In this document: in pieces, positions 1 through 64,000 of the stretch
Numbering within the stretch: position 1 is the first letter of the stretch
Layout of the letters: every line of letters starts with the position of its first letter
Assembly: GCF_010470675.1 (NCBI RefSeq)
Contig: NZ_VOIQ01000014.1
Span: forward strand, 60,978 to 124,977
Length of the DNA: 64,000 nt
Source: Desulfovibrio sp. JC010
GTDB lineage: Bacteria > Desulfobacterota > Desulfovibrionia > Desulfovibrionales > Desulfovibrionaceae
Reading direction: 5' to 3'
Notes under the pieces: generated by a model
Told to the model about the DNA's origin: nothing
The model's input: the letters and a program-made list of their open reading frames with translations, nothing else
The model's database searches: none
Position numbers and translations under genes: made by a program

Positions 1-1960
1 TTGCATCTCGGGCATTGATGAGCAGGTTGATGACCACCTGTTCAAGTCTGTTGGCATCGGCCATAATTATGGGCAGATGGCTGTTCAGGTTCCATTCAAC
101 GCTGATATTGCGCAGGGTCAGCTGCCTGCTGAAAAATTCAAATCCCCGGCGCAGCACATCGTTGACCTGCACGGGCATGGTTTTCATATCTGATTTACGG
201 CCGAACTCGCGCATGTGGTCGATGATCTTGCTGGCCCTGTTGACGTGGGTGTCCACACCTTCCGCCATTTCACGCAGAATCTTCGGTTCTATTTCCTGAT
301 CCCGCGAAGCCTTGCGCATAAGCAGGTTGCTGATGGTCTTGAGGATTGCAAGGGGCTGGTTCAGTTCATGGGCCACCCCGGATGCCATCTCACCCAGTGT
401 ACTCATCTTGCTTGCCTGAATCAGCTGTTGTTCGGCTTCCAGCTTCTGGGTCACATCACTACAGGTGATGATCAGGGTTTTATTGCCGTCAAATTCGGCC
501 GGGGAAATACGCAGTATGGCATAGATGGCGGTTCCGGACTTTGTGACCTGAGAGCAGGGGCCGATTTCCTGTTTTACCTTAAGCAGGTGTTCGTAGTCCG
601 GCCGTTCTTCTTCGCGGAAAAGATGCAGGAAAGAACTGCCCAGAATCATTTTTCGCGAATAGCCGTAAATTTCTTCCACCGGGTCATTGCAGTTGAGGAT
701 GGACAGATCTTCGGCATCAAGCACAAACACCGCTTCGGGGATGGAATCAAAAATTGCGTGGTAACGCTGCTCGGATGCGGCAAGGCTTACTTCGAGTTCC
801 TTGCGGCGGGTAATGTCGAGCATCATTTCCATGGCGGCGACGATTTTTCCATCACGGTCTTTGATGGGGGAAGTGTAAACGATCCAGTGGATGGGGTTGC
901 CGTCCTTGGATCGACCTGATTCCTCGCTCATGTGCGGGGTCAGGTCAAAAAAAGTTCTTTCCACCGGACATTCTTCGCATTTGCTGTCGCGGTCCTTGTT
1001 GATCTGGTAACACTGCCTGCCGCGCGGTTTGCCGAAATGCTTTTCGTAAGCCTTGTTGTGGCGGATGACTTTGAAGTTGAGATCAACCACGGAAACAAGA
1101 CAGGGTACATTGTCAAAGAGGTCGCGGTATTCTTCTTTCTGCTCCAGCAGGGCGCGGTGTTTTTCCTGTACCTGCCTGCCCATCATGTTGAATGCATCGG
1201 CAAGGGTGCCGATTTCATCGGTCTGGGCCAGCTGTATTTCAACAAAATCCTGTTCCGATCCGAATTCACGGGTGGCCGTGATTAACTGGCTGATAGGTTT
1301 GAATATGAAATTGTAGGCAAATACGAAAAGAGCACCGAATGTTGCAATAAATACGACCAGTGCAATTCCGAAGTTGGCCCGTTCAAAAGTAGCCAACATG
1401 GAGTTTTTCTTTTCCGTGGATATTTCAAGGTCAAGCAGACCGAGCAGTTTCTCATCAACAGCGTGAACATGACAGGGACCCGGAGCACACCCTTCCGAGT
1501 TGGGGATCGGGGTCATGATGCCCATGAACTGTCTGCCGTTTACGGTTTTCAGTCTGGTGCGCTGTTCAAGGTCCATGGTGGCCGGAGGATCATCGTGTTG
1601 GTGGCAGTTCCAACAGGGCGGGCTTTTGATGTCGATGACATTGTGGATTTCATCCGGGTCGTTGGAGTAGATGATCTCTCCTTTTTTATTGATAACCCGG
1701 ATGGACTTGATTTCGCCCTGCCTGCTGATGTTGTTGATGTCGTTCTGAATGAACTCTTTGGAGTCGAGCAGCATGGCGTGATGCAGACTGAGCAGCACGG
1801 TATCGGAAAGCATGGCTATATCGGACTGGATATTGCCGGTGACGTTCTTTTTGAAAAAGACCACATTGAAACTGGTCCAGAGAATCACGCTCAGGAGCAG
1901 GGTGATTCCCCCGGAAAGGATCATTTTCATGATCAGGGTGTGACGGTACTTTTTGAACAA
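1..1960 (-). CDS. Membrane sensor histidine kinase with c-type haem motifs (partial, C-terminus beyond window)
   Basis: Read by translating the reverse strand; the reading frame is open to base 1. Start taken as TTG at 1960, with AGGGG 5-9 bases upstream and a basic stretch (MFKKYRHTL) before the first membrane segment; an ATG at 1930 is the alternative. Order: membrane helix (about 10-32), periplasmic domain with CWNCH at residues 116-120 and CAPGPCH at 158-164, second membrane helix, HAMP, a PAS domain carrying CEECPVERTF, a second PAS, then the phosphoacceptor box with GVAHELNQP (His about residue 531) and the N-box NARDA at the window edge. CXXCH and CX4CH are covalent c-haem sites in this group of bacteria, so I infer a periplasmic redox or gas sensor. 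It lies 24 bases after rrf2, in one operon with the kinase and regulator upstream. Haem attachment is inferred, not shown. Confidence 0.85.
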   Translation of the reverse strand, partial: MFKKYRHTLIMKMILSGGITLLLSVILWTSFNVVFFKKNVTGNIQSDIAMLSDTVLLSLHHAMLLDSKEFIQNDINNISRQGEIKSIRVINKKGEIIYSNDPDEIHNVIDIKSPPCWNCHQHDDPPATMDLEQRTRLKTVNGRQFMGIMTPIPNSEGCAPGPCHVHAVDEKLLGLLDLEISTEKKNSMLATFERANFGIALVVFIATFGALFVFAYNFIFKPISQLITATREFGSEQDFVEIQLAQTDEIGTLADAFNMMGRQVQEKHRALLEQKEEYRDLFDNVPCLVSVVDLNFKVIRHNKAYEKHFGKPRGRQCYQINKDRDSKCEECPVERTFFDLTPHMSEESGRSKDGNPIHWIVYTSPIKDRDGKIVAAMEMMLDITRRKELEVSLAASEQRYHAIFDSIPEAVFVLDAEDLSILNCNDPVEEIYGYSRKMILGSSFLHLFREEERPDYEHLLKVKQEIGPCSQVTKSGTAIYAILRISPAEFDGNKTLIITCSDVTQKLEAEQQLIQASKMSTLGEMASGVAHELNQPLAILKTISNLLMRKASRDQEIEPKILREMAEGVDTHVNRASKIIDHMREFGRKSDMKTMPVQVNDVLRRGFEFFSRQLTLRNISVEWNLNSHLPIIMADANRLEQVVINLLINARDA

Positions 1961-1984
1961 ATTACATCCCCTGATCTTTAAAAA

Positions 1985-2416
1985 TTAATCCGGCCTGTCC
2001 ATGGGGCAGAGGTTCGCGTCCTTTATCAGGTCGGCGAGGGTGTAGGAATCGAGCATTTTGTACATGGCCTGATTGGCGTCATCCCAGATGGAACGGCGCA
2101 GACAGACCGCAGCACGCGGACAGGTGGTCACGTCACCGTCGCAATCGAGAATGATATCTTCGCCTTCAAGTGCTTCCGTAAGCTTGCCGAGGGTGATTTT
2201 TTCCGGGGGCATGGTCAGCACGTTGCCGCCGTTAGGGCCGCGTTTGCCGATGATGTATCCGCCTTCTTTGAGAAGTTTAAGTATTTTTTCAAGGTACTTG
2301 AGTGAAATATTTTCCCGGCGTGCGGAATCCTTGCTGGGCACCGGGCCGTGTTCGGAGTGCAGGGCAATGTCTAGCAGCAGTCTTGCGCCGTATCTTGAGC
2401 GGGTGGTAAGTTTCAT
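1985..2416 (-). CDS. rrf2: Rrf2-family transcriptional regulator
   Basis: A 143-residue protein with the N-terminal winged helix of the Rrf2 family (MKLTTRSRYGARLLLDIA, then YLEKILKLLKEGGYI and KRGPNGG in the wing). Three cysteines lie in the C-terminal half, spaced C-x6-C-x5-C (CDGDVTTC then PRAAVC), close to the spacing that binds an Fe-S cluster in IscR-type members. The family founder was described as the second regulator of the Desulfovibrio hmc operon, and this gene sits in the same locus. Here it is not directly after rrf1: a response regulator and a kinase come between. I infer repression of hmcA in response to redox or Fe-S state, through the palindromic sites at 12824-12874. No strong ribosome-binding site precedes the ATG. 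Confidence 0.92.
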   Translation of the reverse strand: MKLTTRSRYGARLLLDIALHSEHGPVPSKDSARRENISLKYLEKILKLLKEGGYIIGKRGPNGGNVLTMPPEKITLGKLTEALEGEDIILDCDGDVTTCPRAAVCLRRSIWDDANQAMYKMLDSYTLADLIKDANLCPMDRPD

Positions 2417-2516
2417 TTTAAATCTACTGGCTTAATATTATTAGATTATCTTGTGTCCTGTCTTGCTCTTATAACAGGATACAGGTTGGATTGAAAGGTG
2501 CAATGGGTAACCGGTG

Positions 2517-4466
2517 CTATGAGCACTGGCTGAGCGGAGTCTGTTTCTTGAGCTCAACTTTGCGGGGCAGGGTGATGGTGAAGGTTGTGCCCTTGCCCGG
2601 CTCTGATTCCACGGTGATACTGCCGCCGTGCTGTTCAATGGTCTGGTTTGAAATGAACAACCCGATCCCGGTTCCCCGTTTGCCTTTTGATGAAAAGAAT
2701 AGGGTGAATATTTTATCCCGGGTTTCGCGGTCCATTCCGGCACCGTTATCACTTATGGTCAGTTCAATTTTCTCGCCGAGGTCGCGGGCGGAAACATTGA
2801 TGAAGTATTCATGGTCCGGCTTTTTATACTCGCAGGCATCCACACCGTTTTCAAGGAAGTTGACAATTGCTGCGGACATGGAACTGCTGTCCACTTCAAT
2901 ACTGCCCATTTCTTCGGGAATATCCATATTGAATTTTACGTCAGCGGCTGCGGCTTTGGGTACGATCAGGGCGGCGGTATCGCGCAGGAAATGGCCAGCG
3001 GGAACAGTCTCAACCTCAATCTCACGGGACTTGGCGTAGTAGAGGATATCCAGCACCATTTTTTTGACCCGGCCCACAATATTTTTGAGCACAACAGCAG
3101 CTTCTCCGACACGTTCCTGATCATTCTTACGCAGGCCGGATTCAAGGCGGTAGATGCCGCCATCAAGTGCGGTGAGCATGCCTTTTACGCCATGGGACAT
3201 GGAGCCGAGCATGAATCCCAGTGAGGTCAGGTGGTCCTGCAAACGGCGGATTTCGGTGATGTCGGTGGACATCTCCATAACCTGTTTGATCTCACCGTAG
3301 GCATTACGGATAGGCGCGGACCAGACCAGCATATTTTTCTGTTCACCGTTCTTGGTGGTGACCACGGTTTCAGTCTGATGGGTTTTTCCATCTTTGAAGG
3401 TGCGTTGTACCGGACATTCTTCGCAGGGATGTTCGCGGTGTTTGTATGATGCGTAGCAGGGCGCGCCGAGAGGTTCATTGAAATCTTCCTTGAAACGTCG
3501 GTTGACCTCGGCAATGGTGTAGTCCGGGTTCTGGACTGAAATGTAGCAGGGGGCTTCGTCAAAAAGACGCTGAAATTTGTACTGCGTTTCCAGCAGCTCA
3601 TCGTTAAGGCGTTTGAGTTCGGTCATGTCCACGGAAATGTCGAGGACCAGTTCAATGTCGCCGTCTTTATTGGGGATGGGGGCGGTGTAGACTGTGACCG
3701 GTATTTCTCCACCATCCCTTCCGATGAAAGTTTCTTTACTGCGCTGGCCTTTTCCGGTCTGGAAGGTAAGTTGAACCGGGCAGGCGTTACCTGCTGATTC
3801 GCGGTCGGAATAAATATCGAAACTGTTTTTGCCCACCACTTCACCGAGACGCTCTTTCAGAAGTTCGTTGGCGGCGACAATTTCAAGGTAGCGGTTGTGG
3901 ATTGAAACAAGACAGGGCAGTTCGTTGAAAAGTCCGCTCCCGGTTTCAACTTCGTGGGCCGCGCTGGAGAGGGCTTCACTTAAACCTTCCACCACCTGAC
4001 AAGCAGCGTTCTGGCGTTCCAGTTCGATAATGCGCTGGGTTTTTTCTTCCACGAGACGTTCAAGGTTTTCGGTGTGCTCGCGGAGTTTTTCCTTAAGCTC
4101 AATCTTTTCCATAACCCGGTTAAGGGATATTTCAAGAACCTGATCATCAATGGGTTTAGTAATGAAATCAGCTGCTTCTGATTTGAGGGATTCAATGGCA
4201 AGGTCAAGATCACCGTGTCCGGTGAGCATGATCACTTCGATGTGCGGGTAGTCTGTTTTGACAGCCTTGAGCAGTTCAATGCCGTCCATGCGCGGCATTT
4301 TTATATCGGTAAGGATTATTGCCGGAGCGACTTTTTCAACAACCTTAAGCGCGGCTTCACCGTTTTCAGCGGTTTCCACCTCATACCCCAGATCCATCAG
4401 GGTCAGTCCCAGAAAACGGCGAATGCCTTCTTCATCATCAACCAGCAGCAGCTTTTTATTACTCAT
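2517..4466 (-). CDS. Receiver-PAS-PAS hybrid histidine kinase
   Basis: A cytoplasmic 649-residue protein without membrane segments. Residues 1-120 form a receiver domain (VDDEEG acid pair, phosphoacceptor in LTDIKMPRMDG, TKPID lysine). A coiled coil (about 125-155) follows, then two PAS domains, the second with HPCEECPVQRTF. The kinase core has the phosphoacceptor box in SMSHGVKG and the ATP-binding boxes NFLENGVDA, DNGAGM and GTGIGLF. GAGGT lies upstream of the ATG. It is 51 bases after the response regulator 4518-4889, in the same direction, and precedes rrf2, so these genes are probably cotranscribed. An N-terminal receiver suggests that another kinase, perhaps the haem-type kinase downstream, feeds phosphate into it. 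The Cys motif in the PAS domain matches that in the neighbouring kinase. Confidence 0.88.
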   Translation of the reverse strand: MSNKKLLLVDDEEGIRRFLGLTLMDLGYEVETAENGEAALKVVEKVAPAIILTDIKMPRMDGIELLKAVKTDYPHIEVIMLTGHGDLDLAIESLKSEAADFITKPIDDQVLEISLNRVMEKIELKEKLREHTENLERLVEEKTQRIIELERQNAACQVVEGLSEALSSAAHEVETGSGLFNELPCLVSIHNRYLEIVAANELLKERLGEVVGKNSFDIYSDRESAGNACPVQLTFQTGKGQRSKETFIGRDGGEIPVTVYTAPIPNKDGDIELVLDISVDMTELKRLNDELLETQYKFQRLFDEAPCYISVQNPDYTIAEVNRRFKEDFNEPLGAPCYASYKHREHPCEECPVQRTFKDGKTHQTETVVTTKNGEQKNMLVWSAPIRNAYGEIKQVMEMSTDITEIRRLQDHLTSLGFMLGSMSHGVKGMLTALDGGIYRLESGLRKNDQERVGEAAVVLKNIVGRVKKMVLDILYYAKSREIEVETVPAGHFLRDTAALIVPKAAAADVKFNMDIPEEMGSIEVDSSSMSAAIVNFLENGVDACEYKKPDHEYFINVSARDLGEKIELTISDNGAGMDRETRDKIFTLFFSSKGKRGTGIGLFISNQTIEQHGGSITVESEPGKGTTFTITLPRKVELKKQTPLSQCS

Positions 4467-4517
4467 CGGCGCACCTCACGAAAGCATGAAAACCGTAAAT
4501 AACGAAAGACGGGCAGC

Positions 4518-4889
4518 TTAATCCTGATCCCCGTCTTCTCCCAATGCTTTCCGCACAATTTCAATGACCTCGGTAGGGTCAAAAGGCTTTTTGATCGTGG
4601 CGACCGCGCGCTTGATGGCCATATGAATGCCGGGCAGTCCGCTGATGACGATTACCGGAATCTCGGCAAAGCGTTCTTCCAGTGTCAGTCTGCGGTAGAA
4701 CCTCGGTCCCCATTCATTGGGCATTTCCAGATCAAGCGTGATCAGGTCCGGGTTTTCAGCTATGGCAACGTCATAGGCTGAAGTCCCGTCAAAAGCGCGG
4801 CAGGTGAGGTATCCGTGGTCCTCAAATACGTTCACAAGGTAGTCTACAATGTACGGATCATCGTCCACTACCATTATTTTTTTGGGCAT
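4518..4889 (-). CDS. Single-domain response regulator, Rrf1-like paralogue
   Basis: A receiver domain alone, 123 residues from the chosen start. An in-frame ATG 36 bases further up exists, but AAGGTG lies 7 bases before the ATG at 4889, which gives MPKKIMVVDDDP. The acid pair is DDD, the phosphoacceptor is in ITLDLEMP, and the conserved Lys is in IKKPFD. No output domain is present, so it should act by phosphotransfer or protein contact. It shares the unusual stretch EWGPRFYRRL with the rrf1 product encoded upstream, and the two are likely duplicates. A strong terminator lies between them, so this gene probably starts a second transcription unit with the kinase and rrf2. Confidence 0.9.
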   Translation of the reverse strand: MPKKIMVVDDDPYIVDYLVNVFEDHGYLTCRAFDGTSAYDVAIAENPDLITLDLEMPNEWGPRFYRRLTLEERFAEIPVIVISGLPGIHMAIKRAVATIKKPFDPTEVIEIVRKALGEDGDQD

Positions 4890-4976
4890 GCTTGTCACCT
4901 TTTTAGGTATTGCAGGGGGTTGCAAAACCTCCTGTGGAGGAGAAGCCTACACCTTAGTTCCGCACTCTTTCAAGTT

Positions 4977-5014
4977 AAAAAAACGGCCGGTCAGCACACA
5001 CGCGCTGACCGGCC
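4977..5014 (-). terminator. Strong intrinsic terminator after rrf1
   Basis: An 11-bp perfect stem GGCCGGTCAGC (4985-4995 pairing with 5004-5014) with an 8-base loop, followed on the minus strand by a run of seven T. It closes the hmcA-to-rrf1 transcription unit and separates it from the second regulator group. Confidence 0.9.
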
Positions 5015-5030
5015 TCGATATGGATTCCCG

Positions 5031-5384
5031 TTAGCCGATTGTGTCTTTCACAATTCTGAGCAGCTCTTCGGCATCGAAGGGCTTGGTCAGAGTGGCTATT
5101 GCCTTGGGAATTGCGTACTTGTTAGCCTGAAGTCCGCTGATTACGATTACCGGAGTTCTTTTGAACTCATCGCTCTGGCTGAGCTTGCGGTAAAAGCGCG
5201 GACCCCACTCGCCCGGCATCTCAAGGTCAAGGGTGATCAGATCGGGTTTTTCTGCGGTTACAACCTCCATTGCAACTGCCCCGTCTTCAGCCATAACGGT
5301 TTCATAACCGTTGTCACCGAAGAGATCGCCAAGGTATGAACGGATATCCTGATCGTCATCTATAATTAAGATCTTCTTAGACAT
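5031..5384 (-). CDS. rrf1: Single-domain response regulator Rrf1
   Basis: A 117-residue receiver domain: acid pair in IIDDDQD, phosphoacceptor in ITLDLEMPGEWG, Ser in VISGL, Lys in TKPFD. GGAGG precedes the ATG closely. In Desulfovibrio the hmc operon ends with rrf1, encoding a response regulator; position and size match. There is no DNA-binding domain, so how it would act on hmc is not visible here. It follows the universal stress protein gene by 21 bases and is followed by a strong terminator, so it is the last gene of the hmc unit. Its close relative at 4518-4889 shares EWGPRFYR. Confidence 0.88.
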   Translation of the reverse strand: MSKKILIIDDDQDIRSYLGDLFGDNGYETVMAEDGAVAMEVVTAEKPDLITLDLEMPGEWGPRFYRKLSQSDEFKRTPVIVISGLQANKYAIPKAIATLTKPFDAEELLRIVKDTIG

Positions 5385-5405
5385 AATTAACTCCTCCTTT
5401 TTCCC

Positions 5406-6299
5406 CTAAACTTTATCGGGCTTGCTGACGCTGACCACCGGGCAGTTGGCCCGGAGGATTACCTGCTCCACGGTGGAGCCGATACGTGCTCTTTCCGGAT
5501 CAAGCTCATTGGTGTGATGGGCGAGGCAGATAAGGTCCACGCTCTTTTCACGGGCGAGCTTGACGATTTCGACGTAGGGAGTTCCTTCCCATACTTCGAT
5601 GTCATAGTTCTTGAAATCGCCCATGAGCGGGACATAGGTAGCTCTGATGCGCTTGCGGGCTGCAATCAGGTTTTCCTCGATTTCATTCTGGTCCAGAACC
5701 TTGCCGCTGATGTCCAGGGCATGGAAGATAGTCAGGTCGCAGTCGAGTTCGCGGGCAGTGGAGAGTGCGAATTTGAATGCGCTCTCAGCCTGCTTGGAGA
5801 AGTCGGTACCAAAAAGGATATTTGAGAACCCGCCCCAGTAGGATGCGGATTCGCGGTGTATGGAAAGGACCGGGCAGCGGGCGGCTTTGGCCACCTTCTG
5901 CAGGGTGCTTCCGGGATAGCCCTTGTGAAAGGAAGCGTTTTCCCCGGAGCTGGCAGCCATGACCACGAGGTCGCTGTCTGCCTTGCGGGCTTCACGCAGG
6001 ATTTCACGGGCGGGTACACCGGTTGTCAGAACGATCTTGGCGTTGTCAGCTCCTTCGAACTGCTTGGCAAAGGTGGTCTTGAGTTCTTCTTCGACCCAGC
6101 TGAGATATTCTTCGTCAATCTCAACCTCTTCACCGGTACGCACATCGTTGACAACGTGGGAGAATGCCTTGGTGGGCACACCCACAACATGGAAGATGGT
6201 TACTTCAGAATCGTAGCGTTTCGCCATGTCGAATGCTACGCGGGCGGCACCGAAGCTCGCGGGGGAGCCGGTGGTCGCCAAAAGGATTTTTTTAAACAT
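5406..6299 (-). CDS. Tandem-domain universal stress protein (UspA family)
   Basis: A 297-residue cytoplasmic protein made of two Usp domains (about 1-145 and 155-297). Each begins with a hydrophobic strand (MFKKILLATTGS; FSNILFGTDFS) and ends with the nucleotide-loop pattern G-x-x-G-S-T (KGYPGSTLQ and RARIGSTVEQ) followed by CPVLSI or CPVVSV. The retained loops suggest ATP binding. GAGGTG precedes the ATG. It lies between hmcF and rrf1 on the same strand with short gaps, so it is probably cotranscribed with the electron-transfer complex. As I recall, the founding hmc operon does not have a Usp gene here. Its role in this operon is unknown. Confidence 0.9.
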   Translation of the reverse strand: MFKKILLATTGSPASFGAARVAFDMAKRYDSEVTIFHVVGVPTKAFSHVVNDVRTGEEVEIDEEYLSWVEEELKTTFAKQFEGADNAKIVLTTGVPAREILREARKADSDLVVMAASSGENASFHKGYPGSTLQKVAKAARCPVLSIHRESASYWGGFSNILFGTDFSKQAESAFKFALSTARELDCDLTIFHALDISGKVLDQNEIEENLIAARKRIRATYVPLMGDFKNYDIEVWEGTPYVEIVKLAREKSVDLICLAHHTNELDPERARIGSTVEQVILRANCPVVSVSKPDKV

Positions 6300-6356
6300 G
6301 TGACACCTCGTTCGTTGCGGACAATATCAGATCACCTGTCAAAGAGACGGGTGTTA

Positions 6357-7745
6357 CTACCATTCGACACGCATGCCTTCAGGAATATCGAGCATACCGA
6401 TAATCAGAGGCTTGAGGAAGGACCAGCGGATGCCGATTTCATATTCCTCTTCAAGGTCACGGATGGCGTCCCAGCAGTTGTGGCAGGGCGCGATGACCAG
6501 CTTACACCCGGTATCGAGGATCTGGTCCATCTTTTTGCGCAGGGCCACGTTACGCTGTTCACGGTAGAGGCCGATTCCGTTGAATCCGCCACCGCCGCCG
6601 CAGCAGTAGTTGTGTTCCTTATTGGGAGCCATTTCAACGAAGTAGCCCGGCTCAACAATATAGCTGAGGATTTCGCGGGTTACATCCTTGAGACCCTGGT
6701 TACGCACGTAGTTACAGGAATCCTGCAAAGTTACAGGCTCTTTGATGCGTTTTGCGGGGTCGATCTTGAGCTTGCCTTCACGCAGTGCTTCAGCCAGCCA
6801 TTCAACATAGTGAATGTAGGGCTTGGGCGGAAGACCGTCTTTACGTCCGGCCCAGTAGGGGCCTTCGATGACGGTGGCACGGTGGGCGTGGCCGCACTCG
6901 GTTCCGGTTACCCGGGCCGGGTTGAGCCGCTCAATGGCGTCGTATACGTGGTTGACGTTGTCCTTGCAGCATTCCCAGTCACCTGCAAACATGGAGAGCG
7001 AGGTCTGTTCCCAGCCTTCGGAAGGCACGGTCCAGTTGGTTCCCGCCACGTGGAAGAGTACCGCAGCTTCTGCGAGATCTTCCGGGTAGTGCTTGGGCTC
7101 ACGGGCGTTACAGGTGTACATGATCTCGGCGTCCTGCTTGTCAACCGGGATGGTCAGGCCGGGCCATTCTTCCTCGGTCTCTTCGGCCATCCATTCACAT
7201 GTTTCAACCCAGTCCTCGGTGGTTACGTCCATCTGTGCGCGGTATACGCGGTGCATGCCGGAACCGATCTTCAGTTCCCACGGAACGAATCCCTGAGAGT
7301 AGAGGAGTCCGCGCAGATAGGAGAACATCACACCCATGTCGATACCGTGGGGGCAGTACATGCCGCAGCGGTTACAGCAGGTGCACTGGGACCATGCGAT
7401 CTTCATGCATTTGCGCATGAATTCGTTGTCCACCTGTCCTTTCTTCTTGACGATGTGTCCGAGGGTGGACTGAATCTTATAAGAAGGAACCTGCTCGGGT
7501 ACGCAGTCGTTTACCTGATAGAGGAAACAGCTGTCCGCACACATGCCGCAGTGGGCACATATTTCGAGCCAGGTTTTAATTCTGGATTTCATGGTTTTCT
7601 GGATGGTGGCCCACAGAGCGTTGGTATCCACATCCAGCTCTTGCATTTCAGCGTAGTATTGCTTGCCGCTCTTGTCTGAGAGAGTCAGCTTGAGCTGCTC
7701 GTCAGTGTTGATCGGCTGTCTGTTACAAAGCTTACCTTGAGGCAT
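6357..7745 (-). CDS. hmcF: HmcF, cytoplasmic HdrD-like iron-sulfur subunit of the Hmc complex
   Basis: A 462-residue protein. Two [4Fe-4S] ferredoxin-type motifs lie near the N-terminus ([11 protein letters not shown], then [14 protein letters not shown] at about 130). Two CCG-type regions follow: the second is clear ([10 protein letters not shown] plus CHNCWD), the first is degenerate (around DWECCKD). This is the layout of heterodisulfide-reductase subunit D-like proteins. In the Hmc complex this subunit faces the cytoplasm and takes electrons that crossed the membrane; its partner in the cell is not settled. AGGAG lies 8 bases before the ATG. It is 33 bases after hmcE. Confidence 0.92.
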
Positions 7746-7778
7746 TTTCTTACTCCTGTTTGGCTGTGTTTTTTCCTG

Positions 7779-8456
7779 TTACCAGGAGAAGGTGGAGCCT
7801 TTCAGGCCGCCGCGCTTGATGCCGTAGTCCATTCCGAGCTGGGCACGGGAACAGAAGAAGAGCACGCAGTGGCTGAGTTTGGTGAAAGGCAGGCACAGCA
7901 GCCAGATCTGGCCGGTGATAATGTGTGCCAGCAGCCAGAACTGGTAGTCACCCATCTGGTAACGGGCGATGAGGCCGGTCACAAAGGGAGCTACGGTTAT
8001 GAGCAGCATCAGATAGTCATATGCTGTGGTCAGGATTCTTACTTCCGGGAGTGCGATGCGGCGCAGTACGATTGCGACACAGGCTACAATAACGGTCCAT
8101 GAGAGCAGGTCCGCGAGGAAAGCGGGCATCTGCGGCAGGCCGAATCCCACGTTTTCCTGCAGCATGATGTTATGTGCTGCAAGGAAAATGGGAGTAGCAA
8201 GCAGTCCGATGTGGAATGCAAAGAATACAAGGGTAAAGCCGGGCTTTTTTCTCCATGCGCGTGCGCCCACAGGGTTCAGCCAGCTGAATATTGAATTAAA
8301 CGCGCCCTTAAGTCCGTAGGACAGGTGGGCTTTATATGCCACGCGGTCCAGCTGCTGGCTCAGGCCCTTGAAGTAGAGCACTACGCGTACCAGCAGGCCG
8401 CCGAAGCTGATTGCGAAAACCAGCCACATGAATGGCCCTGTCAGAAGTTCATACAT
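7779..8456 (-). CDS. hmcE: HmcE, cytochrome b-like membrane subunit
   Basis: A 225-residue membrane protein with about five hydrophobic segments, NarI/DsrM-like, including histidines inside or next to helices (FFAFHIGLL, AHNIML, LLAHIITGQIWLL) that may ligate b-type haem. It belongs to the integral membrane part of Hmc that carries electrons from the periplasmic subunits to HmcF. GAGGAG lies 8 bases before the ATG. It lies between hmcD and hmcF with short spacers, the gene order known from Desulfovibrio. Haem ligation is inferred from family resemblance. Confidence 0.88.
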   Translation of the reverse strand: MYELLTGPFMWLVFAISFGGLLVRVVLYFKGLSQQLDRVAYKAHLSYGLKGAFNSIFSWLNPVGARAWRKKPGFTLVFFAFHIGLLATPIFLAAHNIMLQENVGFGLPQMPAFLADLLSWTVIVACVAIVLRRIALPEVRILTTAYDYLMLLITVAPFVTGLIARYQMGDYQFWLLAHIITGQIWLLCLPFTKLSHCVLFFCSRAQLGMDYGIKRGGLKGSTFSW

Positions 8457-8479
8457 AATATTATCTCCTCACATCCGGC

Positions 8480-8641
8480 TTAGTGGTGGTCGCCGTAGTT
8501 CTTTTTGTTTTCGTCACGGTAGGCTTTCCCGCCCATGAGGAACTGCCAGAACAGGGTCACGCCGACCAGTGCTCCACCCATCAGAAGGTAAATGATGCCT
8601 TTGGTGAATGTGTAGTATTCCTGAAGGTTATGTGCTTCCAT
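8480..8641 (-). CDS. hmcD: HmcD, small membrane subunit
   Basis: A 53-residue ORF found by reading the reverse strand between hmcC and hmcE. It starts MEAHNLQEYYTFTKG, has one hydrophobic segment (about residues 15-36) and ends in a charged tail (RDENKKNYGDHH). Size, single helix and position match HmcD, the smallest Hmc subunit. AAGGAG precedes the ATG on the minus strand. It is 23 bases before hmcE. Between it and hmcC lies a 93-base gap with a perfect hairpin. Confidence 0.85.
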   Translation of the reverse strand: MEAHNLQEYYTFTKGIIYLLMGGALVGVTLFWQFLMGGKAYRDENKKNYGDHH

Positions 8642-8698
8642 TTTACTTTCTCCTTAATAAAGTCGATCTAGTTTCATGTCTGAATTGTTTGTTTTTTC

Positions 8699-8724
8699 AT
8701 CGAATCCACAGGAGTGGATTCGAT
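8699..8724 (-). repeat. Perfect inverted repeat inside the hmc operon, between hmcC and hmcD
   Basis: ATCGAATCCAC and its exact complement (11-bp arms) are separated by four bases. There is no T-run on either strand, so it is not a standard intrinsic terminator. In the hmc transcript it would form a stable hairpin just after the hmcC stop, possibly an mRNA processing or stability element. Confidence 0.75.
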
Positions 8725-8734
8725 GGACATGCTT

Positions 8735-9907
8735 CTAGTGATCGCCCTTGTAGTCAGGATGCTCGAAGAAAATGGGCATCCGGGTGGTGATGAAACGGAA
8801 GATCACGACACCGAGAGTAACGATGAATACGGAGATTCCGATTTCAGTCATGCTGGGGAAGTACCTGTCAGCAGCGGGCAGATGGTAGTTGAACGCGATC
8901 ATGGAAACGTTGAACCTGTTGAAGACAATACCGAGCACGGTGATGATCGATGCCTTCTTGATCAGGCTGAGGTTTCTGTCGCGGACACCCACTGCATAGA
9001 GGAAGCAGGGCAGGGCCACGAAGCCGAGCATTTCAGTCAGGAACAGCAGTCCGTAACCGGATACAAGGTAGTGCCAGTTGTTGTCGTAAGCTACGCCCAT
9101 TGTCTTAATGAAGAAGTAGCCGAAGAGAACAAGTGCGGCAGCCTTACCGAATCCGAAGACTACGCCGTCGTGATGCTTGAGGTATTCTTCGTCCATCATG
9201 CGGTGCAGCTTCTTGTGGGACATGGAGCCCTCGAAGATGACCATGGACATACCTGCTGCAATACTTGAAACAAAGAAGTAGAGCGGCATGTAGGGTGAAT
9301 ACCAGAGCGGATGCAGCTTGGACGGTGCGATTGTGTACAGCGCGCCAAGTGATGACTGGTGCAGGGTGGAGAGCACTACGCCGAAGATGGTCAGCACGAG
9401 GGTCAGTTTAACGACCACTTTGCGGATTTTCTTCCAGCCCAGCCATTCGAACATGGCCGGAGTGAACTCAACGAAGAGCACAGTCAGGTAGAGCATAACG
9501 CACAGACCAACTTCGAAGAGCAGGGAGGTTGTTCCCTGGGAAACGAAGATGGGGTACGGCAGCCTCCAGGGACGTCCGAGGTCGTACTGCAGAGCGAATA
9601 CAACAAGGGCGTAGCCGAGGAAGGCGGTCAGGATTGCCGGACGCACAGCGGAGTGAAAACGCTTGAGTCCGAAGATATAGCAGGCTGCGGAAGTGGTGTA
9701 TCCGCCGGCTGCAAGGGCAACACCGCAGAGCAGGTCGAATCCGATCCAGATTCCCCACGGGTTGTTGTCATCAAGGTTGGTCACGGGACCGATTCCCTGA
9801 GTGAATCTGAGCACAGTAAGGATCAGACCCACTACGAGGATGGCTCCGGCCACCAGATTGAAGGTATTGAAGGCCGATTTAGGGCCGTTGCTTGCGGGAG
9901 TGGACAT
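8735..9907 (-). CDS. hmcC: HmcC, NrfD-family integral membrane subunit
   Basis: A 390-residue protein with about ten membrane helices, of the NrfD/PsrC family that anchors periplasmic Fe-S subunits and exchanges electrons with quinone or other membrane subunits. Recognisable stretches include NPWGIWIGFDLLCGVALAAG and the charged-aromatic ends of helices. Its start touches the hmcB stop (adjacent at 9907/9908), so translation is probably coupled to hmcB. It is the largest membrane subunit of the complex and the expected contact for HmcB. A hairpin lies right after its stop. Confidence 0.93.
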   Translation of the reverse strand: MSTPASNGPKSAFNTFNLVAGAILVVGLILTVLRFTQGIGPVTNLDDNNPWGIWIGFDLLCGVALAAGGYTTSAACYIFGLKRFHSAVRPAILTAFLGYALVVFALQYDLGRPWRLPYPIFVSQGTTSLLFEVGLCVMLYLTVLFVEFTPAMFEWLGWKKIRKVVVKLTLVLTIFGVVLSTLHQSSLGALYTIAPSKLHPLWYSPYMPLYFFVSSIAAGMSMVIFEGSMSHKKLHRMMDEEYLKHHDGVVFGFGKAAALVLFGYFFIKTMGVAYDNNWHYLVSGYGLLFLTEMLGFVALPCFLYAVGVRDRNLSLIKKASIITVLGIVFNRFNVSMIAFNYHLPAADRYFPSMTEIGISVFIVTLGVVIFRFITTRMPIFFEHPDYKGDH

Positions 9908-10984
9908 TTATGATTCCTCCTTCTCGCTGTTTCCAGCCTCGTCCGAACCTTCAGGCTCTTCTTCAACAGGCTTCAGAGCTTCTTCCACGGCTTTCTTGAC
10001 CTCGACTTCGATCTGCCGCTTGTTGGCAACATCTGCCTTTTCAAGAGCATCGGAAAGAGTCTTTTCAGCTTCAGCACTTGCCTTGGCAATTGCGTTTTCC
10101 ACCGCTTCCTTGCGCTCTTCGTCGGCTACCTTCGCGTTGCGTTTGCTTACCGCGTAGATGCCGCCGAGGAGTACGGGCCAGAGGCCTGCAACCATGGGAA
10201 CCGCTGCCAGAGCACCGGCAGTGAGTTCAGGTGCGGACTTGGTGCCGAGGTCTTCGCGCATGCCGATTTCTTTGAAGGGTACACCGGAGAGGTACATCCA
10301 GCTGGTACCGCCCATTTCGTCTTCACCGTAAATGTGGCGGACGTAACGGTCGGGATTGCGGCGGATGCGCTCGCGGGCGATGAGGATCAGTTCTTCCCTT
10401 TCGCCGAAAACGAGTGCTTCTTTGGGGCACTCGGCAACGCAGCCGGGGAGCTGGCCCTTGTCCTGACGGGCGGCGCACATGTCGCACTTCATAACCCGCG
10501 GGGTCAGGGGCTCATCATATTCGTAAGTCGGGATTTCAAAGGGGCAGGCCACCATGCAGTAGCGGCAGCCGACACAAACCGACTCATCGTAAACAACTGC
10601 GCCGTTGGGCAGTTTCTTGAATGCTTTTACAAAGCAGGCGGACGCACAGGCAGGTTCAAGGCAGTGGTTACACTGCGACTTGCGGAATACGGGATGTTCC
10701 GGAGTACCGTACTTGTTGACCACGGTGTGGGTCTTTGCGTCTGTTCTGCGTCTTTCGTCCAGCACGGCAAGGTCGTCAAAGCTCTTCTCAGGTTTGGGAA
10801 GTTTGTTGACCTTGTTGCAGGCTGCTTCGCATTTGCGGCAGCCGATGCAGCGGGTTGCGTCAAAGAGTACACCCTTGCTTCCGGGATAACCTTTGAACTC
10901 CTTGCCTGCGGCCTCAGCTCCTGCGGGGAGGCTTGCTCCCACGCAGGCTGCGCCCAGCATTCCGAGGAATGTTCTGCGTAACAT
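9908..10984 (-). CDS. hmcB: HmcB, periplasmic four-cluster iron-sulfur subunit
   Basis: A 358-residue protein that begins with a twin-arginine type signal ([19 protein letters not shown]). Four ferredoxin-like Cys groups follow: [36 protein letters not shown] and CDMCAARQ...CVAECP, the pattern of DMSO-reductase-type electron-transfer subunits. A single hydrophobic segment near residues 255-275 may anchor it, and a long charged helical tail (about 285-358, rich in Glu, Lys and Ala) follows, probably cytoplasmic. It passes electrons between the 16-haem HmcA and the membrane subunits. The gene is 29 bases after hmcA and adjoins hmcC. Confidence 0.93.
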
Positions 10985-11013
10985 TTATCTGTTCTCCTTC
11001 AGGCTATCCGTTT

Positions 11014-12651
11014 TTATTTCTTCGCGTGACATGCGGTGCAGTCAGTTGAAGCAGGCTTCTTGATGTTCATGGAGTCATGACAAGTCATGCACTGACCATG
11101 GTAAGCAGCCTTGAGGGCCGGACGTCCGTCCTGAACTTTACCGCCGTGGCAGCTGGCGCAGCTCGGAGGAGTCGCGCTTGCGGGGCTGTTGTGGTGGCAG
11201 CTTCCGCACACGGTAAGGGGTGTGCTGTGGAAGGCGTTAGCCATTGCATCACCCTTCATGCCGTCGACCATGCTCATGATGATCTTGCGGTGGGGCAGTT
11301 TGCTGGCTTCGTATTCATTTTCGAGGACGTTGATGGTCACGAATTCAGGGATGTCCTTTTCCGCAATCAGTGCCGGAGACTCGGGACGCTTCATGATCAG
11401 CTTTGACGCAATGGCGGCCTTGGCGGAGGCATCCATGGTGACAGGTTCGCTGGAAGTAGAAGCAGGTCCGTTGTGGCAGACCGCGCAGGTCTCTTCGGAC
11501 TGGATTACGTTTTTAGGCATCAGTTCATGACAGCCTGCACATTTAGGATCTTTCTGCTTTACAGCATGACAGCCCACACAGGATCTGGTGCTGTCTGCCT
11601 TATGCATAGCCTTGTCGAGAGTGACAAATCCGCCGTCTTTGGAACCACGAACGGTGTGACATGAGGAGCATGACTTATTCATGGTATCGTGGTGGCAGGA
11701 GCTGCAGGAGTCGGTGTAGCCTTCGTGGGCCTTATGGTTGAAAGCTACGGCAGCCATGGTTGCTTTAACAGCAACTTTTTCCTGTACCGGGGCGGTGATC
11801 AGAACAGCATCGGGCTGTTGTCTGGGGAGGCGGGGCAGAGTGTTGCCCAGCTTTTTCAGAACAGCAGCGTTGTCTTTCTTGATGTCTGCAGCCTGCATTT
11901 CGCCGTGGCAACCGGCACAGTCGACAGGACCGGTTTTATCCGCTTTTGCAGTCTGCATTTCAAGGTGACAGCTTACACACTGACCGTGGTAGGCTTCGGA
12001 GGTGGTCAGCTTTACTGCGCCCTTGGGCTCAGAGGTGTGACATACGCTGCAGTTTTCTTCCTGTCCTTTTACGTATTCAAGCTTCTTATCAAGATTGTTG
12101 TATACGTGGTGACAGGCTCCACAATTGGTGTCCTGGCCTTCATCTTTAGCGATGAGCTTGGAATCCCAGTGGCGGTAGTGGAGGATGTTCTCCATGCCGG
12201 CGGGAGCGCGCTCTGCTTTGATTTCAGGGTCGGCCATGTGACAGCTGCGGCATTCTCCGACCTGAGGTCCGGTTTTCTTTCCGGCCTTGGCGTCGGCAGC
12301 ATGACAGCTGATACAACCGTTGTGGTAAATTTCTTTGAGTTTTTCAGGGCTGCCGTCTTCAAGTCTCATGAACTTGTAGGACACGGTCCCTTCGTTTTTC
12401 TGGTGACAGGCAGTACAGTCCTTGCCCTGCTCAGCCACAGCCTTGGTGTGTGTATCGTGGAGAAACACAACAGCAGGCAGTTCCAGTTCTTCCTGAGCGG
12501 CAATAGTGTCGATCATAATCAGATCAGGACGCTTGTTGCCGTTTTCCTGCGGGGTTCCGACCATGCTCATCGCTTCCATATGGAAGCCGAGCACCCCGGC
12601 CAGGACAATCAGGATACCGGACAATCGCAATAGTTTCTTTCCGTTTGCCAT
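11014..12651 (-). CDS. hmcA: HmcA, 16-haem high-molecular-weight cytochrome c
   Basis: A 545-residue secreted protein: signal peptide (LLRLSGILIVLAGVLGFH), then exactly 16 CXXCH motifs counted along the chain, from CTACHQ to the last CTACHAKK near the C-terminus. Sixteen c-type haems and this size match the Desulfovibrio high-molecular-weight cytochrome HmcA. It accepts electrons in the periplasm, for example from hydrogenase via cytochrome c3, and passes them to HmcB. It is the first gene of the operon; a 449-base gap upstream holds promoter and operator-like sites. Confidence 0.96.
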   Translation of the reverse strand: MANGKKLLRLSGILIVLAGVLGFHMEAMSMVGTPQENGNKRPDLIMIDTIAAQEELELPAVVFLHDTHTKAVAEQGKDCTACHQKNEGTVSYKFMRLEDGSPEKLKEIYHNGCISCHAADAKAGKKTGPQVGECRSCHMADPEIKAERAPAGMENILHYRHWDSKLIAKDEGQDTNCGACHHVYNNLDKKLEYVKGQEENCSVCHTSEPKGAVKLTTSEAYHGQCVSCHLEMQTAKADKTGPVDCAGCHGEMQAADIKKDNAAVLKKLGNTLPRLPRQQPDAVLITAPVQEKVAVKATMAAVAFNHKAHEGYTDSCSSCHHDTMNKSCSSCHTVRGSKDGGFVTLDKAMHKADSTRSCVGCHAVKQKDPKCAGCHELMPKNVIQSEETCAVCHNGPASTSSEPVTMDASAKAAIASKLIMKRPESPALIAEKDIPEFVTINVLENEYEASKLPHRKIIMSMVDGMKGDAMANAFHSTPLTVCGSCHHNSPASATPPSCASCHGGKVQDGRPALKAAYHGQCMTCHDSMNIKKPASTDCTACHAKK

Positions 12652-12823
12652 GATATGGATCCCCTCTCAATGCAATTGGCCACAAAGTTTCATACTCCGG
12701 GCCTTTGTTGCTCCGGTCGGTTTTTTATCGTTATTCCCGGCTGTTACTTCCCCCATGGAAAGCCGTGTAATGGAAATACGCTTAAGACCGTTCCGGTGCG
12801 CCTCATTCCCCATCGACTGGGTT

Positions 12824-12897
12824 GGTATTAATACCTCCTGAGTCGATAGGTTTTTATACCTGCCCGATAGGTATGTTATTCGTCTACATTCCGTCAA
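12824..12897 (-). promoter_or_regulatory. Putative hmcA promoter with operator-like palindromes
   Basis: On the minus strand TTGACG (12892-12897) is followed after 17 bases by ATACCT (12869-12874), a plausible -35/-10 pair. Overlapping and just downstream are the palindromes AGGTTTTTATACCT (12848-12861) and GGTATTAATACC (12824-12835). CGATAGG occurs twice, 21 bases apart (12844, 12865), two helical turns. The repeated GGTAT/ATACC half-sites suggest a dimeric repressor such as Rrf2. The rest of the 12652-13100 gap shows nothing beyond this and the DUF805 promoter. Inference only. Confidence 0.55.
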
Positions 12898-13024
12898 GGG
12901 GTGTTTTTAAAAAATCTAAGCTGCTGAAACCTGTTTATTCATACTGGTTTGATCTGAATTAAGTGTGGCTCTAGGTATGCGCAGGAAATGAATGTGAATT
13001 TAATTTAAGTCGGTTTGAAAAATC

Positions 13025-13053
13025 TTGACAGAAAATGGATTAGAAACGAATAA
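13025..13053 (+). promoter_or_regulatory. Putative promoter of the DUF805 gene
   Basis: A perfect TTGACA (13025-13030) with a 17-base spacer and a weak -10 (GAATAA, 13048-13053), 48 bases before the start codon. Confidence 0.4.
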
Positions 13054-13100
13054 GTGCCGAAGAAAACGGCTTAAATGTCGGTGGATCAGGAGAAAGTAAA

Positions 13101-13424
13101 ATGAACTATTATATTGAAATATTGAAGAAATTTAATGATTTTAGCGGAAAGGCGGACCGAGGTGAATTCGGTCGCTTCCTGCTCTGGCACGGTGGTATTA
13201 TCTGCATGCTGCTGTTTTTGGGTTACGCAATTGACCATGCCTTTGCACACAAGGTGATTAATACCCTGAGCGGACTTTTTATGCTCGGAACTTTGCTTCC
13301 CTGTATTGCTCTCTTTGTACGCAGGCTGAATGCACTGGGGCGTGATCCCAAGCTGGTGCTGGCAGCATTAATTCCGGTTGTCGGACTGGCTTATCTGGTT
13401 TTTGTTTGTTTGAAGCAGGATTGA
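13101..13424 (+). CDS. DUF805 small membrane protein
   Basis: A 107-residue protein with the DUF805 layout: an N-terminal amphipathic part with FSGKADRGEF (the family's F-x-G-R-A-x-R-x-E/S-F type motif), a hydrophobic segment, a second one followed by the conserved VRRLNALGRD, then a C-terminal helix. AGGAG lies 8 bases before the ATG. Members are inner-membrane proteins of unknown biochemical role. It is a single-gene unit with its own promoter and terminator, divergent from hmcA. Confidence 0.85.
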   Translation: MNYYIEILKKFNDFSGKADRGEFGRFLLWHGGIICMLLFLGYAIDHAFAHKVINTLSGLFMLGTLLPCIALFVRRLNALGRDPKLVLAALIPVVGLAYLVFVCLKQD

Positions 13425-13448
13425 GAAGCTGTAAATATTGTTTTGTGA

Positions 13449-13493
13449 GAAAGGACTTGAAGTATTGGGTGTTTTAAGTCCTTTCGTTTTTTT
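13449..13493 (+). terminator. Intrinsic terminator after the DUF805 gene
   Basis: GAAAGGACTT (13449-13458) pairs with AAGTCCTTTC (13476-13485), followed by G and a run of seven T. Confidence 0.8.
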
Positions 13494-13783
13494 GAATAAT
13501 ATTAACGCTCGTATTTGGTTCGAGCTAAAGTTGTAACATTCAATTATTGATATTCAGGTTTGAGTTAATGTTGTTTATTTATTGAAGTGTCAGTGTGTTT
13601 AAGAAAAGCAGGGTGTGGTTGAGTCGGGTGGTTCTGCTTAATTTTAAAACATTTTGCGAGTCTGGGGTTGACTTTTGAAAATAATGTATAAATTTCGTTT
13701 GACTTATTTTTGAAAAAACATGTAGAGTCTATAAAACAAAGCGCATAAAAGCTATAGCTTGCTCTATGGTTGAGTTGAAACAA

Positions 13784-14027
13784 TATAATAAAGTCGAGCT
13801 GGAATGAGTGGTTCTTGGATAGAATATATGTGTCCGTATACCCTTAAGAGGGTCTTTTGTATTTGTGAGTCAATAGAGTGGCCTGATCGGCACTCGGAAA
13901 TTTCTTTTGGTGCACATGTCTTAATATTTGCGAAGCAGTTATTTCATTTTTTATTAAGGGTCTCACGCCCTGGCCGTTACAAGCCGTATTATGATGCAGT
14001 CTGTGCTTCATGATGCGGTATTTTTTT
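13784..14027 (+). ncRNA. Candidate structured leader or small RNA upstream of the unknown three-gene cassette
   Basis: The 666 bases from 13425 to 14090 hold no convincing protein gene. A TATAAT (13784-13789; weak -35 upstream) could start a transcript of about 230 bases that ends at the strong terminator at 13984-14027. Within it are short hairpins: ACCCTTAAGAGGGT (13838-13851), GAGTG...CACTC (13876-13895) and AGGGT...GCCCT (about 13957-13971). The transcript could be a separate small RNA or an attenuated leader of the genes starting at 14091. I know of no RNA family that matches. A 69-codon ORF (13804-14013) overlaps it but has poor support. Confidence 0.3.
13984..14027 (+). terminator. Strong intrinsic terminator 64 bases before the unknown cassette
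   Basis: CCGTAT pairs with ATGCGG and an inner stem TATGATGC pairs with GCTTCATG (one mismatch), seven-base loop, followed by seven T (14021-14027). It implies transcription from upstream, although no clear gene ends here. Confidence 0.75.
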
Positions 14028-14049
14028 ATTCTATTTATTTTTAACGGGG

Positions 14050-14079
14050 TATGGCAGGTATAGAAATTAAGCTGCCATA
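14050..14079 (+). repeat. Inverted repeat abutting the ribosome-binding site of the cassette's first gene
   Basis: TATGGCAG (14050-14057) and its exact complement CTGCCATA (14072-14079), 14-base spacer. The second arm touches the AGGGTGAG ribosome-binding site. It could be a protein operator or an mRNA hairpin controlling translation. Confidence 0.6.
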
Positions 14080-14090
14080 GGGTGAGTGAG

Positions 14091-14624
14091 ATGACTAATA
14101 CTACAGAAGATAATAAACCAAGTGATACGTCTAATCCTACATTGAAAGAATTTTATTATAATCATAAAGATACATATACTCTTCCGTTTGGTACAGGTGA
14201 ATATGCTGTGTATGATTTGCTATTAGATGAAGATACTGACAATAATCTTGGTGCTGGAGAAGATATAGTCTTATCTGCCAGCTGTCTTTGTGAGCCAGTA
14301 TCTGTCTTTGATGATGTGAAACCAGAAGTTCTTACAGAGACTGAACCTTATAAAAAAAATGATGATCTTGAAGTTGCAGCGGGTAGGTTAGATTTTAAAT
14401 CTAGTGTATATGAACATTTGAAATCAGGATTTGTACTTAAATCAGGACCTGATGTTACAAATTCGAGTAGTAGTATGTATGAAGAAAGCGAGTTGTTTCC
14501 TGATATATACTCTACTGATGTGGGTGAATTGGAACAACTACGATCTTATATTGGAGTTGGTTCCATAGACACAGATCTTAGCGATGAAGCCTATGCTGAT
14601 TTAAAATTTCTTTACGATTTTTAG
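14091..14624 (+). CDS. Unknown protein, first gene of an A/T-rich three-gene cassette
   Basis: 177 residues from the ATG at 14091, chosen because AGGGTGAG lies 5-12 bases upstream; a GTG at 14082 would overlap that site. Acidic and Ser/Thr-rich, with no signal peptide, membrane segment or family I recognise. The codon use is A/T-rich like the next two genes and unlike hmc or lytS. It ends 5 bases before the next start, so the genes are probably cotranscribed. The low-complexity N-terminus (MTNTTEDNKPSDTSNPT) suggests a disordered tail. No function can be given; a small partner or regulator of the 1402-residue protein is only a guess. Confidence 0.7.
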   Translation: MTNTTEDNKPSDTSNPTLKEFYYNHKDTYTLPFGTGEYAVYDLLLDEDTDNNLGAGEDIVLSASCLCEPVSVFDDVKPEVLTETEPYKKNDDLEVAAGRLDFKSSVYEHLKSGFVLKSGPDVTNSSSSMYEESELFPDIYSTDVGELEQLRSYIGVGSIDTDLSDEAYADLKFLYDF

Positions 14625-14629
14625 TTGTA

Positions 14630-15211
14630 ATGCCTTATTCAATTCGTATTTTTCATTCGGAATTATATAGTAATGACGATTGGTCCACTAGCTATGTTTA
14701 TTTTGGCAGTAAACAACTAAAGCCGAAGGGCCCCTCTGTTCAAGGATGGTATGAGGAGAGGGGGCAAGCCAAACATTGTTGTGAATATACTGACACGGAA
14801 ATTAAATGTCCTTTTTGTCAGAAGATAGTTGATATTCAATTTTCCTCATTTAGGTCGCACTGTTGTCCTAGTAGCTCGCCCGGTAGTTTTTTCAACCCAT
14901 TACGAACATATTTTTTTTCTATAAAAGATGTAGATCCGGGACCGTTTAATAGGTGGGTTGGAATTAGGTTTGGCGAAGAATATTGGCCTCATAAAATTAA
15001 TCCAAAGTTTATTCCAGGCAAAGGTATTTTTTCATGCAATTTAAGCCCAAAGCATAATACTTGGGGTGGTAGCTCTGGGAGCTGTGTTCAATGTTATGAT
15101 CGTATGGAAAAATATACTGACGCCAGCTTTCTGCATATAGATAAAGGTGTAGATTATAGGAAAAATCCGATTTTTTCTCAAGATAAATCAATGTTTAGGT
15201 ATTTAAAGTAA
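14630..15211 (+). CDS. Unknown Cys-rich, probably zinc-binding protein, second gene of the cassette
   Basis: A 193-residue soluble protein. Cys pairs look like metal sites: CPFCQK near residue 61, HCCPSS about twelve residues later, FSCNLSPKH, and SCVQCYDRM near 150. Aromatic-rich elsewhere. No family recognised. The gene starts 5 bases after the previous stop without a clear ribosome-binding site, so it probably depends on translational coupling. It is followed 33 bases later by the 1402-residue gene. The zinc-ribbon-like pairs would fit nucleic-acid or protein binding, but that is inference. Confidence 0.7.
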   Translation: MPYSIRIFHSELYSNDDWSTSYVYFGSKQLKPKGPSVQGWYEERGQAKHCCEYTDTEIKCPFCQKIVDIQFSSFRSHCCPSSSPGSFFNPLRTYFFSIKDVDPGPFNRWVGIRFGEEYWPHKINPKFIPGKGIFSCNLSPKHNTWGGSSGSCVQCYDRMEKYTDASFLHIDKGVDYRKNPIFSQDKSMFRYLK

Positions 15212-15244
15212 AAAATTTAAGTTATGCTCATTTAAGGAATCCAC

Positions 15245-18200
15245 ATGCCTACAAAAAACACCTCATACACCAACGCTCTGCTTTTTACTACATACACAGA
15301 TGTAATTGACCGCATAGACACGTTGTTTATGGATATCAGGCACTTGCAGACTTGTGTGTCACATACACTTGGTATTGCGTCACTTAATTCGCTTCTTGAA
15401 TATGAAGAACGTTATCTGTGGGAACGTCAGCAGATAAAAGATATTACAGATATTTCTGATGAAATTCGTAAGTGGATTCCTTCCTGTCCGGCTATGACGA
15501 GTTTGGATACTGAGAATAGCGTTTCTGACGGGGATGAGGACGATGCTTCTGGCAAGTGGGTTAGATCACCAGAACTTGAGCGTTTATTAAAGACAATAGC
15601 TGAAGATCTGCATGCTACATGGTGGAGTTATAACCAGAGCATGGATAGGAGACGGCACTACTACACCTTTAGATCTCTACAGTTGATCAAACGCAGTGTT
15701 TTAGAATGTAAATTGCTTTTTAATCATTATGCTGAAGAGGCTTTCCCCTATAATTTTGGTGCTGATCAGCAAAATGGTACTCCTTATGAATGTGATTGGC
15801 CTGCGATAATACAGTTTTTGATATTGCGTCGCGGAGTAATGCATACTCTTGGTGATATTGTAGAAAGAGTCGGCGCAATCAAGAATAATTTTGGGCGCAA
15901 TTCTGAAAGAACCATGAATGAAGACCCCCCGTACCTTACATCGTGGTACCGGGAGCACAATTTTTTCAGCCAGTTTCTTGTTGATAGCTGTAAGGATGCT
16001 TATAAAGAAATTCATACCTTTTTAGATATTACGAGTAAATATGCTCTTGATGCAAAGAATAAAGACAAATTGAAGCCCGGTTCGAATATTGTTCATCATG
16101 AGTGGGCGCATAAAAACATATCTAGTTTTCGAGTCATCAATGACAGTAACAGTCCCACTGGGAACAGTAAGCCGACATATGCGGTAAGTAGCTCTTATTG
16201 GACCCCTAACCGTCCGGATTTACAGAGTATTATTGCTCACGAGGTCTCTCATGCTGTAGCACTTGAGGTATGGGGAGGGTATGGTGAGAAGATTGATCAT
16301 TCTGCTGATATGAATGTTTTTGATGAGTTTATCAGCTATATTTATGGAACAGCAAAGCGGATAAATCCGTCAAATCCCCATGTAACTAAAGGTTTTCTTG
16401 AAATCCCTGTAGATTTACTTGCATTGGTTTCTAAATCCGGGGCGTATCTCTTTGCTTTTTTTCTGGAGTATATCTGCTATGGCGCAGAAACGCTTTTGCG
16501 TGATGGGCATACGCCTGTAAAATTGGATAAAATTCATAGGTTAGACATTAAAAATAATCTTCAATTTTTTCAACTCCATGATTGGAATTGGTTTTTCCGT
16601 TTAATGTCGTTGTGTGAGTTAAGCGATGTTTTTTTTGGGGAAGGTGAAGAGAATGATGCAAAATTCCCCTTGGAGAAGCAACTTGTCGCTGGAATAAGGG
16701 ATATTTGTCAGTCCATCCGTAATGAAGTTCCTGAAGAAGATATGAGTTCTGCTAGAAAAAAAGACGAACTGTCTACATTTGAAAGTGTAGATATTTTTTG
16801 GAAAGCTTTTCAGGATGATTTAAAGATTTTTAAAGTAGAAAAAAAACTAGCAGAAGATTTCAAGCGTTGGCGGGAATTGCATTACAGTGATTATTGGAGT
16901 TGTGACCTTGAATCAAATTACACGCATAAAGACGGTTCTGGTTCTGGGTGGAAGCACGGTGATATGGAGCTTCCGCGTCACACTAGAGGATTGCATGGGT
17001 CTGTTAGAGATTTTTTGCAAGCTTCATTTTTTAAAGAAAAAATTTCACATTTAAAAAAGATTCATACAAAGAATAAAACGAATATCAATTCTGCTGATGA
17101 AGTTGTTTTTACGAAATATGAAATTGATGAGTTGAAAGATGTTTATGGTATTTCTGATGTAAAGTATAGAACTTGTCGTTGCAGTAATAAAAAAGTGGGG
17201 CTTGATACAGAAGTGTATGATAAGGGCTCCTCTAGTGCAGAGTCTTCTGAAAGCGTTGAAGCTGGTAAGTATTGTTACCTTTGTTGTAACCCAGTTTTAT
17301 TCTCATACTTAGAAGATATTCCTTGGACGTGTTCAGTTTTTAGGGCACTTGATTTAGTCGCTCCCAATAGTCCCTTGCGTGTTGATCGAGATTCTAAATT
17401 GTCTAAGTCCGTAAGTTTAATTGGTAGAGAAGCAAAAGATGATAACAATAATTTGTTATTAGAATATAGATATAAAGTAATTCATAAAAAATGGGCTCTT
17501 GGTCGGACGTTACATCAGATTGCTGTTGATTTTCATGTAAACCAGACCGAGAGTAAAAGTCATCATCTCGGTATTATTTGTGGCGCACTGCTGCGCAATT
17601 GTATTGACAAAGAAGAACTTGTGAAAGACCCTCTTTATGCAGATTTACGTACTTGGTTGTTGGGGGCTTTTGTTGGCTCAAAACAAGAAACAAAGTATTG
17701 GAGGTCTTTAGATAGCGGACTCCGTAGTATGGATGATGTTAAGCATTATGTTGATCCTAATTATGTTGCTGAATTTATGGGGTTTGATAAGGGTGGCGAT
17801 CCAGCAAAAGATTCAGTTGACTCTAAATGGAAAAAGGTTTTGTTTCCATCGCTAAAAGAATATGTGGACAACGATGTAGCAGATAAGTGTCTTAATGAAT
17901 TATATATTTCTTGTGCTGATAATTTTTTGAAGATGCCTCCAAATAAGATTTTTGCAAATATGATTAATAAAGATGAGTACAATCCTCAAGCTGATAATCT
18001 TACAGATTATTTCAATTACTCACAGTCGGTGAATTCATCTTTTTATCCAAAGGAAGTATTAGATAAAATTAAGCTGTATTTTCAGTATCCTGTAGATCCT
18101 AAAAAGTCTTTTATTCGACATTTTCCTGCTGTGTTGTTGTGTCAGTTGTTTATTATGTCTTCCAGTGAATGTGTTAGGCGTTATTTAGATAGAATTATTC

Positions 18201-19453
18201 TTTTTAAACTTTATGAGTTGTATAAAATTTTTTCAAAAGTAAAAGATGTTAACGGTAATAGGCTGCAAAATGATTTCTTGCCAATTTATAGTATTTTAAA
18301 GTCTAAATACAAAGACTCTCCTGCAGATAGTGAATATATGGAGATGAATGATTTCTATGATAATATCGTTGAGGCGTACGGAGCTTCTAAAGATTGTGGG
18401 TGTGCAAGTGAATTGCAAAACTATGTTATTGGTCGTTTGAAAATTGGCGGTAAGGCTATGCATAGAGGGCAAATAGATAGTAAGTGCTTTTTGTGGAATA
18501 GAACTCCATTTCGCGAAGCAGAACCAAAATTACCTATGGATCATTGTGTTACTACCTTAGGAAGGTATGATTGTATTGTAAGTAATGAAGGTGTTCCGCT
18601 TGAACGCATCAAGATTATTTCTTCGAATTCAGATGCTAAACGCATGATGGCCTACCATCCGAGATGGGAATTGGGTTTCAAACTCAAAGGATTGTTTGAT
18701 AATAATCATGTTCCTACTAGAGGAAATTGTAGTCAGTCTTTAGATGCTCCCAAATCTAAGGCCATTGCATTTTTGTATGTCTCCCTTAATAGAATCGGTA
18801 CTAGACTTGATATGCTTCACCGTTTGAAAATGGTCTTTAAAGAACACCACGATATAAAATTAAGTGATTCTGAGCGTATTTCTGATTGCAATGTAACTAT
18901 TGCCAGGCTGAAAGAAGGAAAGCAGGAATTTATCGAAGATTGTGTAAATCTTTTTACGAAAGAAGATGAATTCTATTTAAGTGATGGTAAACACGACATG
19001 CTTATTGTTTTTAATGGAGGGGCTGACAGACTAGATAGTATTCTCCAGATAGCAAAGTGTTTTTATGATGATATTTTAACTGAACGTGCAGAACTGACTA
19101 TAGCTAACTCAGATAAAGTTTTGGAACATTTTTTTAAGGATAAGACTTGTGTTGATGGGGCTCATGTCTATATCAGACTCAAGCCCAATAGATTGATGTC
19201 AGTCTCTTATGATAGAATTTTCGGTAGGATTAAAGAGATCGCACCTGATTCTGAAATCTTCAGTATCCCCGGTCGTGAGGATATGGCAGTAAGAATTGAT
19301 CCGGCAAAAGAAGGGGCTTATGATGAATATTGTAAGCTGGTTGGTCTTAAAGAAGTGCCGAAGAGGGCTGGAGAATCTGAGTTGAACCATCTGGACTGGA
19401 TTGAATCAAGCAATACTTATCTGTTATTTGATGGACCTGTTAAGCAGGTATAG
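15245..19453 (+). CDS. Unknown 1402-residue protein with HEXXH motif, Cys cluster and two C-terminal repeats
   Basis: AAGGA lies 6 bases before the ATG. Visible parts: a helical N-terminal region; HEVSH at residues 332-336 inside SIIAHEVSHAVALEVWGG, the signature of zinc metallopeptidases, with an acidic DEFISY about 25 residues on that could give a third ligand; a Cys group CRC at 644-646 and CYLCC at 677-681, zinc-ribbon-like; and at the C-terminus two segments of similar plan (strand, helix, G-x-x-D-M strand, helix), with GKHDM at 1248-1252 and GREDM at 1343-1347, which recall Lrp/AsnC-type ligand-binding folds. No signal peptide or membrane segment, so cytoplasmic. No P-loop seen. Last gene of the A/T-rich cassette and followed by a strong terminator. 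Size and composition resemble defence or conflict proteins, but there is no direct evidence. Function unknown. Confidence 0.8.
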   Translation: MPTKNTSYTNALLFTTYTDVIDRIDTLFMDIRHLQTCVSHTLGIASLNSLLEYEERYLWERQQIKDITDISDEIRKWIPSCPAMTSLDTENSVSDGDEDDASGKWVRSPELERLLKTIAEDLHATWWSYNQSMDRRRHYYTFRSLQLIKRSVLECKLLFNHYAEEAFPYNFGADQQNGTPYECDWPAIIQFLILRRGVMHTLGDIVERVGAIKNNFGRNSERTMNEDPPYLTSWYREHNFFSQFLVDSCKDAYKEIHTFLDITSKYALDAKNKDKLKPGSNIVHHEWAHKNISSFRVINDSNSPTGNSKPTYAVSSSYWTPNRPDLQSIIAHEVSHAVALEVWGGYGEKIDHSADMNVFDEFISYIYGTAKRINPSNPHVTKGFLEIPVDLLALVSKSGAYLFAFFLEYICYGAETLLRDGHTPVKLDKIHRLDIKNNLQFFQLHDWNWFFRLMSLCELSDVFFGEGEENDAKFPLEKQLVAGIRDICQSIRNEVPEEDMSSARKKDELSTFESVDIFWKAFQDDLKIFKVEKKLAEDFKRWRELHYSDYWSCDLESNYTHKDGSGSGWKHGDMELPRHTRGLHGSVRDFLQASFFKEKISHLKKIHTKNKTNINSADEVVFTKYEIDELKDVYGISDVKYRTCRCSNKKVGLDTEVYDKGSSSAESSESVEAGKYCYLCCNPVLFSYLEDIPWTCSVFRALDLVAPNSPLRVDRDSKLSKSVSLIGREAKDDNNNLLLEYRYKVIHKKWALGRTLHQIAVDFHVNQTESKSHHLGIICGALLRNCIDKEELVKDPLYADLRTWLLGAFVGSKQETKYWRSLDSGLRSMDDVKHYVDPNYVAEFMGFDKGGDPAKDSVDSKWKKVLFPSLKEYVDNDVADKCLNELYISCADNFLKMPPNKIFANMINKDEYNPQADNLTDYFNYSQSVNSSFYPKEVLDKIKLYFQYPVDPKKSFIRHFPAVLLCQLFIMSSSECVRRYLDRIILFKLYELYKIFSKVKDVNGNRLQNDFLPIYSILKSKYKDSPADSEYMEMNDFYDNIVEAYGASKDCGCASELQNYVIGRLKIGGKAMHRGQIDSKCFLWNRTPFREAEPKLPMDHCVTTLGRYDCIVSNEGVPLERIKIISSNSDAKRMMAYHPRWELGFKLKGLFDNNHVPTRGNCSQSLDAPKSKAIAFLYVSLNRIGTRLDMLHRLKMVFKEHHDIKLSDSERISDCNVTIARLKEGKQEFIEDCVNLFTKEDEFYLSDGKHDMLIVFNGGADRLDSILQIAKCFYDDILTERAELTIANSDKVLEHFFKDKTCVDGAHVYIRLKPNRLMSVSYDRIFGRIKEIAPDSEIFSIPGREDMAVRIDPAKEGAYDEYCKLVGLKEVPKRAGESELNHLDWIESSNTYLLFDGPVKQV

Positions 19454-19479
19454 GTTCAGTTTTTAATTTGTTATGAAAG

Positions 19480-19520
19480 CGGGGCGGTATGTTTTTCCAT
19501 ACCGCCCCGTTTTATTTTTT
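19480..19520 (+). terminator. Intrinsic terminator after the unknown cassette
   Basis: CGGGGCGGTAT (19480-19490) pairs with ATACCGCCCCG (19499-19509), followed by TTTTATTTTTT. It lies between convergent genes; the opposite strand has only a weak T tail. Confidence 0.85.
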
Positions 19521-21255
19521 ACCCCGCATTCCCGGCAAACTCACGCATCTGTACAGCTGTTTTCAGCTTGGGAACCCGGAAACTTATGGTTGTTCCTTTG
19601 CCTTCCACACTGATGATGACCATCTTGTACTGCGGGCCGTAAATCTGTTCCATACGCTGGATACAGTTGCGGACTCCTATCCCTTCTTCACGGGAATCGA
19701 TTTTCTTTTTGGCATAGATAGCTTCAATTTGATCCTGACTCATGCCTATGCCGTCATCGTCAATTGAAACGTGCATCTCTTCGTTGTCGCAATAAATGTC
19801 GATGGTAATGGTTCCGCCTTCCTCGCGGCCCATGAGTCCATGTTTTACGCTGTTTTCCACCAGCGGCTGGATAATCAGCGGCGGGATGGGCCATTCCTGA
19901 CATGCATCTTCCACATTGAGGTCCAGCTTGACCCGTTCTCCGAAGCGGGCCTGTTCAATGGCCAGATAACTGTTTAACTGGGCCAGTTCTTCGCGCAGGG
20001 GGACGTAGCCGCGGCTGCTGTCGAGGTTTTTGCGCAGGTATTTGGAAAGCTCCAGAAGCAAGTCACGGGCGCGGTCCGGATTGGTGCGGCAGAATGATGT
20101 TACCGTATTCAGTGAATTGAACAGGAAATGGGGATTGATCTGGGCCTGTAAACGGCGGATTTCCGCATGGGCCAGCATTTGTTCTTTGATCTGGATTTCC
20201 TCCAGTTCCAACTGGGTGGAGCAGAGGTTGGCCAGACCTTTGGCCATTTCGAATGAGAGCTGGTCCAGCTGGTTATTGCGGGTTCCGTAAAGTTTGAGTG
20301 TGCCGACTACTTCGCCGTTTTTGTGCAACGGAATTATCGCAGCTGAGGTAAAGGGGCAGCCTTTGTGGGTACAACCGATTTTGCTGCTGCTTTCCAGAAA
20401 AAGGGGTTCCCCTTCGGCAAGTACTTCCAGCGTTGACTCGGTGCGTATTTTCTTACCCGGAAGATGATGATCCGCCCCGGCCCCCACGTGGGCCAGCACA
20501 TTGACGTTGTCGGTAATGGCAACTGCTGCCGCGCTGAGATGGGCGTGGATGATCTTTGCGGTTTCCTGAGCCGATTCCAGAGTGAGTCCTGAGCGCAAAT
20601 GGCTGACCGTAAGGTTGGCAATGTCCAGAATGTGCTGGGCCTTTACTGAATCCTGCTTGGTTCCGTGGCGGAAAACAATATTGATGACCTGTGCAAAGAG
20701 TGCCGCGCCGAAGGTGTTCAGCACGATCATGGGCATGGCGATTATTTTTACCAGCTGCAAAGCTTCATCGTAAGGATGTGAAAGATAGAGGACCATGATC
20801 ATATGGACTATCTCACCCACGAATGCCAGTCCGGCAGCGGCCCGCCAGTCCATTTTTTTTGCCAGATACAGGGAGACAATCCCGGCAGCCAAACCTTCGA
20901 TCATGGTCGCCGTGCCGCAGGGAATGGCACTGAAGCCGCCAAGGTCGATAAGGATGCGGTGTCCTCCGGCGATAAGTCCCGCTCCGAGACCGACCAGCGG
21001 TCCGCCGAACAGCCCCCCGGTAATGACGGCCATGGCGCGCAGGTTGGCTACGGATTGAAAGACGAAGTTGCCGCCGTAGGTGCCCAGTATTCCGCAAATT
21101 CCGAAGATAAGAATCTGCAGGGCAATATTGGTTTTGGGGGAACTCTGCCGGAACCCGATTTTATGGATCGGGGTAATGGTCAAAAGCAGAAATGCCCCGG
21201 CCACAATAAGGCCGAAACGTTCTGCCAAAGTAATAATTAAGGTCTCTGGGTTCAT
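19519..21255 (-). CDS. LytS-type sensor histidine kinase
   Basis: A 578-residue membrane kinase. The N-terminal 190 residues hold the 5TMR-LYT multi-helix sensor (including NLRAMAVITGGLFGGPLVG). A GAF-like domain follows (about 225-350, with ASSKIGCTHKGCPF as a Cys-containing loop). The kinase part is the LytS/YehU type: phosphoacceptor in NPHFLFNSLNTV and ATPase boxes PLVENSVKHGL and DDDGIGM. The start lies one base after the stop of the LytTR regulator gene, so the pair is cotranscribed. LytS proteins elsewhere sense membrane potential, cell-wall state or pyruvate; the ligand here cannot be told. Confidence 0.92.
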   Translation of the reverse strand: MNPETLIITLAERFGLIVAGAFLLLTITPIHKIGFRQSSPKTNIALQILIFGICGILGTYGGNFVFQSVANLRAMAVITGGLFGGPLVGLGAGLIAGGHRILIDLGGFSAIPCGTATMIEGLAAGIVSLYLAKKMDWRAAAGLAFVGEIVHMIMVLYLSHPYDEALQLVKIIAMPMIVLNTFGAALFAQVINIVFRHGTKQDSVKAQHILDIANLTVSHLRSGLTLESAQETAKIIHAHLSAAAVAITDNVNVLAHVGAGADHHLPGKKIRTESTLEVLAEGEPLFLESSSKIGCTHKGCPFTSAAIIPLHKNGEVVGTLKLYGTRNNQLDQLSFEMAKGLANLCSTQLELEEIQIKEQMLAHAEIRRLQAQINPHFLFNSLNTVTSFCRTNPDRARDLLLELSKYLRKNLDSSRGYVPLREELAQLNSYLAIEQARFGERVKLDLNVEDACQEWPIPPLIIQPLVENSVKHGLMGREEGGTITIDIYCDNEEMHVSIDDDGIGMSQDQIEAIYAKKKIDSREEGIGVRNCIQRMEQIYGPQYKMVIISVEGKGTTISFRVPKLKTAVQMREFAGNAG

Positions 21256-21256
21256 A

Positions 21257-22048
21257 TCATGCCAATCCTAAACGCTGGCGGAAATCTTTGACCCGCCCTT
21301 TGCTTATAATTATTTCCTGCTCATCAATATGCTTCATTGTTACCACATATTTGCCGTTAAACCACGGCGCAAAATCACGTACATGGGTCAGGTTGACCAT
21401 TTCGCCCCGGTTGGTGCGGAAAAAGGGTTGTCCCTGCAAACGTTCCTCAAGTTTATCGAGGGTTTTATCTCCATAGCAGGGGAAAATGCCTTTCGGGGTG
21501 TAAATCATGATCTTGCGATCCTCCACCCGGCAGAGGATCACATCTGACGGCTCAAGAAGCAGGATACGCCCGTTTGCTTCCACTGAAATCCGCAGCACAC
21601 TGCTGCCTATACCCATGGAGCCGAGCAGGCCGTTCATATCCGGCTGCTCCATCTTCTCCTCGCAATTGGCATGGACCAGACAGCGAATCCGCTCGATGCT
21701 TTTTGCCAGTCTTTCACTGGAAAGGGGTTTGAGGATGTAATCCACGGCATTTTCTTCAAATGCCTGCAAAGCGTATTCATCATAGGCGGTCGCAAAGACC
21801 ACCAATGGCGGATCAGGGAACTGCATCAGTTCATGCAGCACGTGGAACCCGTTTTTGCCGGGCATCTGGATGTCGAGGAAAACAAGATCCGGTTTTTTTT
21901 CCGCAATAAGTTTAATGCCTTTGCTGGCTGAGGTTGCCGTTCCGATAATATCAATATCATTGAAATCGGAAAGCAGAAAATTCAGCTCATCAAGGGCCGG
22001 ACTCTCATCGTCTATGAGTATGCAGCGAATGTTTTGCGGGCTGGACAT
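21257..22048 (-). CDS. LytTR-family response regulator
   Basis: 263 residues from the ATG at 22048, preferred because AAGGA lies 8 bases upstream (an ATG 36 bases further up has no such site). Residues 1-120 are a receiver domain (CILIDDESPALDEL, phosphoacceptor in LVFLDIQMPGKNG, ILKPLS lysine). Residues about 165-263 form a LytTR DNA-binding domain (VILCRVEDRKIMIYT, FFRTNRGEMVNL, VTMKHIDEQEIIISKGR). Partner of the LytS kinase encoded directly downstream. Target genes are not evident; the MscS-like channel gene upstream on the same strand is a possibility. Confidence 0.92.
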   Translation of the reverse strand: MSSPQNIRCILIDDESPALDELNFLLSDFNDIDIIGTATSASKGIKLIAEKKPDLVFLDIQMPGKNGFHVLHELMQFPDPPLVVFATAYDEYALQAFEENAVDYILKPLSSERLAKSIERIRCLVHANCEEKMEQPDMNGLLGSMGIGSSVLRISVEANGRILLLEPSDVILCRVEDRKIMIYTPKGIFPCYGDKTLDKLEERLQGQPFFRTNRGEMVNLTHVRDFAPWFNGKYVVTMKHIDEQEIIISKGRVKDFRQRLGLA

Positions 22049-22089
22049 GAGGTGGTCCTTAAAGATAAAATTTGAGAAAGGCAAATGGA

Positions 22090-22118
22090 AAGGGGTGCCG
22101 TTGCAAACGACACCCCTT
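22090..22118 (-). terminator. Probable terminator after the MscS-like gene
   Basis: AAGGGGTG (22090-22097) pairs with CACCCCTT (22111-22118) around GTTGCAAAC. The T tail on the minus strand is weak (TTTCCATTT). Confidence 0.55.
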
Positions 22119-22123
22119 GTTTA

Positions 22124-23824
22124 TTATTCAGCTTTGTGGATAACCAATTGGTCAAAAGGAATATTCCATCCGAAATGGGTGCAGGCATCCACGCTGTAGC
22201 GTTGCAGGGCGCGGTTCAGTCTTCCGTAGAGTGCGGCGATATCGCTGTGGAAATCGGCAATGATGACCAGATTAAGCGATGACGCTGCGGCGGATTCGAA
22301 TTCCACGTTCAGGTTGAGAACGTGTTTGGTGTAGCCGTCTTCTTCCAGTCTGGCGGCAATGAATTCCTTGGCCTGCGCGAGGATGGTGGAAGTGCAGTCG
22401 GCCTGATGGGCGTAGTCGATGCCGAATACGGATTTCAGGCGGAAATTGCGGGACAGGTTCTTGGGATTGAGGCCCAGAAAATCCGAGGTCTGGTAGGTCA
22501 CATAGGCCCCGCCGCGCTGGACCAGCTCGACCATATCCGGGGACTGGCTGATGACCTTGCCGCGAGTTCCGTCGGAGAGGATTACCCAGTCATCAATCAT
22601 GCAGGGGAACCACGGTTCGTTCCTCCCTACCGGACGGGAAATAACATTTTCCAGCTCGCCGATGGGCAGCCTGATCCGGCTGGGGCTCAGGGCCGGGTTT
22701 TGCAGCTTGGCGAAAAGAGCCAGCCTGTCCACCTTCCATGGCACACCGTTGTAGATAATCCGTTCATTTTCTCGCACTGAACCGAGGTTGAGAATGAGCT
22801 TGACCTGCTCGTAGTAACGGGTGAAACCTTCACGGGCGGTCCAGAGCGCACCGAGAATAAAGATGATGGCAATGCTGAGCAGGAACCAGTCGCCGGAGAT
22901 GTACAGGGTGAAAAGTGAGGCTGATGTGGCGGCAATGACCGTGAAGATCAGCAGCATTACTTCGATCAAGCGGACGTAAAAAGGCCGCTCCTTGCTTTTG
23001 AAAGCCGGATAGCTTTTCTTGAATATCCGGTCCACAAGGCGGAAAAAGAAGAACACCCCGGCAAAGGCCAGTATGGCGAAAAGAATATTTTTTCCACGGC
23101 TCTTGAAGAATACGGCCATGACTTTTTTGGTGGATTCGTAAAAGGACTGTTTGTCCTTGGTCAATTCTCCCAGTTCAAAACGGGCAACATCAAGCTGGTT
23201 TTCAATGTTGGTGCGCCTCTTTTCAAAGTCCGTTTTCAGTAATCCAAGTTCCCATTTAAGGACTTGGGACTTGGATGCCTCAATCAGGGTGTCAATATTT
23301 TTAACAGCTTCTTCCGATCTTGGAAGTCTGCTTTCAAAGTATGCGACCCGGCTTTTCAGACGTTCGATCTGGCGCGGACGCTTGGTCATTTCCTTCAGTT
23401 CCTGAAGCAGGGGGCGGACCAGTGTTTCCACTTCTTCCTGCCAGACAAAATCCTGCTGCGCATCTTCGTTGAACAGGGCCAGATCAAGCCCGGTGGCTAC
23501 TTTAACGAAATTCTGGCGAACCTTCTGGAGTTGCAGTTTCAGGTCGGTCAGTTTTGCGGAAAGAGTATCCTTGTCCACCTGATGGGAGGTCTTTTTGATC
23601 TGCTTTTTAGTTTCCGCTATTTGTTTTTCCAGCTCGGTTTTGTATTGCAGCAGGTTGATGAGAGTGTCAGCCTGTGTGCTGTCCTGTTCAGTGGTTTCCT
23701 GTGCTGCTTCAGCTGAGGGGGCTGGATTGGAATCGGTCTGGGCAGAGCTTATGACCGGAGAGACAAGAAAAAAAGTAAACAGCGCAATTATGATGGCAGT
23801 GGCGCGAAGGTGCATTGAGGTCAT
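22124..23824 (-). CDS. MscS-like mechanosensitive channel family protein with periplasmic coiled coil
   Basis: 566 residues from ATG 23824, chosen over an ATG 36 bases upstream because AGGA lies 9 bases before it and the protein then starts with a signal peptide (MTSMHLRATAIIIALFTFF). A long coiled-coil periplasmic region (about 50-230) follows, then three to four membrane helices (about 245-350) and a cytoplasmic part with the MscS-type beta domain (DDWVILSDGTRGKVISQS, region 420-480) and a C-terminal alpha/beta domain (to residue 566). Predicted to release solutes on osmotic down-shift. Single gene, own promoter upstream. The long coiled coil resembles larger MscK/YnaI-type members, though the repeat structure differs. 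Confidence 0.82.
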   Translation of the reverse strand: MTSMHLRATAIIIALFTFFLVSPVISSAQTDSNPAPSAEAAQETTEQDSTQADTLINLLQYKTELEKQIAETKKQIKKTSHQVDKDTLSAKLTDLKLQLQKVRQNFVKVATGLDLALFNEDAQQDFVWQEEVETLVRPLLQELKEMTKRPRQIERLKSRVAYFESRLPRSEEAVKNIDTLIEASKSQVLKWELGLLKTDFEKRRTNIENQLDVARFELGELTKDKQSFYESTKKVMAVFFKSRGKNILFAILAFAGVFFFFRLVDRIFKKSYPAFKSKERPFYVRLIEVMLLIFTVIAATSASLFTLYISGDWFLLSIAIIFILGALWTAREGFTRYYEQVKLILNLGSVRENERIIYNGVPWKVDRLALFAKLQNPALSPSRIRLPIGELENVISRPVGRNEPWFPCMIDDWVILSDGTRGKVISQSPDMVELVQRGGAYVTYQTSDFLGLNPKNLSRNFRLKSVFGIDYAHQADCTSTILAQAKEFIAARLEEDGYTKHVLNLNVEFESAAASSLNLVIIADFHSDIAALYGRLNRALQRYSVDACTHFGWNIPFDQLVIHKAE

Positions 23825-23873
23825 AAAAATATCCTGACTGGTTATAGAATTATAATTCAATGATAGACCGTTT

Positions 23874-23903
23874 ATTTTAGCGAAAATTGTACGTACCGAT
23901 CAA
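23874..23903 (-). promoter_or_regulatory. Putative promoter of the MscS-like gene
   Basis: Minus strand TTGATC (23898-23903), 18-base spacer, TAAAAT (23874-23879), about 50 bases before the start codon. Confidence 0.4.
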
Positions 23904-23941
23904 GTATTAATTGATGAGTGTGTACAAACTGTAGGCTGGAT

Positions 23942-23971
23942 AAAAAAAGGCATGAAGAATTTCTCCATGCC
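23942..23971 (-). terminator. Terminator of the adhesin secretion operon
   Basis: A near-perfect palindrome GGCATG...CATGCC (23949-23971, pairing inward through AGAA/TTCT) with a T-run of seven on the minus strand, 29 bases after the last gene of the operon. Confidence 0.85.
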
Positions 23972-23999
23972 TTATAGGGTCCTGTATCAAAATTGCGGA

Positions 24000-26000
24000 T
24001 TAAAATTCAACCTGGCTTTCCTGCAGAATAGCTTTACCGGCCTGCGTATCAATAACCGCACCGAGAGCTTCAATTACAGTGCTGTCGTATTTTTTATCAG
24101 CCATGCTTTGCAGGATATCCACAGCCTGACGGGCGGTTTTAGCCTTTCTGTAGGAACGTTTCTGGACCAGCGCGCTGAATGTGTTGGTTACGCCGAGAAT
24201 TCTTGCCAGCGTGGAAATGCTCTTTCCTTTAAGGCCGTTGGGATAGCCCGTGCCGTCTAGGGTTTCCTGCATTTGCCAGATGGTCTGGATGATGGGCAGG
24301 TCGAATTCCACGCCTTCCATGATTTTGCAGGTGTGTTCGATGTATCGTTGGGTTTCCTTGATTTCTTCCGGGGTCAGCTTGCCTTCTTTTTCCATGATTT
24401 CGCGGGGAACAAAGGTCTTGCCCACCTGTGAAAGAATGGCTGCCGCTTCCACTGTGGCGCAGTCGGCATCACTGAGCAGCAGGGTTTCAGCTATTTCAAG
24501 GGCCAGCTTACGCATGAGTGAAGTGTGCCCGTCCAGAAACGGTACGCTTTCCACAGCCCTGATAAGTGCGTTGATGATCTGCTGACGGACTTCAATGCCC
24601 CGTTCTGCGATGTTTTTTTCTGATGTTACATCGCGGTAGACGGTGAGGATCGAGTCACCGTCCTCTTCAACGGAACAGGGAACAAAAGTAACCTGCAGGG
24701 TGGAGGTTGATGCGCCGCGGGACAGGGTAAGCTCTTCGCTGTAGGCAGAGTTGGACATGCTGACCATTTCATCGCCGTGTGAAAGGGCTTCGGCTTCATT
24801 GTGGTCGAAAACCTGATTGTCGGTGAGATTCAGGGCCTCGGTCTTTTTCAGTCCGGTAAAGTCCGTAAAGGATTTGTTGACGTGCAGGAAAGCACCGTTG
24901 TCACTTTTTTTCAGGCTGACCGGTTCCGGCAGGGCATTGTTTACAATGCGCAGCAGGGAAAGTTCATTTTGCAGAACAGGGATTTTTTCTTCCAGCCTTG
25001 AACTTTTGCGGTGGTATTTCCGGGTGGAAGCAATAAAGCGGATGGTCAGGATGAAGAAGACCATGGCCGCAAGGGTCAAAGTTGCGTAAATAATGGATTC
25101 CTGCTGGTAGACCGTGAAAAGCCTGTTGGTGACAGCGGTGTCGGTTTCAATCATAACCCACCAGTTAACCACGGGGATGAACTGGGCTGAAGAGTATACC
25201 GTTCCGGCCGTGGAAAGGGCGGTTCTTTCACCGAAAAGGACTTCGCTGACCCCGTCGAATGATACCTTCATGGCCTGAAGTTTCAGGTTGTCCGGGTAGC
25301 TGAGTACGGTTTCTTCAGTGGTCTTTCCGTTCTGCTGGATCAGGTGGATGGTGCTTTTGTATTTGAAAGTCCTTTCCGATCCTAAAAATGCTTTCAGAAT
25401 GGAAGTCATGGGCACTTCAAGCATCAGTATGCGGGACGGAGGTTCGGATGTGCTGGTGGCGTAGGCATCATAAACCGGAATGAACAGGTCGGTCACCAGT
25501 CCGTTGTTTTTGCCGCGCAGCGGTGAAAACATAGGTGTGCGGCTGTGCAGGGTGCTTTGGACAGCTTCTTTATAATCAAGAACAAGAATTTCTTCAGGTC
25601 CTTCGGTGGATGCAAATATTTTTCCGTCCGGATCAAAAAGGAGCCCGGCCGAGAAACCGCAGACCTTTATAAAGTTTTTCAGGTCTTCCTGTGCCTTGGC
25701 AACCTCTTCTTTGTCCGGTGCGTTAAGGCCGTCTATGGCGATTCTGAAAATCCTTGAGCGGGCCATTTCTTTTCCGCGCATAACGTAATTTACCAGCTGG
25801 GAAGAAAGCAGTTCGGATTCATTCTCCACAACCGCCTGCTGGTATTGCTTAAGGTCTGTATGGATGTTTTCTTTTTTGGTTTTCCAGAGATAGGTCAGCG
25901 TTTCGTAGGCACCGCCGACCAGCGCGATTACCAGCAGGGCAAGCAGCAGATTTTTTATGGAGAATATGTGTTTCAATGTTTTAGTTGTTTTATTCGGCAT
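24000..26000 (-). CDS. Membrane receptor with PAS and degenerate HD-GYP domain
   Basis: A 666-residue protein: membrane helix (about 15-35), Cache-like periplasmic domain (about 40-305), second helix (about 308-330), PAS domain (about 365-470), then an HD-GYP-type domain. DGTGYPNGLKG keeps the GYP signature, but the metal ligands are gone: the expected LLHDIGK reads LSQVGK, the expected HH before DG reads QM, and the later D-x-F-D-A-L reads TNTFSAL. It should therefore not cleave cyclic di-GMP but might still bind it or a partner. It is the last gene of the adhesin operon, 9 bases after the HlyD gene. In Lap systems a degenerate GGDEF/EAL receptor, LapD, controls adhesin release; this protein could play that part. 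Inference. Confidence 0.82.
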   Translation of the reverse strand: MPNKTTKTLKHIFSIKNLLLALLVIALVGGAYETLTYLWKTKKENIHTDLKQYQQAVVENESELLSSQLVNYVMRGKEMARSRIFRIAIDGLNAPDKEEVAKAQEDLKNFIKVCGFSAGLLFDPDGKIFASTEGPEEILVLDYKEAVQSTLHSRTPMFSPLRGKNNGLVTDLFIPVYDAYATSTSEPPSRILMLEVPMTSILKAFLGSERTFKYKSTIHLIQQNGKTTEETVLSYPDNLKLQAMKVSFDGVSEVLFGERTALSTAGTVYSSAQFIPVVNWWVMIETDTAVTNRLFTVYQQESIIYATLTLAAMVFFILTIRFIASTRKYHRKSSRLEEKIPVLQNELSLLRIVNNALPEPVSLKKSDNGAFLHVNKSFTDFTGLKKTEALNLTDNQVFDHNEAEALSHGDEMVSMSNSAYSEELTLSRGASTSTLQVTFVPCSVEEDGDSILTVYRDVTSEKNIAERGIEVRQQIINALIRAVESVPFLDGHTSLMRKLALEIAETLLLSDADCATVEAAAILSQVGKTFVPREIMEKEGKLTPEEIKETQRYIEHTCKIMEGVEFDLPIIQTIWQMQETLDGTGYPNGLKGKSISTLARILGVTNTFSALVQKRSYRKAKTARQAVDILQSMADKKYDSTVIEALGAVIDTQAGKAILQESQVEF

Positions 26001-26009
26001 TGGTGTTTC

Positions 26010-27302
26010 CTAACGGGTGTTATGTTCAGAGAGGGCTCCGCGCATGCCCCTTGTAATCGGTGAGAGCAGGTATTCGAGTACGCTTTCCTCGCCGGAGAGG
26101 ATGTTTACTTCAACGATCATACCCGGCAGAAATTCTTTAACTTTTTCCGCGTCTTCTTTGACCGTATTGAAAATTACCCGGTAGTACCAGGTGCGGGTCA
26201 GGTCATCGAAATAGGTCTTGGCCGAGATGTTGACGATCTTGGCTTTGAGCATGGTCTGGTCGGAAAATTCGTATGATGAAGGCCGGATTTTGGCCATCAT
26301 TCCGTTCCAGATTTTGGTCCGGTCGCTGGGCTGGACCTTGCCTTCGATGCGGATGGTGGCATCAAGAGGCACGATTTCGGCCAATGCTTCACCGGAGCGG
26401 ACAATACCGCCCACTGTGTTTGCGCTGAGCTTGTAGATAGTACCGTCAATGGGGGAGCGGATCACACTGCGCACAATCTGCTCATTGGCGGCGTTCAGCT
26501 CTTCACGGACAGCCTTCAGTTCGGAGCTGGCAAGGTTAATTTCCTCACGGATGTCACGATAAAAATCAAGCTCTTCCTGATTGATGCGCTGCTCAAGTTC
26601 CCTGATTTCAAGGGAATACTCATCCCGTTTGTTATAAATTTCAGCAATGGCAGTAGTGATCTTCGCCAGCTCAGTCTTGCGCTGCAGCAGCAGCTGCCGC
26701 GAGCCGATCCCTTTTTTGACCATGGGTTCCAGCATGTCGTGCTGTTCTTTGAGCACTTTTTGTTCATCAAGCAGGTTTTTTACATGCTTTTCACTGGCGG
26801 AAAGGGCTGCCTTGGATTGCTGAATCTGGGTTTTGAGGATGTTTATTTTCTCATCAAGGGCGTCACGGCGGATGCGGGCGAACTGGATTTCGCTCATTTC
26901 TTCCGGGCTGGTCGTTTTCTCAGAAAATTCATCAGTATCATCATTGCTTTCTGCAATCAGGCGGTTCAGCTTGGCCTGCAGCCTTTTCATTTTGATCAGC
27001 GATTTGTTGCGCTTTTCAGTGATGTTGGTGTTGGCGATGGCTACAATTTCCTGTCCCTTGCGGACGGTATCGCCTTCCTCAACGAAAACTTTCTCAACAA
27101 CCCCGCCTTCAAAGTGGCCGACGATTTTATCAGTGAGGTTTGTTTCAACAACCCCCTGTGCGCGAACGGTCTTTTCTATCTTGCTGGAGTGGGCCCAGAT
27201 TAAAAATACTGCCATGAAAGCAAGAATGAGCAGCAGCACAATGAAGTTGCCGAGACTTTTTTCCAAGGACCAGAGCAGGTTGCTTTTCCAGTTTTTGCCC
27301 AT
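26010..27302 (-). CDS. HlyD-family periplasmic adaptor of a type I secretion system
   Basis: 430 residues. A short cytoplasmic N-terminus and one membrane helix (VLLLILAFMAVFLIWAHSS) are followed by a lipoyl-like half motif (GVVETNLTDKIVGHFEGGVV), a long coiled-coil hairpin (about 100-270) and the beta-barrel region with GTIYKLSANTVGGIV and RIEGKVQPSDR. This is the LapC/HlyD layout linking the ABC exporter to TolC. It starts 2 bases after the ABC gene stop. Confidence 0.92.
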   Translation of the reverse strand: MGKNWKSNLLWSLEKSLGNFIVLLLILAFMAVFLIWAHSSKIEKTVRAQGVVETNLTDKIVGHFEGGVVEKVFVEEGDTVRKGQEIVAIANTNITEKRNKSLIKMKRLQAKLNRLIAESNDDTDEFSEKTTSPEEMSEIQFARIRRDALDEKINILKTQIQQSKAALSASEKHVKNLLDEQKVLKEQHDMLEPMVKKGIGSRQLLLQRKTELAKITTAIAEIYNKRDEYSLEIRELEQRINQEELDFYRDIREEINLASSELKAVREELNAANEQIVRSVIRSPIDGTIYKLSANTVGGIVRSGEALAEIVPLDATIRIEGKVQPSDRTKIWNGMMAKIRPSSYEFSDQTMLKAKIVNISAKTYFDDLTRTWYYRVIFNTVKEDAEKVKEFLPGMIVEVNILSGEESVLEYLLSPITRGMRGALSEHNTR

Positions 27303-27304
27303 GA

Positions 27305-29545
27305 CTACCCCTGTTTTGCCGGAGCCGGGCCGGAAAGTTTGCGGATGATCTCGTCACGCGGTCCGTCTGCGACTATGCGTCCCTGATCTACAACTAAAAT
27401 GCGGTCCACCACCTCAAGTATCTGCGGGCGGTGGGTGACCACGAAAATGGATTTATCGGCCATGGTGCTCTTGATCTGGTTGATGAGCATTCTTTCCTGA
27501 GTGGAGTCCATGGAGCTGGTCGGTTCATCCAATAGCAGCAGAGGAGGGTTGCTTATCAAAGCACGGGCCACGGCAATTGCCTGCCGTTGTCCTCTGGAGA
27601 GGTTTTTGCCGCCTTCGAGGATGGGCATTTTCAGTCCCAGCGGGTGTTTGGAAACGAATTTATTGATGCCTGAAATCGTCAGGGCCTGCTGCAGTGATTT
27701 CTGGGTGGCAGTACGTGAACCCATGAGCAGGTTAAGCTCAAGGGTCCCGTGGAAAAGAACCGGGGATTGCGGAACCACGCCCACAAATTCGCGGACTTTT
27801 TCGATATTCAGATGAGCCATGTTGTGGCCGTCCAGCATGATCAGGCCTTCACCGGGTTCGGCCAGTCCGGCCAGCAGTTTGAGCAGGGTGGATTTACCGC
27901 TGCCCATGGGACCGATGATGCCGACTTTTTCGCCTGCTCTGGTTTCGAAAGATACGTTTTCAAGGGCGTATGGTGATTCCGGCTGGTAGCGGAAGGAAAC
28001 ACTATCGAAGCGGACCCCGCCGCCCAGTTGCTGTATTTTGAACTGGCGGGTTTCGTTACTTTCTTTTTCCAGCATCAGGATTTTGCACAGGTCCTTGTAG
28101 GAGCGGCGTGCGAAAAGATAGGAGGTGATCAGGTTGGACATGCTGGCTGAAACAGCAATACAGCGTCCGGAAAGGACCATGGTCGCCAACAGTCCGCCGC
28201 TGCTCATGTCACCGTTTTTAATCAGGAAAAACGCTACGATAAGCAGCCCGGCTGAATTGAGCTGCCCCAGAAAACCCGTGGTCATGGAGCAGCGGGACTG
28301 GGCAATGCGGTATTTTGAGGCCATTTCACCGGATTTTTCAATCTCTGATGCCCAGCGGGAAACAAACAGTCTTGCGGCATTGGTGATTTTTATGGATTCA
28401 ACGCCGTTAAAAATTTCATTTAAAAACGAAGTCTTACGTGATTGCAGCTTACTTTGGGCTGATACGTTGGTATCAATGAAAAATCCGTAGACAATGGCCA
28501 CAATGAGTACAAGAAATGATGTGACCGCCGGGACCATAAAGAGCATCCCGCTGTTCAGATAGATGATGAACAGGAAGAAAAATAAAAAGAAAAAGTCAAT
28601 GGAACCGACCACCAGTTGGGTGGTGAACAGGGATTTGATACGCGAGAATTCCTGTACAGCATGGGCCAGATGTCCGGCAGAAATAGGCAGCTTGGCGTAG
28701 GTTGTATCCAGAAACAGCGAAAGCAGTTGCGGTTCAGCGTCCTGTTCCACACGCAGGGCGGCTTTTTCCACAAGGGAGGTGCGTACGTTTTTTAGGATGT
28801 AGTCAAAGGCCAGTACTATGATAGCCCCGGTGACCAGCACCCGCAGCGAGTTTTCCGCAAGGTTGGGCAGGATGCGGTCATAAAAAATACCCATCAGCAG
28901 GGGAATGACCAGAGTAAAGCAGTGAATGAGCACTGTGGCCAGAATAACCTGTGAATACATGGGCCACATCTTGCCGATCTGGCCCATAAACCACATGGAG
29001 CTTAAGAAAGGAACCCTGTCGGTTTCAAAGATAGGTTTAAGAGAGCAGGACCAGTCTTTGAATTCGGAAAAATCGGACTTTTTGTTGCGGATGATTTCCT
29101 GATTCCCGTTCCAGAGGGTCAGCCGTCTGCCGACTTTTTCTTCCAGAATGGCGAAACTTCCGTCAGTGTATTGTACTACGAGCGGAAGCATATCATCTTC
29201 AATGCGGAGCGGAAGCGGTTTAAGTGCCAGCTCCATACCCATGTTATCCGCCTGCAGACGCAGGTATTCATTAATGGGGGATGAACTACCCAGTTGCAGC
29301 GAGCTTCCGGTTACAACGATTCCGTACTTATCGGCTATTTTTTTTAGGCAGGAGGTTATGGAAGCTCCTTTTTCTCCCTCATCAGGAGTGAAAAGGCCGA
29401 TATTATCCTGCGGTTCGAAGTTTTCTTTTTCGGAACCGTTCTTCTTTGAATTGCGTGCACCTCTGGTGTCAATGGTATCTGTTTTGGCCGAATCCTGATT
29501 TTCGGCCGGGGCGGCAGGGGCTTTTTTATTAGTATCCAAATCCAA
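27305..29545 (-). CDS. Type I secretion ABC transporter with inactive C39-like domain (LapB-like)
   Basis: A 746-residue half-transporter. A charged N-terminal extension (1-60) leads to a C39-like domain (about 65-170) that keeps a Cys in ITSCLKKIADKYG but has GSFAIL where the peptidase His is expected, so it should hold rather than cut the substrate. Six membrane helices follow (about 195-480). The ATPase has Walker A GPMGSGKST, signature LSRGQRQAIA and Walker B LLLLDEPTSS with the switch His in VVTHRPQ. Exports the large adhesin of the same operon by its C-terminal signal. It lies 4 bases after the MotB-like gene. Confidence 0.93.
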   Translation of the reverse strand: MDLDTNKKAPAAPAENQDSAKTDTIDTRGARNSKKNGSEKENFEPQDNIGLFTPDEGEKGASITSCLKKIADKYGIVVTGSSLQLGSSSPINEYLRLQADNMGMELALKPLPLRIEDDMLPLVVQYTDGSFAILEEKVGRRLTLWNGNQEIIRNKKSDFSEFKDWSCSLKPIFETDRVPFLSSMWFMGQIGKMWPMYSQVILATVLIHCFTLVIPLLMGIFYDRILPNLAENSLRVLVTGAIIVLAFDYILKNVRTSLVEKAALRVEQDAEPQLLSLFLDTTYAKLPISAGHLAHAVQEFSRIKSLFTTQLVVGSIDFFFLFFFLFIIYLNSGMLFMVPAVTSFLVLIVAIVYGFFIDTNVSAQSKLQSRKTSFLNEIFNGVESIKITNAARLFVSRWASEIEKSGEMASKYRIAQSRCSMTTGFLGQLNSAGLLIVAFFLIKNGDMSSGGLLATMVLSGRCIAVSASMSNLITSYLFARRSYKDLCKILMLEKESNETRQFKIQQLGGGVRFDSVSFRYQPESPYALENVSFETRAGEKVGIIGPMGSGKSTLLKLLAGLAEPGEGLIMLDGHNMAHLNIEKVREFVGVVPQSPVLFHGTLELNLLMGSRTATQKSLQQALTISGINKFVSKHPLGLKMPILEGGKNLSRGQRQAIAVARALISNPPLLLLDEPTSSMDSTQERMLINQIKSTMADKSIFVVTHRPQILEVVDRILVVDQGRIVADGPRDEIIRKLSGPAPAKQG

Positions 29546-29549
29546 CCCC

Positions 29550-30497
29550 TTATTTCTTAACGGAAATATTCAAATCCGTACTTTTAGCCGATTTTGTGAA
29601 GCTGCTTCCGATGCTGACCACAACCTGGTTTGTACCGGGCACGCCTTCATTCAAGGCCCGGAACTTAATTTTGCTCTTGGGAATGTTGGCCTGTTCGTTC
29701 ACAAACTTGATCAACCCGTAAAGTCTTTTAAAGGATACGGAGTTGGCCATGCTGGATGAAACGCTCTCGTGGTTGAGAGTAGCAGTAAGCAGCAGACCTT
29801 TCTGCATGACGACGGATTCATTTTGTTTGATCCATGCCAGCAGTTCGGACTGGGTTTTTTCTTCAAGGGTGCTGGTAAGCTTGTTGTAGAGAATGATTAC
29901 CCGGTGCCTGTTGTTCATGCCTTTCACCAGTTTGGTAATGAACGGCGGCGGAACGTACTCATCTTCTGTCTGAACTTTCTTTTCCTCCGCACCGGAAGCT
30001 TCAAGACGCTTGATTTTTTCAAGGGCATCCTTAAGCTTTTCAGCCAGTTTGGGGTCCTGTTCAGATTGAATTTTCTGCTGTTCTTCCTTTAATTTCTGGA
30101 GTTCCAAATGAGCGGTCCATGCAGCACTTTCCGCAAGGGCGACCCGCTTTTGAAGCATCTCTTTTTCACGCTCAAATTCTTTGATGTCAAAACGCTGCGG
30201 AGGAGGAGATGATACAAGGTCTTCTTTTTCCAGTGCTGCGCTCTGGGACATGGCTGCTGCCAGCTGGTCCATGGAAGAAGGTTTTTCCATAAAAGAAAGG
30301 TCCTGCGCCGCAGCCACCTTGGTCTCCACCTGTTCGGTGGATGTGGCGGCACCGGGAGTAACTTCCTTAAGCGCGACAATGTATGAGAGCGTACCTGTTA
30401 CCAGCACCATGAGCAGGGTGAAGAACACCATCATCATTAGCACGGTAGAAAGCGCATCAACAAAACCCGGCCACGGAGGGCCGCTATCAGCAGACAT
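29550..30497 (-). CDS. MotB/OmpA-like membrane protein in the adhesin operon
   Basis: 315 residues. The N-terminus (PPWPGFVDALSTVLMMMVFF) is the MotB/ZorB type: a short cytoplasmic lead and one helix with a conserved Asp (residue 14), the proton-carrying residue in MotB. A coiled coil (about 95-160) follows, then a C-terminal OmpA-like region (about 190-310). It pairs naturally with the MotA/ExbB-like protein at the other end of the operon. It lies between the adhesin and the ABC exporter. Not flagellar in context: no flagellar genes are near. I infer a proton-driven stator-like unit serving adhesin export or anchoring. Confidence 0.82.
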   Translation of the reverse strand: MSADSGPPWPGFVDALSTVLMMMVFFTLLMVLVTGTLSYIVALKEVTPGAATSTEQVETKVAAAQDLSFMEKPSSMDQLAAAMSQSAALEKEDLVSSPPPQRFDIKEFEREKEMLQKRVALAESAAWTAHLELQKLKEEQQKIQSEQDPKLAEKLKDALEKIKRLEASGAEEKKVQTEDEYVPPPFITKLVKGMNNRHRVIILYNKLTSTLEEKTQSELLAWIKQNESVVMQKGLLLTATLNHESVSSSMANSVSFKRLYGLIKFVNEQANIPKSKIKFRALNEGVPGTNQVVVSIGSSFTKSAKSTDLNISVKK

Positions 30498-30529
30498 TTA
30501 TATTCTTTCCTCGTAAAACTTGGATCTGT

Positions 30530-33500
30530 TTATGCAGGGTCAAAAACTTCAAAGGTAATTTCGTTCTGTTCAATGTGAACGCTGATACCTTCTCCTGTGG
30601 AGTTTTCGGTGGAGTCTCCACCGGAGCCTTCTTTTATCCCATTGAAATCCTGATCACTATCACTTGCAGCAGTGAAGATTTCAGTCTGGTTAGTCGTTGT
30701 TGTGATATCACCTAATGTGAAATTGAAAGTTTTTTCAGCTTCGGCAACAGCACCGGTTACATCATTTTGACCAGTGATTTTTAAGGTGTAATTGCCGTCT
30801 GTCAAAGATTGGGCAAAGCTGGACTGCCAGCTATCAGTATTGAGTGTGTATGAGCTGTTATCGGTAGTATTAGTCAGTTCAACTGTGTACGAATCAATAT
30901 CCAGCTTGTCATCAAAATCAGCAGTGTAGTCCAGATCTGTGTCATCAAGGTCATGGAAGTAGGATTTTGATTCGTTTCCTGCCTCATCAACAACCTTTAC
31001 TTCAATATATTCATCATCAGTTGCAGCTTTGTGATAAAACTCCGGTCTGGTCGAGTCCAGAGGAGAACTCTTAGGATCACTGCTGCCTCCGTCAGTATGG
31101 TGAACTATTATTTCATATTTGTCGCCATCATCATAATCACCGAAGTTTTGCATTTTGTATTCAGTGAGGTTGTTACCTATGTAGCTGGCTGTGATGCTCG
31201 GGGCTTTCATATTGTCGTCATTGTAAAGCTCAAATTCAGTTGATGAAGCAAGAGAGGTGTTTCCTGCTTCGTCAGTGGCTTCTATGGATACAGTATAGTT
31301 CCCGTTGGCCAGATTGTGCTCAGGGTCATGGATTTCAAAAGAGTACTCTCCAGCCTTGTTCCCGCTGTCATCATCGGTTCCAATGACGCTTATGTTTTTA
31401 ATGTAGGAAGTGTTGGATGGATCATCTGCCCCATCTGCACCGGCAGTATGAGTGTACTCATATGTCCCGTCCGGACCCGAAATAGTGATTTTGTAGCCGA
31501 TGTTGCTAAAATCAGGGTCTCCATCTTCGTTGAATTCGCCTGCAAATTCACCCGTGAACCTGAACACTTCTCCGCTGGTGAGATCATCACTTGCATTAAA
31601 ACCGCGGTCAGAATCACCGTCGAGGTCGATGTCAACAGTTGCGGGGTCGGTGTCAACATTCAGGTTAACTGTTACATTGTGTTCGTCAGACTGGTTATTT
31701 ACATCATCGTAGAACTTAAGGGTGTAGCTCAAGTCTCCGTCATCCAGTCCTTTATCCAGTGAATCAATGAGAACAATAGTTGCAAGTCCGGCACTGTTTA
31801 CATCGAAGAATCTGCTGCTTCCGTCAGGACGAATCAGCTGTACCCTTGAAGTGTCGGCCGCTGTCTGAATTGTGAAACCTGTTTTATTGTCGTTGGTTGA
31901 AATATCGAGTGTCCGGGAGTCCGAGTCGTTAGGATCGTAGTCGATATTGACAGTTTTATACTCTCCATCGGTATGATAAGTGAGTTGTGTGCCCGGCAAT
32001 GGGTCGGCAGTATCAACGTCGACAGTGTAGTCGGAAGTCTGGGCATTGCCTGCTTCGTCAACTGTTACCAGCTTGTATTCAAGCTGATGAGCTCCGTCAT
32101 TAATGCGAACCGTACCGTTTTCAGTGACAAGGGTATTGTCGGGGTAGTCTGTTGACTGAACGGTATACGTGGTGTTGGAAGCCATTGTACCCGAGTCAAC
32201 CTTGACGTACTTGTCCTCATCCTCGTCGTAGCAGTAGAGAACGTAAGCTGCGCCGCTTTCTCCTCGCAGGACAAGTGTTGCGTCTGTTTCATTAGTATAG
32301 AAAGTGTCCGGCTGGCTGTCTCCTCCGTCGTGGCCGACAGTTCCGTTGGCAACGGCAATGTCCGCGTTTGTGGTAAGGCTGCTGTCTACCTTCAGCTCTA
32401 TTGTTTCATTGGCGATATTACTTGCGTCGTTTCCTGCTGCGTCTGTGGCGGTAACTGTTATGGTGTGCGTGCCGTCATCCAGAGCTTCGCCGCTCTTTAA
32501 GGTATAGTCCCACTCTCCGGTAGTCTCATCCGCCGTGGTGGTGAATGTATTGGGACTGCCACCGGAAATAATGGTTATTTTTATGGACGCTCCGGGTTCT
32601 GCTGTACCTTTCAAGGTCGGGGTGGAGTCGCTGGTCAGTGCGTCTGTCTGGAAAGTTGCCAGTTTAGCCTGATAGTCAGACGGCAGGTCTGCATATACAT
32701 TTATTCCATCAAGCTGTGTGGTCTGGGCAAAGAATGAGTCACTGCCCGAATCCAGTTCCAGAGTGGGGACATCGGTTGAAGTATCCAGCTCAAGAACATG
32801 GTCAGCTTCAGCGGAACTTACGTTTCCGGCCTTATCTTTCGTGGTTACGTTAATCAGGTACTGGCCGTCTTCAAGCTTGCTGTTATCACTGAGGTTGATG
32901 ATGTTGGTACTGTAACTGCCGTCCGAGGTGTTATCGCCCGAGACTGTGTAGGTCTCAACATCAGCGGGATCATCGGATACAAGATAGGTTTTGCTGTCCT
33001 TGGTTGTGCTGTTGTCGTCAGTGACGCTGGTTTTCGCAATTCGAACGGTGGCACCGTCTTTTACATAAGTATAGTCGTCTCCATCGGCTGTCAGTTCGTA
33101 AACACGGGTAGCCTCAATGCTGACTTCGGAACCTTTTTCAACATCTCCGGTCAGTGTCGGATCTGAAGTAACCCAGTCATTATTGGTTACATTTTCATTT
33201 TCACTGGTATCGTTGCCAAGATTGATTTTGGGGTCTTCTATGCCGTTATCAACTACCAGAGTGAAGGTTGTGGACTGTTTTTCCTCGCACTTTACATAAT
33301 ACTGGTGCGGTTCAGTATCATCCGGGTTGGTGGTAAATGTATAGCTCCAGCTGCCGTCTGCGAGAACGGCGATAGGGTTCACATTAATCTTGGTACCGTC
33401 AATATCGTAGAGATCGACAGTGCTGTAGGCAATGGCGGTTCCTTCCAGAGTCAGCATGGGATTGTCCGGAGTATCATCTCTGGCAGCGAGAACCGGGACA

Positions 33501-36500
33501 CTGACGTAGGTTGTGTTGGTGGCTTCGTCTGTTTCCCCGGTATACTGGTCGGTGTCCAGTCCGAGAGTGGGCTTTGAAACCAGGTCCTGCTCAATGTAAA
33601 ACTTGGTTGAGTCGCTGACGCTGTTGCCCGCTTCATCCGTGCTGGTGATAGTGGCGGTGTAGGTTCCGCCGCGAATGTGCGAGTATTCCGGATCAGAACC
33701 GATATCGTATGACCAGTAACCCTGACTATCGATAGCTAAATCCGAGGCTTCCAGCACTTTGGAATTCCCATCGGTATCAACGATGGTGATTCTGGTGGTT
33801 ACACCTGCGGCATCATCCAGCTTACCTTTCAGCAGCGGAGTCAGGTCGTTTGTACTTTGTAAGGTTGTACCATCTTCATAAGTATGTCCGTCAGTCAATC
33901 TTGACCCATTGTCTTTGTATATTTCGATTTCCGGAGTTGCCGGCGGTTGATTGTCATGATGAAATTCAACAACCTGCGCGGAAAGGTTTCCGGCTTTATC
34001 TTCAGCAACAATGACTACCTTATAGTTGGTCTCTTCCGGATTTGAGTCAAAGGACGGATAGGCTGTCCATGTCCCATCGTTGAAGCTCGCAGAGTTGGCC
34101 TTGAGGGTTGCAAGATTGGCCGTGACGAAACTTTCCAGATTGTTCGAATCGCTGAGGTCAGCAACGTTGTATCCGGCATCCCCTTCCTTGAAGACGATCA
34201 TCTGGACTTTGCTGTCGGCTTCAGTCGTGATGGTGATTTTCGGGTCGTCAGTATTTGTCAGGTAGACGCCGTTGTCTGCAGTGATGTCTGTTTCGCCGTT
34301 TTGAATCTTGCTTATTGTAACATCAGGATCGGTTTGATCGATGGTAATGGGCTGCGATATAGTCGTCGTACTGGATATATCGGAAGCTTCATCTGTAGCA
34401 GTAAACTCAAAAGTATAGGTTCCGTCGGGAAGGCCGTTGCCATTTGCAATCAGTGAGTCGGTATTGAATTGTGTTGCGTTAATATCTGCCTGATCGTTGA
34501 AAACAAGGGTGGTTCCGCTACCTTCTTTCTGACCGTTACTGTCAAGCTTCCAGTAGGTCATGGTAATGTATGTTCCGGTACTTTTATGGACCGTGAAACT
34601 GGCGTCATCAAATTTTGTGGTGCCATCGTCTGTTGTGTCCGCTGCATCGAAGAACAGAGGGGTACTGTCATTGACCAGTGAAACGGTTGGCGCGTCCGGT
34701 CTGGGCGCAATGACCAGATCCGTATTCGGGCTCATTTCAATCAGTTGCGTATTTCCTGCTACGTCAGTGACTATGGCCACTACTTTGTAGTTTCCGGGGG
34801 AAAGGTTGGGCGGGGTTACCTCCCAGTCGCCGGTATTTGCATCAGCGTAAACTGTTGCCGAATATGTTACACCGCCATTCTCAGTTATCGTCCCATCTGC
34901 ATTAATGGTAGATATCAGGTTGTCGTTGGCATCATATTCGAGAATCTTGAGTTCCACTTTCGCTCCGGATTCGGTTTTACCCTCCAGAGTGGGGTTGAGG
35001 ATAGTGGTGATGGTATCGTTTTTATCACCGGCATTATCATCGTCATTGAGTTTAATGTCCCCGGTGGGATCCGTGGTGTCGATGACGAGTGACTCGGATA
35101 TTGTGTTACTTACGTTGCCCGCTTCATCTTCCACAGTTATTTTGATTGTGTTGGAAGTATCGGCTCCGATATTTAGGGTCGTAGAGCTGTTTCCGTCGGG
35201 ATTGGCAAGATCAATGGTAGCCTTCCCGTCATTGATTTCCTGCGTGGTGAGGGGGCGAGTGTATGTCTGTCCATTCAAGACAATGCTGATGCTTTTAGGG
35301 TCATCTTCAGTGATTGTGACATCAATTTTGAGACCGTTATCAACATTGGTAATCCAGTCATCACCGGAGAGGCCGGTGTCCATGCTGTCACCACCTGCGT
35401 CATCGGCAAGGACGGCTGTGATTTCCGGCGCGGTACGGTCGACATGAATATCCACAGTGTCATCATTTGCAGGAAAAACAGTGATGTTTCCAGCGGCATC
35501 TTCAACTTCAATGCTGAATTTGTGGTCGCCGTCTGAAATGTAGTTGTTAGCGTTTGCAGTGTTACCGATGGTGTATTCCCAGTCGAACCCATTGGCTGTC
35601 TTGGTTGCGGTAACGGTGTCCACCAGAGTCTTGGTTCCGGAAGCACTGTCATAGATACGCACCACGGGAGCACTGACAGTAGGTGCATTGGTGAAGCCGC
35701 TAAGGTCAATGCCGTCATCAAAAGAACCGCTCAGGGTCAGGGTTTTGGCATTGGTAAATGTTTTGTCGCGATAATCCGTGGTCGCTGTAGTTGAAATTAT
35801 TGTGTCATTGGTATCGGTAATGAGTTCAATGGCACCGTCTGTAGGCATTTCCGGAGCTTCGTCATCAAGAAGCACTGTGTAAATATCGGAGGTTGCAGTG
35901 TTCCCTGCATTATCTGTGGCTACGGCAATGAACTGGATCGCGTTTTCTGTGCCATCATTGAAGTAATCACTGGCGGCAACAGGAACAACGCTTCCGTCTT
36001 TTATCGCATCACCATTGGCAAGAACGATTTCCTTTAAGATAGTCCCGTCGTTTGAGACCATGTAAACCTTGAAAGTTGCATCGACATCACCGCTGATTTT
36101 CAGGTTTACCACCTGTCCTTCGGTATCCTCGAAATCAGTGATGTAATCACCGTCGGTTCCGGTATCTGTAGTGCTGTCCAGAGTGATGACTGGCTTGGCT
36201 GTCTGCAAATCTGATTCAAAAGTGAATACCTTTGACTCTGAGGTGTTGCCTGCGGCGTCCTCCACTTTAACGTAGTAAGAGCGCACCTCTTCGTGGGTCA
36301 GGCCGGACACAGCATAAGTCCATGTGTATGTGCCGTCATGGTTGTCCACTATCTGAACACCGCTGCTGCCCAGTTTGCTGTGGCTTATTTCACCAATCTC
36401 ATTGCCTTGGGCATCTTTTAGAATATTGCCCAGTTCATCGCACTGGTAAAGAGTTACGATTACATCATCGCCACCTTCCTTGATGACACCTGTGAGGGTG

Positions 36501-38659
36501 ACACTTTCACCCGCGACCACTGTTTCATGGCTGCCTACATAAGCGTTTTCGGCAGTAATAGTGGATTTGTCCGGGTCTTCGTTGTCTACTGTGACAGTCA
36601 GGTTGGCGTGTTCGATGTTGCCTGCTGTATCAGTGATTTCCGCACGAAAATAAACTTTTTCCGCACCGTTGGTACCGTAGCTGCTGGCATCGAACTCATC
36701 ATAGGACCAGCTGCCGTCGGTTTCGGCAGCAATAGGGGTGGCGTTGATGGGAACGGGATTGTCCGTAACAACTCCGTTCTCATCAATATATTTCCCGTCC
36801 GCATTGACAAGGTAGAGGTTAACAAGTCCCTGATTGCCTGCGTTTGTCCCTGTAATCTTTAAATTACCTTCATCAATACCGGATGCGTTGCCGGCTTCGG
36901 CGCCGTGGGTGTAGTTGTCTTCGGTGGTTCCGAGACGTGCGCCGTCGGCTGTGGAATCGCTGTCCGCATCAAGATCAATGGTCAGCCCGTTTGTGGGGGC
37001 TTCGCGGTCGATGGATACGGTCAGGCTGGCACTGGTTGATGTCTCATTGCCAGCCATGTCAGTGGCTTTGACCATGAATTTGTAATCGATATTATTCGGA
37101 ATGTCTGAGTTGGCTACGGTGTAGGTCCAGACATCGTTGGCTGCATCATATGTAGCCGGGCCAAGGTCAACAGTCCCGCCGTTGGCTGTTGCCAGCATGA
37201 CGACGACTTCCCGGGCTTCACCACTGATATTGTCGATAGTCAGGTTCAGTTCTTCTGCATTAGTGATGTGGTCTTCGTTCAGCGGGTCTACACCGATACC
37301 TCTGCTGTTGGACTCATCATTCATGGTAATGGTCGCACCTGTTGAAAAGCCGGTTTTGACCACTACATTCTGAATAGTTTCACTAGTAGCGAGATCGTTA
37401 CCTGCGTCATCTTCCCCGGTAATGGTGAAGTTGTAGGTCCCGTCATTTAGGCCGTTGCCTTCATTGTCTTCAGGAAAACGTACACTCCAGTTGCCGGAGC
37501 TGTTTACTGTAACTGGATCAAGGGTGCCGCTTACAGCATTACCGGCACTGTCCGTTCCCGTATAGGTGATGGTCAGAATGGTGTCTTTTTCACCGGAACC
37601 TTCCAGCAGGGGGCGGTCATCATTGGTATAAATTTTTCCTGCGTCCTGCGCAAAAAGGGTTTTAGAAGTTGAGTCTACTGTTGCATCACCGTTAAGTGTC
37701 GGATTAGTAGTATCTACTTCAACTTTTAAAGTGCTTGATTTGGGAGCAGTATCTGCATTGCCCTCAGCTATCTGGGCAAAATATTCGTGTTCGCCTTCGG
37801 CAGCTCCAGTAACGGTTATTTCATAATTGCCGTCAGCATCAGCGGTGGCCTGTCCGATAGGAGAGTCGGAACCGACTGTATAAATGTTTAGCACAGTTCC
37901 GGGATCAGCAGTACCGACGATTTTGAGGTCGGTTTTATTGGTGATGCCGTCATCTTCATATACAGGGTCGGCAGCAGTGCTTTCAGCTGTTTCAATGCCG
38001 GATTCAGATTCCTGTGAAAGGGCAATCGTCACCTTGCCGCTATTTTCGTTGTTGGCATTGGCGGTGTTGGCTGGGTCGGTCGGTTCCGGTTCCGGTTCTG
38101 GTTCAACTGGATCTGGATCCGGCTCCGGATCATCTGGTTCTGGCTGATCAATCTCTTTCGTTGCGATTGGTTCAGTCTGATCAGGAGTACTGGAAAGGCT
38201 GTTCTGTTCGGCGAATTTTTCAATATCATCGAACATGCGCTGCTGGCTTTTGAGAATATCATCAGTGGGGTCAGTCATGAGCGCGGCCTGAGCGGTCTGG
38301 ATAGGCTCAAGCTGTCCTTCTACGAGGTTTCCTTCTTCAGAGTTGCCTTCCGTTTCGGAAGGGGTGCCCTCATCGGTAACGGCTTCCCATTCGGGGGCTT
38401 CTTCATCCTGCTTGTCCATGTCCAGCATTTCGGAGCGATTGAAGATGTCCTGTGATTCAAGGGCGTTTCCATCGGAGAACTCCATGTTGACCTTTCCGTC
38501 AAGGCTCATGATGTTACCCACAAAGAGGAAGGTCTGTTCTTCATTGGTCTCTTTGTGGACCAGAACAAGGTCTGCGCCTTTGAGAACATAACGGTAATCG
38601 TCCGGGGAGCCCTGAACGCTATATACTGTCGATGGGGAAACTTTTGTTGCGTCAGCCAT
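30530..38659 (-). CDS. Giant repetitive surface adhesin secreted by the type I system (LapA/BapA-like)
   Basis: A 2709-residue acidic protein. The first 75 residues (VYSVQGSPDDYRYVLKGADL onward) look like the N-terminal retention module of LapA/BapA adhesins. An acidic proline linker follows (PEPDPDPVEPEPEPEP, about residues 175-195). The rest is a series of Ig-like domains of about 90-110 residues in which D-x-A-G-N recurs about 15 times and each domain opens near T-D-P/N-P. The C-terminal 200 residues differ and would hold the secretion signal. No glycine-rich RTX nonapeptides were seen. A TAAD near residue 230 is the nearest thing to a LapG-type cleavage site. It lies 3 bases before the TolC gene stop and is followed by the MotB-like gene. 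Role: attachment and biofilm formation, by family resemblance. Confidence 0.9.
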   Translation of the reverse strand: MADATKVSPSTVYSVQGSPDDYRYVLKGADLVLVHKETNEEQTFLFVGNIMSLDGKVNMEFSDGNALESQDIFNRSEMLDMDKQDEEAPEWEAVTDEGTPSETEGNSEEGNLVEGQLEPIQTAQAALMTDPTDDILKSQQRMFDDIEKFAEQNSLSSTPDQTEPIATKEIDQPEPDDPEPDPDPVEPEPEPEPTDPANTANANNENSGKVTIALSQESESGIETAESTAADPVYEDDGITNKTDLKIVGTADPGTVLNIYTVGSDSPIGQATADADGNYEITVTGAAEGEHEYFAQIAEGNADTAPKSSTLKVEVDTTNPTLNGDATVDSTSKTLFAQDAGKIYTNDDRPLLEGSGEKDTILTITYTGTDSAGNAVSGTLDPVTVNSSGNWSVRFPEDNEGNGLNDGTYNFTITGEDDAGNDLATSETIQNVVVKTGFSTGATITMNDESNSRGIGVDPLNEDHITNAEELNLTIDNISGEAREVVVMLATANGGTVDLGPATYDAANDVWTYTVANSDIPNNIDYKFMVKATDMAGNETSTSASLTVSIDREAPTNGLTIDLDADSDSTADGARLGTTEDNYTHGAEAGNASGIDEGNLKITGTNAGNQGLVNLYLVNADGKYIDENGVVTDNPVPINATPIAAETDGSWSYDEFDASSYGTNGAEKVYFRAEITDTAGNIEHANLTVTVDNEDPDKSTITAENAYVGSHETVVAGESVTLTGVIKEGGDDVIVTLYQCDELGNILKDAQGNEIGEISHSKLGSSGVQIVDNHDGTYTWTYAVSGLTHEEVRSYYVKVEDAAGNTSESKVFTFESDLQTAKPVITLDSTTDTGTDGDYITDFEDTEGQVVNLKISGDVDATFKVYMVSNDGTILKEIVLANGDAIKDGSVVPVAASDYFNDGTENAIQFIAVATDNAGNTATSDIYTVLLDDEAPEMPTDGAIELITDTNDTIISTTATTDYRDKTFTNAKTLTLSGSFDDGIDLSGFTNAPTVSAPVVRIYDSASGTKTLVDTVTATKTANGFDWEYTIGNTANANNYISDGDHKFSIEVEDAAGNITVFPANDDTVDIHVDRTAPEITAVLADDAGGDSMDTGLSGDDWITNVDNGLKIDVTITEDDPKSISIVLNGQTYTRPLTTQEINDGKATIDLANPDGNSSTTLNIGADTSNTIKITVEDEAGNVSNTISESLVIDTTDPTGDIKLNDDDNAGDKNDTITTILNPTLEGKTESGAKVELKILEYDANDNLISTINADGTITENGGVTYSATVYADANTGDWEVTPPNLSPGNYKVVAIVTDVAGNTQLIEMSPNTDLVIAPRPDAPTVSLVNDSTPLFFDAADTTDDGTTKFDDASFTVHKSTGTYITMTYWKLDSNGQKEGSGTTLVFNDQADINATQFNTDSLIANGNGLPDGTYTFEFTATDEASDISSTTTISQPITIDQTDPDVTISKIQNGETDITADNGVYLTNTDDPKITITTEADSKVQMIVFKEGDAGYNVADLSDSNNLESFVTANLATLKANSASFNDGTWTAYPSFDSNPEETNYKVVIVAEDKAGNLSAQVVEFHHDNQPPATPEIEIYKDNGSRLTDGHTYEDGTTLQSTNDLTPLLKGKLDDAAGVTTRITIVDTDGNSKVLEASDLAIDSQGYWSYDIGSDPEYSHIRGGTYTATITSTDEAGNSVSDSTKFYIEQDLVSKPTLGLDTDQYTGETDEATNTTYVSVPVLAARDDTPDNPMLTLEGTAIAYSTVDLYDIDGTKINVNPIAVLADGSWSYTFTTNPDDTEPHQYYVKCEEKQSTTFTLVVDNGIEDPKINLGNDTSENENVTNNDWVTSDPTLTGDVEKGSEVSIEATRVYELTADGDDYTYVKDGATVRIAKTSVTDDNSTTKDSKTYLVSDDPADVETYTVSGDNTSDGSYSTNIINLSDNSKLEDGQYLINVTTKDKAGNVSSAEADHVLELDTSTDVPTLELDSGSDSFFAQTTQLDGINVYADLPSDYQAKLATFQTDALTSDSTPTLKGTAEPGASIKITIISGGSPNTFTTTADETTGEWDYTLKSGEALDDGTHTITVTATDAAGNDASNIANETIELKVDSSLTTNADIAVANGTVGHDGGDSQPDTFYTNETDATLVLRGESGAAYVLYCYDEDEDKYVKVDSGTMASNTTYTVQSTDYPDNTLVTENGTVRINDGAHQLEYKLVTVDEAGNAQTSDYTVDVDTADPLPGTQLTYHTDGEYKTVNIDYDPNDSDSRTLDISTNDNKTGFTIQTAADTSRVQLIRPDGSSRFFDVNSAGLATIVLIDSLDKGLDDGDLSYTLKFYDDVNNQSDEHNVTVNLNVDTDPATVDIDLDGDSDRGFNASDDLTSGEVFRFTGEFAGEFNEDGDPDFSNIGYKITISGPDGTYEYTHTAGADGADDPSNTSYIKNISVIGTDDDSGNKAGEYSFEIHDPEHNLANGNYTVSIEATDEAGNTSLASSTEFELYNDDNMKAPSITASYIGNNLTEYKMQNFGDYDDGDKYEIIVHHTDGGSSDPKSSPLDSTRPEFYHKAATDDEYIEVKVVDEAGNESKSYFHDLDDTDLDYTADFDDKLDIDSYTVELTNTTDNSSYTLNTDSWQSSFAQSLTDGNYTLKITGQNDVTGAVAEAEKTFNFTLGDITTTTNQTEIFTAASDSDQDFNGIKEGSGGDSTENSTGEGISVHIEQNEITFEVFDPA

Positions 38660-38661
38660 AA

Positions 38662-40203
38662 TTAGTTACCTTTAGCGGAGTAGAGGGGATTGCTGGTTTC
38701 AAAAGGAGTTTCGTCAAGGGGCAGACCCAGTACTTCGGGCAGTCGTCCCTGTTCGAGAAAAATATTAAGAGATGCCCGTATTCTGGAATAGCGGGCGTTT
38801 ACTTCACGCACAGCCGCACTGGTCTGGCCTTCCCTTGCGGTAATCAGGTCCAGCAGGGTGCGGATACCAAGATCGAATTCACTCAGGTAGAGGCTCATGA
38901 GATTGATACTGGCGTCATAAGCGTCCCGGGCAAGTTCAAACTCTTTTTCTGAGGATTTATAGGCATTGAAAGCGTCGGAAAGGATGTTCTGTACTTCCAG
39001 TTCCGTTGCTTCCTTGGTGGCGATCAGCCGTTTGAGAACCGCTTCTTCCTTCTTTACGCTTTCATCAGTGGCGTAACCGTTGAAGAGGTTCCAGTTGACG
39101 GTCAACTGGCCGTCGAGGGCATTCTCGTAGCCGTCATATTCTTTAAATTCGCTTTTGGCCTGCAACCGGTACCCGAAAGAGGGGTAGTAGTCTGACTCAA
39201 CAGTTGCAACAGCCTGTTGCTGGGATTGAATTTCAGCATCGTAGGCTTTGAGATTGACGTTGTTGACCTTGGCGATTTCGTAGGCACCTTCAAGCGTATC
39301 GGATATTGTCATCTTATTCATGGGAATATCCGTATCCACTCTATTGACCGGCTGCTTGATGATGTTTTCAAGCATCAGTCGTGCGGTTTTCAGCTGCTGC
39401 TGCTGAACCGTTACCTGCGATTCTGTTGAGCGCAGGGAAACTTCCACCTTGCGGGCATCGGCCTTGGAGGAGATTCCCGCGTTGTAGCGTTCCCAGAAAG
39501 TTGTCAGTAGTTTCTGGTAAAAATCCAGAGTGTTGTTGTAGACCTCAAGGGTTTCCTGAGCCTGCATGACACTCAGGTAGGAGTTGATGGTCAGGGCGGC
39601 GATGTCTTCCTGAGTTCTGGCCAGACGGTATTTTGCGCCTTCAGCTTTAAGCTTGGCGCTGTCCACACTGGCATCCAGCCCGCCGAAGTTGTACAGGGTC
39701 TGGGTCATTTCAACTGCGGACTGGCCGTAGCTTGTGGTGTCGGTATCCAAGTTATGCGAGGGTCCGGCCTGCGCGGTGAAGTCTATGCGTGGCATATATA
39801 CACTGCGGGACATACCGTATTCAGCGTTTTTCTCAAGCATGGAGTAGCGCGAAGACGCAACCAGCGGATGTCCGCTGATGGCCAGCTCACAGGCATGGTA
39901 AAGAGTCAGGGCTGTGCTGTTGCTCTCACCTGGAGTGCTTTTCTGCAGTGAAGAACCTTTCTCGCCCGGATCGTCGATCTCAATGACTCTGGGTTTGAAG
40001 TTTTCAATATCTTCCGCACTCTTATACTTTTGCTCTTCATTTTCCAGACCGGAAAGATTGACTGTCTCTGCGGATTTTTCCACGTTAGGCTGGGGAGGAG
40101 TGCCTTCTGTGGAGGGTTCCGCGAAACATACATTACCTTGAAATGTCAGCAGTGCACATAGCACGCAAACTTTTCCGAATCTTTTAATCATCTGCCCTGA
40201 CAT
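38662..40203 (-). CDS. TolC-family outer-membrane channel of the type I system
   Basis: 513 residues from ATG 40203, with GGGTGA upstream and a signal peptide right after (VCVLCALLTFQGNVCFAEP). The longer ORF starts at 40260 inside the preceding gene and is less likely. The mature protein has the two OEP repeats of TolC (ACELAISGHPLVASSRYSM and, in the second half, EIAKVNNVNLKAYDAEIQS) with long helices. It forms the outer-membrane duct for the adhesin exporter, like LapE. It is followed directly by the adhesin gene. Confidence 0.92.
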   Translation of the reverse strand: MSGQMIKRFGKVCVLCALLTFQGNVCFAEPSTEGTPPQPNVEKSAETVNLSGLENEEQKYKSAEDIENFKPRVIEIDDPGEKGSSLQKSTPGESNSTALTLYHACELAISGHPLVASSRYSMLEKNAEYGMSRSVYMPRIDFTAQAGPSHNLDTDTTSYGQSAVEMTQTLYNFGGLDASVDSAKLKAEGAKYRLARTQEDIAALTINSYLSVMQAQETLEVYNNTLDFYQKLLTTFWERYNAGISSKADARKVEVSLRSTESQVTVQQQQLKTARLMLENIIKQPVNRVDTDIPMNKMTISDTLEGAYEIAKVNNVNLKAYDAEIQSQQQAVATVESDYYPSFGYRLQAKSEFKEYDGYENALDGQLTVNWNLFNGYATDESVKKEEAVLKRLIATKEATELEVQNILSDAFNAYKSSEKEFELARDAYDASINLMSLYLSEFDLGIRTLLDLITAREGQTSAAVREVNARYSRIRASLNIFLEQGRLPEVLGLPLDETPFETSNPLYSAKGN

Positions 40204-40237
40204 ATTTTCACCCAACCTATAATAATAACAGCCTGAA

Positions 40238-41323
40238 TTAATTCTTAAGCTGTTTTCCATTCACGGAATTCATGGTTTCAATGCTTTTTTCCAAAGCAGT
40301 GACCATCTGGCGCGATTCTTTGATCAGTCTTCCTGTCAATTCGTTACCAAGGCCGATTTCCTTGGTGGTTTCAAGGGACTGGTCCTGAACAGTATTAATC
40401 GCCTCTGCTGAACGTTGCTGGAGCAGGGTCAGTTTCAGTAGGAATTTGTTCGTGTTTTCAAGGGACTCAAGCAAAGCTTCGTTGTTCTTCTCCAGCTGTG
40501 CGGAAATTGCAGCCATCTGGCTGCCCAGATCTTGGTCAGCGGAAACAGCAGCTCCGGAGGTACCGGATTTGCCTGCGGAGTATTCGGTCTTTTCATTGAG
40601 CCAGTTCTCAACTCTTTGCTTGAGCTGGTCATGCATGCGGCTCAATAAAATGGACAGGACTCCGACAACCGCACTGCCTGCAAGACCGAACAATGATGTG
40701 GAGAATGCGGTACCCATTCCGGCCATGGGGTTTTTAAGCTCGACAATAAGCTGAATCATGACCTGCATGATGGAGGTGTCGCTGGAATCTGTCAGCCCTC
40801 CGGCAAGGGTGGAAAGGATTTCACCCATGGATTGCAGGGTCAGGGTAAGACCGAGGAAGGTTCCCATAAGTCCCAGTAATACAAGGAATCCACCCAGAAA
40901 TGAGATCAGCGATGAGCGGGAAGAAAAATTTTGTTCAAGGCTTTCTATAATGGAACGGCTGTCACTGGACGATTTAACGATCAGGATGCCGTTTTCCTTG
41001 ATGGAACAGCCGATGGAAACAAGCACGTTTCCGAGCAGGCCTTTGTTCAGGTCTTCCAGTTCAAAGGAGCTTTCTTCCGGGTGTTCGCACCAGTCGGTGA
41101 ATTCGGCGAAAAGCTGCATGTCTTTGCGCACTGAAAGAATGTAGCGGAAAGCCGTGATCATGCTGCCGATAAATACGGCAAGGATGATTGAGTTGATTAT
41201 TTCCGAAGTGGCAAAAAGGGTCTTCAGAAAAGCAAAACTGATCACCACGCTGGTAATGACCGCGAGAAGTACGAGTATGGATAAGGTTAAGTAAAGTTTA
41301 TATTTATTGCTGTTGTAAGCCAT
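40238..41323 (-). CDS. MotA/TolQ/ExbB-like proton channel protein, first gene of the adhesin operon
   Basis: 361 residues. Two N-terminal helices (about 12-60), a cytoplasmic loop with an acidic stretch, then the conserved helix pair of the family: FLVLLGLMGTFLGLTLTL and GMGTAFSTSLFGLAGSAVVG. A long coiled-coil C-terminal tail (about 265-355) faces the cytoplasm. The GLMGTFLGL pattern is shared by MotA, ExbB and ZorA proteins. It is 34 bases before the TolC start. With the MotB-like protein of the same operon it could form a proton-driven stator. Confidence 0.87.
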   Translation of the reverse strand: MAYNSNKYKLYLTLSILVLLAVITSVVISFAFLKTLFATSEIINSIILAVFIGSMITAFRYILSVRKDMQLFAEFTDWCEHPEESSFELEDLNKGLLGNVLVSIGCSIKENGILIVKSSSDSRSIIESLEQNFSSRSSLISFLGGFLVLLGLMGTFLGLTLTLQSMGEILSTLAGGLTDSSDTSIMQVMIQLIVELKNPMAGMGTAFSTSLFGLAGSAVVGVLSILLSRMHDQLKQRVENWLNEKTEYSAGKSGTSGAAVSADQDLGSQMAAISAQLEKNNEALLESLENTNKFLLKLTLLQQRSAEAINTVQDQSLETTKEIGLGNELTGRLIKESRQMVTALEKSIETMNSVNGKQLKN

Positions 41324-41500
41324 GTTTGTCGATGTCCTTCAGTTCTTTTATCTGCGAAATAATGCCGGATCGGCACTACATACATAAAAGAAATATAATT
41401 AAAAGAAAAGTTCTAAAAAAAGTTTATAAAACGATTTTTTTAGTTTCGGTCTTGTTTTTTGGGGAATTGCGTAACACTCGATAGTTGAATTTTCATAGAC

Positions 41501-41815
41501 CTAAACGGGGCTTTGCATTCGGCTATAAAATGACCCCAGAATCATTTCCATTTCCTCTTGCGAGGCTGTGGAAAGGAATTTTCTGAATTCATTTTGCGGG
41601 CACCCGGAAATCCCCCCGCACATGCGGCATTGGTGGAGGGAAAAGGACATGTCGCGCACCGTAAAACTGTTTTCGCCCTTAAGCGGGGTAGGACAGGCGA
41701 TATTCTCCCGGCAATTGCAGATGGGATGCGGGACGGCAGCGGGTCTCATTTTATATGAGAAGAAAAAGAATAGGGAGCATAACACCCCGTAGATTTTGGC
41801 AAAGATACGTTTCAC
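41501..41815 (-). CDS. Small membrane-anchored or secreted Cys-rich protein
   Basis: 104 residues with a GTG start at 41815, supported by GGGGAGGGAG 6-15 bases upstream. A hydrophobic N-terminus (IYGVLCSLFFFFSY) looks like a signal or anchor. Cys residues come as CNC, a single C, CRMCGGISGC, which could bind metal or form disulfides. No family recognised. It stands alone on the minus strand, after a 14-base near-palindrome GGGTGTAAACACCC (41888-41901) and an A/T-rich leader. Otherwise nothing is seen between it and the Psd terminator. Confidence 0.6.
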   Translation of the reverse strand: MKRIFAKIYGVLCSLFFFFSYKMRPAAVPHPICNCRENIACPTPLKGENSFTVRDMSFSLHQCRMCGGISGCPQNEFRKFLSTASQEEMEMILGSFYSRMQSPV

Positions 41816-42018
41816 AGACTCCCTCCCCGGATCAGTGAAATAAAATTAAAAGCTATATGTTGTTTTTTTATAGTATTACAGTCGGTTGGGTGTAAACACC
41901 CTGTTTGATGTGTATATAGTTATAATATATCAAACTGAAAGTGAAGTATTTATTAAATTCTACTGCTGATTGTAATAAACTTATAAAACATGAATGTATG
42001 TATGTTTTAACGTTTCAA

Positions 42019-42060
42019 AAAAGTGAAGAAATGTTCTCTGTAAAACAATTCTTCACTTTT
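42019..42060 (-). terminator. Terminator after phosphatidylserine decarboxylase gene
   Basis: AAAAGTGAAGAA (42019-42030) pairs exactly with TTCTTCACTTTT (42049-42060); T-run on the minus strand. Confidence 0.8.
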
Positions 42061-42065
42061 GGTTA

Positions 42066-42968
42066 TCAGAGCTCGATGCAGGATGCAGCTATTGGTTGCC
42101 CCATTTTTATACTGGTCTCAAATCCGTTCGCAGTGTTCTGCAGGATGTCTTCGTCAATCTTCGTTTTTCCCTTTTCAAGCAGCATGATAACTGTTGATCC
42201 GCCGAATTTGAACAAACCTTTTTCCTGACCTTTATGGATCATGCTGTCTGGTGTGTAGCTCTGGATAATGGAACCGACCATGGTTGCGCCCACTTCGCAA
42301 AGCAGGATGTCGCCGGCTGTGTCTGTTTTCAGAGTGCTGTATTCCCGTTTGTTCTCCCAGTACACGCGGAGCATATTTCTGACCGCATAAGGGGAAACAG
42401 AGTAGTATTCACCGTTGATCTGAGTGGAGGCGGAGATCTGTCCGTCCGCAGGGAAATGAAATCGATGGTAATCCACCGGGGCCAGACGGAAAATAAGCAG
42501 TGAACCGCCATTGTATTTTTCGCTGAGGTGTCGGTTTTGTAAAAAATCATCAAGGGAGAAGGATTGTCCTTTTACAAAGAACGAGTCCAGTCTCTCCATA
42601 TTTTTGAAGGCCAGTACTTTACCGTCCGCAGGGGAAACTACGGAGCCGGGAGTGTTGTCAATCGGTCTTGCTTCCGCTTTCAGTTCACGGATGAAAAAAT
42701 CGTTGAATGAAGCATAGTCTTCCATCGGGCGGATGGCTTCACTCATATCGATCCCCAGATCTTTAACGAATCCGGTGATTTTTGCGCATGATTCCGGGCT
42801 GTCCATTTTTCGGCCGTACCATTCGGAGATAAGTTTCTTCTTAACAACGGAGTGCAGGGCCAGTTTGCCCAATGGGTTGTGATAAAGCCATTTGAGCCAT
42901 TGTTCTCCCGGCACGGTCTCTCGAAGAAGGTTTCCGGTTTTGCGGTCAATATATTCTATATAATCCAT
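42066..42968 (-). CDS. psd: Phosphatidylserine decarboxylase proenzyme
   Basis: 300 residues from ATG 42968 (GAGG 6 bases upstream; an ATG 45 bases further up lacks one). Conserved pieces: FNDFFIRELK, VSPADGKVLAF, the PVDYHRFHFPADG active-site stretch, and KFGGSTVIML, where the bond before Ser 258 is cut to form the pyruvoyl cofactor (GGST in place of the common LGST). It makes phosphatidylethanolamine from phosphatidylserine at the inner membrane. Single gene with terminators on both sides. Confidence 0.95.
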   Translation of the reverse strand: MDYIEYIDRKTGNLLRETVPGEQWLKWLYHNPLGKLALHSVVKKKLISEWYGRKMDSPESCAKITGFVKDLGIDMSEAIRPMEDYASFNDFFIRELKAEARPIDNTPGSVVSPADGKVLAFKNMERLDSFFVKGQSFSLDDFLQNRHLSEKYNGGSLLIFRLAPVDYHRFHFPADGQISASTQINGEYYSVSPYAVRNMLRVYWENKREYSTLKTDTAGDILLCEVGATMVGSIIQSYTPDSMIHKGQEKGLFKFGGSTVIMLLEKGKTKIDEDILQNTANGFETSIKMGQPIAASCIEL

Positions 42969-43050
42969 ATTTGCCTCTTGTTTTGGGTGCTCGCTTGGTG
43001 CGTTTGATAGCACTGGAACGGTGGTGCTGCAAGAGGGCTTTCATTAATAA

Positions 43051-43084
43051 AAAAGCGAAGGATTACGGGGAATCCTTCGCTTTT
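43051..43084 (-). terminator. Bidirectional-looking terminator after the nitroreductase gene
   Basis: AAAAGCGAAGGATT (43051-43064) pairs exactly with AATCCTTCGCTTTT (43071-43084), six-base loop; T-rich on both strands. Confidence 0.85.
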
Positions 43085-43109
43085 CTGATTAATTGGCTTT
43101 GAAATCAGG

Positions 43110-43937
43110 TTATTTGACAAGATTAATTTTCGGGGTGCGCTGAACAGTACGATGGTATTGTACTGCAGGACGGCCGAATACCATGGTGTAGCCGATTTCG
43201 TGATCTTCGGGTACGCCGAGCTTTGCGGCCAGTTCCGGGAAGAAGTCATTCACGCACCATTTGAGCATGCCGTCCCAGAGGGTGCCGACGCCCATGGTCT
43301 GGGCCAGCAGGTCGAAGGTGGTCAGGGCGATAATGCAATCTTCTTTGGGCAGGGGAACGGTTTTGGGCGCACTGGCAATGAGGATATGCGGGGCACCGCG
43401 CAGGATGATGTCCATATCATGTTCTTTGAAGGCTTTGTTGGCCATGTTCATATAAATATAGCGCAGGTCTTTTTCATCATATCCGCCCTTGGCAAGCATT
43501 GCATCGAGTTTGGTGTAAATTTCCTTGCGCAGCTCTTCGGTTGCTTCGGCGGTAGCTGTGGCGGTGAAGAACACGCCTTGTGCATTAACCCCGGTGGGAG
43601 CATGAAATGCTGTTTCCAGCAGTTTGGTGATGGTTTTGTCGTCAAGGGCTTTCTTTTTGTACTTGCGGATGGAGCGGCGGCCTTTGATAAGTGCTTCCAT
43701 GGAATGGGCGGTGGGCAGCTCGTACTGCAGTTCAATGGAGTCTGACGGGGCCGCACCCATAATGGAAATGGCCCCGGTGGGACAGATAGCCAGACAGTGC
43801 TGGCAGCGCATACATTTCCCTTCGTCCTGAATTACCGGAAAGTCGCCTTCCTGCATGGAAATGCACATGGGCGGACAATCGGTGATGCATTTGCCGCAGC
43901 GGATGCAGAGTTCTTCGTTTACTTTGAAATTAAGCAT
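43110..43937 (-). CDS. Ferredoxin-nitroreductase fusion protein
   Basis: 275 residues. N-terminal 2x[4Fe-4S] ferredoxin domain (CIRCGKCITDCPPMC and CMRCQHCLAICP, residues about 11-55), then a nitroreductase fold from about 80 (RRSIRKYKKKALDD, binding FMN; FHAPTGVNAQ; GTLWDGMLKW). Such fusions take electrons from internal clusters or ferredoxin to FMN and reduce nitro or quinone-like substrates, or flavin. GAGG precedes the ATG. Single gene. Confidence 0.9.
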   Translation of the reverse strand: MLNFKVNEELCIRCGKCITDCPPMCISMQEGDFPVIQDEGKCMRCQHCLAICPTGAISIMGAAPSDSIELQYELPTAHSMEALIKGRRSIRKYKKKALDDKTITKLLETAFHAPTGVNAQGVFFTATATAEATEELRKEIYTKLDAMLAKGGYDEKDLRYIYMNMANKAFKEHDMDIILRGAPHILIASAPKTVPLPKEDCIIALTTFDLLAQTMGVGTLWDGMLKWCVNDFFPELAAKLGVPEDHEIGYTMVFGRPAVQYHRTVQRTPKINLVK

Positions 43938-44330
43938 GTTTTTTACCTCGTTGGTTATATTTTGCTGAAGCGGACACGCCCCATGTGGAATTAAAAATAA
44001 GATTAATTAAAATAGAGAATTCCGGTCCGGGCCGCATCAGACAAATGTTTTAGATTGTCTGGATAAATCTGTTTTTGGTGTCTGTCTTTTAGCTGTAAAA
44101 AAAAATATTAGCTTATAACTCCCTAATCTGCCACAATTGTCTACTTTTTCATACTACGTAATTATTTTTTGCCTACTTGTGTGTTTTGTGGGTACGCCAT
44201 ATCTTCTCCATACAGTGCTTGAAGCACTTACCAACAAAGAACGAACTATCAGGCATGGCGGGTACACAGGCTAACATTATTTCACCGCCCGTGTCTTGCA
44301 ACTAAGCAAAGTTTTAAGGGAGATTTTGTA
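43938..44330 (+). other. Intergenic region without recognised gene
   Basis: 393 A/T-rich bases between divergent genes. No ORF with support and no clear promoter pair. ATACTA (44151-44156) resembles half-sites in front of hxlR, which might link the two, but a full palindrome is not present. Confidence 0.4.
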
Positions 44331-45164
44331 GTGAAGTATGAAAATGAAACCATGCAGAAAACTATCCTCATAACAGGTTCAACTGACGGCATCGGCCTCG
44401 TAACAGCAAGGATGCTTCTTGAGCAGGGGCATAAGGTTCTGCTGCATGGGCGCAATAAGACAAAACTGGCAAAGGTCGTCAGCGATCTTTCTTCCATTGC
44501 CGGAAGCGGGAATATCGAAAGCTATGTTGCTGATCTCTCAATTATCGCAGAAGCGGGAAGGCTGGCTGATGAAGTTGCTGCCAAACACGACAAGCTGGAC
44601 GCGCTGATCAACAATGCCGGGGTTTATCGTGTTTCCGCAACAGCTTCCCCGGACAGCCTTGATGTACGTTTCGTGGTTAATACCATCGCCCCTTACCTGC
44701 TGACTAAAAAGCTGCTGCCGCTGCTCAGAACTTCCGGCCGGGTGGTCAACCTTTCTTCTGCGGCACAGGCTCCGCTGGTTGCACATGATCTGGCCTCCGT
44801 CAGCAGCCAGCCCGATGGTATTGTTTATGCCCAGTCCAAGCTCGCAATCACCATGTGGTCCGCAGCCATGGCCGCCGAAACCCTCGGCTCTGAAGGCCCG
44901 GTGGTTGTGGCGGTGAATCCTGCTTCCATGCTGGGCAGCAAGATGGTCAAGGAAGCTTACGGAGTAAACGGCGGTGATCTGCGTATCGGTGCGGATATTC
45001 TCTGCCGGGCCGCGCTCTCTGATGAGTTTGCAGATGCTTCCGGTAAATACTTTGATAATGATTCAGGCCGATTTTCTTCGCCCCATCCCGATGCCATGAA
45101 TGCCCGGAAATGTGCTGAAGTGGTGGATGTGATTGAAGACCTGCTGGCCCGGTTTTCCAACTAA
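44331..45164 (+). CDS. Short-chain dehydrogenase/reductase
   Basis: 277 residues with a GTG start (GGGAG about 8 bases upstream); an ATG 21 bases inside is the alternative. Rossmann motif TGSTDGIGLVTARMLL, NNAG, and the catalytic YxxxK in GIVYAQSKLAI with Ser in NLSSAAQ. Binds NAD(P)H; substrate unknown. First of four genes in one direction (SDR, radical SAM, AhpD-like, DUF169) with modest gaps. Confidence 0.92.
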   Translation: MKYENETMQKTILITGSTDGIGLVTARMLLEQGHKVLLHGRNKTKLAKVVSDLSSIAGSGNIESYVADLSIIAEAGRLADEVAAKHDKLDALINNAGVYRVSATASPDSLDVRFVVNTIAPYLLTKKLLPLLRTSGRVVNLSSAAQAPLVAHDLASVSSQPDGIVYAQSKLAITMWSAAMAAETLGSEGPVVVAVNPASMLGSKMVKEAYGVNGGDLRIGADILCRAALSDEFADASGKYFDNDSGRFSSPHPDAMNARKCAEVVDVIEDLLARFSN

Positions 45165-45181
45165 AAATAGAGGTTAGTAAA

Positions 45182-46054
45182 ATGCGTTTTGAAGGAAAAG
45201 TATACCGTCCGTGGATAGAGTGGGACAGTCTGCTGATTCAGACCACCCTCGGATGTACCCATAATAAATGCACCTTCTGCAACATGTTCCGCGATAAACG
45301 GTTCAGCATCAGGTCTATTGAGGACATTTTTCAGGATATTGAAGAATCAAGACGTTTCTACCGCAATGTTAAGTCTGTTTTTCTCGTTGACGGCAATGTG
45401 CTGGCCTTGAAAACCGACTTGCTGCTCAAGATCATCACCAAGGTTAAGGAGACTTTTCCTGAATGTGAGAAGGTCTCCCTGTATGCCGGGCTGAATGATT
45501 TCAGACGCAAGTCCATTGAAGATCTCAAGGCGTTGAAGGCCGCAGGTCTGACCAAGGCCTACACAGGTTTGGAATCAGGCGATCCGGTCATCCTTGAGCG
45601 GGTCAAAAAAGGGCTGACCCCGGAGCAGGCCATCGAAGGCATGACTAAAGCCAAGGAAGCGGGCATCGAGGTATTGGCATCATTTATCTTCGGCATGGGT
45701 GGAAAAGACCGCTCTCAGGAGCATATCGAGAAAACAGTTGAACTGCTCAACATTCTCAAGCCTGAAGAAATTGCCCCCATGGCTTTGACTGTACAGCCCG
45801 GTACCGAACTGGAGGAAGAGATCCGGTCCGGCCGATTCATTCAGGCCACACCGCTTCAGATGCTGGAAGAGGAAAAATACCTGCTGGAAAATATGAACTT
45901 TCCTACTTTCTATTGGGGCGACCACGGAAACAACATTGTTTCGTCCAAGGGAATGTTTCCGGACATCAAAGAAGAATCTCTCAGAAAAGTAGAGAGTGCC
46001 ATGCTCAGCAACCCGGTTTGTAAAATGGACGTGCTCCACAACTACGCCTGGTAA
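45182..46054 (+). CDS. Radical SAM protein
   Basis: 290 residues. The cluster motif is C-x4-C-x2-C (GCTHNKCTFC, residues 24-33), typical of a group of small radical SAM proteins and unlike the usual C-x3-C-x2-C. Later strands of the TIM barrel are visible (VFLVDGNVLAL, AYTGLESGDPVIL, VLASFIFGMGGKDR). The C-terminal third has the oxygen-independent coproporphyrinogen-oxidase-like look. AGAGG precedes the ATG and the SDR gene is 17 bases upstream. Reaction unknown. Confidence 0.88.
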   Translation: MRFEGKVYRPWIEWDSLLIQTTLGCTHNKCTFCNMFRDKRFSIRSIEDIFQDIEESRRFYRNVKSVFLVDGNVLALKTDLLLKIITKVKETFPECEKVSLYAGLNDFRRKSIEDLKALKAAGLTKAYTGLESGDPVILERVKKGLTPEQAIEGMTKAKEAGIEVLASFIFGMGGKDRSQEHIEKTVELLNILKPEEIAPMALTVQPGTELEEEIRSGRFIQATPLQMLEEEKYLLENMNFPTFYWGDHGNNIVSSKGMFPDIKEESLRKVESAMLSNPVCKMDVLHNYAW

Positions 46055-46142
46055 CAATCAGGAAAATTCAGTCCTGTTTTTCATATAGGTATTTAGAAAC
46101 ATTTGACCAGTAAAAATAACTATCATTAAAAAGGAAAATATC

Positions 46143-46712
46143 ATGAGTGAAGTAAAAATCAGCCGTTATCCCGTGCCCGAACTGAGTGAAATGCCCGAAG
46201 ATGTAAAAGAAACCATCCTCGCTTTTCAGGAGAAACTGGGCTTCATCCCCAACGTGCTCACCGCTCTGGCGCATCGTCCTGAAGAGTTCCGGGCATTCAT
46301 CGCTTACAACAATGCGGTCATGGGTAAGGAAAGCGGATTGAGCGCAGCTGAAAAAGAAATGCTGATCATCGCCCATTCCGCTCACAACGGCTGCGTCTAC
46401 TGCGTGGCTTCCCACGGTGCGGTCATGCGTCTTGAAACCGGAGATCCAACCATTTCAGAAAAGGTTGCCATCAACTACCGTGAAGCGGGGCTTACTGATC
46501 GTCAGGTTGCCATGTGTGATTTCGCCATGAAGCTGACCACTGATTCCAAAGCTGTAAACGAAGCTGATTTTGAAGTGCTGCGCGGCCACGGTCTGTCTGA
46601 TGACGATATCTGGGATATCGCGGGAATAGTATCCTTTTTCAACCTTTCCAACCGCATGATGAGTTTTCTGGCTGTGCACCCTGACAGCCAGTTTTACGCA
46701 ATGGGCAGATAG
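46143..46712 (+). CDS. AhpD-like peroxidase-related protein (carboxymuconolactone decarboxylase family)
   Basis: 189 residues, all-helical AhpD-like fold with the redox pair in HNGCVYCVASHGA (about residues 80-92) and the family's conserved His. The N-terminus (YPVPELSEMPEDVKETI) matches the peroxidase-related subgroup. Probably a thiol peroxidase or its relative. AAGGA lies before the ATG. Follows the radical SAM gene in the same direction; an inverted repeat follows. Confidence 0.9.
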   Translation: MSEVKISRYPVPELSEMPEDVKETILAFQEKLGFIPNVLTALAHRPEEFRAFIAYNNAVMGKESGLSAAEKEMLIIAHSAHNGCVYCVASHGAVMRLETGDPTISEKVAINYREAGLTDRQVAMCDFAMKLTTDSKAVNEADFEVLRGHGLSDDDIWDIAGIVSFFNLSNRMMSFLAVHPDSQFYAMGR

Positions 46713-46739
46713 TTTCCTTTCGGGGACCCTGCCGGGGGC

Positions 46740-46769
46740 CTTAAACCCTTTTTGTAAAAAGGGTTTAAG
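46740..46769 (+). repeat. Perfect inverted repeat, possible dispersed intergenic repeat
   Basis: CTTAAACCCTTTTT and its exact complement with a two-base loop. It is flanked by GC-rich GGGACCC...GCCGGGGGCC and AATCCC, giving a nested hairpin without a T-run. Such modules look like the dispersed intergenic repeats common in this group; copy number was not checked. Confidence 0.5.
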
Positions 46770-46833
46770 AATCCCAAAAACTTTTAATAGTTTTGATTGA
46801 TATAATTAATTTTAAATTTAGAGGAGTTACACA

Positions 46834-47619
46834 ATGGGAACTTGGAATGGACTCGCAAAGGAAATGAAGGAACTTTTGGATCTTGATTCCAGCATCGTAT
46901 CTGTAAAACGTCTGGAAGATAAGGAAGGTCTCAAGAATATCGCGGGTATTGAAAAGCCTGCCGGTCCTTTTACTTACTGCCAGCTGCCTTATCTTGTGCG
47001 CAAGCAGGGCAAGACCATCGGCATTACCAAAGATGATGCAACCCCTCTGGCAGAAAAGATGCAACTCCGTTATCGCTGCCTCAGAGTGCAGGGTCTTGCC
47101 CCGGCTGATGATAAGCAGCTTGAGCACGAAGCAAAAGGTTTTGCCGGATTCTGGTTCAATGACATTGAAACCGCCCGTGAATCCATGAAGGCTTATCCCA
47201 AGCCTTCCCCTATTGAAGGTCTGGCACTCAGCCCGCTGGAAGATGAAAAGTACGAACCTGAATACCTGTTGGTTTACGGTAACGGAGCTCAGATGACCCT
47301 GCTTATGAACGGTCTGCAGTATTTTGAATACGAACAGATCCAGTCCTACTTCACAGGTGAAGGTTCCTGTGCGGATGCGCTGCCCCGTTGTGTTGAAACC
47401 GGAAAGCCTTCCCTTTGCCTGCCTTGCGTGGGTGAGCGCGGATTCGGTCTGGTGAATAACGATGAAATGGTTATCGCTCTGCCCGCAGACAGATTGCAGC
47501 GTACCGTGGACGGCCTCAAGGCCCTGAAAAAGACCGGACTTGCCTATCCTCCGGCCCAGCTTGAAGCCGGAATGGACGTTACTCCTCTGTTTACCGCCTG
47601 GTATCCGATTCAGGACTAG
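46834..47619 (+). CDS. DUF169 family protein
   Basis: 261 residues, cytoplasmic. Matches the DUF169 family, which has Cys residues (FTYCQLPYLV, PRCVETGKPSLCLPCVGERG) and a conserved GFGL/NDEMVIALP core. Function unknown in the family. GAGGAG precedes the ATG. A strong terminator follows, ending this transcription unit. Confidence 0.82.
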   Translation: MGTWNGLAKEMKELLDLDSSIVSVKRLEDKEGLKNIAGIEKPAGPFTYCQLPYLVRKQGKTIGITKDDATPLAEKMQLRYRCLRVQGLAPADDKQLEHEAKGFAGFWFNDIETARESMKAYPKPSPIEGLALSPLEDEKYEPEYLLVYGNGAQMTLLMNGLQYFEYEQIQSYFTGEGSCADALPRCVETGKPSLCLPCVGERGFGLVNNDEMVIALPADRLQRTVDGLKALKKTGLAYPPAQLEAGMDVTPLFTAWYPIQD

Positions 47620-47655
47620 TTATCGTCCGGATAAGTTTGATTGATTGAATTAAAA

Positions 47656-47693
47656 TACGCCTGTTGCTGTTCGGCAACAGGCGTATTTTTTTT
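47656..47693 (+). terminator. Strong intrinsic terminator after the DUF169 gene
   Basis: TACGCCTGTTGC (47656-47667) pairs exactly with GCAACAGGCGTA (47674-47685), followed by eight T. Confidence 0.92.
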
Positions 47694-47740
47694 CTATAAA
47701 ACCGGGTGGAAATCTCGGTTTCATCCGGTTGAATCAAATC

Positions 47741-48067
47741 CTAAAGCCCGAAGTGTTTTTTTCCCCAGTCGCGCATCATCATGATCAGCGGACGCAGGGT
47801 CTCGCCGTATTCGGTAACGGAATACTCCACTTTCGGGGGAACCTGTGCGTATACCTTGCGGTTTACAATTCCTTCTTTTTCCAGTTCCCGCAGCTGCTTG
47901 GTGAGCATGTGCTGGGTGATGGAAGGCATGGTTCTCTTCAGTTCACCGAACCGGTAAGATTTTTCCAGCAGGTGATAGAGGATGGCTCCTTTCCATTTTC
48001 CGCCGATTACTTCCAATGTGGCTTCTACCGGGCAGCCTTGATTGCAATTATATCTGTCGTGACGCAT
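47741..48067 (-). CDS. HxlR-family transcriptional regulator
   Basis: A 108-residue winged-helix protein of the HxlR type: CNQGCPVEATLEVIGGKWKG at the N-terminus (the Cys just before P-V is the redox-sensing position in YodB-like members), RFGELKRTMPSITQHMLTKQ, and the wing VPPKVEYSVTEYG. Convergent with the DUF169 gene. Palindromic sites in front of its own start suggest autoregulation. It may control the SDR-to-DUF169 genes, but no shared full operator is visible. Confidence 0.92.
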   Translation of the reverse strand: MRHDRYNCNQGCPVEATLEVIGGKWKGAILYHLLEKSYRFGELKRTMPSITQHMLTKQLRELEKEGIVNRKVYAQVPPKVEYSVTEYGETLRPLIMMMRDWGKKHFGL

Positions 48068-48080
48068 TGATTTCCTTCAA

Positions 48081-48126
48081 TAGTATGTTTTTTGATACTA
48101 CTCTAAATAGGTTGTTAATACCTATT
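48081..48126 (-). promoter_or_regulatory. Operator-like inverted repeats upstream of hxlR
   Basis: TAGTAT (48081-48086) with ATACTA (48095-48100), and AATAGGT (48106-48112) with ACCTATT (48120-48126). HxlR-type regulators bind such A/T-rich dyads. The first lies 14 bases before the start codon. Confidence 0.5.
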
Positions 48127-48271
48127 GAGTGTATGTACTCTATAGTATCTCCTTGCAGGTGTGCAGGTCAATACTTAAGCGGCTGTTTTCGGGGATTATA
48201 ATGCGAAAACTTGACAGCTAATCGGCTAGTGGATAGCAGCTTTAGTGTAGAAAATTTTAAAAGGAAATTTC

Positions 48272-48937
48272 ATGAACAGAGCAAGTGTGGAAATAGTGGT
48301 GGCAAGGTATAAGGAAGATGTTTCCTGGCTTGCAGAGACCGATTATCCCGCAATCATTTATGATAAGGGCGGAGACCTTGTTGCTGTCGGAGGTAAGTGC
48401 TTAAAATCATTGCCTAATATCGGACGCGAAGGTCATACATATTTCACGCATATCATCGAAAATTACCCAGTCTTTCCAGACTACACTATTTTTTTGCAGG
48501 GTGATCCTTTTTTTCATACGGAAAAGATAACCGCTCACGAGGTGTTTGAACAGGCTGCGCAGAAGATTGCCAAGAATGCAAAGTTTTTCGGGTTCGCGTG
48601 GTTCAAATTGCGCTGCGACCGCCTTGGTCGTCCCCATGATATGGATGACCCGAAATCAAAGGGTAAATGGAAAGGGTGGGGCAAGGATATCCCTGTGGGT
48701 GAAGTCTTTGAAAAGCTGTTCAAACGTCCATCGCCGGAACAATTTATCGCCAGTGCTCCTACTGGTAATTTCCTAGTCGCACGGGAGCGGATTCTGACCC
48801 GCCCTAAATCCTTCTATGAAAATGCGCTGGAACTGATTCTGGCCGACCCTGATGACGAGAACAACACCGGGCATGCCTTTGAGCGTCTCTGGCAGGTCAT
48901 TTTTAACGGTTCAACTCATATTAATCCGCCTGAATAG
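48272..48937 (+). CDS. DUF3431 family protein
   Basis: 221 residues with no signal peptide. The opening VEIVVARYKEDVSWL and the later FLQGDPFFH match the DUF3431 family, glycosyltransferase-like proteins of unknown activity. It has conserved acidic residues in the first half (IYDKGGDL) but no classic DXD motif that I can fix. AAGGA precedes the ATG. Last chromosomal gene before the tRNA fragment. Confidence 0.8.
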   Translation: MNRASVEIVVARYKEDVSWLAETDYPAIIYDKGGDLVAVGGKCLKSLPNIGREGHTYFTHIIENYPVFPDYTIFLQGDPFFHTEKITAHEVFEQAAQKIAKNAKFFGFAWFKLRCDRLGRPHDMDDPKSKGKWKGWGKDIPVGEVFEKLFKRPSPEQFIASAPTGNFLVARERILTRPKSFYENALELILADPDDENNTGHAFERLWQVIFNGSTHINPPE

Positions 48938-49088
48938 TTTAAATCTTCCTAATGGAGTTATAGTCGTGGGATTTGCTTCTTGAACTCGTCGCACTTGCGG
49001 TGTATTCCCAGCTCTTCGAATTCAAGCAGGAGATTTTTCGATGAGTCGGTTTTTTGCCCAGTTGTGGGGAAGAATGAAGATAAAAGAA

Positions 49089-49120
49089 AAGGACTCACAA
49101 CATATTAGCTGTAAGTCCTT
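49089..49120 (-). terminator. Terminator downstream of the original tRNA-Arg gene
   Basis: AAGGACT (49089-49095) pairs with AGTCCTT (49114-49120), extended by ACA/TGT across one mismatch; TTCTTTTA tail on the minus strand. It sits 10 bases after the CCA end of the tRNA fragment. Confidence 0.7.
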
Positions 49121-49129
49121 GAAATATCA

Positions 49130-49180
49130 TGGCGGGGCAGGAAGGATTCGAACCCTCGGCCAACGGCTTAGAAGGCCGTG
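49130..49180 (-). other. 3' fragment of tRNA-Arg(TCT): island attachment site
   Basis: On the minus strand the sequence runs from the anticodon arm (ACGGC, loop CTTCTAA, GCCGT; anticodon TCT) through a 5-base variable loop, the T arm (GAGGG, TTCGAAT, CCTTC) and acceptor strand CTGCCCC-G to CCA at 49130. The expected D arm and 5' acceptor strand (GGGGCAG) are absent beyond 49180. This is the duplicated 3' portion left by integration into a tRNA gene; the intact copy should lie at the other end of the island. Confidence 0.85.
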
Positions 49181-49328
49181 ATGATAGATTTGCACTGATT
49201 TGCATATAGTTGCTTAGCCCTTATTTTTTGCATGATTAGCGTAAATTTGTTATACCTCCTTTTGCATACTTTAGCACCTGTTTTCTGCCCGTTTGTGGGG
49301 AATAGTGTGGGGAAGAATTGGAGGAATT

Positions 49329-50468
49329 ATGGCAGTAGTTACAAGGTTTAAGACGAAATATCCCGGCGTATTTTACATCAAAAGCTTACATAAAGTCACC
49401 AAGAAGACCGAGAAGGTCTACTATATACGCTATCGCAAGCATGGAAAGTTGATTGAGGAAAAGGTTGGACGGCAACACCTCGACAACATGGACGCACGTA
49501 CAGCCTCAAAGATACGGGCTCATAAAATTGAAGGGGAAGCACCTACTAATGATGAGTCCCGGACTGCTGACAGGAAAGCCAAAGAAGCTGAAAAGACCAA
49601 GTGGACTATTGATAGACTCTGGAATGAGTATGTCAGGCAACGCGGTGAAGTGACTACCAGTCTGAGAAGCGACATCAACCGCTATAATAAGTACCTGAAA
49701 GATCAGTTCGGTAAGAAAGAGACCATAGAGCTGCGGACCACAGAAGTTGATGATCTTCGTACTGAGCTGTTGGAAAAGCTGTCCCCGCAATCGACCAAGC
49801 ATGTCCTTGCGCTCCTTAAGCGTATTGTTAATTTTAGCGTTAAGAAAGGTTTGTGTGCCTCTCCTGACCCTCGTCAGCTTTATTTTGAGATGCCGCGCGT
49901 TGATCGCAAGCAACATGAGTGCATGAATGCTGACCAGCTTAAGGCATACTGGCAGGCTCTTGATGAAGAGGAAGATCAAAATGCTGCTTCATTTCTAAGG
50001 CTGGCATTGACCACTGGTATGAGGCGGGGGGCTTTGTTTGCCTTGAAGTGGAGTGATGTCGACTTTGGAGAGCGGTTCATCACTCTTAGAGGAGAAGCAG
50101 CTAAGAATGGACAAACCGAAAGTATTCCCATGTCTTCAGTCGCTGTTGAGATTTTACAGCGAATTGAGCGTCAGGACAGTGAATTTGTATTTCCCGGTCA
50201 GGATGGCGGGATGCGCAAGGAGTTTGTCAGAATTGCTCGCAGAGTTCGGGATAAGGCTGGCCTTGCTAAAGACTTCAGGCCTCTTCACGGACTGCGCCAT
50301 ACCTTCGCTTCTCGTTTGGCTTCAAGTGGAAAGGTAGATCTTTATACACTTCAGAAGCTTCTCACTCATGGAAGTCCCCAAATGACCCAGCGTTATGCTC
50401 GCTTAGCAGATGAGGCATTGCTTAGGGCTGCTTCTGTTGCTGACGATGTGCTTAGTGGTGGGGAGTAG
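49329..50468 (+). CDS. int: Tyrosine recombinase (phage-type integrase)
   Basis: 379 residues from ATG 49329 (GGAGG 4 bases upstream; a start 36 bases earlier is less likely). N-terminal arm-binding part (KYPGVFYIKSLHK), SAM-like core-binding domain (about 95-180), catalytic domain with Arg in TTGMRRGALFALKW, His-x-x-Arg in LHGLRHTFASRL, and His/Tyr in LLTHGSPQMTQRYARL. It integrates the island into the tRNA-Arg gene, whose fragment lies 150 bases upstream. Confidence 0.95.
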   Translation: MAVVTRFKTKYPGVFYIKSLHKVTKKTEKVYYIRYRKHGKLIEEKVGRQHLDNMDARTASKIRAHKIEGEAPTNDESRTADRKAKEAEKTKWTIDRLWNEYVRQRGEVTTSLRSDINRYNKYLKDQFGKKETIELRTTEVDDLRTELLEKLSPQSTKHVLALLKRIVNFSVKKGLCASPDPRQLYFEMPRVDRKQHECMNADQLKAYWQALDEEEDQNAASFLRLALTTGMRRGALFALKWSDVDFGERFITLRGEAAKNGQTESIPMSSVAVEILQRIERQDSEFVFPGQDGGMRKEFVRIARRVRDKAGLAKDFRPLHGLRHTFASRLASSGKVDLYTLQKLLTHGSPQMTQRYARLADEALLRAASVADDVLSGGE

Positions 50469-50494
50469 ATTTTAAGGCTTACTTTAAATTTTAT

Positions 50495-50546
50495 TGTCAA
50501 GTTTTTACATGCAAAAACTTGACATTTTGCCATAAAGGAATATCTC
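50495..50546 (+). promoter_or_regulatory. Palindromic operator overlapping the promoter of the AbiE-like pair
   Basis: TGTCAAGTTTTT (50495-50506) and its exact complement (50513-50524), 6-base loop. The right arm ends in TTGACA (50519-50524); 16 bases on is TATCTC (50541-50546), a fair -10. A regulator on the palindrome would block the -35 box, as in autoregulated AbiE systems. The hairpin followed by TTTT may also end integrase transcription. Confidence 0.6.
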
Positions 50547-50569
50547 TTGATTAAGAAGAGGATACATCC

Positions 50570-51301
50570 ATGCAGGTAGCAGCACAGATTAACAACTATA
50601 TTGAATCCGTCCCGCCGGGAAAGATCATTACCTATGGTGACTTTAAGGATTTACAGGAAACCAAGCCACAGGCTCTGGCAAAGGCTTTAGAACGTCTGGT
50701 GAAGAAGCAGGTCCTTGTTCGGCAAGCTAAGGGGACTTTCTATCGTCCAAAGACAACTCTTTTCGGGTCGGTCAGCCCTACAGATGAAGAGTTGATTTCT
50801 TATCTGACCCGCAAAGGGGATGATATAACCGGAATTCTGACCGGGCAGTCTGTATACTTACAGCTTCAGATTGCTACTCAGGTTCCGGGGGTACTGACTA
50901 TTGCCAGTGTAGCCCCTCGTAGAAAGCAGACTATCGGTAAGATTCAAGTCCAGTACGTGCGTAGCTACGTGTCAGAAATTCAAGAGGCAGATATTTCGCT
51001 GCTGCAATTGCTTGAGGCTTTACGCTTCATCAAGAAGGCGCAGGACTGCACCCCTGATGATGTGGTTGAAGCGATCAAGACAAGGATGACGGTACTACCG
51101 CAGTCTGATCTGGAAAGGCTTGTGGAGTTGACTGAATCCTATCCTCCAATGGTTCGCGCTATTTGCGGATGCCTTTGCGAAGGGATGGTTAAAACCCCAG
51201 ATATTGGCTCCTTAAAGGGTAGTCTGAATCCTTACACTAAGTACAAGGTTATGGTTTCGGATACGGTTTTGAAGAATAAGAAAGCATGGGGGATAATGTG
51301 A
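50570..51301 (+). CDS. AbiEi-like (DUF6088) antitoxin
   Basis: 243 residues. N-terminal winged-helix part (KIITYGDFKDLQETKPQALAK, LERLVKKQVLVRQAKGTFY) followed by an antitoxin-like alpha/beta region (ILTGQSVYLQLQIATQVPG). Members are paired with AbiEii nucleotidyltransferase toxins, bind their own promoter and neutralise the toxin. Its end overlaps the next start by 16 bases, so translation is coupled. GAGGA lies before the ATG. Confidence 0.85.
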   Translation: MQVAAQINNYIESVPPGKIITYGDFKDLQETKPQALAKALERLVKKQVLVRQAKGTFYRPKTTLFGSVSPTDEELISYLTRKGDDITGILTGQSVYLQLQIATQVPGVLTIASVAPRRKQTIGKIQVQYVRSYVSEIQEADISLLQLLEALRFIKKAQDCTPDDVVEAIKTRMTVLPQSDLERLVELTESYPPMVRAICGCLCEGMVKTPDIGSLKGSLNPYTKYKVMVSDTVLKNKKAWGIM

Positions 51302-52242
51302 GACTTCATGAATCAAAAGAGCTTTTCCGGGATGCCATTCAAGCAACTGCGGAACATCTGCGGTTACAGAGCATCTTCATTGAAAAGGACTACTGGCTGA
51401 CCCTCGCACTATACCGGATTTACCAGACTGAGCTTGCAGACGTTACGGTTTTTAAGGGTGGCACTTCTTTGTCTAAGGCATACGGTTGCATTGAACGCTT
51501 TTCAGAAGACGTAGACCTTGCAGTCATCACTGAGCAGGACATAGCATCCAACCAAATTAAGAAATTGCTCAAGCAGATAACTGCGGTAGCCAGCACGGAT
51601 TTGACCGAAGAGTTAGCGGGAAGCAGCAAAGGCTCCATGATCCGCAAGATTTATTATTCCTACCCGCAAACTTTTGAAGGTGCTTTCGGGCCTATCTCCA
51701 ACAAGATTCTGCTGGAAGTGAATGCTTTTGCCCACCCTTCGCCATACCAGCCACTGCCGATCTCTACGTATATTTATGACTTCCTGAAAAGCAGGGGAGA
51801 GGATGCGCTTATCAAAGAGTTCGGCCTTGAACCATTTCCATTTCAGGTTCTGTGTCTTGAGCGGACATTTACAGAAAAAGTGATGGCAATCGTAAAAGCA
51901 TCTTGCAGCGATAATCCAACGGAATTCTTGCGCCAGAAGATCAGGCATATTTACGACATCCATCAGCTCATGCAGCGGGGAGAGATTCAGAAGTTTGTCA
52001 ACTCTGATGATTTCCAACAACTTCTTGAGGTTGTTCGCAAATTTGATCAGGAAGCTCCAGTCGGTGATGCAAAGTGGGTAGATATGAATATTGCCGAGTG
52101 TCCCATTTTTTCTGATACGGAGGCTGTATGGAAATCTCTGTTGCCTGCATATCGTGATGGTCTGGGGGCTATTGTCTATGGTGAACTGCCTGCTGCGGAT
52201 GATGTTTTGCAGAGTCTGGTGGAGCTGGGTAAAGTCTTATAG
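51286..52242 (+). CDS. AbiEii/AbiGii-family nucleotidyltransferase toxin
   Basis: 318 residues. Nucleotidyltransferase core FKGGTSLSKAYGCIERFSED followed by VDLAV: the GG-T-S motif and the acidic D-x-D-type residues are present (about residues 52-76), as is the later Lys/Asp region (ERTFTEKVMAIVKAS). AbiEii toxins transfer nucleotides to tRNA and give abortive-infection resistance. Start overlaps the antitoxin gene. All visible catalytic residues are kept, so probably active. Confidence 0.9.
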   Translation: MGDNVRLHESKELFRDAIQATAEHLRLQSIFIEKDYWLTLALYRIYQTELADVTVFKGGTSLSKAYGCIERFSEDVDLAVITEQDIASNQIKKLLKQITAVASTDLTEELAGSSKGSMIRKIYYSYPQTFEGAFGPISNKILLEVNAFAHPSPYQPLPISTYIYDFLKSRGEDALIKEFGLEPFPFQVLCLERTFTEKVMAIVKASCSDNPTEFLRQKIRHIYDIHQLMQRGEIQKFVNSDDFQQLLEVVRKFDQEAPVGDAKWVDMNIAECPIFSDTEAVWKSLLPAYRDGLGAIVYGELPAADDVLQSLVELGKVL

Positions 52243-52304
52243 CTAAATTTTTCTCGTTCTCAATATGTTTTGATTTTGTACATACGGATAGTTACAAGCC
52301 TCGT

Positions 52305-52919
52305 TTAGGTTTCGTTGTTTTTAATGGGGTTTTCTTTAAAAAAGTCGAGTGCTCTTTTGGCAGCCCTTAATTTCCAGATTTCATTTAATGGGTATATGAA
52401 GGCTATTGAGAATGGAAATATTGCAGCGATGAAATATAAAGCAGCTTCTAATAGAGACGACGCACCATAGTTCATCAAAATGAACATTGATAAGCCTAGT
52501 ATTGTAAAGGTGCAGTACAAAAGAGTGTTATATCGCATGTGCCATTCCCAATCCTTTTGCCAAAAAATCATCCACTTTTTATTGAATGATATTTCTATTT
52601 GATTGTCTTCAGTTGTTTTTTCTTGAATATATTGTATGCCTTCAGCATAGCTTGTTAGTATTAATAGTGGGTTGTCGCTTTTGAACATGTGTTTGATTAT
52701 TCTGGAATCAAGCATTACTCTTGTTATGGCTCTATACCACATATTAAGCTCTGCATTGCCGCAATTCCTCCATCTGTCGTCTTTTAGTATTTCCTTAGAC
52801 AGGGTGTACTCATCTTGAAATTTCTTATTCCTACCATAGTCTGTAGAGTATTTCAGACAAGCGATGATTGTGGTTATGATCACTGCAAAACAACTGATGA
52901 TTGCTAATATGGTCGTCAT
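52305..52919 (-). CDS. Unknown three-helix membrane protein
   Basis: 204 residues: N-terminal helix (ILAIISCFAVIITTIIACL), a cytoplasmic or periplasmic middle of about 110 residues, then two helices (about 130-150 and 155-180) and a basic tail. No family recognised and no strong ribosome-binding site. It follows the lipoprotein gene by 31 bases in the same direction, so they may form a unit. Confidence 0.6.
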   Translation of the reverse strand: MTTILAIISCFAVIITTIIACLKYSTDYGRNKKFQDEYTLSKEILKDDRWRNCGNAELNMWYRAITRVMLDSRIIKHMFKSDNPLLILTSYAEGIQYIQEKTTEDNQIEISFNKKWMIFWQKDWEWHMRYNTLLYCTFTILGLSMFILMNYGASSLLEAALYFIAAIFPFSIAFIYPLNEIWKLRAAKRALDFFKENPIKNNET

Positions 52920-52950
52920 TATTTAATTTTTTGTTGTTTGATGATTTGAT

Positions 52951-53460
52951 CTATTTCTTTATGTCTGTAGCGGTAGCCCAAGCCCCTGCAACAGTATCAG
53001 CAAGGTCATTGAATATTGTTCCTGATAACGGGGGACAATTTTCTGAGTATCCACCATCGGAAAAGTTTGCGATGGTTTCGTTTGTTTCAACATCAACTAG
53101 ATCTGCGTTGATGTAGATGAATTTAAACCCACCCCCAAAGCAGCGATTCATCTGGTCTAAGTACGCATCGCCATCAATATAAAGAATATATCTAGTCGAA
53201 GCTTCGTTATAAATATTAACCTTATCCATTTTGGTGCGTTGTACTGCTTGGTGCTGACTGCCCCAGCGAAGGACTTTGAATCCCCGTTTTCGCAATTCAT
53301 GAATGATTGGGGCAACCCAAGGAGTTCTTGGGTTTTCAAGTGCTATGATTTTGGGAGCCTGAATTTTTTGATTGCTATAGTAATTAATGCTTTTTGATTT
53401 TACGCAACCACTTATGATGGTTAAAGTTAAAAAGATCAGCAACAACGTTAATTTTTTCAT
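52951..53460 (-). CDS. Lipoprotein (Sbal_3080-like)
   Basis: 169 residues from ATG 53460 (GGAG 8 bases upstream). Lipobox LTLTIISGC with Cys about residue 19. The rest has an ALENPRTPWVAPIIHELRKR stretch, a strand-rich middle and the end FSDGGYSENCPPLSGTI. This resembles a family of island-borne proteobacterial lipoproteins of unknown function. Two extra Cys late in the chain could form a disulfide. Confidence 0.7.
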   Translation of the reverse strand: MKKLTLLLIFLTLTIISGCVKSKSINYYSNQKIQAPKIIALENPRTPWVAPIIHELRKRGFKVLRWGSQHQAVQRTKMDKVNIYNEASTRYILYIDGDAYLDQMNRCFGGGFKFIYINADLVDVETNETIANFSDGGYSENCPPLSGTIFNDLADTVAGAWATATDIKK

Positions 53461-53661
53461 AATTATGCTCCTTCTGATGTTTCGGATAATATGCACGTTC
53501 TTGTTGGTCAATAGCTAGCTACTTAATGCATTCATAAATATTAAAAGCCTACTAAAGAGGTTTAAAATAAATAGTGGCTTATTCGCCATTCTTGACTCTT
53601 TCTCGCGAAAAGAAATATAAATTTGTTTTTAAAATATCAGTCATGGTTAGGCAGGTTTATA

Positions 53662-56600
53662 ATGAGTCACAACGCAGTTCCCTCTTTTCAGGGGGATGAG
53701 TATCAGCTTCGGGTTGCTCTTCATTGGCTTATCAAGATGATAAGTGATGATACTATTGATTACATTCAGGCAGAATCAACAGGTATTCCAGGCTCAGATA
53801 ATCCGGTTGATGTTGATGATGTCGTAGTGAGCTATAATGATGGCAAGAAGCTGTTTATCCAAGCTAAAAAGAATCAAACTGACCATGCGAAATGGAAGAT
53901 AAATGACCCAAAGCTTGTGCCGGAGCTAATAAAAGCTAAAAGCCAGCTTGAAAGTGAGCCTGAATCGAAGGTTTGTTTTTATTCTCAAACCCCTTTTGGC
54001 GATCTCGCTAAGTTGTCTGAAAAAAGACCTCAGTATCTTTCATATAAATCTTTCGATGACTCAGCTCCCGGCACTCTTAAAAATCCCTTAGCTAACCTTG
54101 CTAAGATTCTAGGTGTTTCAGCTAGTGAGGCTTTTGAAATTGTCAGTAAATTGGAGTTCGGACCTTGTCATACTTTTACGGAATGGGATCGCCTTAACCT
54201 TCAAGATATTGATAATGTTGTTCCTAATAAGTTGGTTGCCAGAGATGCTTTGGAGAGGATGATCGGTAACCATGAAGCTGGGCTTAGAAATTCAAAAGTT
54301 GCTATCAACCGTAAAGATATATTACAGAAATTGGCTGAGAGAGGGATTGAGCCTACCCCCAAACGAGAGATTAAAGAGCTTAGCAAAGAGATTGAGAGAG
54401 CTTCAGCGATAGGTCGTCAATGGACAAGGGATATTGCAGGTAAAATCATAGATAGGCCAGAGCTGTCAGAGATCGTAGACTTACTGGAAAGCGGAGAAGA
54501 ATCTATCCTGCTGGTTGACGGTCCGGGCAGTGGCAAGACCTGTCTGCTTTTAGATTTAGCTGATCATATAGAACAAAATATGAATTGGCACCTTCTGTTC
54601 ATTAAAGGCGATTTGTTCTCAAAGTGTGAAAACGAGGATGATTTCGTAAAGAGTGGGCTTCCTAATGATCTGGCTGGAGTTTGCGCAAGGCTTGCAGAAG
54701 ATAAGAAAGTTGTAATTGTTCTTGATTCTCTGGATGTGTTGTCGCTTGGACGGAATCATACTTCCCTGAAATATTTCTTATCTATTTTAGACCGTCTCTC
54801 CAAGGTTAGTCATGTTTCAGTTGTCGCTGCCTGTCGAGAGTTTGACCTCAATTATGATCCCCATCTTAGAGGGCGTAAATGGGGCCGTAAAATTCCTATT
54901 GAAGCTCTTGATATTGATAGTGTGGTTAAACCTTTGCTGGCAAAGACTGGCGTCGACGTTTCTGCCCTGCCAGAAGAGTTGCTTGGTTTATTGCAAAATC
55001 CACAAAACTTATCCCTCTATTGCAAAATTTCATCTGTACGTCATGACGCACATCCAAAGACTACATGGCAGTTGTATGATTGTTTCGCTGATGAGGTCGT
55101 CAGGAAAGATGTTCTTCTAGGAGAAAGTGCGATTGACTTTTTGGAAGAGCAAGCTTCAAAAATGATGTCGGAGCGTCGAGATTCTTTTCTGTATAGTGAA
55201 ATAAAAATACCAGCCGAAATGTTACAGCGGCTCGTTAGTCAAGGGATCTTGTTTGAGCGGGCTGGGCGTTACAGCTTTGCGCACCAAACTTTGATGGAAA
55301 ATTTTATTGTTCATGATGTTTTGAAAAGGAACCTTTCACTGCGTGATTTTATTCTGTCTCATCCCCCACTTCCTTTTATTCGTCCTACAGTCAGAGTTTT
55401 GTTTTTTCATTTGGAAAACCAAGATCAAAGAAAGTTTGTGAGACAAGTACGGGAAGTTATTAGCAACGATGATGTTGCCATGCATTTAAAGCGATTGGTC
55501 GCAGAGTCTTTGGGGGAAATTCAATCGGTTGATGGACTTTGGTCATTAGTTAGATTTCTATTCAATAATCATCCTGCACTGTTTAAGAGTTTCTTTCGGA
55601 GGTCTACACATCAAGGTTGGTTTAGCCTTTTTGAAGATAAATTGTTGCCACTAATAAATAGCAGGCAAGATTCTGTTTGGTTTAATGAATACATATCTGC
55701 GTTGCGTAATTGGATGAATTTTTATCCTGAAGATGTTGTAGGACATTGGTTGGCTATAATTCAGGACCCAATCAAAGCGGAGCATTTTAATTGGGAAATT
55801 ACAAGTAGCTTGAATAATTTTGTTTGCTGGGAAACTGATGGTATATATGATGTTCTTTCGTACTTGGTTCAAAATGCAGAGGATGATTACCATTTTGTTG
55901 CAGGACCTTTAAAACGTTATCTTTTAGCCACGGGAAAGGGCGATGATTTACTTTGGATATTGCTTACTCAACATAAAAATCATGATAGCGCTATCGCTAA
56001 TGTAAGGTCACTGTCTTATTTTAATAATGTTTTTTCTGATGATGAATTTTTAAAAAATAAATTTTCACATTCCGATGTATTGTTAGACAATTCTTTAGAA
56101 CTATTTGAAAGGATGTGCCAAAATTATCCTTATAAAAGAGAGGGAGATCGTTTTTTAACTGATTTTACTTCTGACACATCTTATAGATGTGTGTTGAGTG
56201 AAGATAGGATTAATTCTTCATCTGGGTTTAGTATATTTTTAGATTGTATCGAGTCTGGTATCATTTCTAATTGTGTACATAATACTGTTTGGTGGAGGAA
56301 CAATAAGGATATACTTTACTCAAGTTCTGAGTTTTCAATTATTTATTTTTTAGTGAATGCGTGCTTTGAAAATCCAAATGATAATATTGAACTTGTTGAA
56401 AAGCTTGTCACAGATAGAGATCTCTACAGAGATAAGATTGACTTTAATTATTATTTGGGCCGACTTATGAATAGGTCATATCCGTTGATTTCTGAAGATA
56501 TTCAAGTTGAAAATCAAAATTGTATTATGAGTCTCTTCGAAGATGATGACTTTGAGTCAAAGTACATACACCGAGGAGATTTATATAAATTTAAACTACT

Positions 56601-58176
56601 GCAATGGATACCATCAATATATAGAATTCCAGTTGTATCTAAGTTTGTAGATGATATGTCATGCAAGAATTGGGTTCCTGAACGTAAAGTATATCCCTAT
56701 ATCGGTATGCGTATGGAAAGAAACTCTGACTTTAAGTATCTAATAAGATCTTTGTCAGATGAAGCATTTATGAAGCTGTTGCGCCATTTCGATTCTAGTT
56801 CTGAAGAATTAGAGGTGTATTGGGATCGGGAGATGAACGGAGGACGTACAGATTTGCGTCATGCGTTACGCGATGGTGCTCAAGAAGATCCTAATAAGTA
56901 TCTGTCGTTCTTGAAAGAAGTAGTGAGCGATGATTTTGAATCTGAATACCATATAATAATACTATCAGGAATCATTGACCACCTTGACCATCGTTTTGGG
57001 AATTTGAAATTGAATAAAAATTGGACTCCCGTAGAGCCTTTACCAGATGGTAGAGAACTCGTTCGTGTCTTGCTTGGTATGCTTTATGAGGAAACAAAAC
57101 TTTGGGAGGATCTTTCCAAGGTTGCAGGACTTGTTAAGATTGCTGCGATTGTTTTGGGAGACGAGGTTCAATTTGACGAGTTGATTGTTTTATTAGAACG
57201 AGTGGTTTTGTTGTTAGAAGATGATGGGGATGGAAAAGAAAAAAAAGAACATATTATGTGCAGTGTAATAAGGTCTGCAATCGTTATTTTAAAACGATCT
57301 CTTAGTGCTGGTGTATATGACAGTATAGATTTAGAATCTGTCTTATCTTTTGATGTGCGTGATTGTGATGCATATACAAAGAGTTTCATAATGCATAGTC
57401 TGCCTTTCGTTATTCATAAAGAATGCTCTATGGGCTGGGAAATGTACGATAGACTTTTTGATGCTATGGATGATGAGTTTGATCTTGTTGAAGGAGTTTT
57501 GTTTTATAATTATGAAAATAATTTCAATAAGGTTAAACCGTATTTAGACCTCATTCTAAATAATAATTTCAAGAAGGGGTCTGAAGTATGGGGCACAATA
57601 TCTGCATTAGCTTATTTGTCTGGTCATATCGCTTGGGATGATTTTTTCGCAGGCGTAGAAATGCTTGGTCAGGAATGTGTGGTTGGAGGAGTGCATGTTC
57701 TTGCTGTAAATATGCATTTGGATGACTGTAGAGACAAATGTATTAACGGTTTGATTAGTTTGTTTAATTCTTCAATTATGTCAAGGTCTGCCATCAATAA
57801 GGCTGCAAATCTTTTTGAGAAAAACACAAATGTTCCTGAAGTTTTAGTTGATGCATTCCTTGCTGCTATTCCAAATGCAAAGCATAGTCGGGGAATTCGG
57901 ATATTTAATGATTGGCTATCCCAAAAAGCAAATAATGATCCGTATTGGGCAATTGGTCCTTGTGAAATGTTAGCTGAGGTTTACGAGGCTAAGAAGGATG
58001 ATTCGCATTTATATATGTCAGGTCGGGAGTCCCTTATCTGCACTTTGACAGAAATTCTTCGTGAAGCTGACGAAAGTGACGACGAAGAGTTGATTGAGCG
58101 TGTTTTAAATGTCCAGGATAGGTTTCTTGATCTTGGCATAACTGACATAGAGAAAATATACACAGATTATAATTAG
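53662..58176 (+). CDS. Large nuclease-NTPase protein resembling antiviral STAND (Avs-type) defence proteins
   Basis: 1504 residues from ATG 53662 (AGG 7 bases upstream; the 13-residue longer start has none). Residues 1-150 look like a PD-(D/E)XK nuclease of the Cap4/DUF4297 kind: FQGDEYQLRVALHWL, then E38, the acid group VDVDDVVV (50-56) and FIQAKK (65-70). The P-loop is DGPGSGKTCLLL (about 286-297) and Walker B is VVIVLDSLDVL (about 350-360), within an NTPase of the STAND type. The last 900 residues are helical, without named domains, as expected for a sensor region. Soluble. A/T-rich, standing alone in the island between a divergent lipoprotein gene and the two-gene unit. Known relatives cut DNA after recognising phage proteins; that role here is inferred. 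Confidence 0.78.
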   Translation: MSHNAVPSFQGDEYQLRVALHWLIKMISDDTIDYIQAESTGIPGSDNPVDVDDVVVSYNDGKKLFIQAKKNQTDHAKWKINDPKLVPELIKAKSQLESEPESKVCFYSQTPFGDLAKLSEKRPQYLSYKSFDDSAPGTLKNPLANLAKILGVSASEAFEIVSKLEFGPCHTFTEWDRLNLQDIDNVVPNKLVARDALERMIGNHEAGLRNSKVAINRKDILQKLAERGIEPTPKREIKELSKEIERASAIGRQWTRDIAGKIIDRPELSEIVDLLESGEESILLVDGPGSGKTCLLLDLADHIEQNMNWHLLFIKGDLFSKCENEDDFVKSGLPNDLAGVCARLAEDKKVVIVLDSLDVLSLGRNHTSLKYFLSILDRLSKVSHVSVVAACREFDLNYDPHLRGRKWGRKIPIEALDIDSVVKPLLAKTGVDVSALPEELLGLLQNPQNLSLYCKISSVRHDAHPKTTWQLYDCFADEVVRKDVLLGESAIDFLEEQASKMMSERRDSFLYSEIKIPAEMLQRLVSQGILFERAGRYSFAHQTLMENFIVHDVLKRNLSLRDFILSHPPLPFIRPTVRVLFFHLENQDQRKFVRQVREVISNDDVAMHLKRLVAESLGEIQSVDGLWSLVRFLFNNHPALFKSFFRRSTHQGWFSLFEDKLLPLINSRQDSVWFNEYISALRNWMNFYPEDVVGHWLAIIQDPIKAEHFNWEITSSLNNFVCWETDGIYDVLSYLVQNAEDDYHFVAGPLKRYLLATGKGDDLLWILLTQHKNHDSAIANVRSLSYFNNVFSDDEFLKNKFSHSDVLLDNSLELFERMCQNYPYKREGDRFLTDFTSDTSYRCVLSEDRINSSSGFSIFLDCIESGIISNCVHNTVWWRNNKDILYSSSEFSIIYFLVNACFENPNDNIELVEKLVTDRDLYRDKIDFNYYLGRLMNRSYPLISEDIQVENQNCIMSLFEDDDFESKYIHRGDLYKFKLLQWIPSIYRIPVVSKFVDDMSCKNWVPERKVYPYIGMRMERNSDFKYLIRSLSDEAFMKLLRHFDSSSEELEVYWDREMNGGRTDLRHALRDGAQEDPNKYLSFLKEVVSDDFESEYHIIILSGIIDHLDHRFGNLKLNKNWTPVEPLPDGRELVRVLLGMLYEETKLWEDLSKVAGLVKIAAIVLGDEVQFDELIVLLERVVLLLEDDGDGKEKKEHIMCSVIRSAIVILKRSLSAGVYDSIDLESVLSFDVRDCDAYTKSFIMHSLPFVIHKECSMGWEMYDRLFDAMDDEFDLVEGVLFYNYENNFNKVKPYLDLILNNNFKKGSEVWGTISALAYLSGHIAWDDFFAGVEMLGQECVVGGVHVLAVNMHLDDCRDKCINGLISLFNSSIMSRSAINKAANLFEKNTNVPEVLVDAFLAAIPNAKHSRGIRIFNDWLSQKANNDPYWAIGPCEMLAEVYEAKKDDSHLYMSGRESLICTLTEILREADESDDEELIERVLNVQDRFLDLGITDIEKIYTDYN

Positions 58177-58449
58177 CCTCTCTTTCAGAGTCTATTTTCC
58201 AATTCTCGGTGTCCCGATTCATATCTAATGGTCTGCAAAGTTATTAACGTTGTTCTAGCTGGTAAGAATGGCTTGAAGTTCGTGTTTTATGCCCCGCTGT
58301 CCTTTTAGTGAGGGGAGGGCATAGTGTGGGGTTTTATAGCGTAATTCTACCCTCGCTTATATAGAGATACTTTGGTTCACTCTTACAGGATGTATGTTAT
58401 CTGTAATTTGATTGATGAGTTATTATAGCTAATTATGTGAGGTTGAGTC

Positions 58450-60024
58450 GTGGTGGATCATTCTGAAGAACGTTTTTGGTATTGCTGGATATATAGAACT
58501 GAGTCTACTCCTGTAGAGTTTATTTACGGGTATGCTGCGCAATCGAATATTCCTGCAACAGAGTCCCAGTCCATGGTCACCAAGGTTAGTGATGATATTT
58601 TGGAGTGTTATTTCCCCTTGTCTCAGGAATTGGGTGATGAGTTCTTTTCGGCTTTTGATGATGGGGTAATCAATTTTGAAATTTTGGATGATTGTCTTGG
58701 CAAAGAGCATTGTAAGTTCATGCAGTCATCTATCCAGCCTGCGTTAGGCTCCTCTACAGCTAAAGTTGATTCATACTACACCATGAATGTAACTGGTCAT
58801 GACTTTTTGAAAAATGAAATTCAAAGTATTTTCAGGCACTTTCAAAGTAGTCTTCCCTTTGCTGAGCCACAGAAGTTCATGCACCGACTTGGTGCTTTTG
58901 ATATTATCCATATGCCGATCTATGCAGAGGATGATATTCCGCCTTTTCGTTTTAGGCTTTCTGGGTTGAATACAAAGGATTTCCTAGCAACGGCCAGAAA
59001 TGAATATAAAATTTTACGGCGTCAGGATTATGCTCAGTCAAATCATATAGCTCATGTTCAACTTTTTTCTGGTGAGACCATTACGAGTGATTCAATGATG
59101 TTTCTTCCTGCCGGGACAGAAGTTTTTGGTCCCGTTGAAGTTTTAAATGAGTTTGATCGAACAAAATTATGGATTTTTAACGCAAAGGGGGAACTAGTTT
59201 ATAGTGATGATCTTTATTGGCTAAACACGATAGTGCTGAGTTCCTCATTAAGTGGGGCGAAAGTTGCTATTAAGGATAAGCTGACCAAAAGTGTAGAAGG
59301 CACAGGCGATAAGCATAGGCAGAAGAAGATTACAAATGTGCAAGCCAGTTCTAAAGCTGACAACTCTGAAATTGGGTTTCATGCCAATAAAGATTTTAAT
59401 AACTATCGGCGAGCGATGTTGGATAGGGGAAAAGTCTTATTTGAAAGCCCTTCTTGTGACAGGTGGTTCCCCAAAGGGCCGTTGGGGGCGTGTGATTCCA
59501 TTCTATATATAAAGTCATTACTGGAGAGGGGGATTGAGCAAGCTTGGGTTGTAGATCCATTTTTCGATAAGAAAGCTTTAGAAGCAATTGTTCCTAGAAT
59601 TTCTAAAAGAGGGTTAACGCTTACAATTATTACAAATATTCATAATGTCGATCCTGAAAATGGAGAATTGATTGGCGAAGATAGTCCTTCCCTTGTAAAT
59701 GATTTGGAAAAGTTTGCAGTAAAGATAAAACCATTCATCCATTGCCATCTTAAAATTATTAATCTGCTGAAAAGTCAAAATTCTCCACGGCAAGCCTTCC
59801 ACGATAGGTATCTCTGTTTAAAGTCCAATGCAGGTGAGTTCTCTGTCTTTTTATTGTCCAATAGTTTGAATAGCTTCATGGGCGAATACCCATTTTGTAT
59901 GAGTCGTGTCGATGGCGATGTTGCAAGAGATCTTCAAGAATACATAATTACATTGGCTGATAAGATCGACCCTGTCTCCAATAAGGAATTGTATTGCAAT
60001 ATGGAGTGGGATAGCCATGCATAG
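58450..60024 (+). CDS. VPA1262-like protein with phospholipase D-like C-terminal domain
   Basis: 524 residues, GTG start (GAGG about 8 bases upstream). The N-terminal 300 residues are unfamiliar beyond a resemblance to the VPA1262 family. The C-terminal part (about 330-505) has a PLD-like fold: a strand-helix unit AWVVDPFFDKKALEAIV, and the motif FHDRYLCLK with His 451 and Asp 452, followed by VFLLSNSLNSF. PLD domains with one such motif act as dimers. No membrane segment. Its stop overlaps the next gene by 8 bases, so the two products are made together and probably interact. Could be a nuclease effector of defence; unproven. Confidence 0.72.
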   Translation: MVDHSEERFWYCWIYRTESTPVEFIYGYAAQSNIPATESQSMVTKVSDDILECYFPLSQELGDEFFSAFDDGVINFEILDDCLGKEHCKFMQSSIQPALGSSTAKVDSYYTMNVTGHDFLKNEIQSIFRHFQSSLPFAEPQKFMHRLGAFDIIHMPIYAEDDIPPFRFRLSGLNTKDFLATARNEYKILRRQDYAQSNHIAHVQLFSGETITSDSMMFLPAGTEVFGPVEVLNEFDRTKLWIFNAKGELVYSDDLYWLNTIVLSSSLSGAKVAIKDKLTKSVEGTGDKHRQKKITNVQASSKADNSEIGFHANKDFNNYRRAMLDRGKVLFESPSCDRWFPKGPLGACDSILYIKSLLERGIEQAWVVDPFFDKKALEAIVPRISKRGLTLTIITNIHNVDPENGELIGEDSPSLVNDLEKFAVKIKPFIHCHLKIINLLKSQNSPRQAFHDRYLCLKSNAGEFSVFLLSNSLNSFMGEYPFCMSRVDGDVARDLQEYIITLADKIDPVSNKELYCNMEWDSHA

Positions 60025-62044
60025 TGTGCCTCATCCAAAAGATTTGCCGTGGGTGACTTGGTTGTTGTCTATCTTAGTGGACAGTGCGAATGGATCTAGC
60101 GAGGAAATTTATGCTGCCGTAGAGCAAGAAGGCTTTATTTCTGTTCACAGTTCTGGGTTGTGGAAGATTGATAAAGAATGGTGTGTTGAGATTCCAAATT
60201 TAATTAGAGCTGAAAAGCATCTTGATACTCCTAAAAACGTAGCTTTGTTTGTTATGGCTGTAGGAGAATTTTCAGCCTGCTGTAATGGATTCCCTCTTGA
60301 GGGTTGCAAAGAGATATTGCAGGAATCAAAGGGCGCGCGGGAAATAGAGAAAGTTTTTGACTTAATAGGGAAGTTAGCAGCAGAGCATTACCCTCAGCAA
60401 GAAGTGCGTATAGAGTTTCTTGGACATAGCCAACGTGTTAATAGCTGTTCGTGGGATTATGAGTCATATAGGGATGTTGCATGGTACGATGACTATCAGC
60501 CTTTTTTTAAAGTTATGAATAGGTGGGGGCTTTCTAGAGGGATATGTCTTCTTGCTAAGTCGGATTTAAAAAGTTTTGGGTGCTGGTTGTCTAGGCAAAA
60601 TGATCCGGCAATTATATGCCCGGTTATGTATTCTGTCATGCAGTTTGCATTTTTTATTGATAGGGAGCTGGTCTATAGCCTTTTAAAGACTTCACATCCG
60701 TTTTTGCAGCTGCTTGGGGTAGTGTATTCTCATTACTATATTAGAACGCAAGATAATCTTGAATGGAAATTATCTCTAGATGAGGCTTTGGATATTGCCA
60801 AGTCTGCTGAAATTAATATTGAAGATGTCGCGTGGACTTCATTTCAGCGTTTGGCTGATATTTATTGTGCCAAGAATAATGTGCGCAAGCAAATTACGGA
60901 GTGCATAGTTCGTGGGGCCTCTAAGAAAAGAATATGCGAACTTGAAGAGTATAGTGCTAAGCTTCAGTCATTATTTGATGAGTCTTTGTGCTTTTTTGCC
61001 TCTCATTATCCTGACGGTGGGGTGTCGAGTGAAAGAGTTCAATATTTGATCAAAGTTTCGATGGCTAATTACGAATTGCCATTGCTACTCGCAGAAAAAT
61101 TATCTTCTGAACAGCGTAAGACTCTTTTGCAAGCAATTATAAAAAAGTTTCATGAGGATTGTGGGTTCCTTGGCGATCTAGATTTGAGTGAAAACTATAT
61201 TGGCCCACATAAATGGCGAGAGCATTCAAGCGTAGCAGCGAAAGCCTTTGTCTTGCTGCATGAGAGGGAAAATATCGGGAAAAAGTTTGGCTCTCTATTT
61301 ATGAAGTCGGAGAAGGTGTTTCTGCCGTATTCTCGACAGCCTTATCTCTTTTTTCGTGATTATAGCTGCTGGGCCCATGTCTTCGGCAAGCTGGGTATGA
61401 TGTATTTGTATGCGTTTAAGGTTGTGTTTGAGGCTGGACAACTTGGATGTACTGAAGGTGTGGATTATCTTCGTGAATATGTTTTCAAACAGTCTTTGGA
61501 ATTGTTGAAGTTCTATAAGGGAGAATGGTGCTTTCATTCTATTTTTGATTCTTTGAGCCAGCGGTCTGCACATGAGCTAAGCAGTATTGATGACTCGACG
61601 ATTCTCGGTACGGTTAATGATTTTGTCCAAGAGAGGAGAGGGTATCCTATCGCGCGACTTAATTTTCTTTGGGTGAATTCTGATATATTTGAAGGCAATA
61701 GAGAATTAGCTTTTGAGTTGTTGAATGAATTTAGCCTGACTGAGAGTATGAAAAGACAACGGGATGTCAATTTTAGCGGATATATAAATGTTGTTGATAT
61801 GGCATTAGCTCTATCTGCTCAAAATGATAATGAATTAGCGGTGAACCATATTCTGAAGTCGTGGCAATGTTTTTATGACCGCTGGGACGGCGAGAATAAA
61901 GAAGACTGGCGCGATGTTCCAGCTAGAGTTGCAAAAGCACTACAGGGTGATCCAGTGGCCCTAGAGTTGATATTGGCGGATGACAGGTACAAAGCTAGCG
62001 CGAGCAGGAAGGTTTGTGAGGAACGGTGGGCTAAAAAAGAATAA
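60017..62044 (+). CDS. Unknown 675-residue protein, partner of the PLD-like protein
   Basis: Starts inside the end of the previous gene (8-base overlap), which shows translational coupling. Mostly helical and soluble; no P-loop, nuclease or membrane motif recognised. Many aromatic and Cys residues are scattered (SACCNGFPLEGC near residue 90). No family known to me. The coupling suggests a two-protein system with the PLD-like protein. A terminator follows 57 bases after the stop. Confidence 0.7.
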   Translation: MHSVPHPKDLPWVTWLLSILVDSANGSSEEIYAAVEQEGFISVHSSGLWKIDKEWCVEIPNLIRAEKHLDTPKNVALFVMAVGEFSACCNGFPLEGCKEILQESKGAREIEKVFDLIGKLAAEHYPQQEVRIEFLGHSQRVNSCSWDYESYRDVAWYDDYQPFFKVMNRWGLSRGICLLAKSDLKSFGCWLSRQNDPAIICPVMYSVMQFAFFIDRELVYSLLKTSHPFLQLLGVVYSHYYIRTQDNLEWKLSLDEALDIAKSAEINIEDVAWTSFQRLADIYCAKNNVRKQITECIVRGASKKRICELEEYSAKLQSLFDESLCFFASHYPDGGVSSERVQYLIKVSMANYELPLLLAEKLSSEQRKTLLQAIIKKFHEDCGFLGDLDLSENYIGPHKWREHSSVAAKAFVLLHERENIGKKFGSLFMKSEKVFLPYSRQPYLFFRDYSCWAHVFGKLGMMYLYAFKVVFEAGQLGCTEGVDYLREYVFKQSLELLKFYKGEWCFHSIFDSLSQRSAHELSSIDDSTILGTVNDFVQERRGYPIARLNFLWVNSDIFEGNRELAFELLNEFSLTESMKRQRDVNFSGYINVVDMALALSAQNDNELAVNHILKSWQCFYDRWDGENKEDWRDVPARVAKALQGDPVALELILADDRYKASASRKVCEERWAKKE

Positions 62045-62101
62045 AATAGTGATAAGTCTTATTCATGATAAATTTTACGGTATTTCTCGATACTACAAAT
62101 T

Positions 62102-62137
62102 AAGCCCCTTCCGGTATTAACTGGAAGGGGCTTTTAT
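62102..62137 (+). terminator. Terminator between convergent genes
   Basis: AAGCCCCTTCC (62102-62112) pairs exactly with GGAAGGGGCTT (62123-62133), then TTATA on the plus strand. On the other strand the T tail is short. Confidence 0.75.
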
Positions 62138-62156
62138 ATGTCTTTTGCAAGAATAA

Positions 62157-63485
62157 CTAATTGAATTTAAATCCAAATTTCAAAGCCGCTCCGACACCAT
62201 CATGACTGAAGTCCACCCCGTTCAGGTCAAACCAGCTTCGGGTATAATCTGCTTCGAGTCCAAGGAATAGCGAGTCGTTAAGATCGTAATCTACTCCGGC
62301 GAAGCCTTGTATTGACGGTCCATATGCACTTTCTGAGGTTATGCCGCTGCCTACGAAGTAAGAAGCTCCGAATCCGAATCCTGCATAGGGGTGAATGTCT
62401 CCGGTGTTCTTCCGCAGGGTCAGCTTGCCAAGAAAGTCGTATATGTTAAGCGCGAGGTCACCTTCTCCGACTCCGTCTATCTGTACGTTTGAAGACTGAC
62501 GTCTGTAGCGGAGCATCAAGCCGGAAGTGAACCAGTCTGCGAACAAACCGTCTTCCCAGAAATTCATTCCCGTAAGGAAGCTGCTGCCTGTTCCTGCATA
62601 GCCGCTTACACCGTCTGCATCAAAGTTAAGTCCTCCTGCATTATAGCCGAGCATGAGATCCATTCTGTATTTCGTCCTATGGCGGCTCTTCTCCCTTAAC
62701 TCGACTCGAAATCGAGTGCGTTCTGACTCTGTCTCTGGTTGCCGAGCATGTGGCGTTGTCTGCTGCTGGTAGGTCGGGGCTTGTGCCTGATTTTCAGCAC
62801 TGAAATACCCTCGATTGCGTTGGTGGGAGCTAATTCTCTGATTGCCAGTATGGGCTGATGCCGTGGGCATGCTGTCGTCTACTCGATGTAGTTTGACTAA
62901 GCGTTTGGTCTTCTTCTTTCTATTATTCCAGAATCCAAGTGCGCTATTCGGATCATTCTCTTCTACCTCAATATAGTATTCTGCCGGAGCATTGGATTGT
63001 GCCGGGAACGGGGTGACATCGCTTACATTTTGAAGGGCTACAGTTTCAACCTGAGTTGCCGGGGCTTTTTGGGGAAGTTGGTCCACATATCTGGCTGGCT
63101 GCTTCTGAGTGGCGTTGCTGGTTATAATTGTGTCGGCGTCGTTTACTTTCATGATCTTTTTGACAACAAGCAGGTCATTCAAACAGCGGCCATCAATATG
63201 GATATTCGCTATTGTTACACCGTCTTCGGTGGTTCCTTCTTCAAAGACAGTGGCTGTCTTAGATAGGGCTAGACTGCTTACATCCAGAGTTGCTTTGGCG
63301 TAGCTTTCAGCGGTCGTGTTCTCCGGGAAGGTTATGTTTTCCAATTTTACCGGAACGGGGTGTCCGTGCTTCAGGATCACATACGATTTAGCGTCGTTTA
63401 CCTTTACGATCTGTCCCTGCCATGCAGCAAAAGCACTTGATGGGAGCGTGAGTATTAGCATTAAGATGTAGCCCGCAATCTGCAT
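62157..63485 (-). CDS. Outer-membrane beta-barrel protein with degenerate thermonuclease-like N-terminal domain
   Basis: 442 residues. Signal peptide (MLILTLPSSAFA, cleaved about residue 20). Residues 21-115 follow the staphylococcal nuclease (SNase) plan (GQIVKVNDAKSYVILKHG, VPVKLENITFPE, DGRCLNDLLVV), but the catalytic DGDT is NDAK and the Arg after the strand is Lys, so no cleavage is expected. A polar Gln/His/Arg-rich linker follows (about 130-260), then an OmpA-like eight-strand barrel (about 270-442) ending in GAALKFGFKFN with the terminal aromatic residue needed for insertion. GAGG lies before the ATG. Confidence 0.78.
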   Translation of the reverse strand: MQIAGYILMLILTLPSSAFAAWQGQIVKVNDAKSYVILKHGHPVPVKLENITFPENTTAESYAKATLDVSSLALSKTATVFEEGTTEDGVTIANIHIDGRCLNDLLVVKKIMKVNDADTIITSNATQKQPARYVDQLPQKAPATQVETVALQNVSDVTPFPAQSNAPAEYYIEVEENDPNSALGFWNNRKKKTKRLVKLHRVDDSMPTASAHTGNQRISSHQRNRGYFSAENQAQAPTYQQQTTPHARQPETESERTRFRVELREKSRHRTKYRMDLMLGYNAGGLNFDADGVSGYAGTGSSFLTGMNFWEDGLFADWFTSGLMLRYRRQSSNVQIDGVGEGDLALNIYDFLGKLTLRKNTGDIHPYAGFGFGASYFVGSGITSESAYGPSIQGFAGVDYDLNDSLFLGLEADYTRSWFDLNGVDFSHDGVGAALKFGFKFN

Positions 63486-63609
63486 AGTCTAGACCTCATT
63501 CTTCGGTTGTTTTCTTTAGCTGTCTTTTTGAAAAGCAAGTTTTGTATAGTTGAAATAATGTTCGCTTAATTCCGTACTAACATATTAGGACAGACGCTGC
63601 AATGCAGAC

Positions 63610-63837
63610 ATGCTATCTAGACTCATGGACCTAGAGTTAAAGAGCAACCTTCCTGAATTAATGGAAAAAGCTCAAATTAGTATACGTGTGCTTGCAGATA
63701 AGTGTGGCTTAGCTGTGGAGACTATTTCAAGAGCCAGAGATGAGCGGATAGCGTCTTGCAGGTTGGATACGCTATGCAGGATTGCTCAGGAGCTGGGATG
63801 CTCTGTGGATGAGCTTTATTCTGTGGATTTTGTGTAG
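63610..63837 (+). CDS. Small Xre/Cro-type helix-turn-helix protein
   Basis: 75 residues; a start at 63625 (MDLELKSNLPELMEK) is equally possible, and neither has a strong ribosome-binding site. The HTH is ISIRVLADKCGLAVETISRA and is followed by LDTLCRIAQELGCSVDELYS, the usual end of Cro/C1-type domains. It probably represses a nearby gene; target unknown. Confidence 0.8.
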   Translation: MLSRLMDLELKSNLPELMEKAQISIRVLADKCGLAVETISRARDERIASCRLDTLCRIAQELGCSVDELYSVDFV

Positions 63838-63855
63838 CCCCTCAATAGAGGGGCT
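63836..63855 (+). repeat. Perfect hairpin after the HTH gene
   Basis: AGCCCCTC, AATA, GAGGGGCT; it overlaps the HTH stop codon and has no T-run. Confidence 0.6.
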
Positions 63856-63868
63856 CAGATTGCTGACA

Positions 63869-63898
63869 AAGTCCTCGCCTTTTGGTGAGGACTTTTTT
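63869..63898 (+). terminator. Hairpin with T-run at the IS left end
   Basis: AAGTCCTC (63869-63876) pairs with GAGGACTT (63887-63894), inner CC/GG, followed by T's to 63898. It may shield the transposase gene from outside transcription. Confidence 0.7.
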
Positions 63899-63909
63899 AT
63901 ATTGTTTGC

Positions 63910-64000
63910 ATGTTAAAAAAGCCTGAGCAAAAGCAAGTCACTGTTGAGTTGGTTACGATTGAAGAATTGGTTCCTGAGAACCATTTACTTCGAAAGATAA
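63910..64000 (+). CDS. IS1182-family transposase (N-terminus only)
   Basis: Translated from the ATG at 63910 to the window end: 30 residues. VTIEELVPENHLLRKI is the typical opening of IS1182-group DDE transposases (family form V-T-x-E-x-L-V-P-x-D-H-L-L-R-K-I). The rest of the gene is outside the window, so its integrity is unknown. Confidence 0.8.
   Translation, partial: MLKKPEQKQVTVELVTIEELVPENHLLRKI

Follow-up and report, generated by a model that had tools for sequence, protein, structure and literature searches.

Protease effectors seem to account for little of the bacterial defense repertoire described so far, and Lit, one of them, is small in size. The methods by which new systems are found depend on conserved neighborhoods, and a cassette present in a single copy is invisible to discovery that proceeds from the neighborhood. 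Lit, an HEXXH zinc protease, cleaves EF-Tu and keeps out phage T4 (PMC3014915), and this precedent indicates that an HEXXH protease can serve in phage exclusion. A second parallel (PMC7159879) is a zincin whose gene adjoins that of a small protein that diverges fast and is acidic in one type, in the vicinity of ternary conflict systems of the VMAP/FtsH kind. Here we describe a locus in a 64,000-nucleotide stretch of DNA from Desulfovibrio sp. JC010, the whole of which is referred to as the window. Our favored reading, which we put forward tentatively, is that of a three-gene islet, likely gained horizontally, whose 1402-residue product, predicted to be a cytosolic zinc protease, would likely serve as a suicide or anti-phage effector.

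The earlier note had described three tightly spaced genes whose composition differs from that of their neighbors, and both points were borne out. Three plus-strand open reading frames lie where it had put them (Table 1), with gaps of just 5 and 33 nt, a spacing which suggests that they form one operon, and their GC contents are 0.339, 0.366 and 0.371, compared with 0.45 to 0.54 in the five flanking genes, with GC3 at 0.17 to 0.31 in the islet genes and 0.48 to 0.62 in those five. The frame of gene 3 is intact across all of its codons. The first product is indeed an acidic protein, with a pI of 4.05 and 38 Asp/Glu among its 177 residues, though by inspection without a run of four acidic residues, and the codon-position GC of its gene (0.50/0.34/0.17) argues that it is a real coding sequence. 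The second is Cys-rich, as had been proposed, having 9 Cys in 193 residues, including CPFC and CVQC pairs.

Table 1. Features of the islet and its edges, in window coordinates.
Feature	Position	Strand	Remarks
Terminator-like hairpin, left islet edge	13449..13485	+	After the DUF805 gene; 17 pairs, T-rich tail
A/T-rich leader	13486..14090	+	Mildly structured, without a convincing gene
Hairpin followed by a T-run	13985..14028	+	About 60 nt upstream of gene 1; absent from the pattern-scan list
Gene 1	14091..14624	+	177-aa acidic protein, without a confident relative
Gene 2	14630..15211	+	193 aa, rich in Cys; CXXC twice; predicted zinc binder
Gene 3	15245..19453	+	1402 aa; HEVSH at 332-336, candidate third ligand E361, Cys cluster at 644-696
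HEVSH codons of gene 3	16238..16252	+	Residue 332; coordinates by arithmetic
Strong terminator-like hairpin, right islet edge	19476..19513	+	After gene 3

The block is flanked by cytochrome, DUF805 and histidine-kinase genes, over its two sides, and it occupies most of the interval between the DUF805 and kinase genes, which measures about 6 kb in the window and 96 bases in another genome of the same genus (G140, locus L036), where a single terminator-like hairpin was seen by eye between them. Because these neighbors adjoin in G140 with no block between them, we regard the block as an islet, and that it was acquired is very probable. Horizontal gain of the three genes is likely, with the empty site seen in one genome, and the composition makes a gain in this lineage likelier than a loss elsewhere. 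The picture of a foreign-looking cassette of undescribed proteins, missing from the same site in one relative, is supported. Kinase-side loci were compared in 13 of the 16 other same-genus genomes (the three with just a 35-36% match were left out), and none matched positions 13423-19528 of the window among the matches of more than 150 bases listed; only G140 retains both flanking genes together, and the other 12 loci are uninformative on the site because the kinase gene there has other neighbors. On the cytochrome side (loci from 10 of the 15 other genomes that gave a match), two loci have a DUF805 gene beside the cytochrome gene and then other genes, and an islet hotspot was not apparent in the 13 kinase-side and 10 cytochrome-side loci. 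The islet contains no tRNA and has no integrase, recombinase or phage family match, and its ends carry no convincing direct repeat; a 15-nt direct pair at 93% (13049 and 19350), the sole listed pair bracketing most of the islet, was taken as chance.

The islet is bounded by terminator-like hairpins, as the earlier note had it, with folding energies of -17.6 kcal/mol for 13440-13500, which spans the left-edge hairpin, and -29.2 kcal/mol for 19460-19530, which spans that on the right; by pattern scan the region has eight terminator-like sites compared with 3.8 expected. The proposal that the genes have a structured leader of their own held for its downstream part, in which 13780-14095 is mildly structured, 99 of 100 shuffles folding less well (z -2.43), but less so for 13486-13800, where 91 of 100 do (z -1.41). 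A 69-codon frame within the leader (13804-14013) has a flat codon-position GC of 0.41/0.44/0.37. The hairpin just before gene 1 (-16.3 kcal/mol for 13985-14035) could possibly be an attenuator or the end of a leader-encoded small RNA. No sequence related to the leader DNA was found in phages or plasmids. Short matches in 15 other genomes of the genus (best, 39 bases, E 2.8e-4) were taken as chance, and an L20 leader at the terminator, suggested by a sub-threshold Rfam match (E 0.079), was rejected.

With the whole proteins 1 to 3 as queries, Pfam, PADLOC, NCBIfam and PHROGs gave nothing under E 0.06, in keeping with the earlier view that they match no known system, and a literature search found no description of a trio like genes 1 to 3; on the strength of the literature searches and the family libraries, we take the trio to be undescribed. 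Among 5.8 billion proteins, protein 3 retrieved itself alone, both at full length (7,995 top word-sharing candidates, E up to 0.001) and with residues 265-425 (188 candidates, E up to 10), in a search that distant relatives may escape because its method is word-based. It has no confident match beyond its own genome (G000) in 199 family, 297 class, 348 order and 395 phylum genomes, samples which overlap and in which G000 is counted. Matches of 51-76 residues in three phylum genomes (E 0.002-0.008) were taken as chance, as was one in G300 to residues 808-883 (E 0.0024). The whole protein was likewise without a match in GTDB species contigs, viral contigs and plasmids, and none of 50,697 phage records matched it with E up to 1; 31 Burkholderia plasmid records aligned with residues 480-1179 (E 4 among the matches listed) were attributed to chance. 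In the case of protein 1, no relative was found in phages or in the 297 class genomes, its own aside. Protein 2 has no accepted relative in searches that included the 5.8 billion proteins and the 395 phylum genomes, where short matches in 11 of the 394 other genomes (E 0.001-0.01) and a weak second place in its own genome were set aside as chance. Conserved co-occurrence, whose absence the earlier note had named as counting against its reading, was thus not seen: in the samples searched, which were the 395 phylum genomes for protein 2 and the 297 class genomes for protein 1, no genome but that of origin holds any of these genes with confidence. The absence of a second copy means that conservation is not shown, and it does not imply that the genes are inactive. 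What the locus provides is new protein families and not a proven system.

The third protein contains the HEXXH motif and the Cys cluster ascribed to it, having 32 Cys with a cluster at 644, 646, 677, 680, 681 and 696. Its HEVSH at 332 fits the zinc-protease signature, a pattern that arose in 48 of 20,000 composition-preserving shuffles of the protein, compared with 1,668 of 20,000 for any HEXXH, and a second HEXXH, HEWAH at 285, fails the stricter signature. The protease part of the effector proposed earlier is plausible on this basis, and from the sequence we consider protein 3 a probable zinc protease. Residue E361 lies, by inspection, 29 residues past H332 and is by its position a candidate third zinc ligand; the ligands of zincins are a subject of PMC3890501. 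A weak SprT-like (PF10263) match covers 23 residues at the motif in the piece 16040-16534 (E 0.023), at 15.0 bits compared with a curated cut-off of 25.6, and the whole protein has none. A Walker A pattern is absent, no relative of solved structure was found by sequence, and single-sequence AlphaFold models of residues 1-500 and 1180-1402 (both pLDDT about 36) are unusable and confirm no fold.

The C-terminal repeats that had been attributed to protein 3 were not recovered, a BLASTP self-comparison at E up to 10 giving the full-length diagonal only, and AsnC-like (ferredoxin) repeats suspected there by eye had no such Pfam match on pieces. A degenerate receiver domain at 1265-1402 was also considered, an idea that came from weak similarity to three NtrC chains (E 0.13-0.46) and to a heme oxygenase (E 0.32), and open reading frames in G270 and G338 that weakly match protein 3 look like receivers by eye. 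A receiver profile from the own genome (28/30 receivers) scored 1.1 bits on this stretch, a value reached by 30 of the 780 shuffles scored (1000 made), and 60.3 bits on a control regulator. The hhalign receiver probability was 7%, with the stretch the best among tiles. The Pfam receiver model hit 132 sites across the genome, none of them at 1265-1402, and the domain was rejected as not significant.

The nearest likeness around the motif is phage-encoded. Residues 233-338 of protein 3 align, HEXXH on HEXXH, with a 2115-residue frame of MT836673, a record labelled as phage (28.6%, E 1 in the collection), and the alignment scores 37.4 bits compared with a maximum of 28.5 in 200 shuffles; masking the ten motif residues leaves 21.6 bits, less than the best shuffle scored, and for this reason we take the likeness to back the motif and not a family. 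The record itself (MT836673.1, locus L125) is unannotated, and the frame is open across the whole fetched stretch. Five phage records at E 1-10 were set aside as weak chance hits; among them is FLC8, whose hit over the same stretch is to a jumbo-phage head-type protein (of a head-protein family) without HEXXH. A Synechococcus phage protein, a hit at E 10, bears an HEXXH of its own and resembles Tox-MPTase2 weakly (E 0.03). These two HEXXH-bearing hits, the foreign composition of the genes and the bacterial genomes searched without a confident relative are what would be expected if the islet were carried by, or left over from, a mobile element or phage satellite of a kind not yet described, with genes that serve the element and not host defense, for example as a polyvalent protein that guards incoming DNA. 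We nevertheless hold this to be unlikely, given that the islet sits between genes that are direct neighbors in G140, that proteins 1 to 3 have no recombinase, capsid, portal or replication match, and that the search of phage records with whole protein 3 at E up to 1 came back empty.

The likeness to phage-defense systems on which the earlier note had drawn received no direct sign. With PADLOC 2.0.0 at E up to 10, none of the three whole proteins matched a family, and a scan of ten sequences (eight pieces of protein 3 together with proteins 1 and 2) gave two marginal matches, NsnC (E 0.013) and Cas13a (E 0.0046). The nearest recognized defense genes, AbiE followed by an LmuA-like gene, start at 50570, about 31 kb downstream, and since outside the islet PADLOC was run on ten genes of the window (three flanking and seven at 50.5-63.5 kb), there may be defense genes nearer than 31 kb. 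Positions 49293-62044 form a second block with A/T-rich genes, which includes a tyrosine recombinase, an AbiEi/AbiEii pair and a 1517-residue protein with an LmuA-like N terminus and an AAA domain (Lamassu-like), and which ends in proteins of 524 and 675 residues without a Pfam match. This second block indicates that the region holds foreign-looking DNA, and it does not place the islet in a defense island. Elsewhere in the genus, A/T-rich genes of 573, 401 and 375 codons in G193 (L115, 6782-11875) and of 684 and 510 codons in G172 (L118, 4829-9752) adjoin a protein that shares 22-23% identity with the recombinase of the window and are other candidate islets. Between the two blocks of the window, 30530-38659 encodes a 2709-residue protein with many bacterial Ig-like domains (Big_13), possibly a surface adhesin.

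A role of protein 3 in defense or conflict is offered as a tentative reading, less likely than not, and each of its functional steps is an inference. The three genes would be transcribed as one unit from the leader, ending at the right-edge hairpin, and the N-terminal region or the Cys cluster of protein 3 would sense a trigger, upon which zinc held by H332, H336 and probably E361 would serve to cut a protein of the host or of a phage. Protein 2, which is zinc-ribbon-like, may be an adaptor, and the acidic protein 1 may either restrain protein 3 or serve as its substrate. The same arrangement could instead be that of a toxin-antitoxin or processing pair with an accessory gene, in which protein 1 either inhibits protein 3 or is the precursor from which protein 3 cuts a signal or peptide, and phage defense plays no part. 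The gene order (small acidic, zinc-ribbon-like, protease) and the short gaps fit such a pair, but the lack of an acidic run in protein 1 does not, and a protease of 1402 residues would be unusually large; on balance we find it unlikely. The zincin with a small, fast-diverging partner in PMC7159879 is a parallel for it, although that paper ties the parallel to vWA, MoxR or FtsH (with some radical SAM), which are unmatched here. Finally, it is doubtful that the HEXXH is a coincidence in a large protein whose function is a different one, structural or in binding, as the ease with which some HEXXH arises in shuffles, the failing second HEXXH, the lack of a family match and the head-protein hit of FLC8 might suggest, given the rarity of the stricter signature and the motif-on-motif alignment with a phage-encoded frame.

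If protein 3 is an active protease, toxic or phage-blocking, then single-genome islets hide new effectors, and if it is inert, the locus becomes a useful gauge of how far orphan islets mislead. That it is the first known conflict system built on a giant sensor-protease, combining a 1402-residue zincin that has sensing regions of its own, an acidic check and a zinc-ribbon adaptor from families unseen elsewhere, is a more ambitious proposal and an improbable one.

In comparison with phage metallopeptidase-like stretches (polyvalent, Tox-MPTase2), protein 3 shares with MT836673 a local HEXXH alignment that includes the stretch preceding the motif, but the similarities are at E 1 to 10 in the collection and the masked-motif score lies under the best shuffle. 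With the SprT-like family it is alike in the residues around the HEXXH, at a score short of the family cut-off. The VMAP/FtsH ternary systems of PMC7159879 include vWA, MoxR, FtsH, AP-ATPase and radical-SAM components, none of which was found by Pfam in proteins 1 to 3. Lit is a single protein of the cryptic prophage e14, whereas here a 1402-residue protein is accompanied by two partners, and Lit is prophage-borne, whereas the three islet proteins have no phage or integrase family match. What the islet shares with Lit (PMC3014915) is the HEXXH zinc-protease motif, here the motif alone, and a candidate role as a suicide effector, and what it shares with the zincin pairs of PMC7159879 is a protease-motif gene beside a small, acidic orphan protein.
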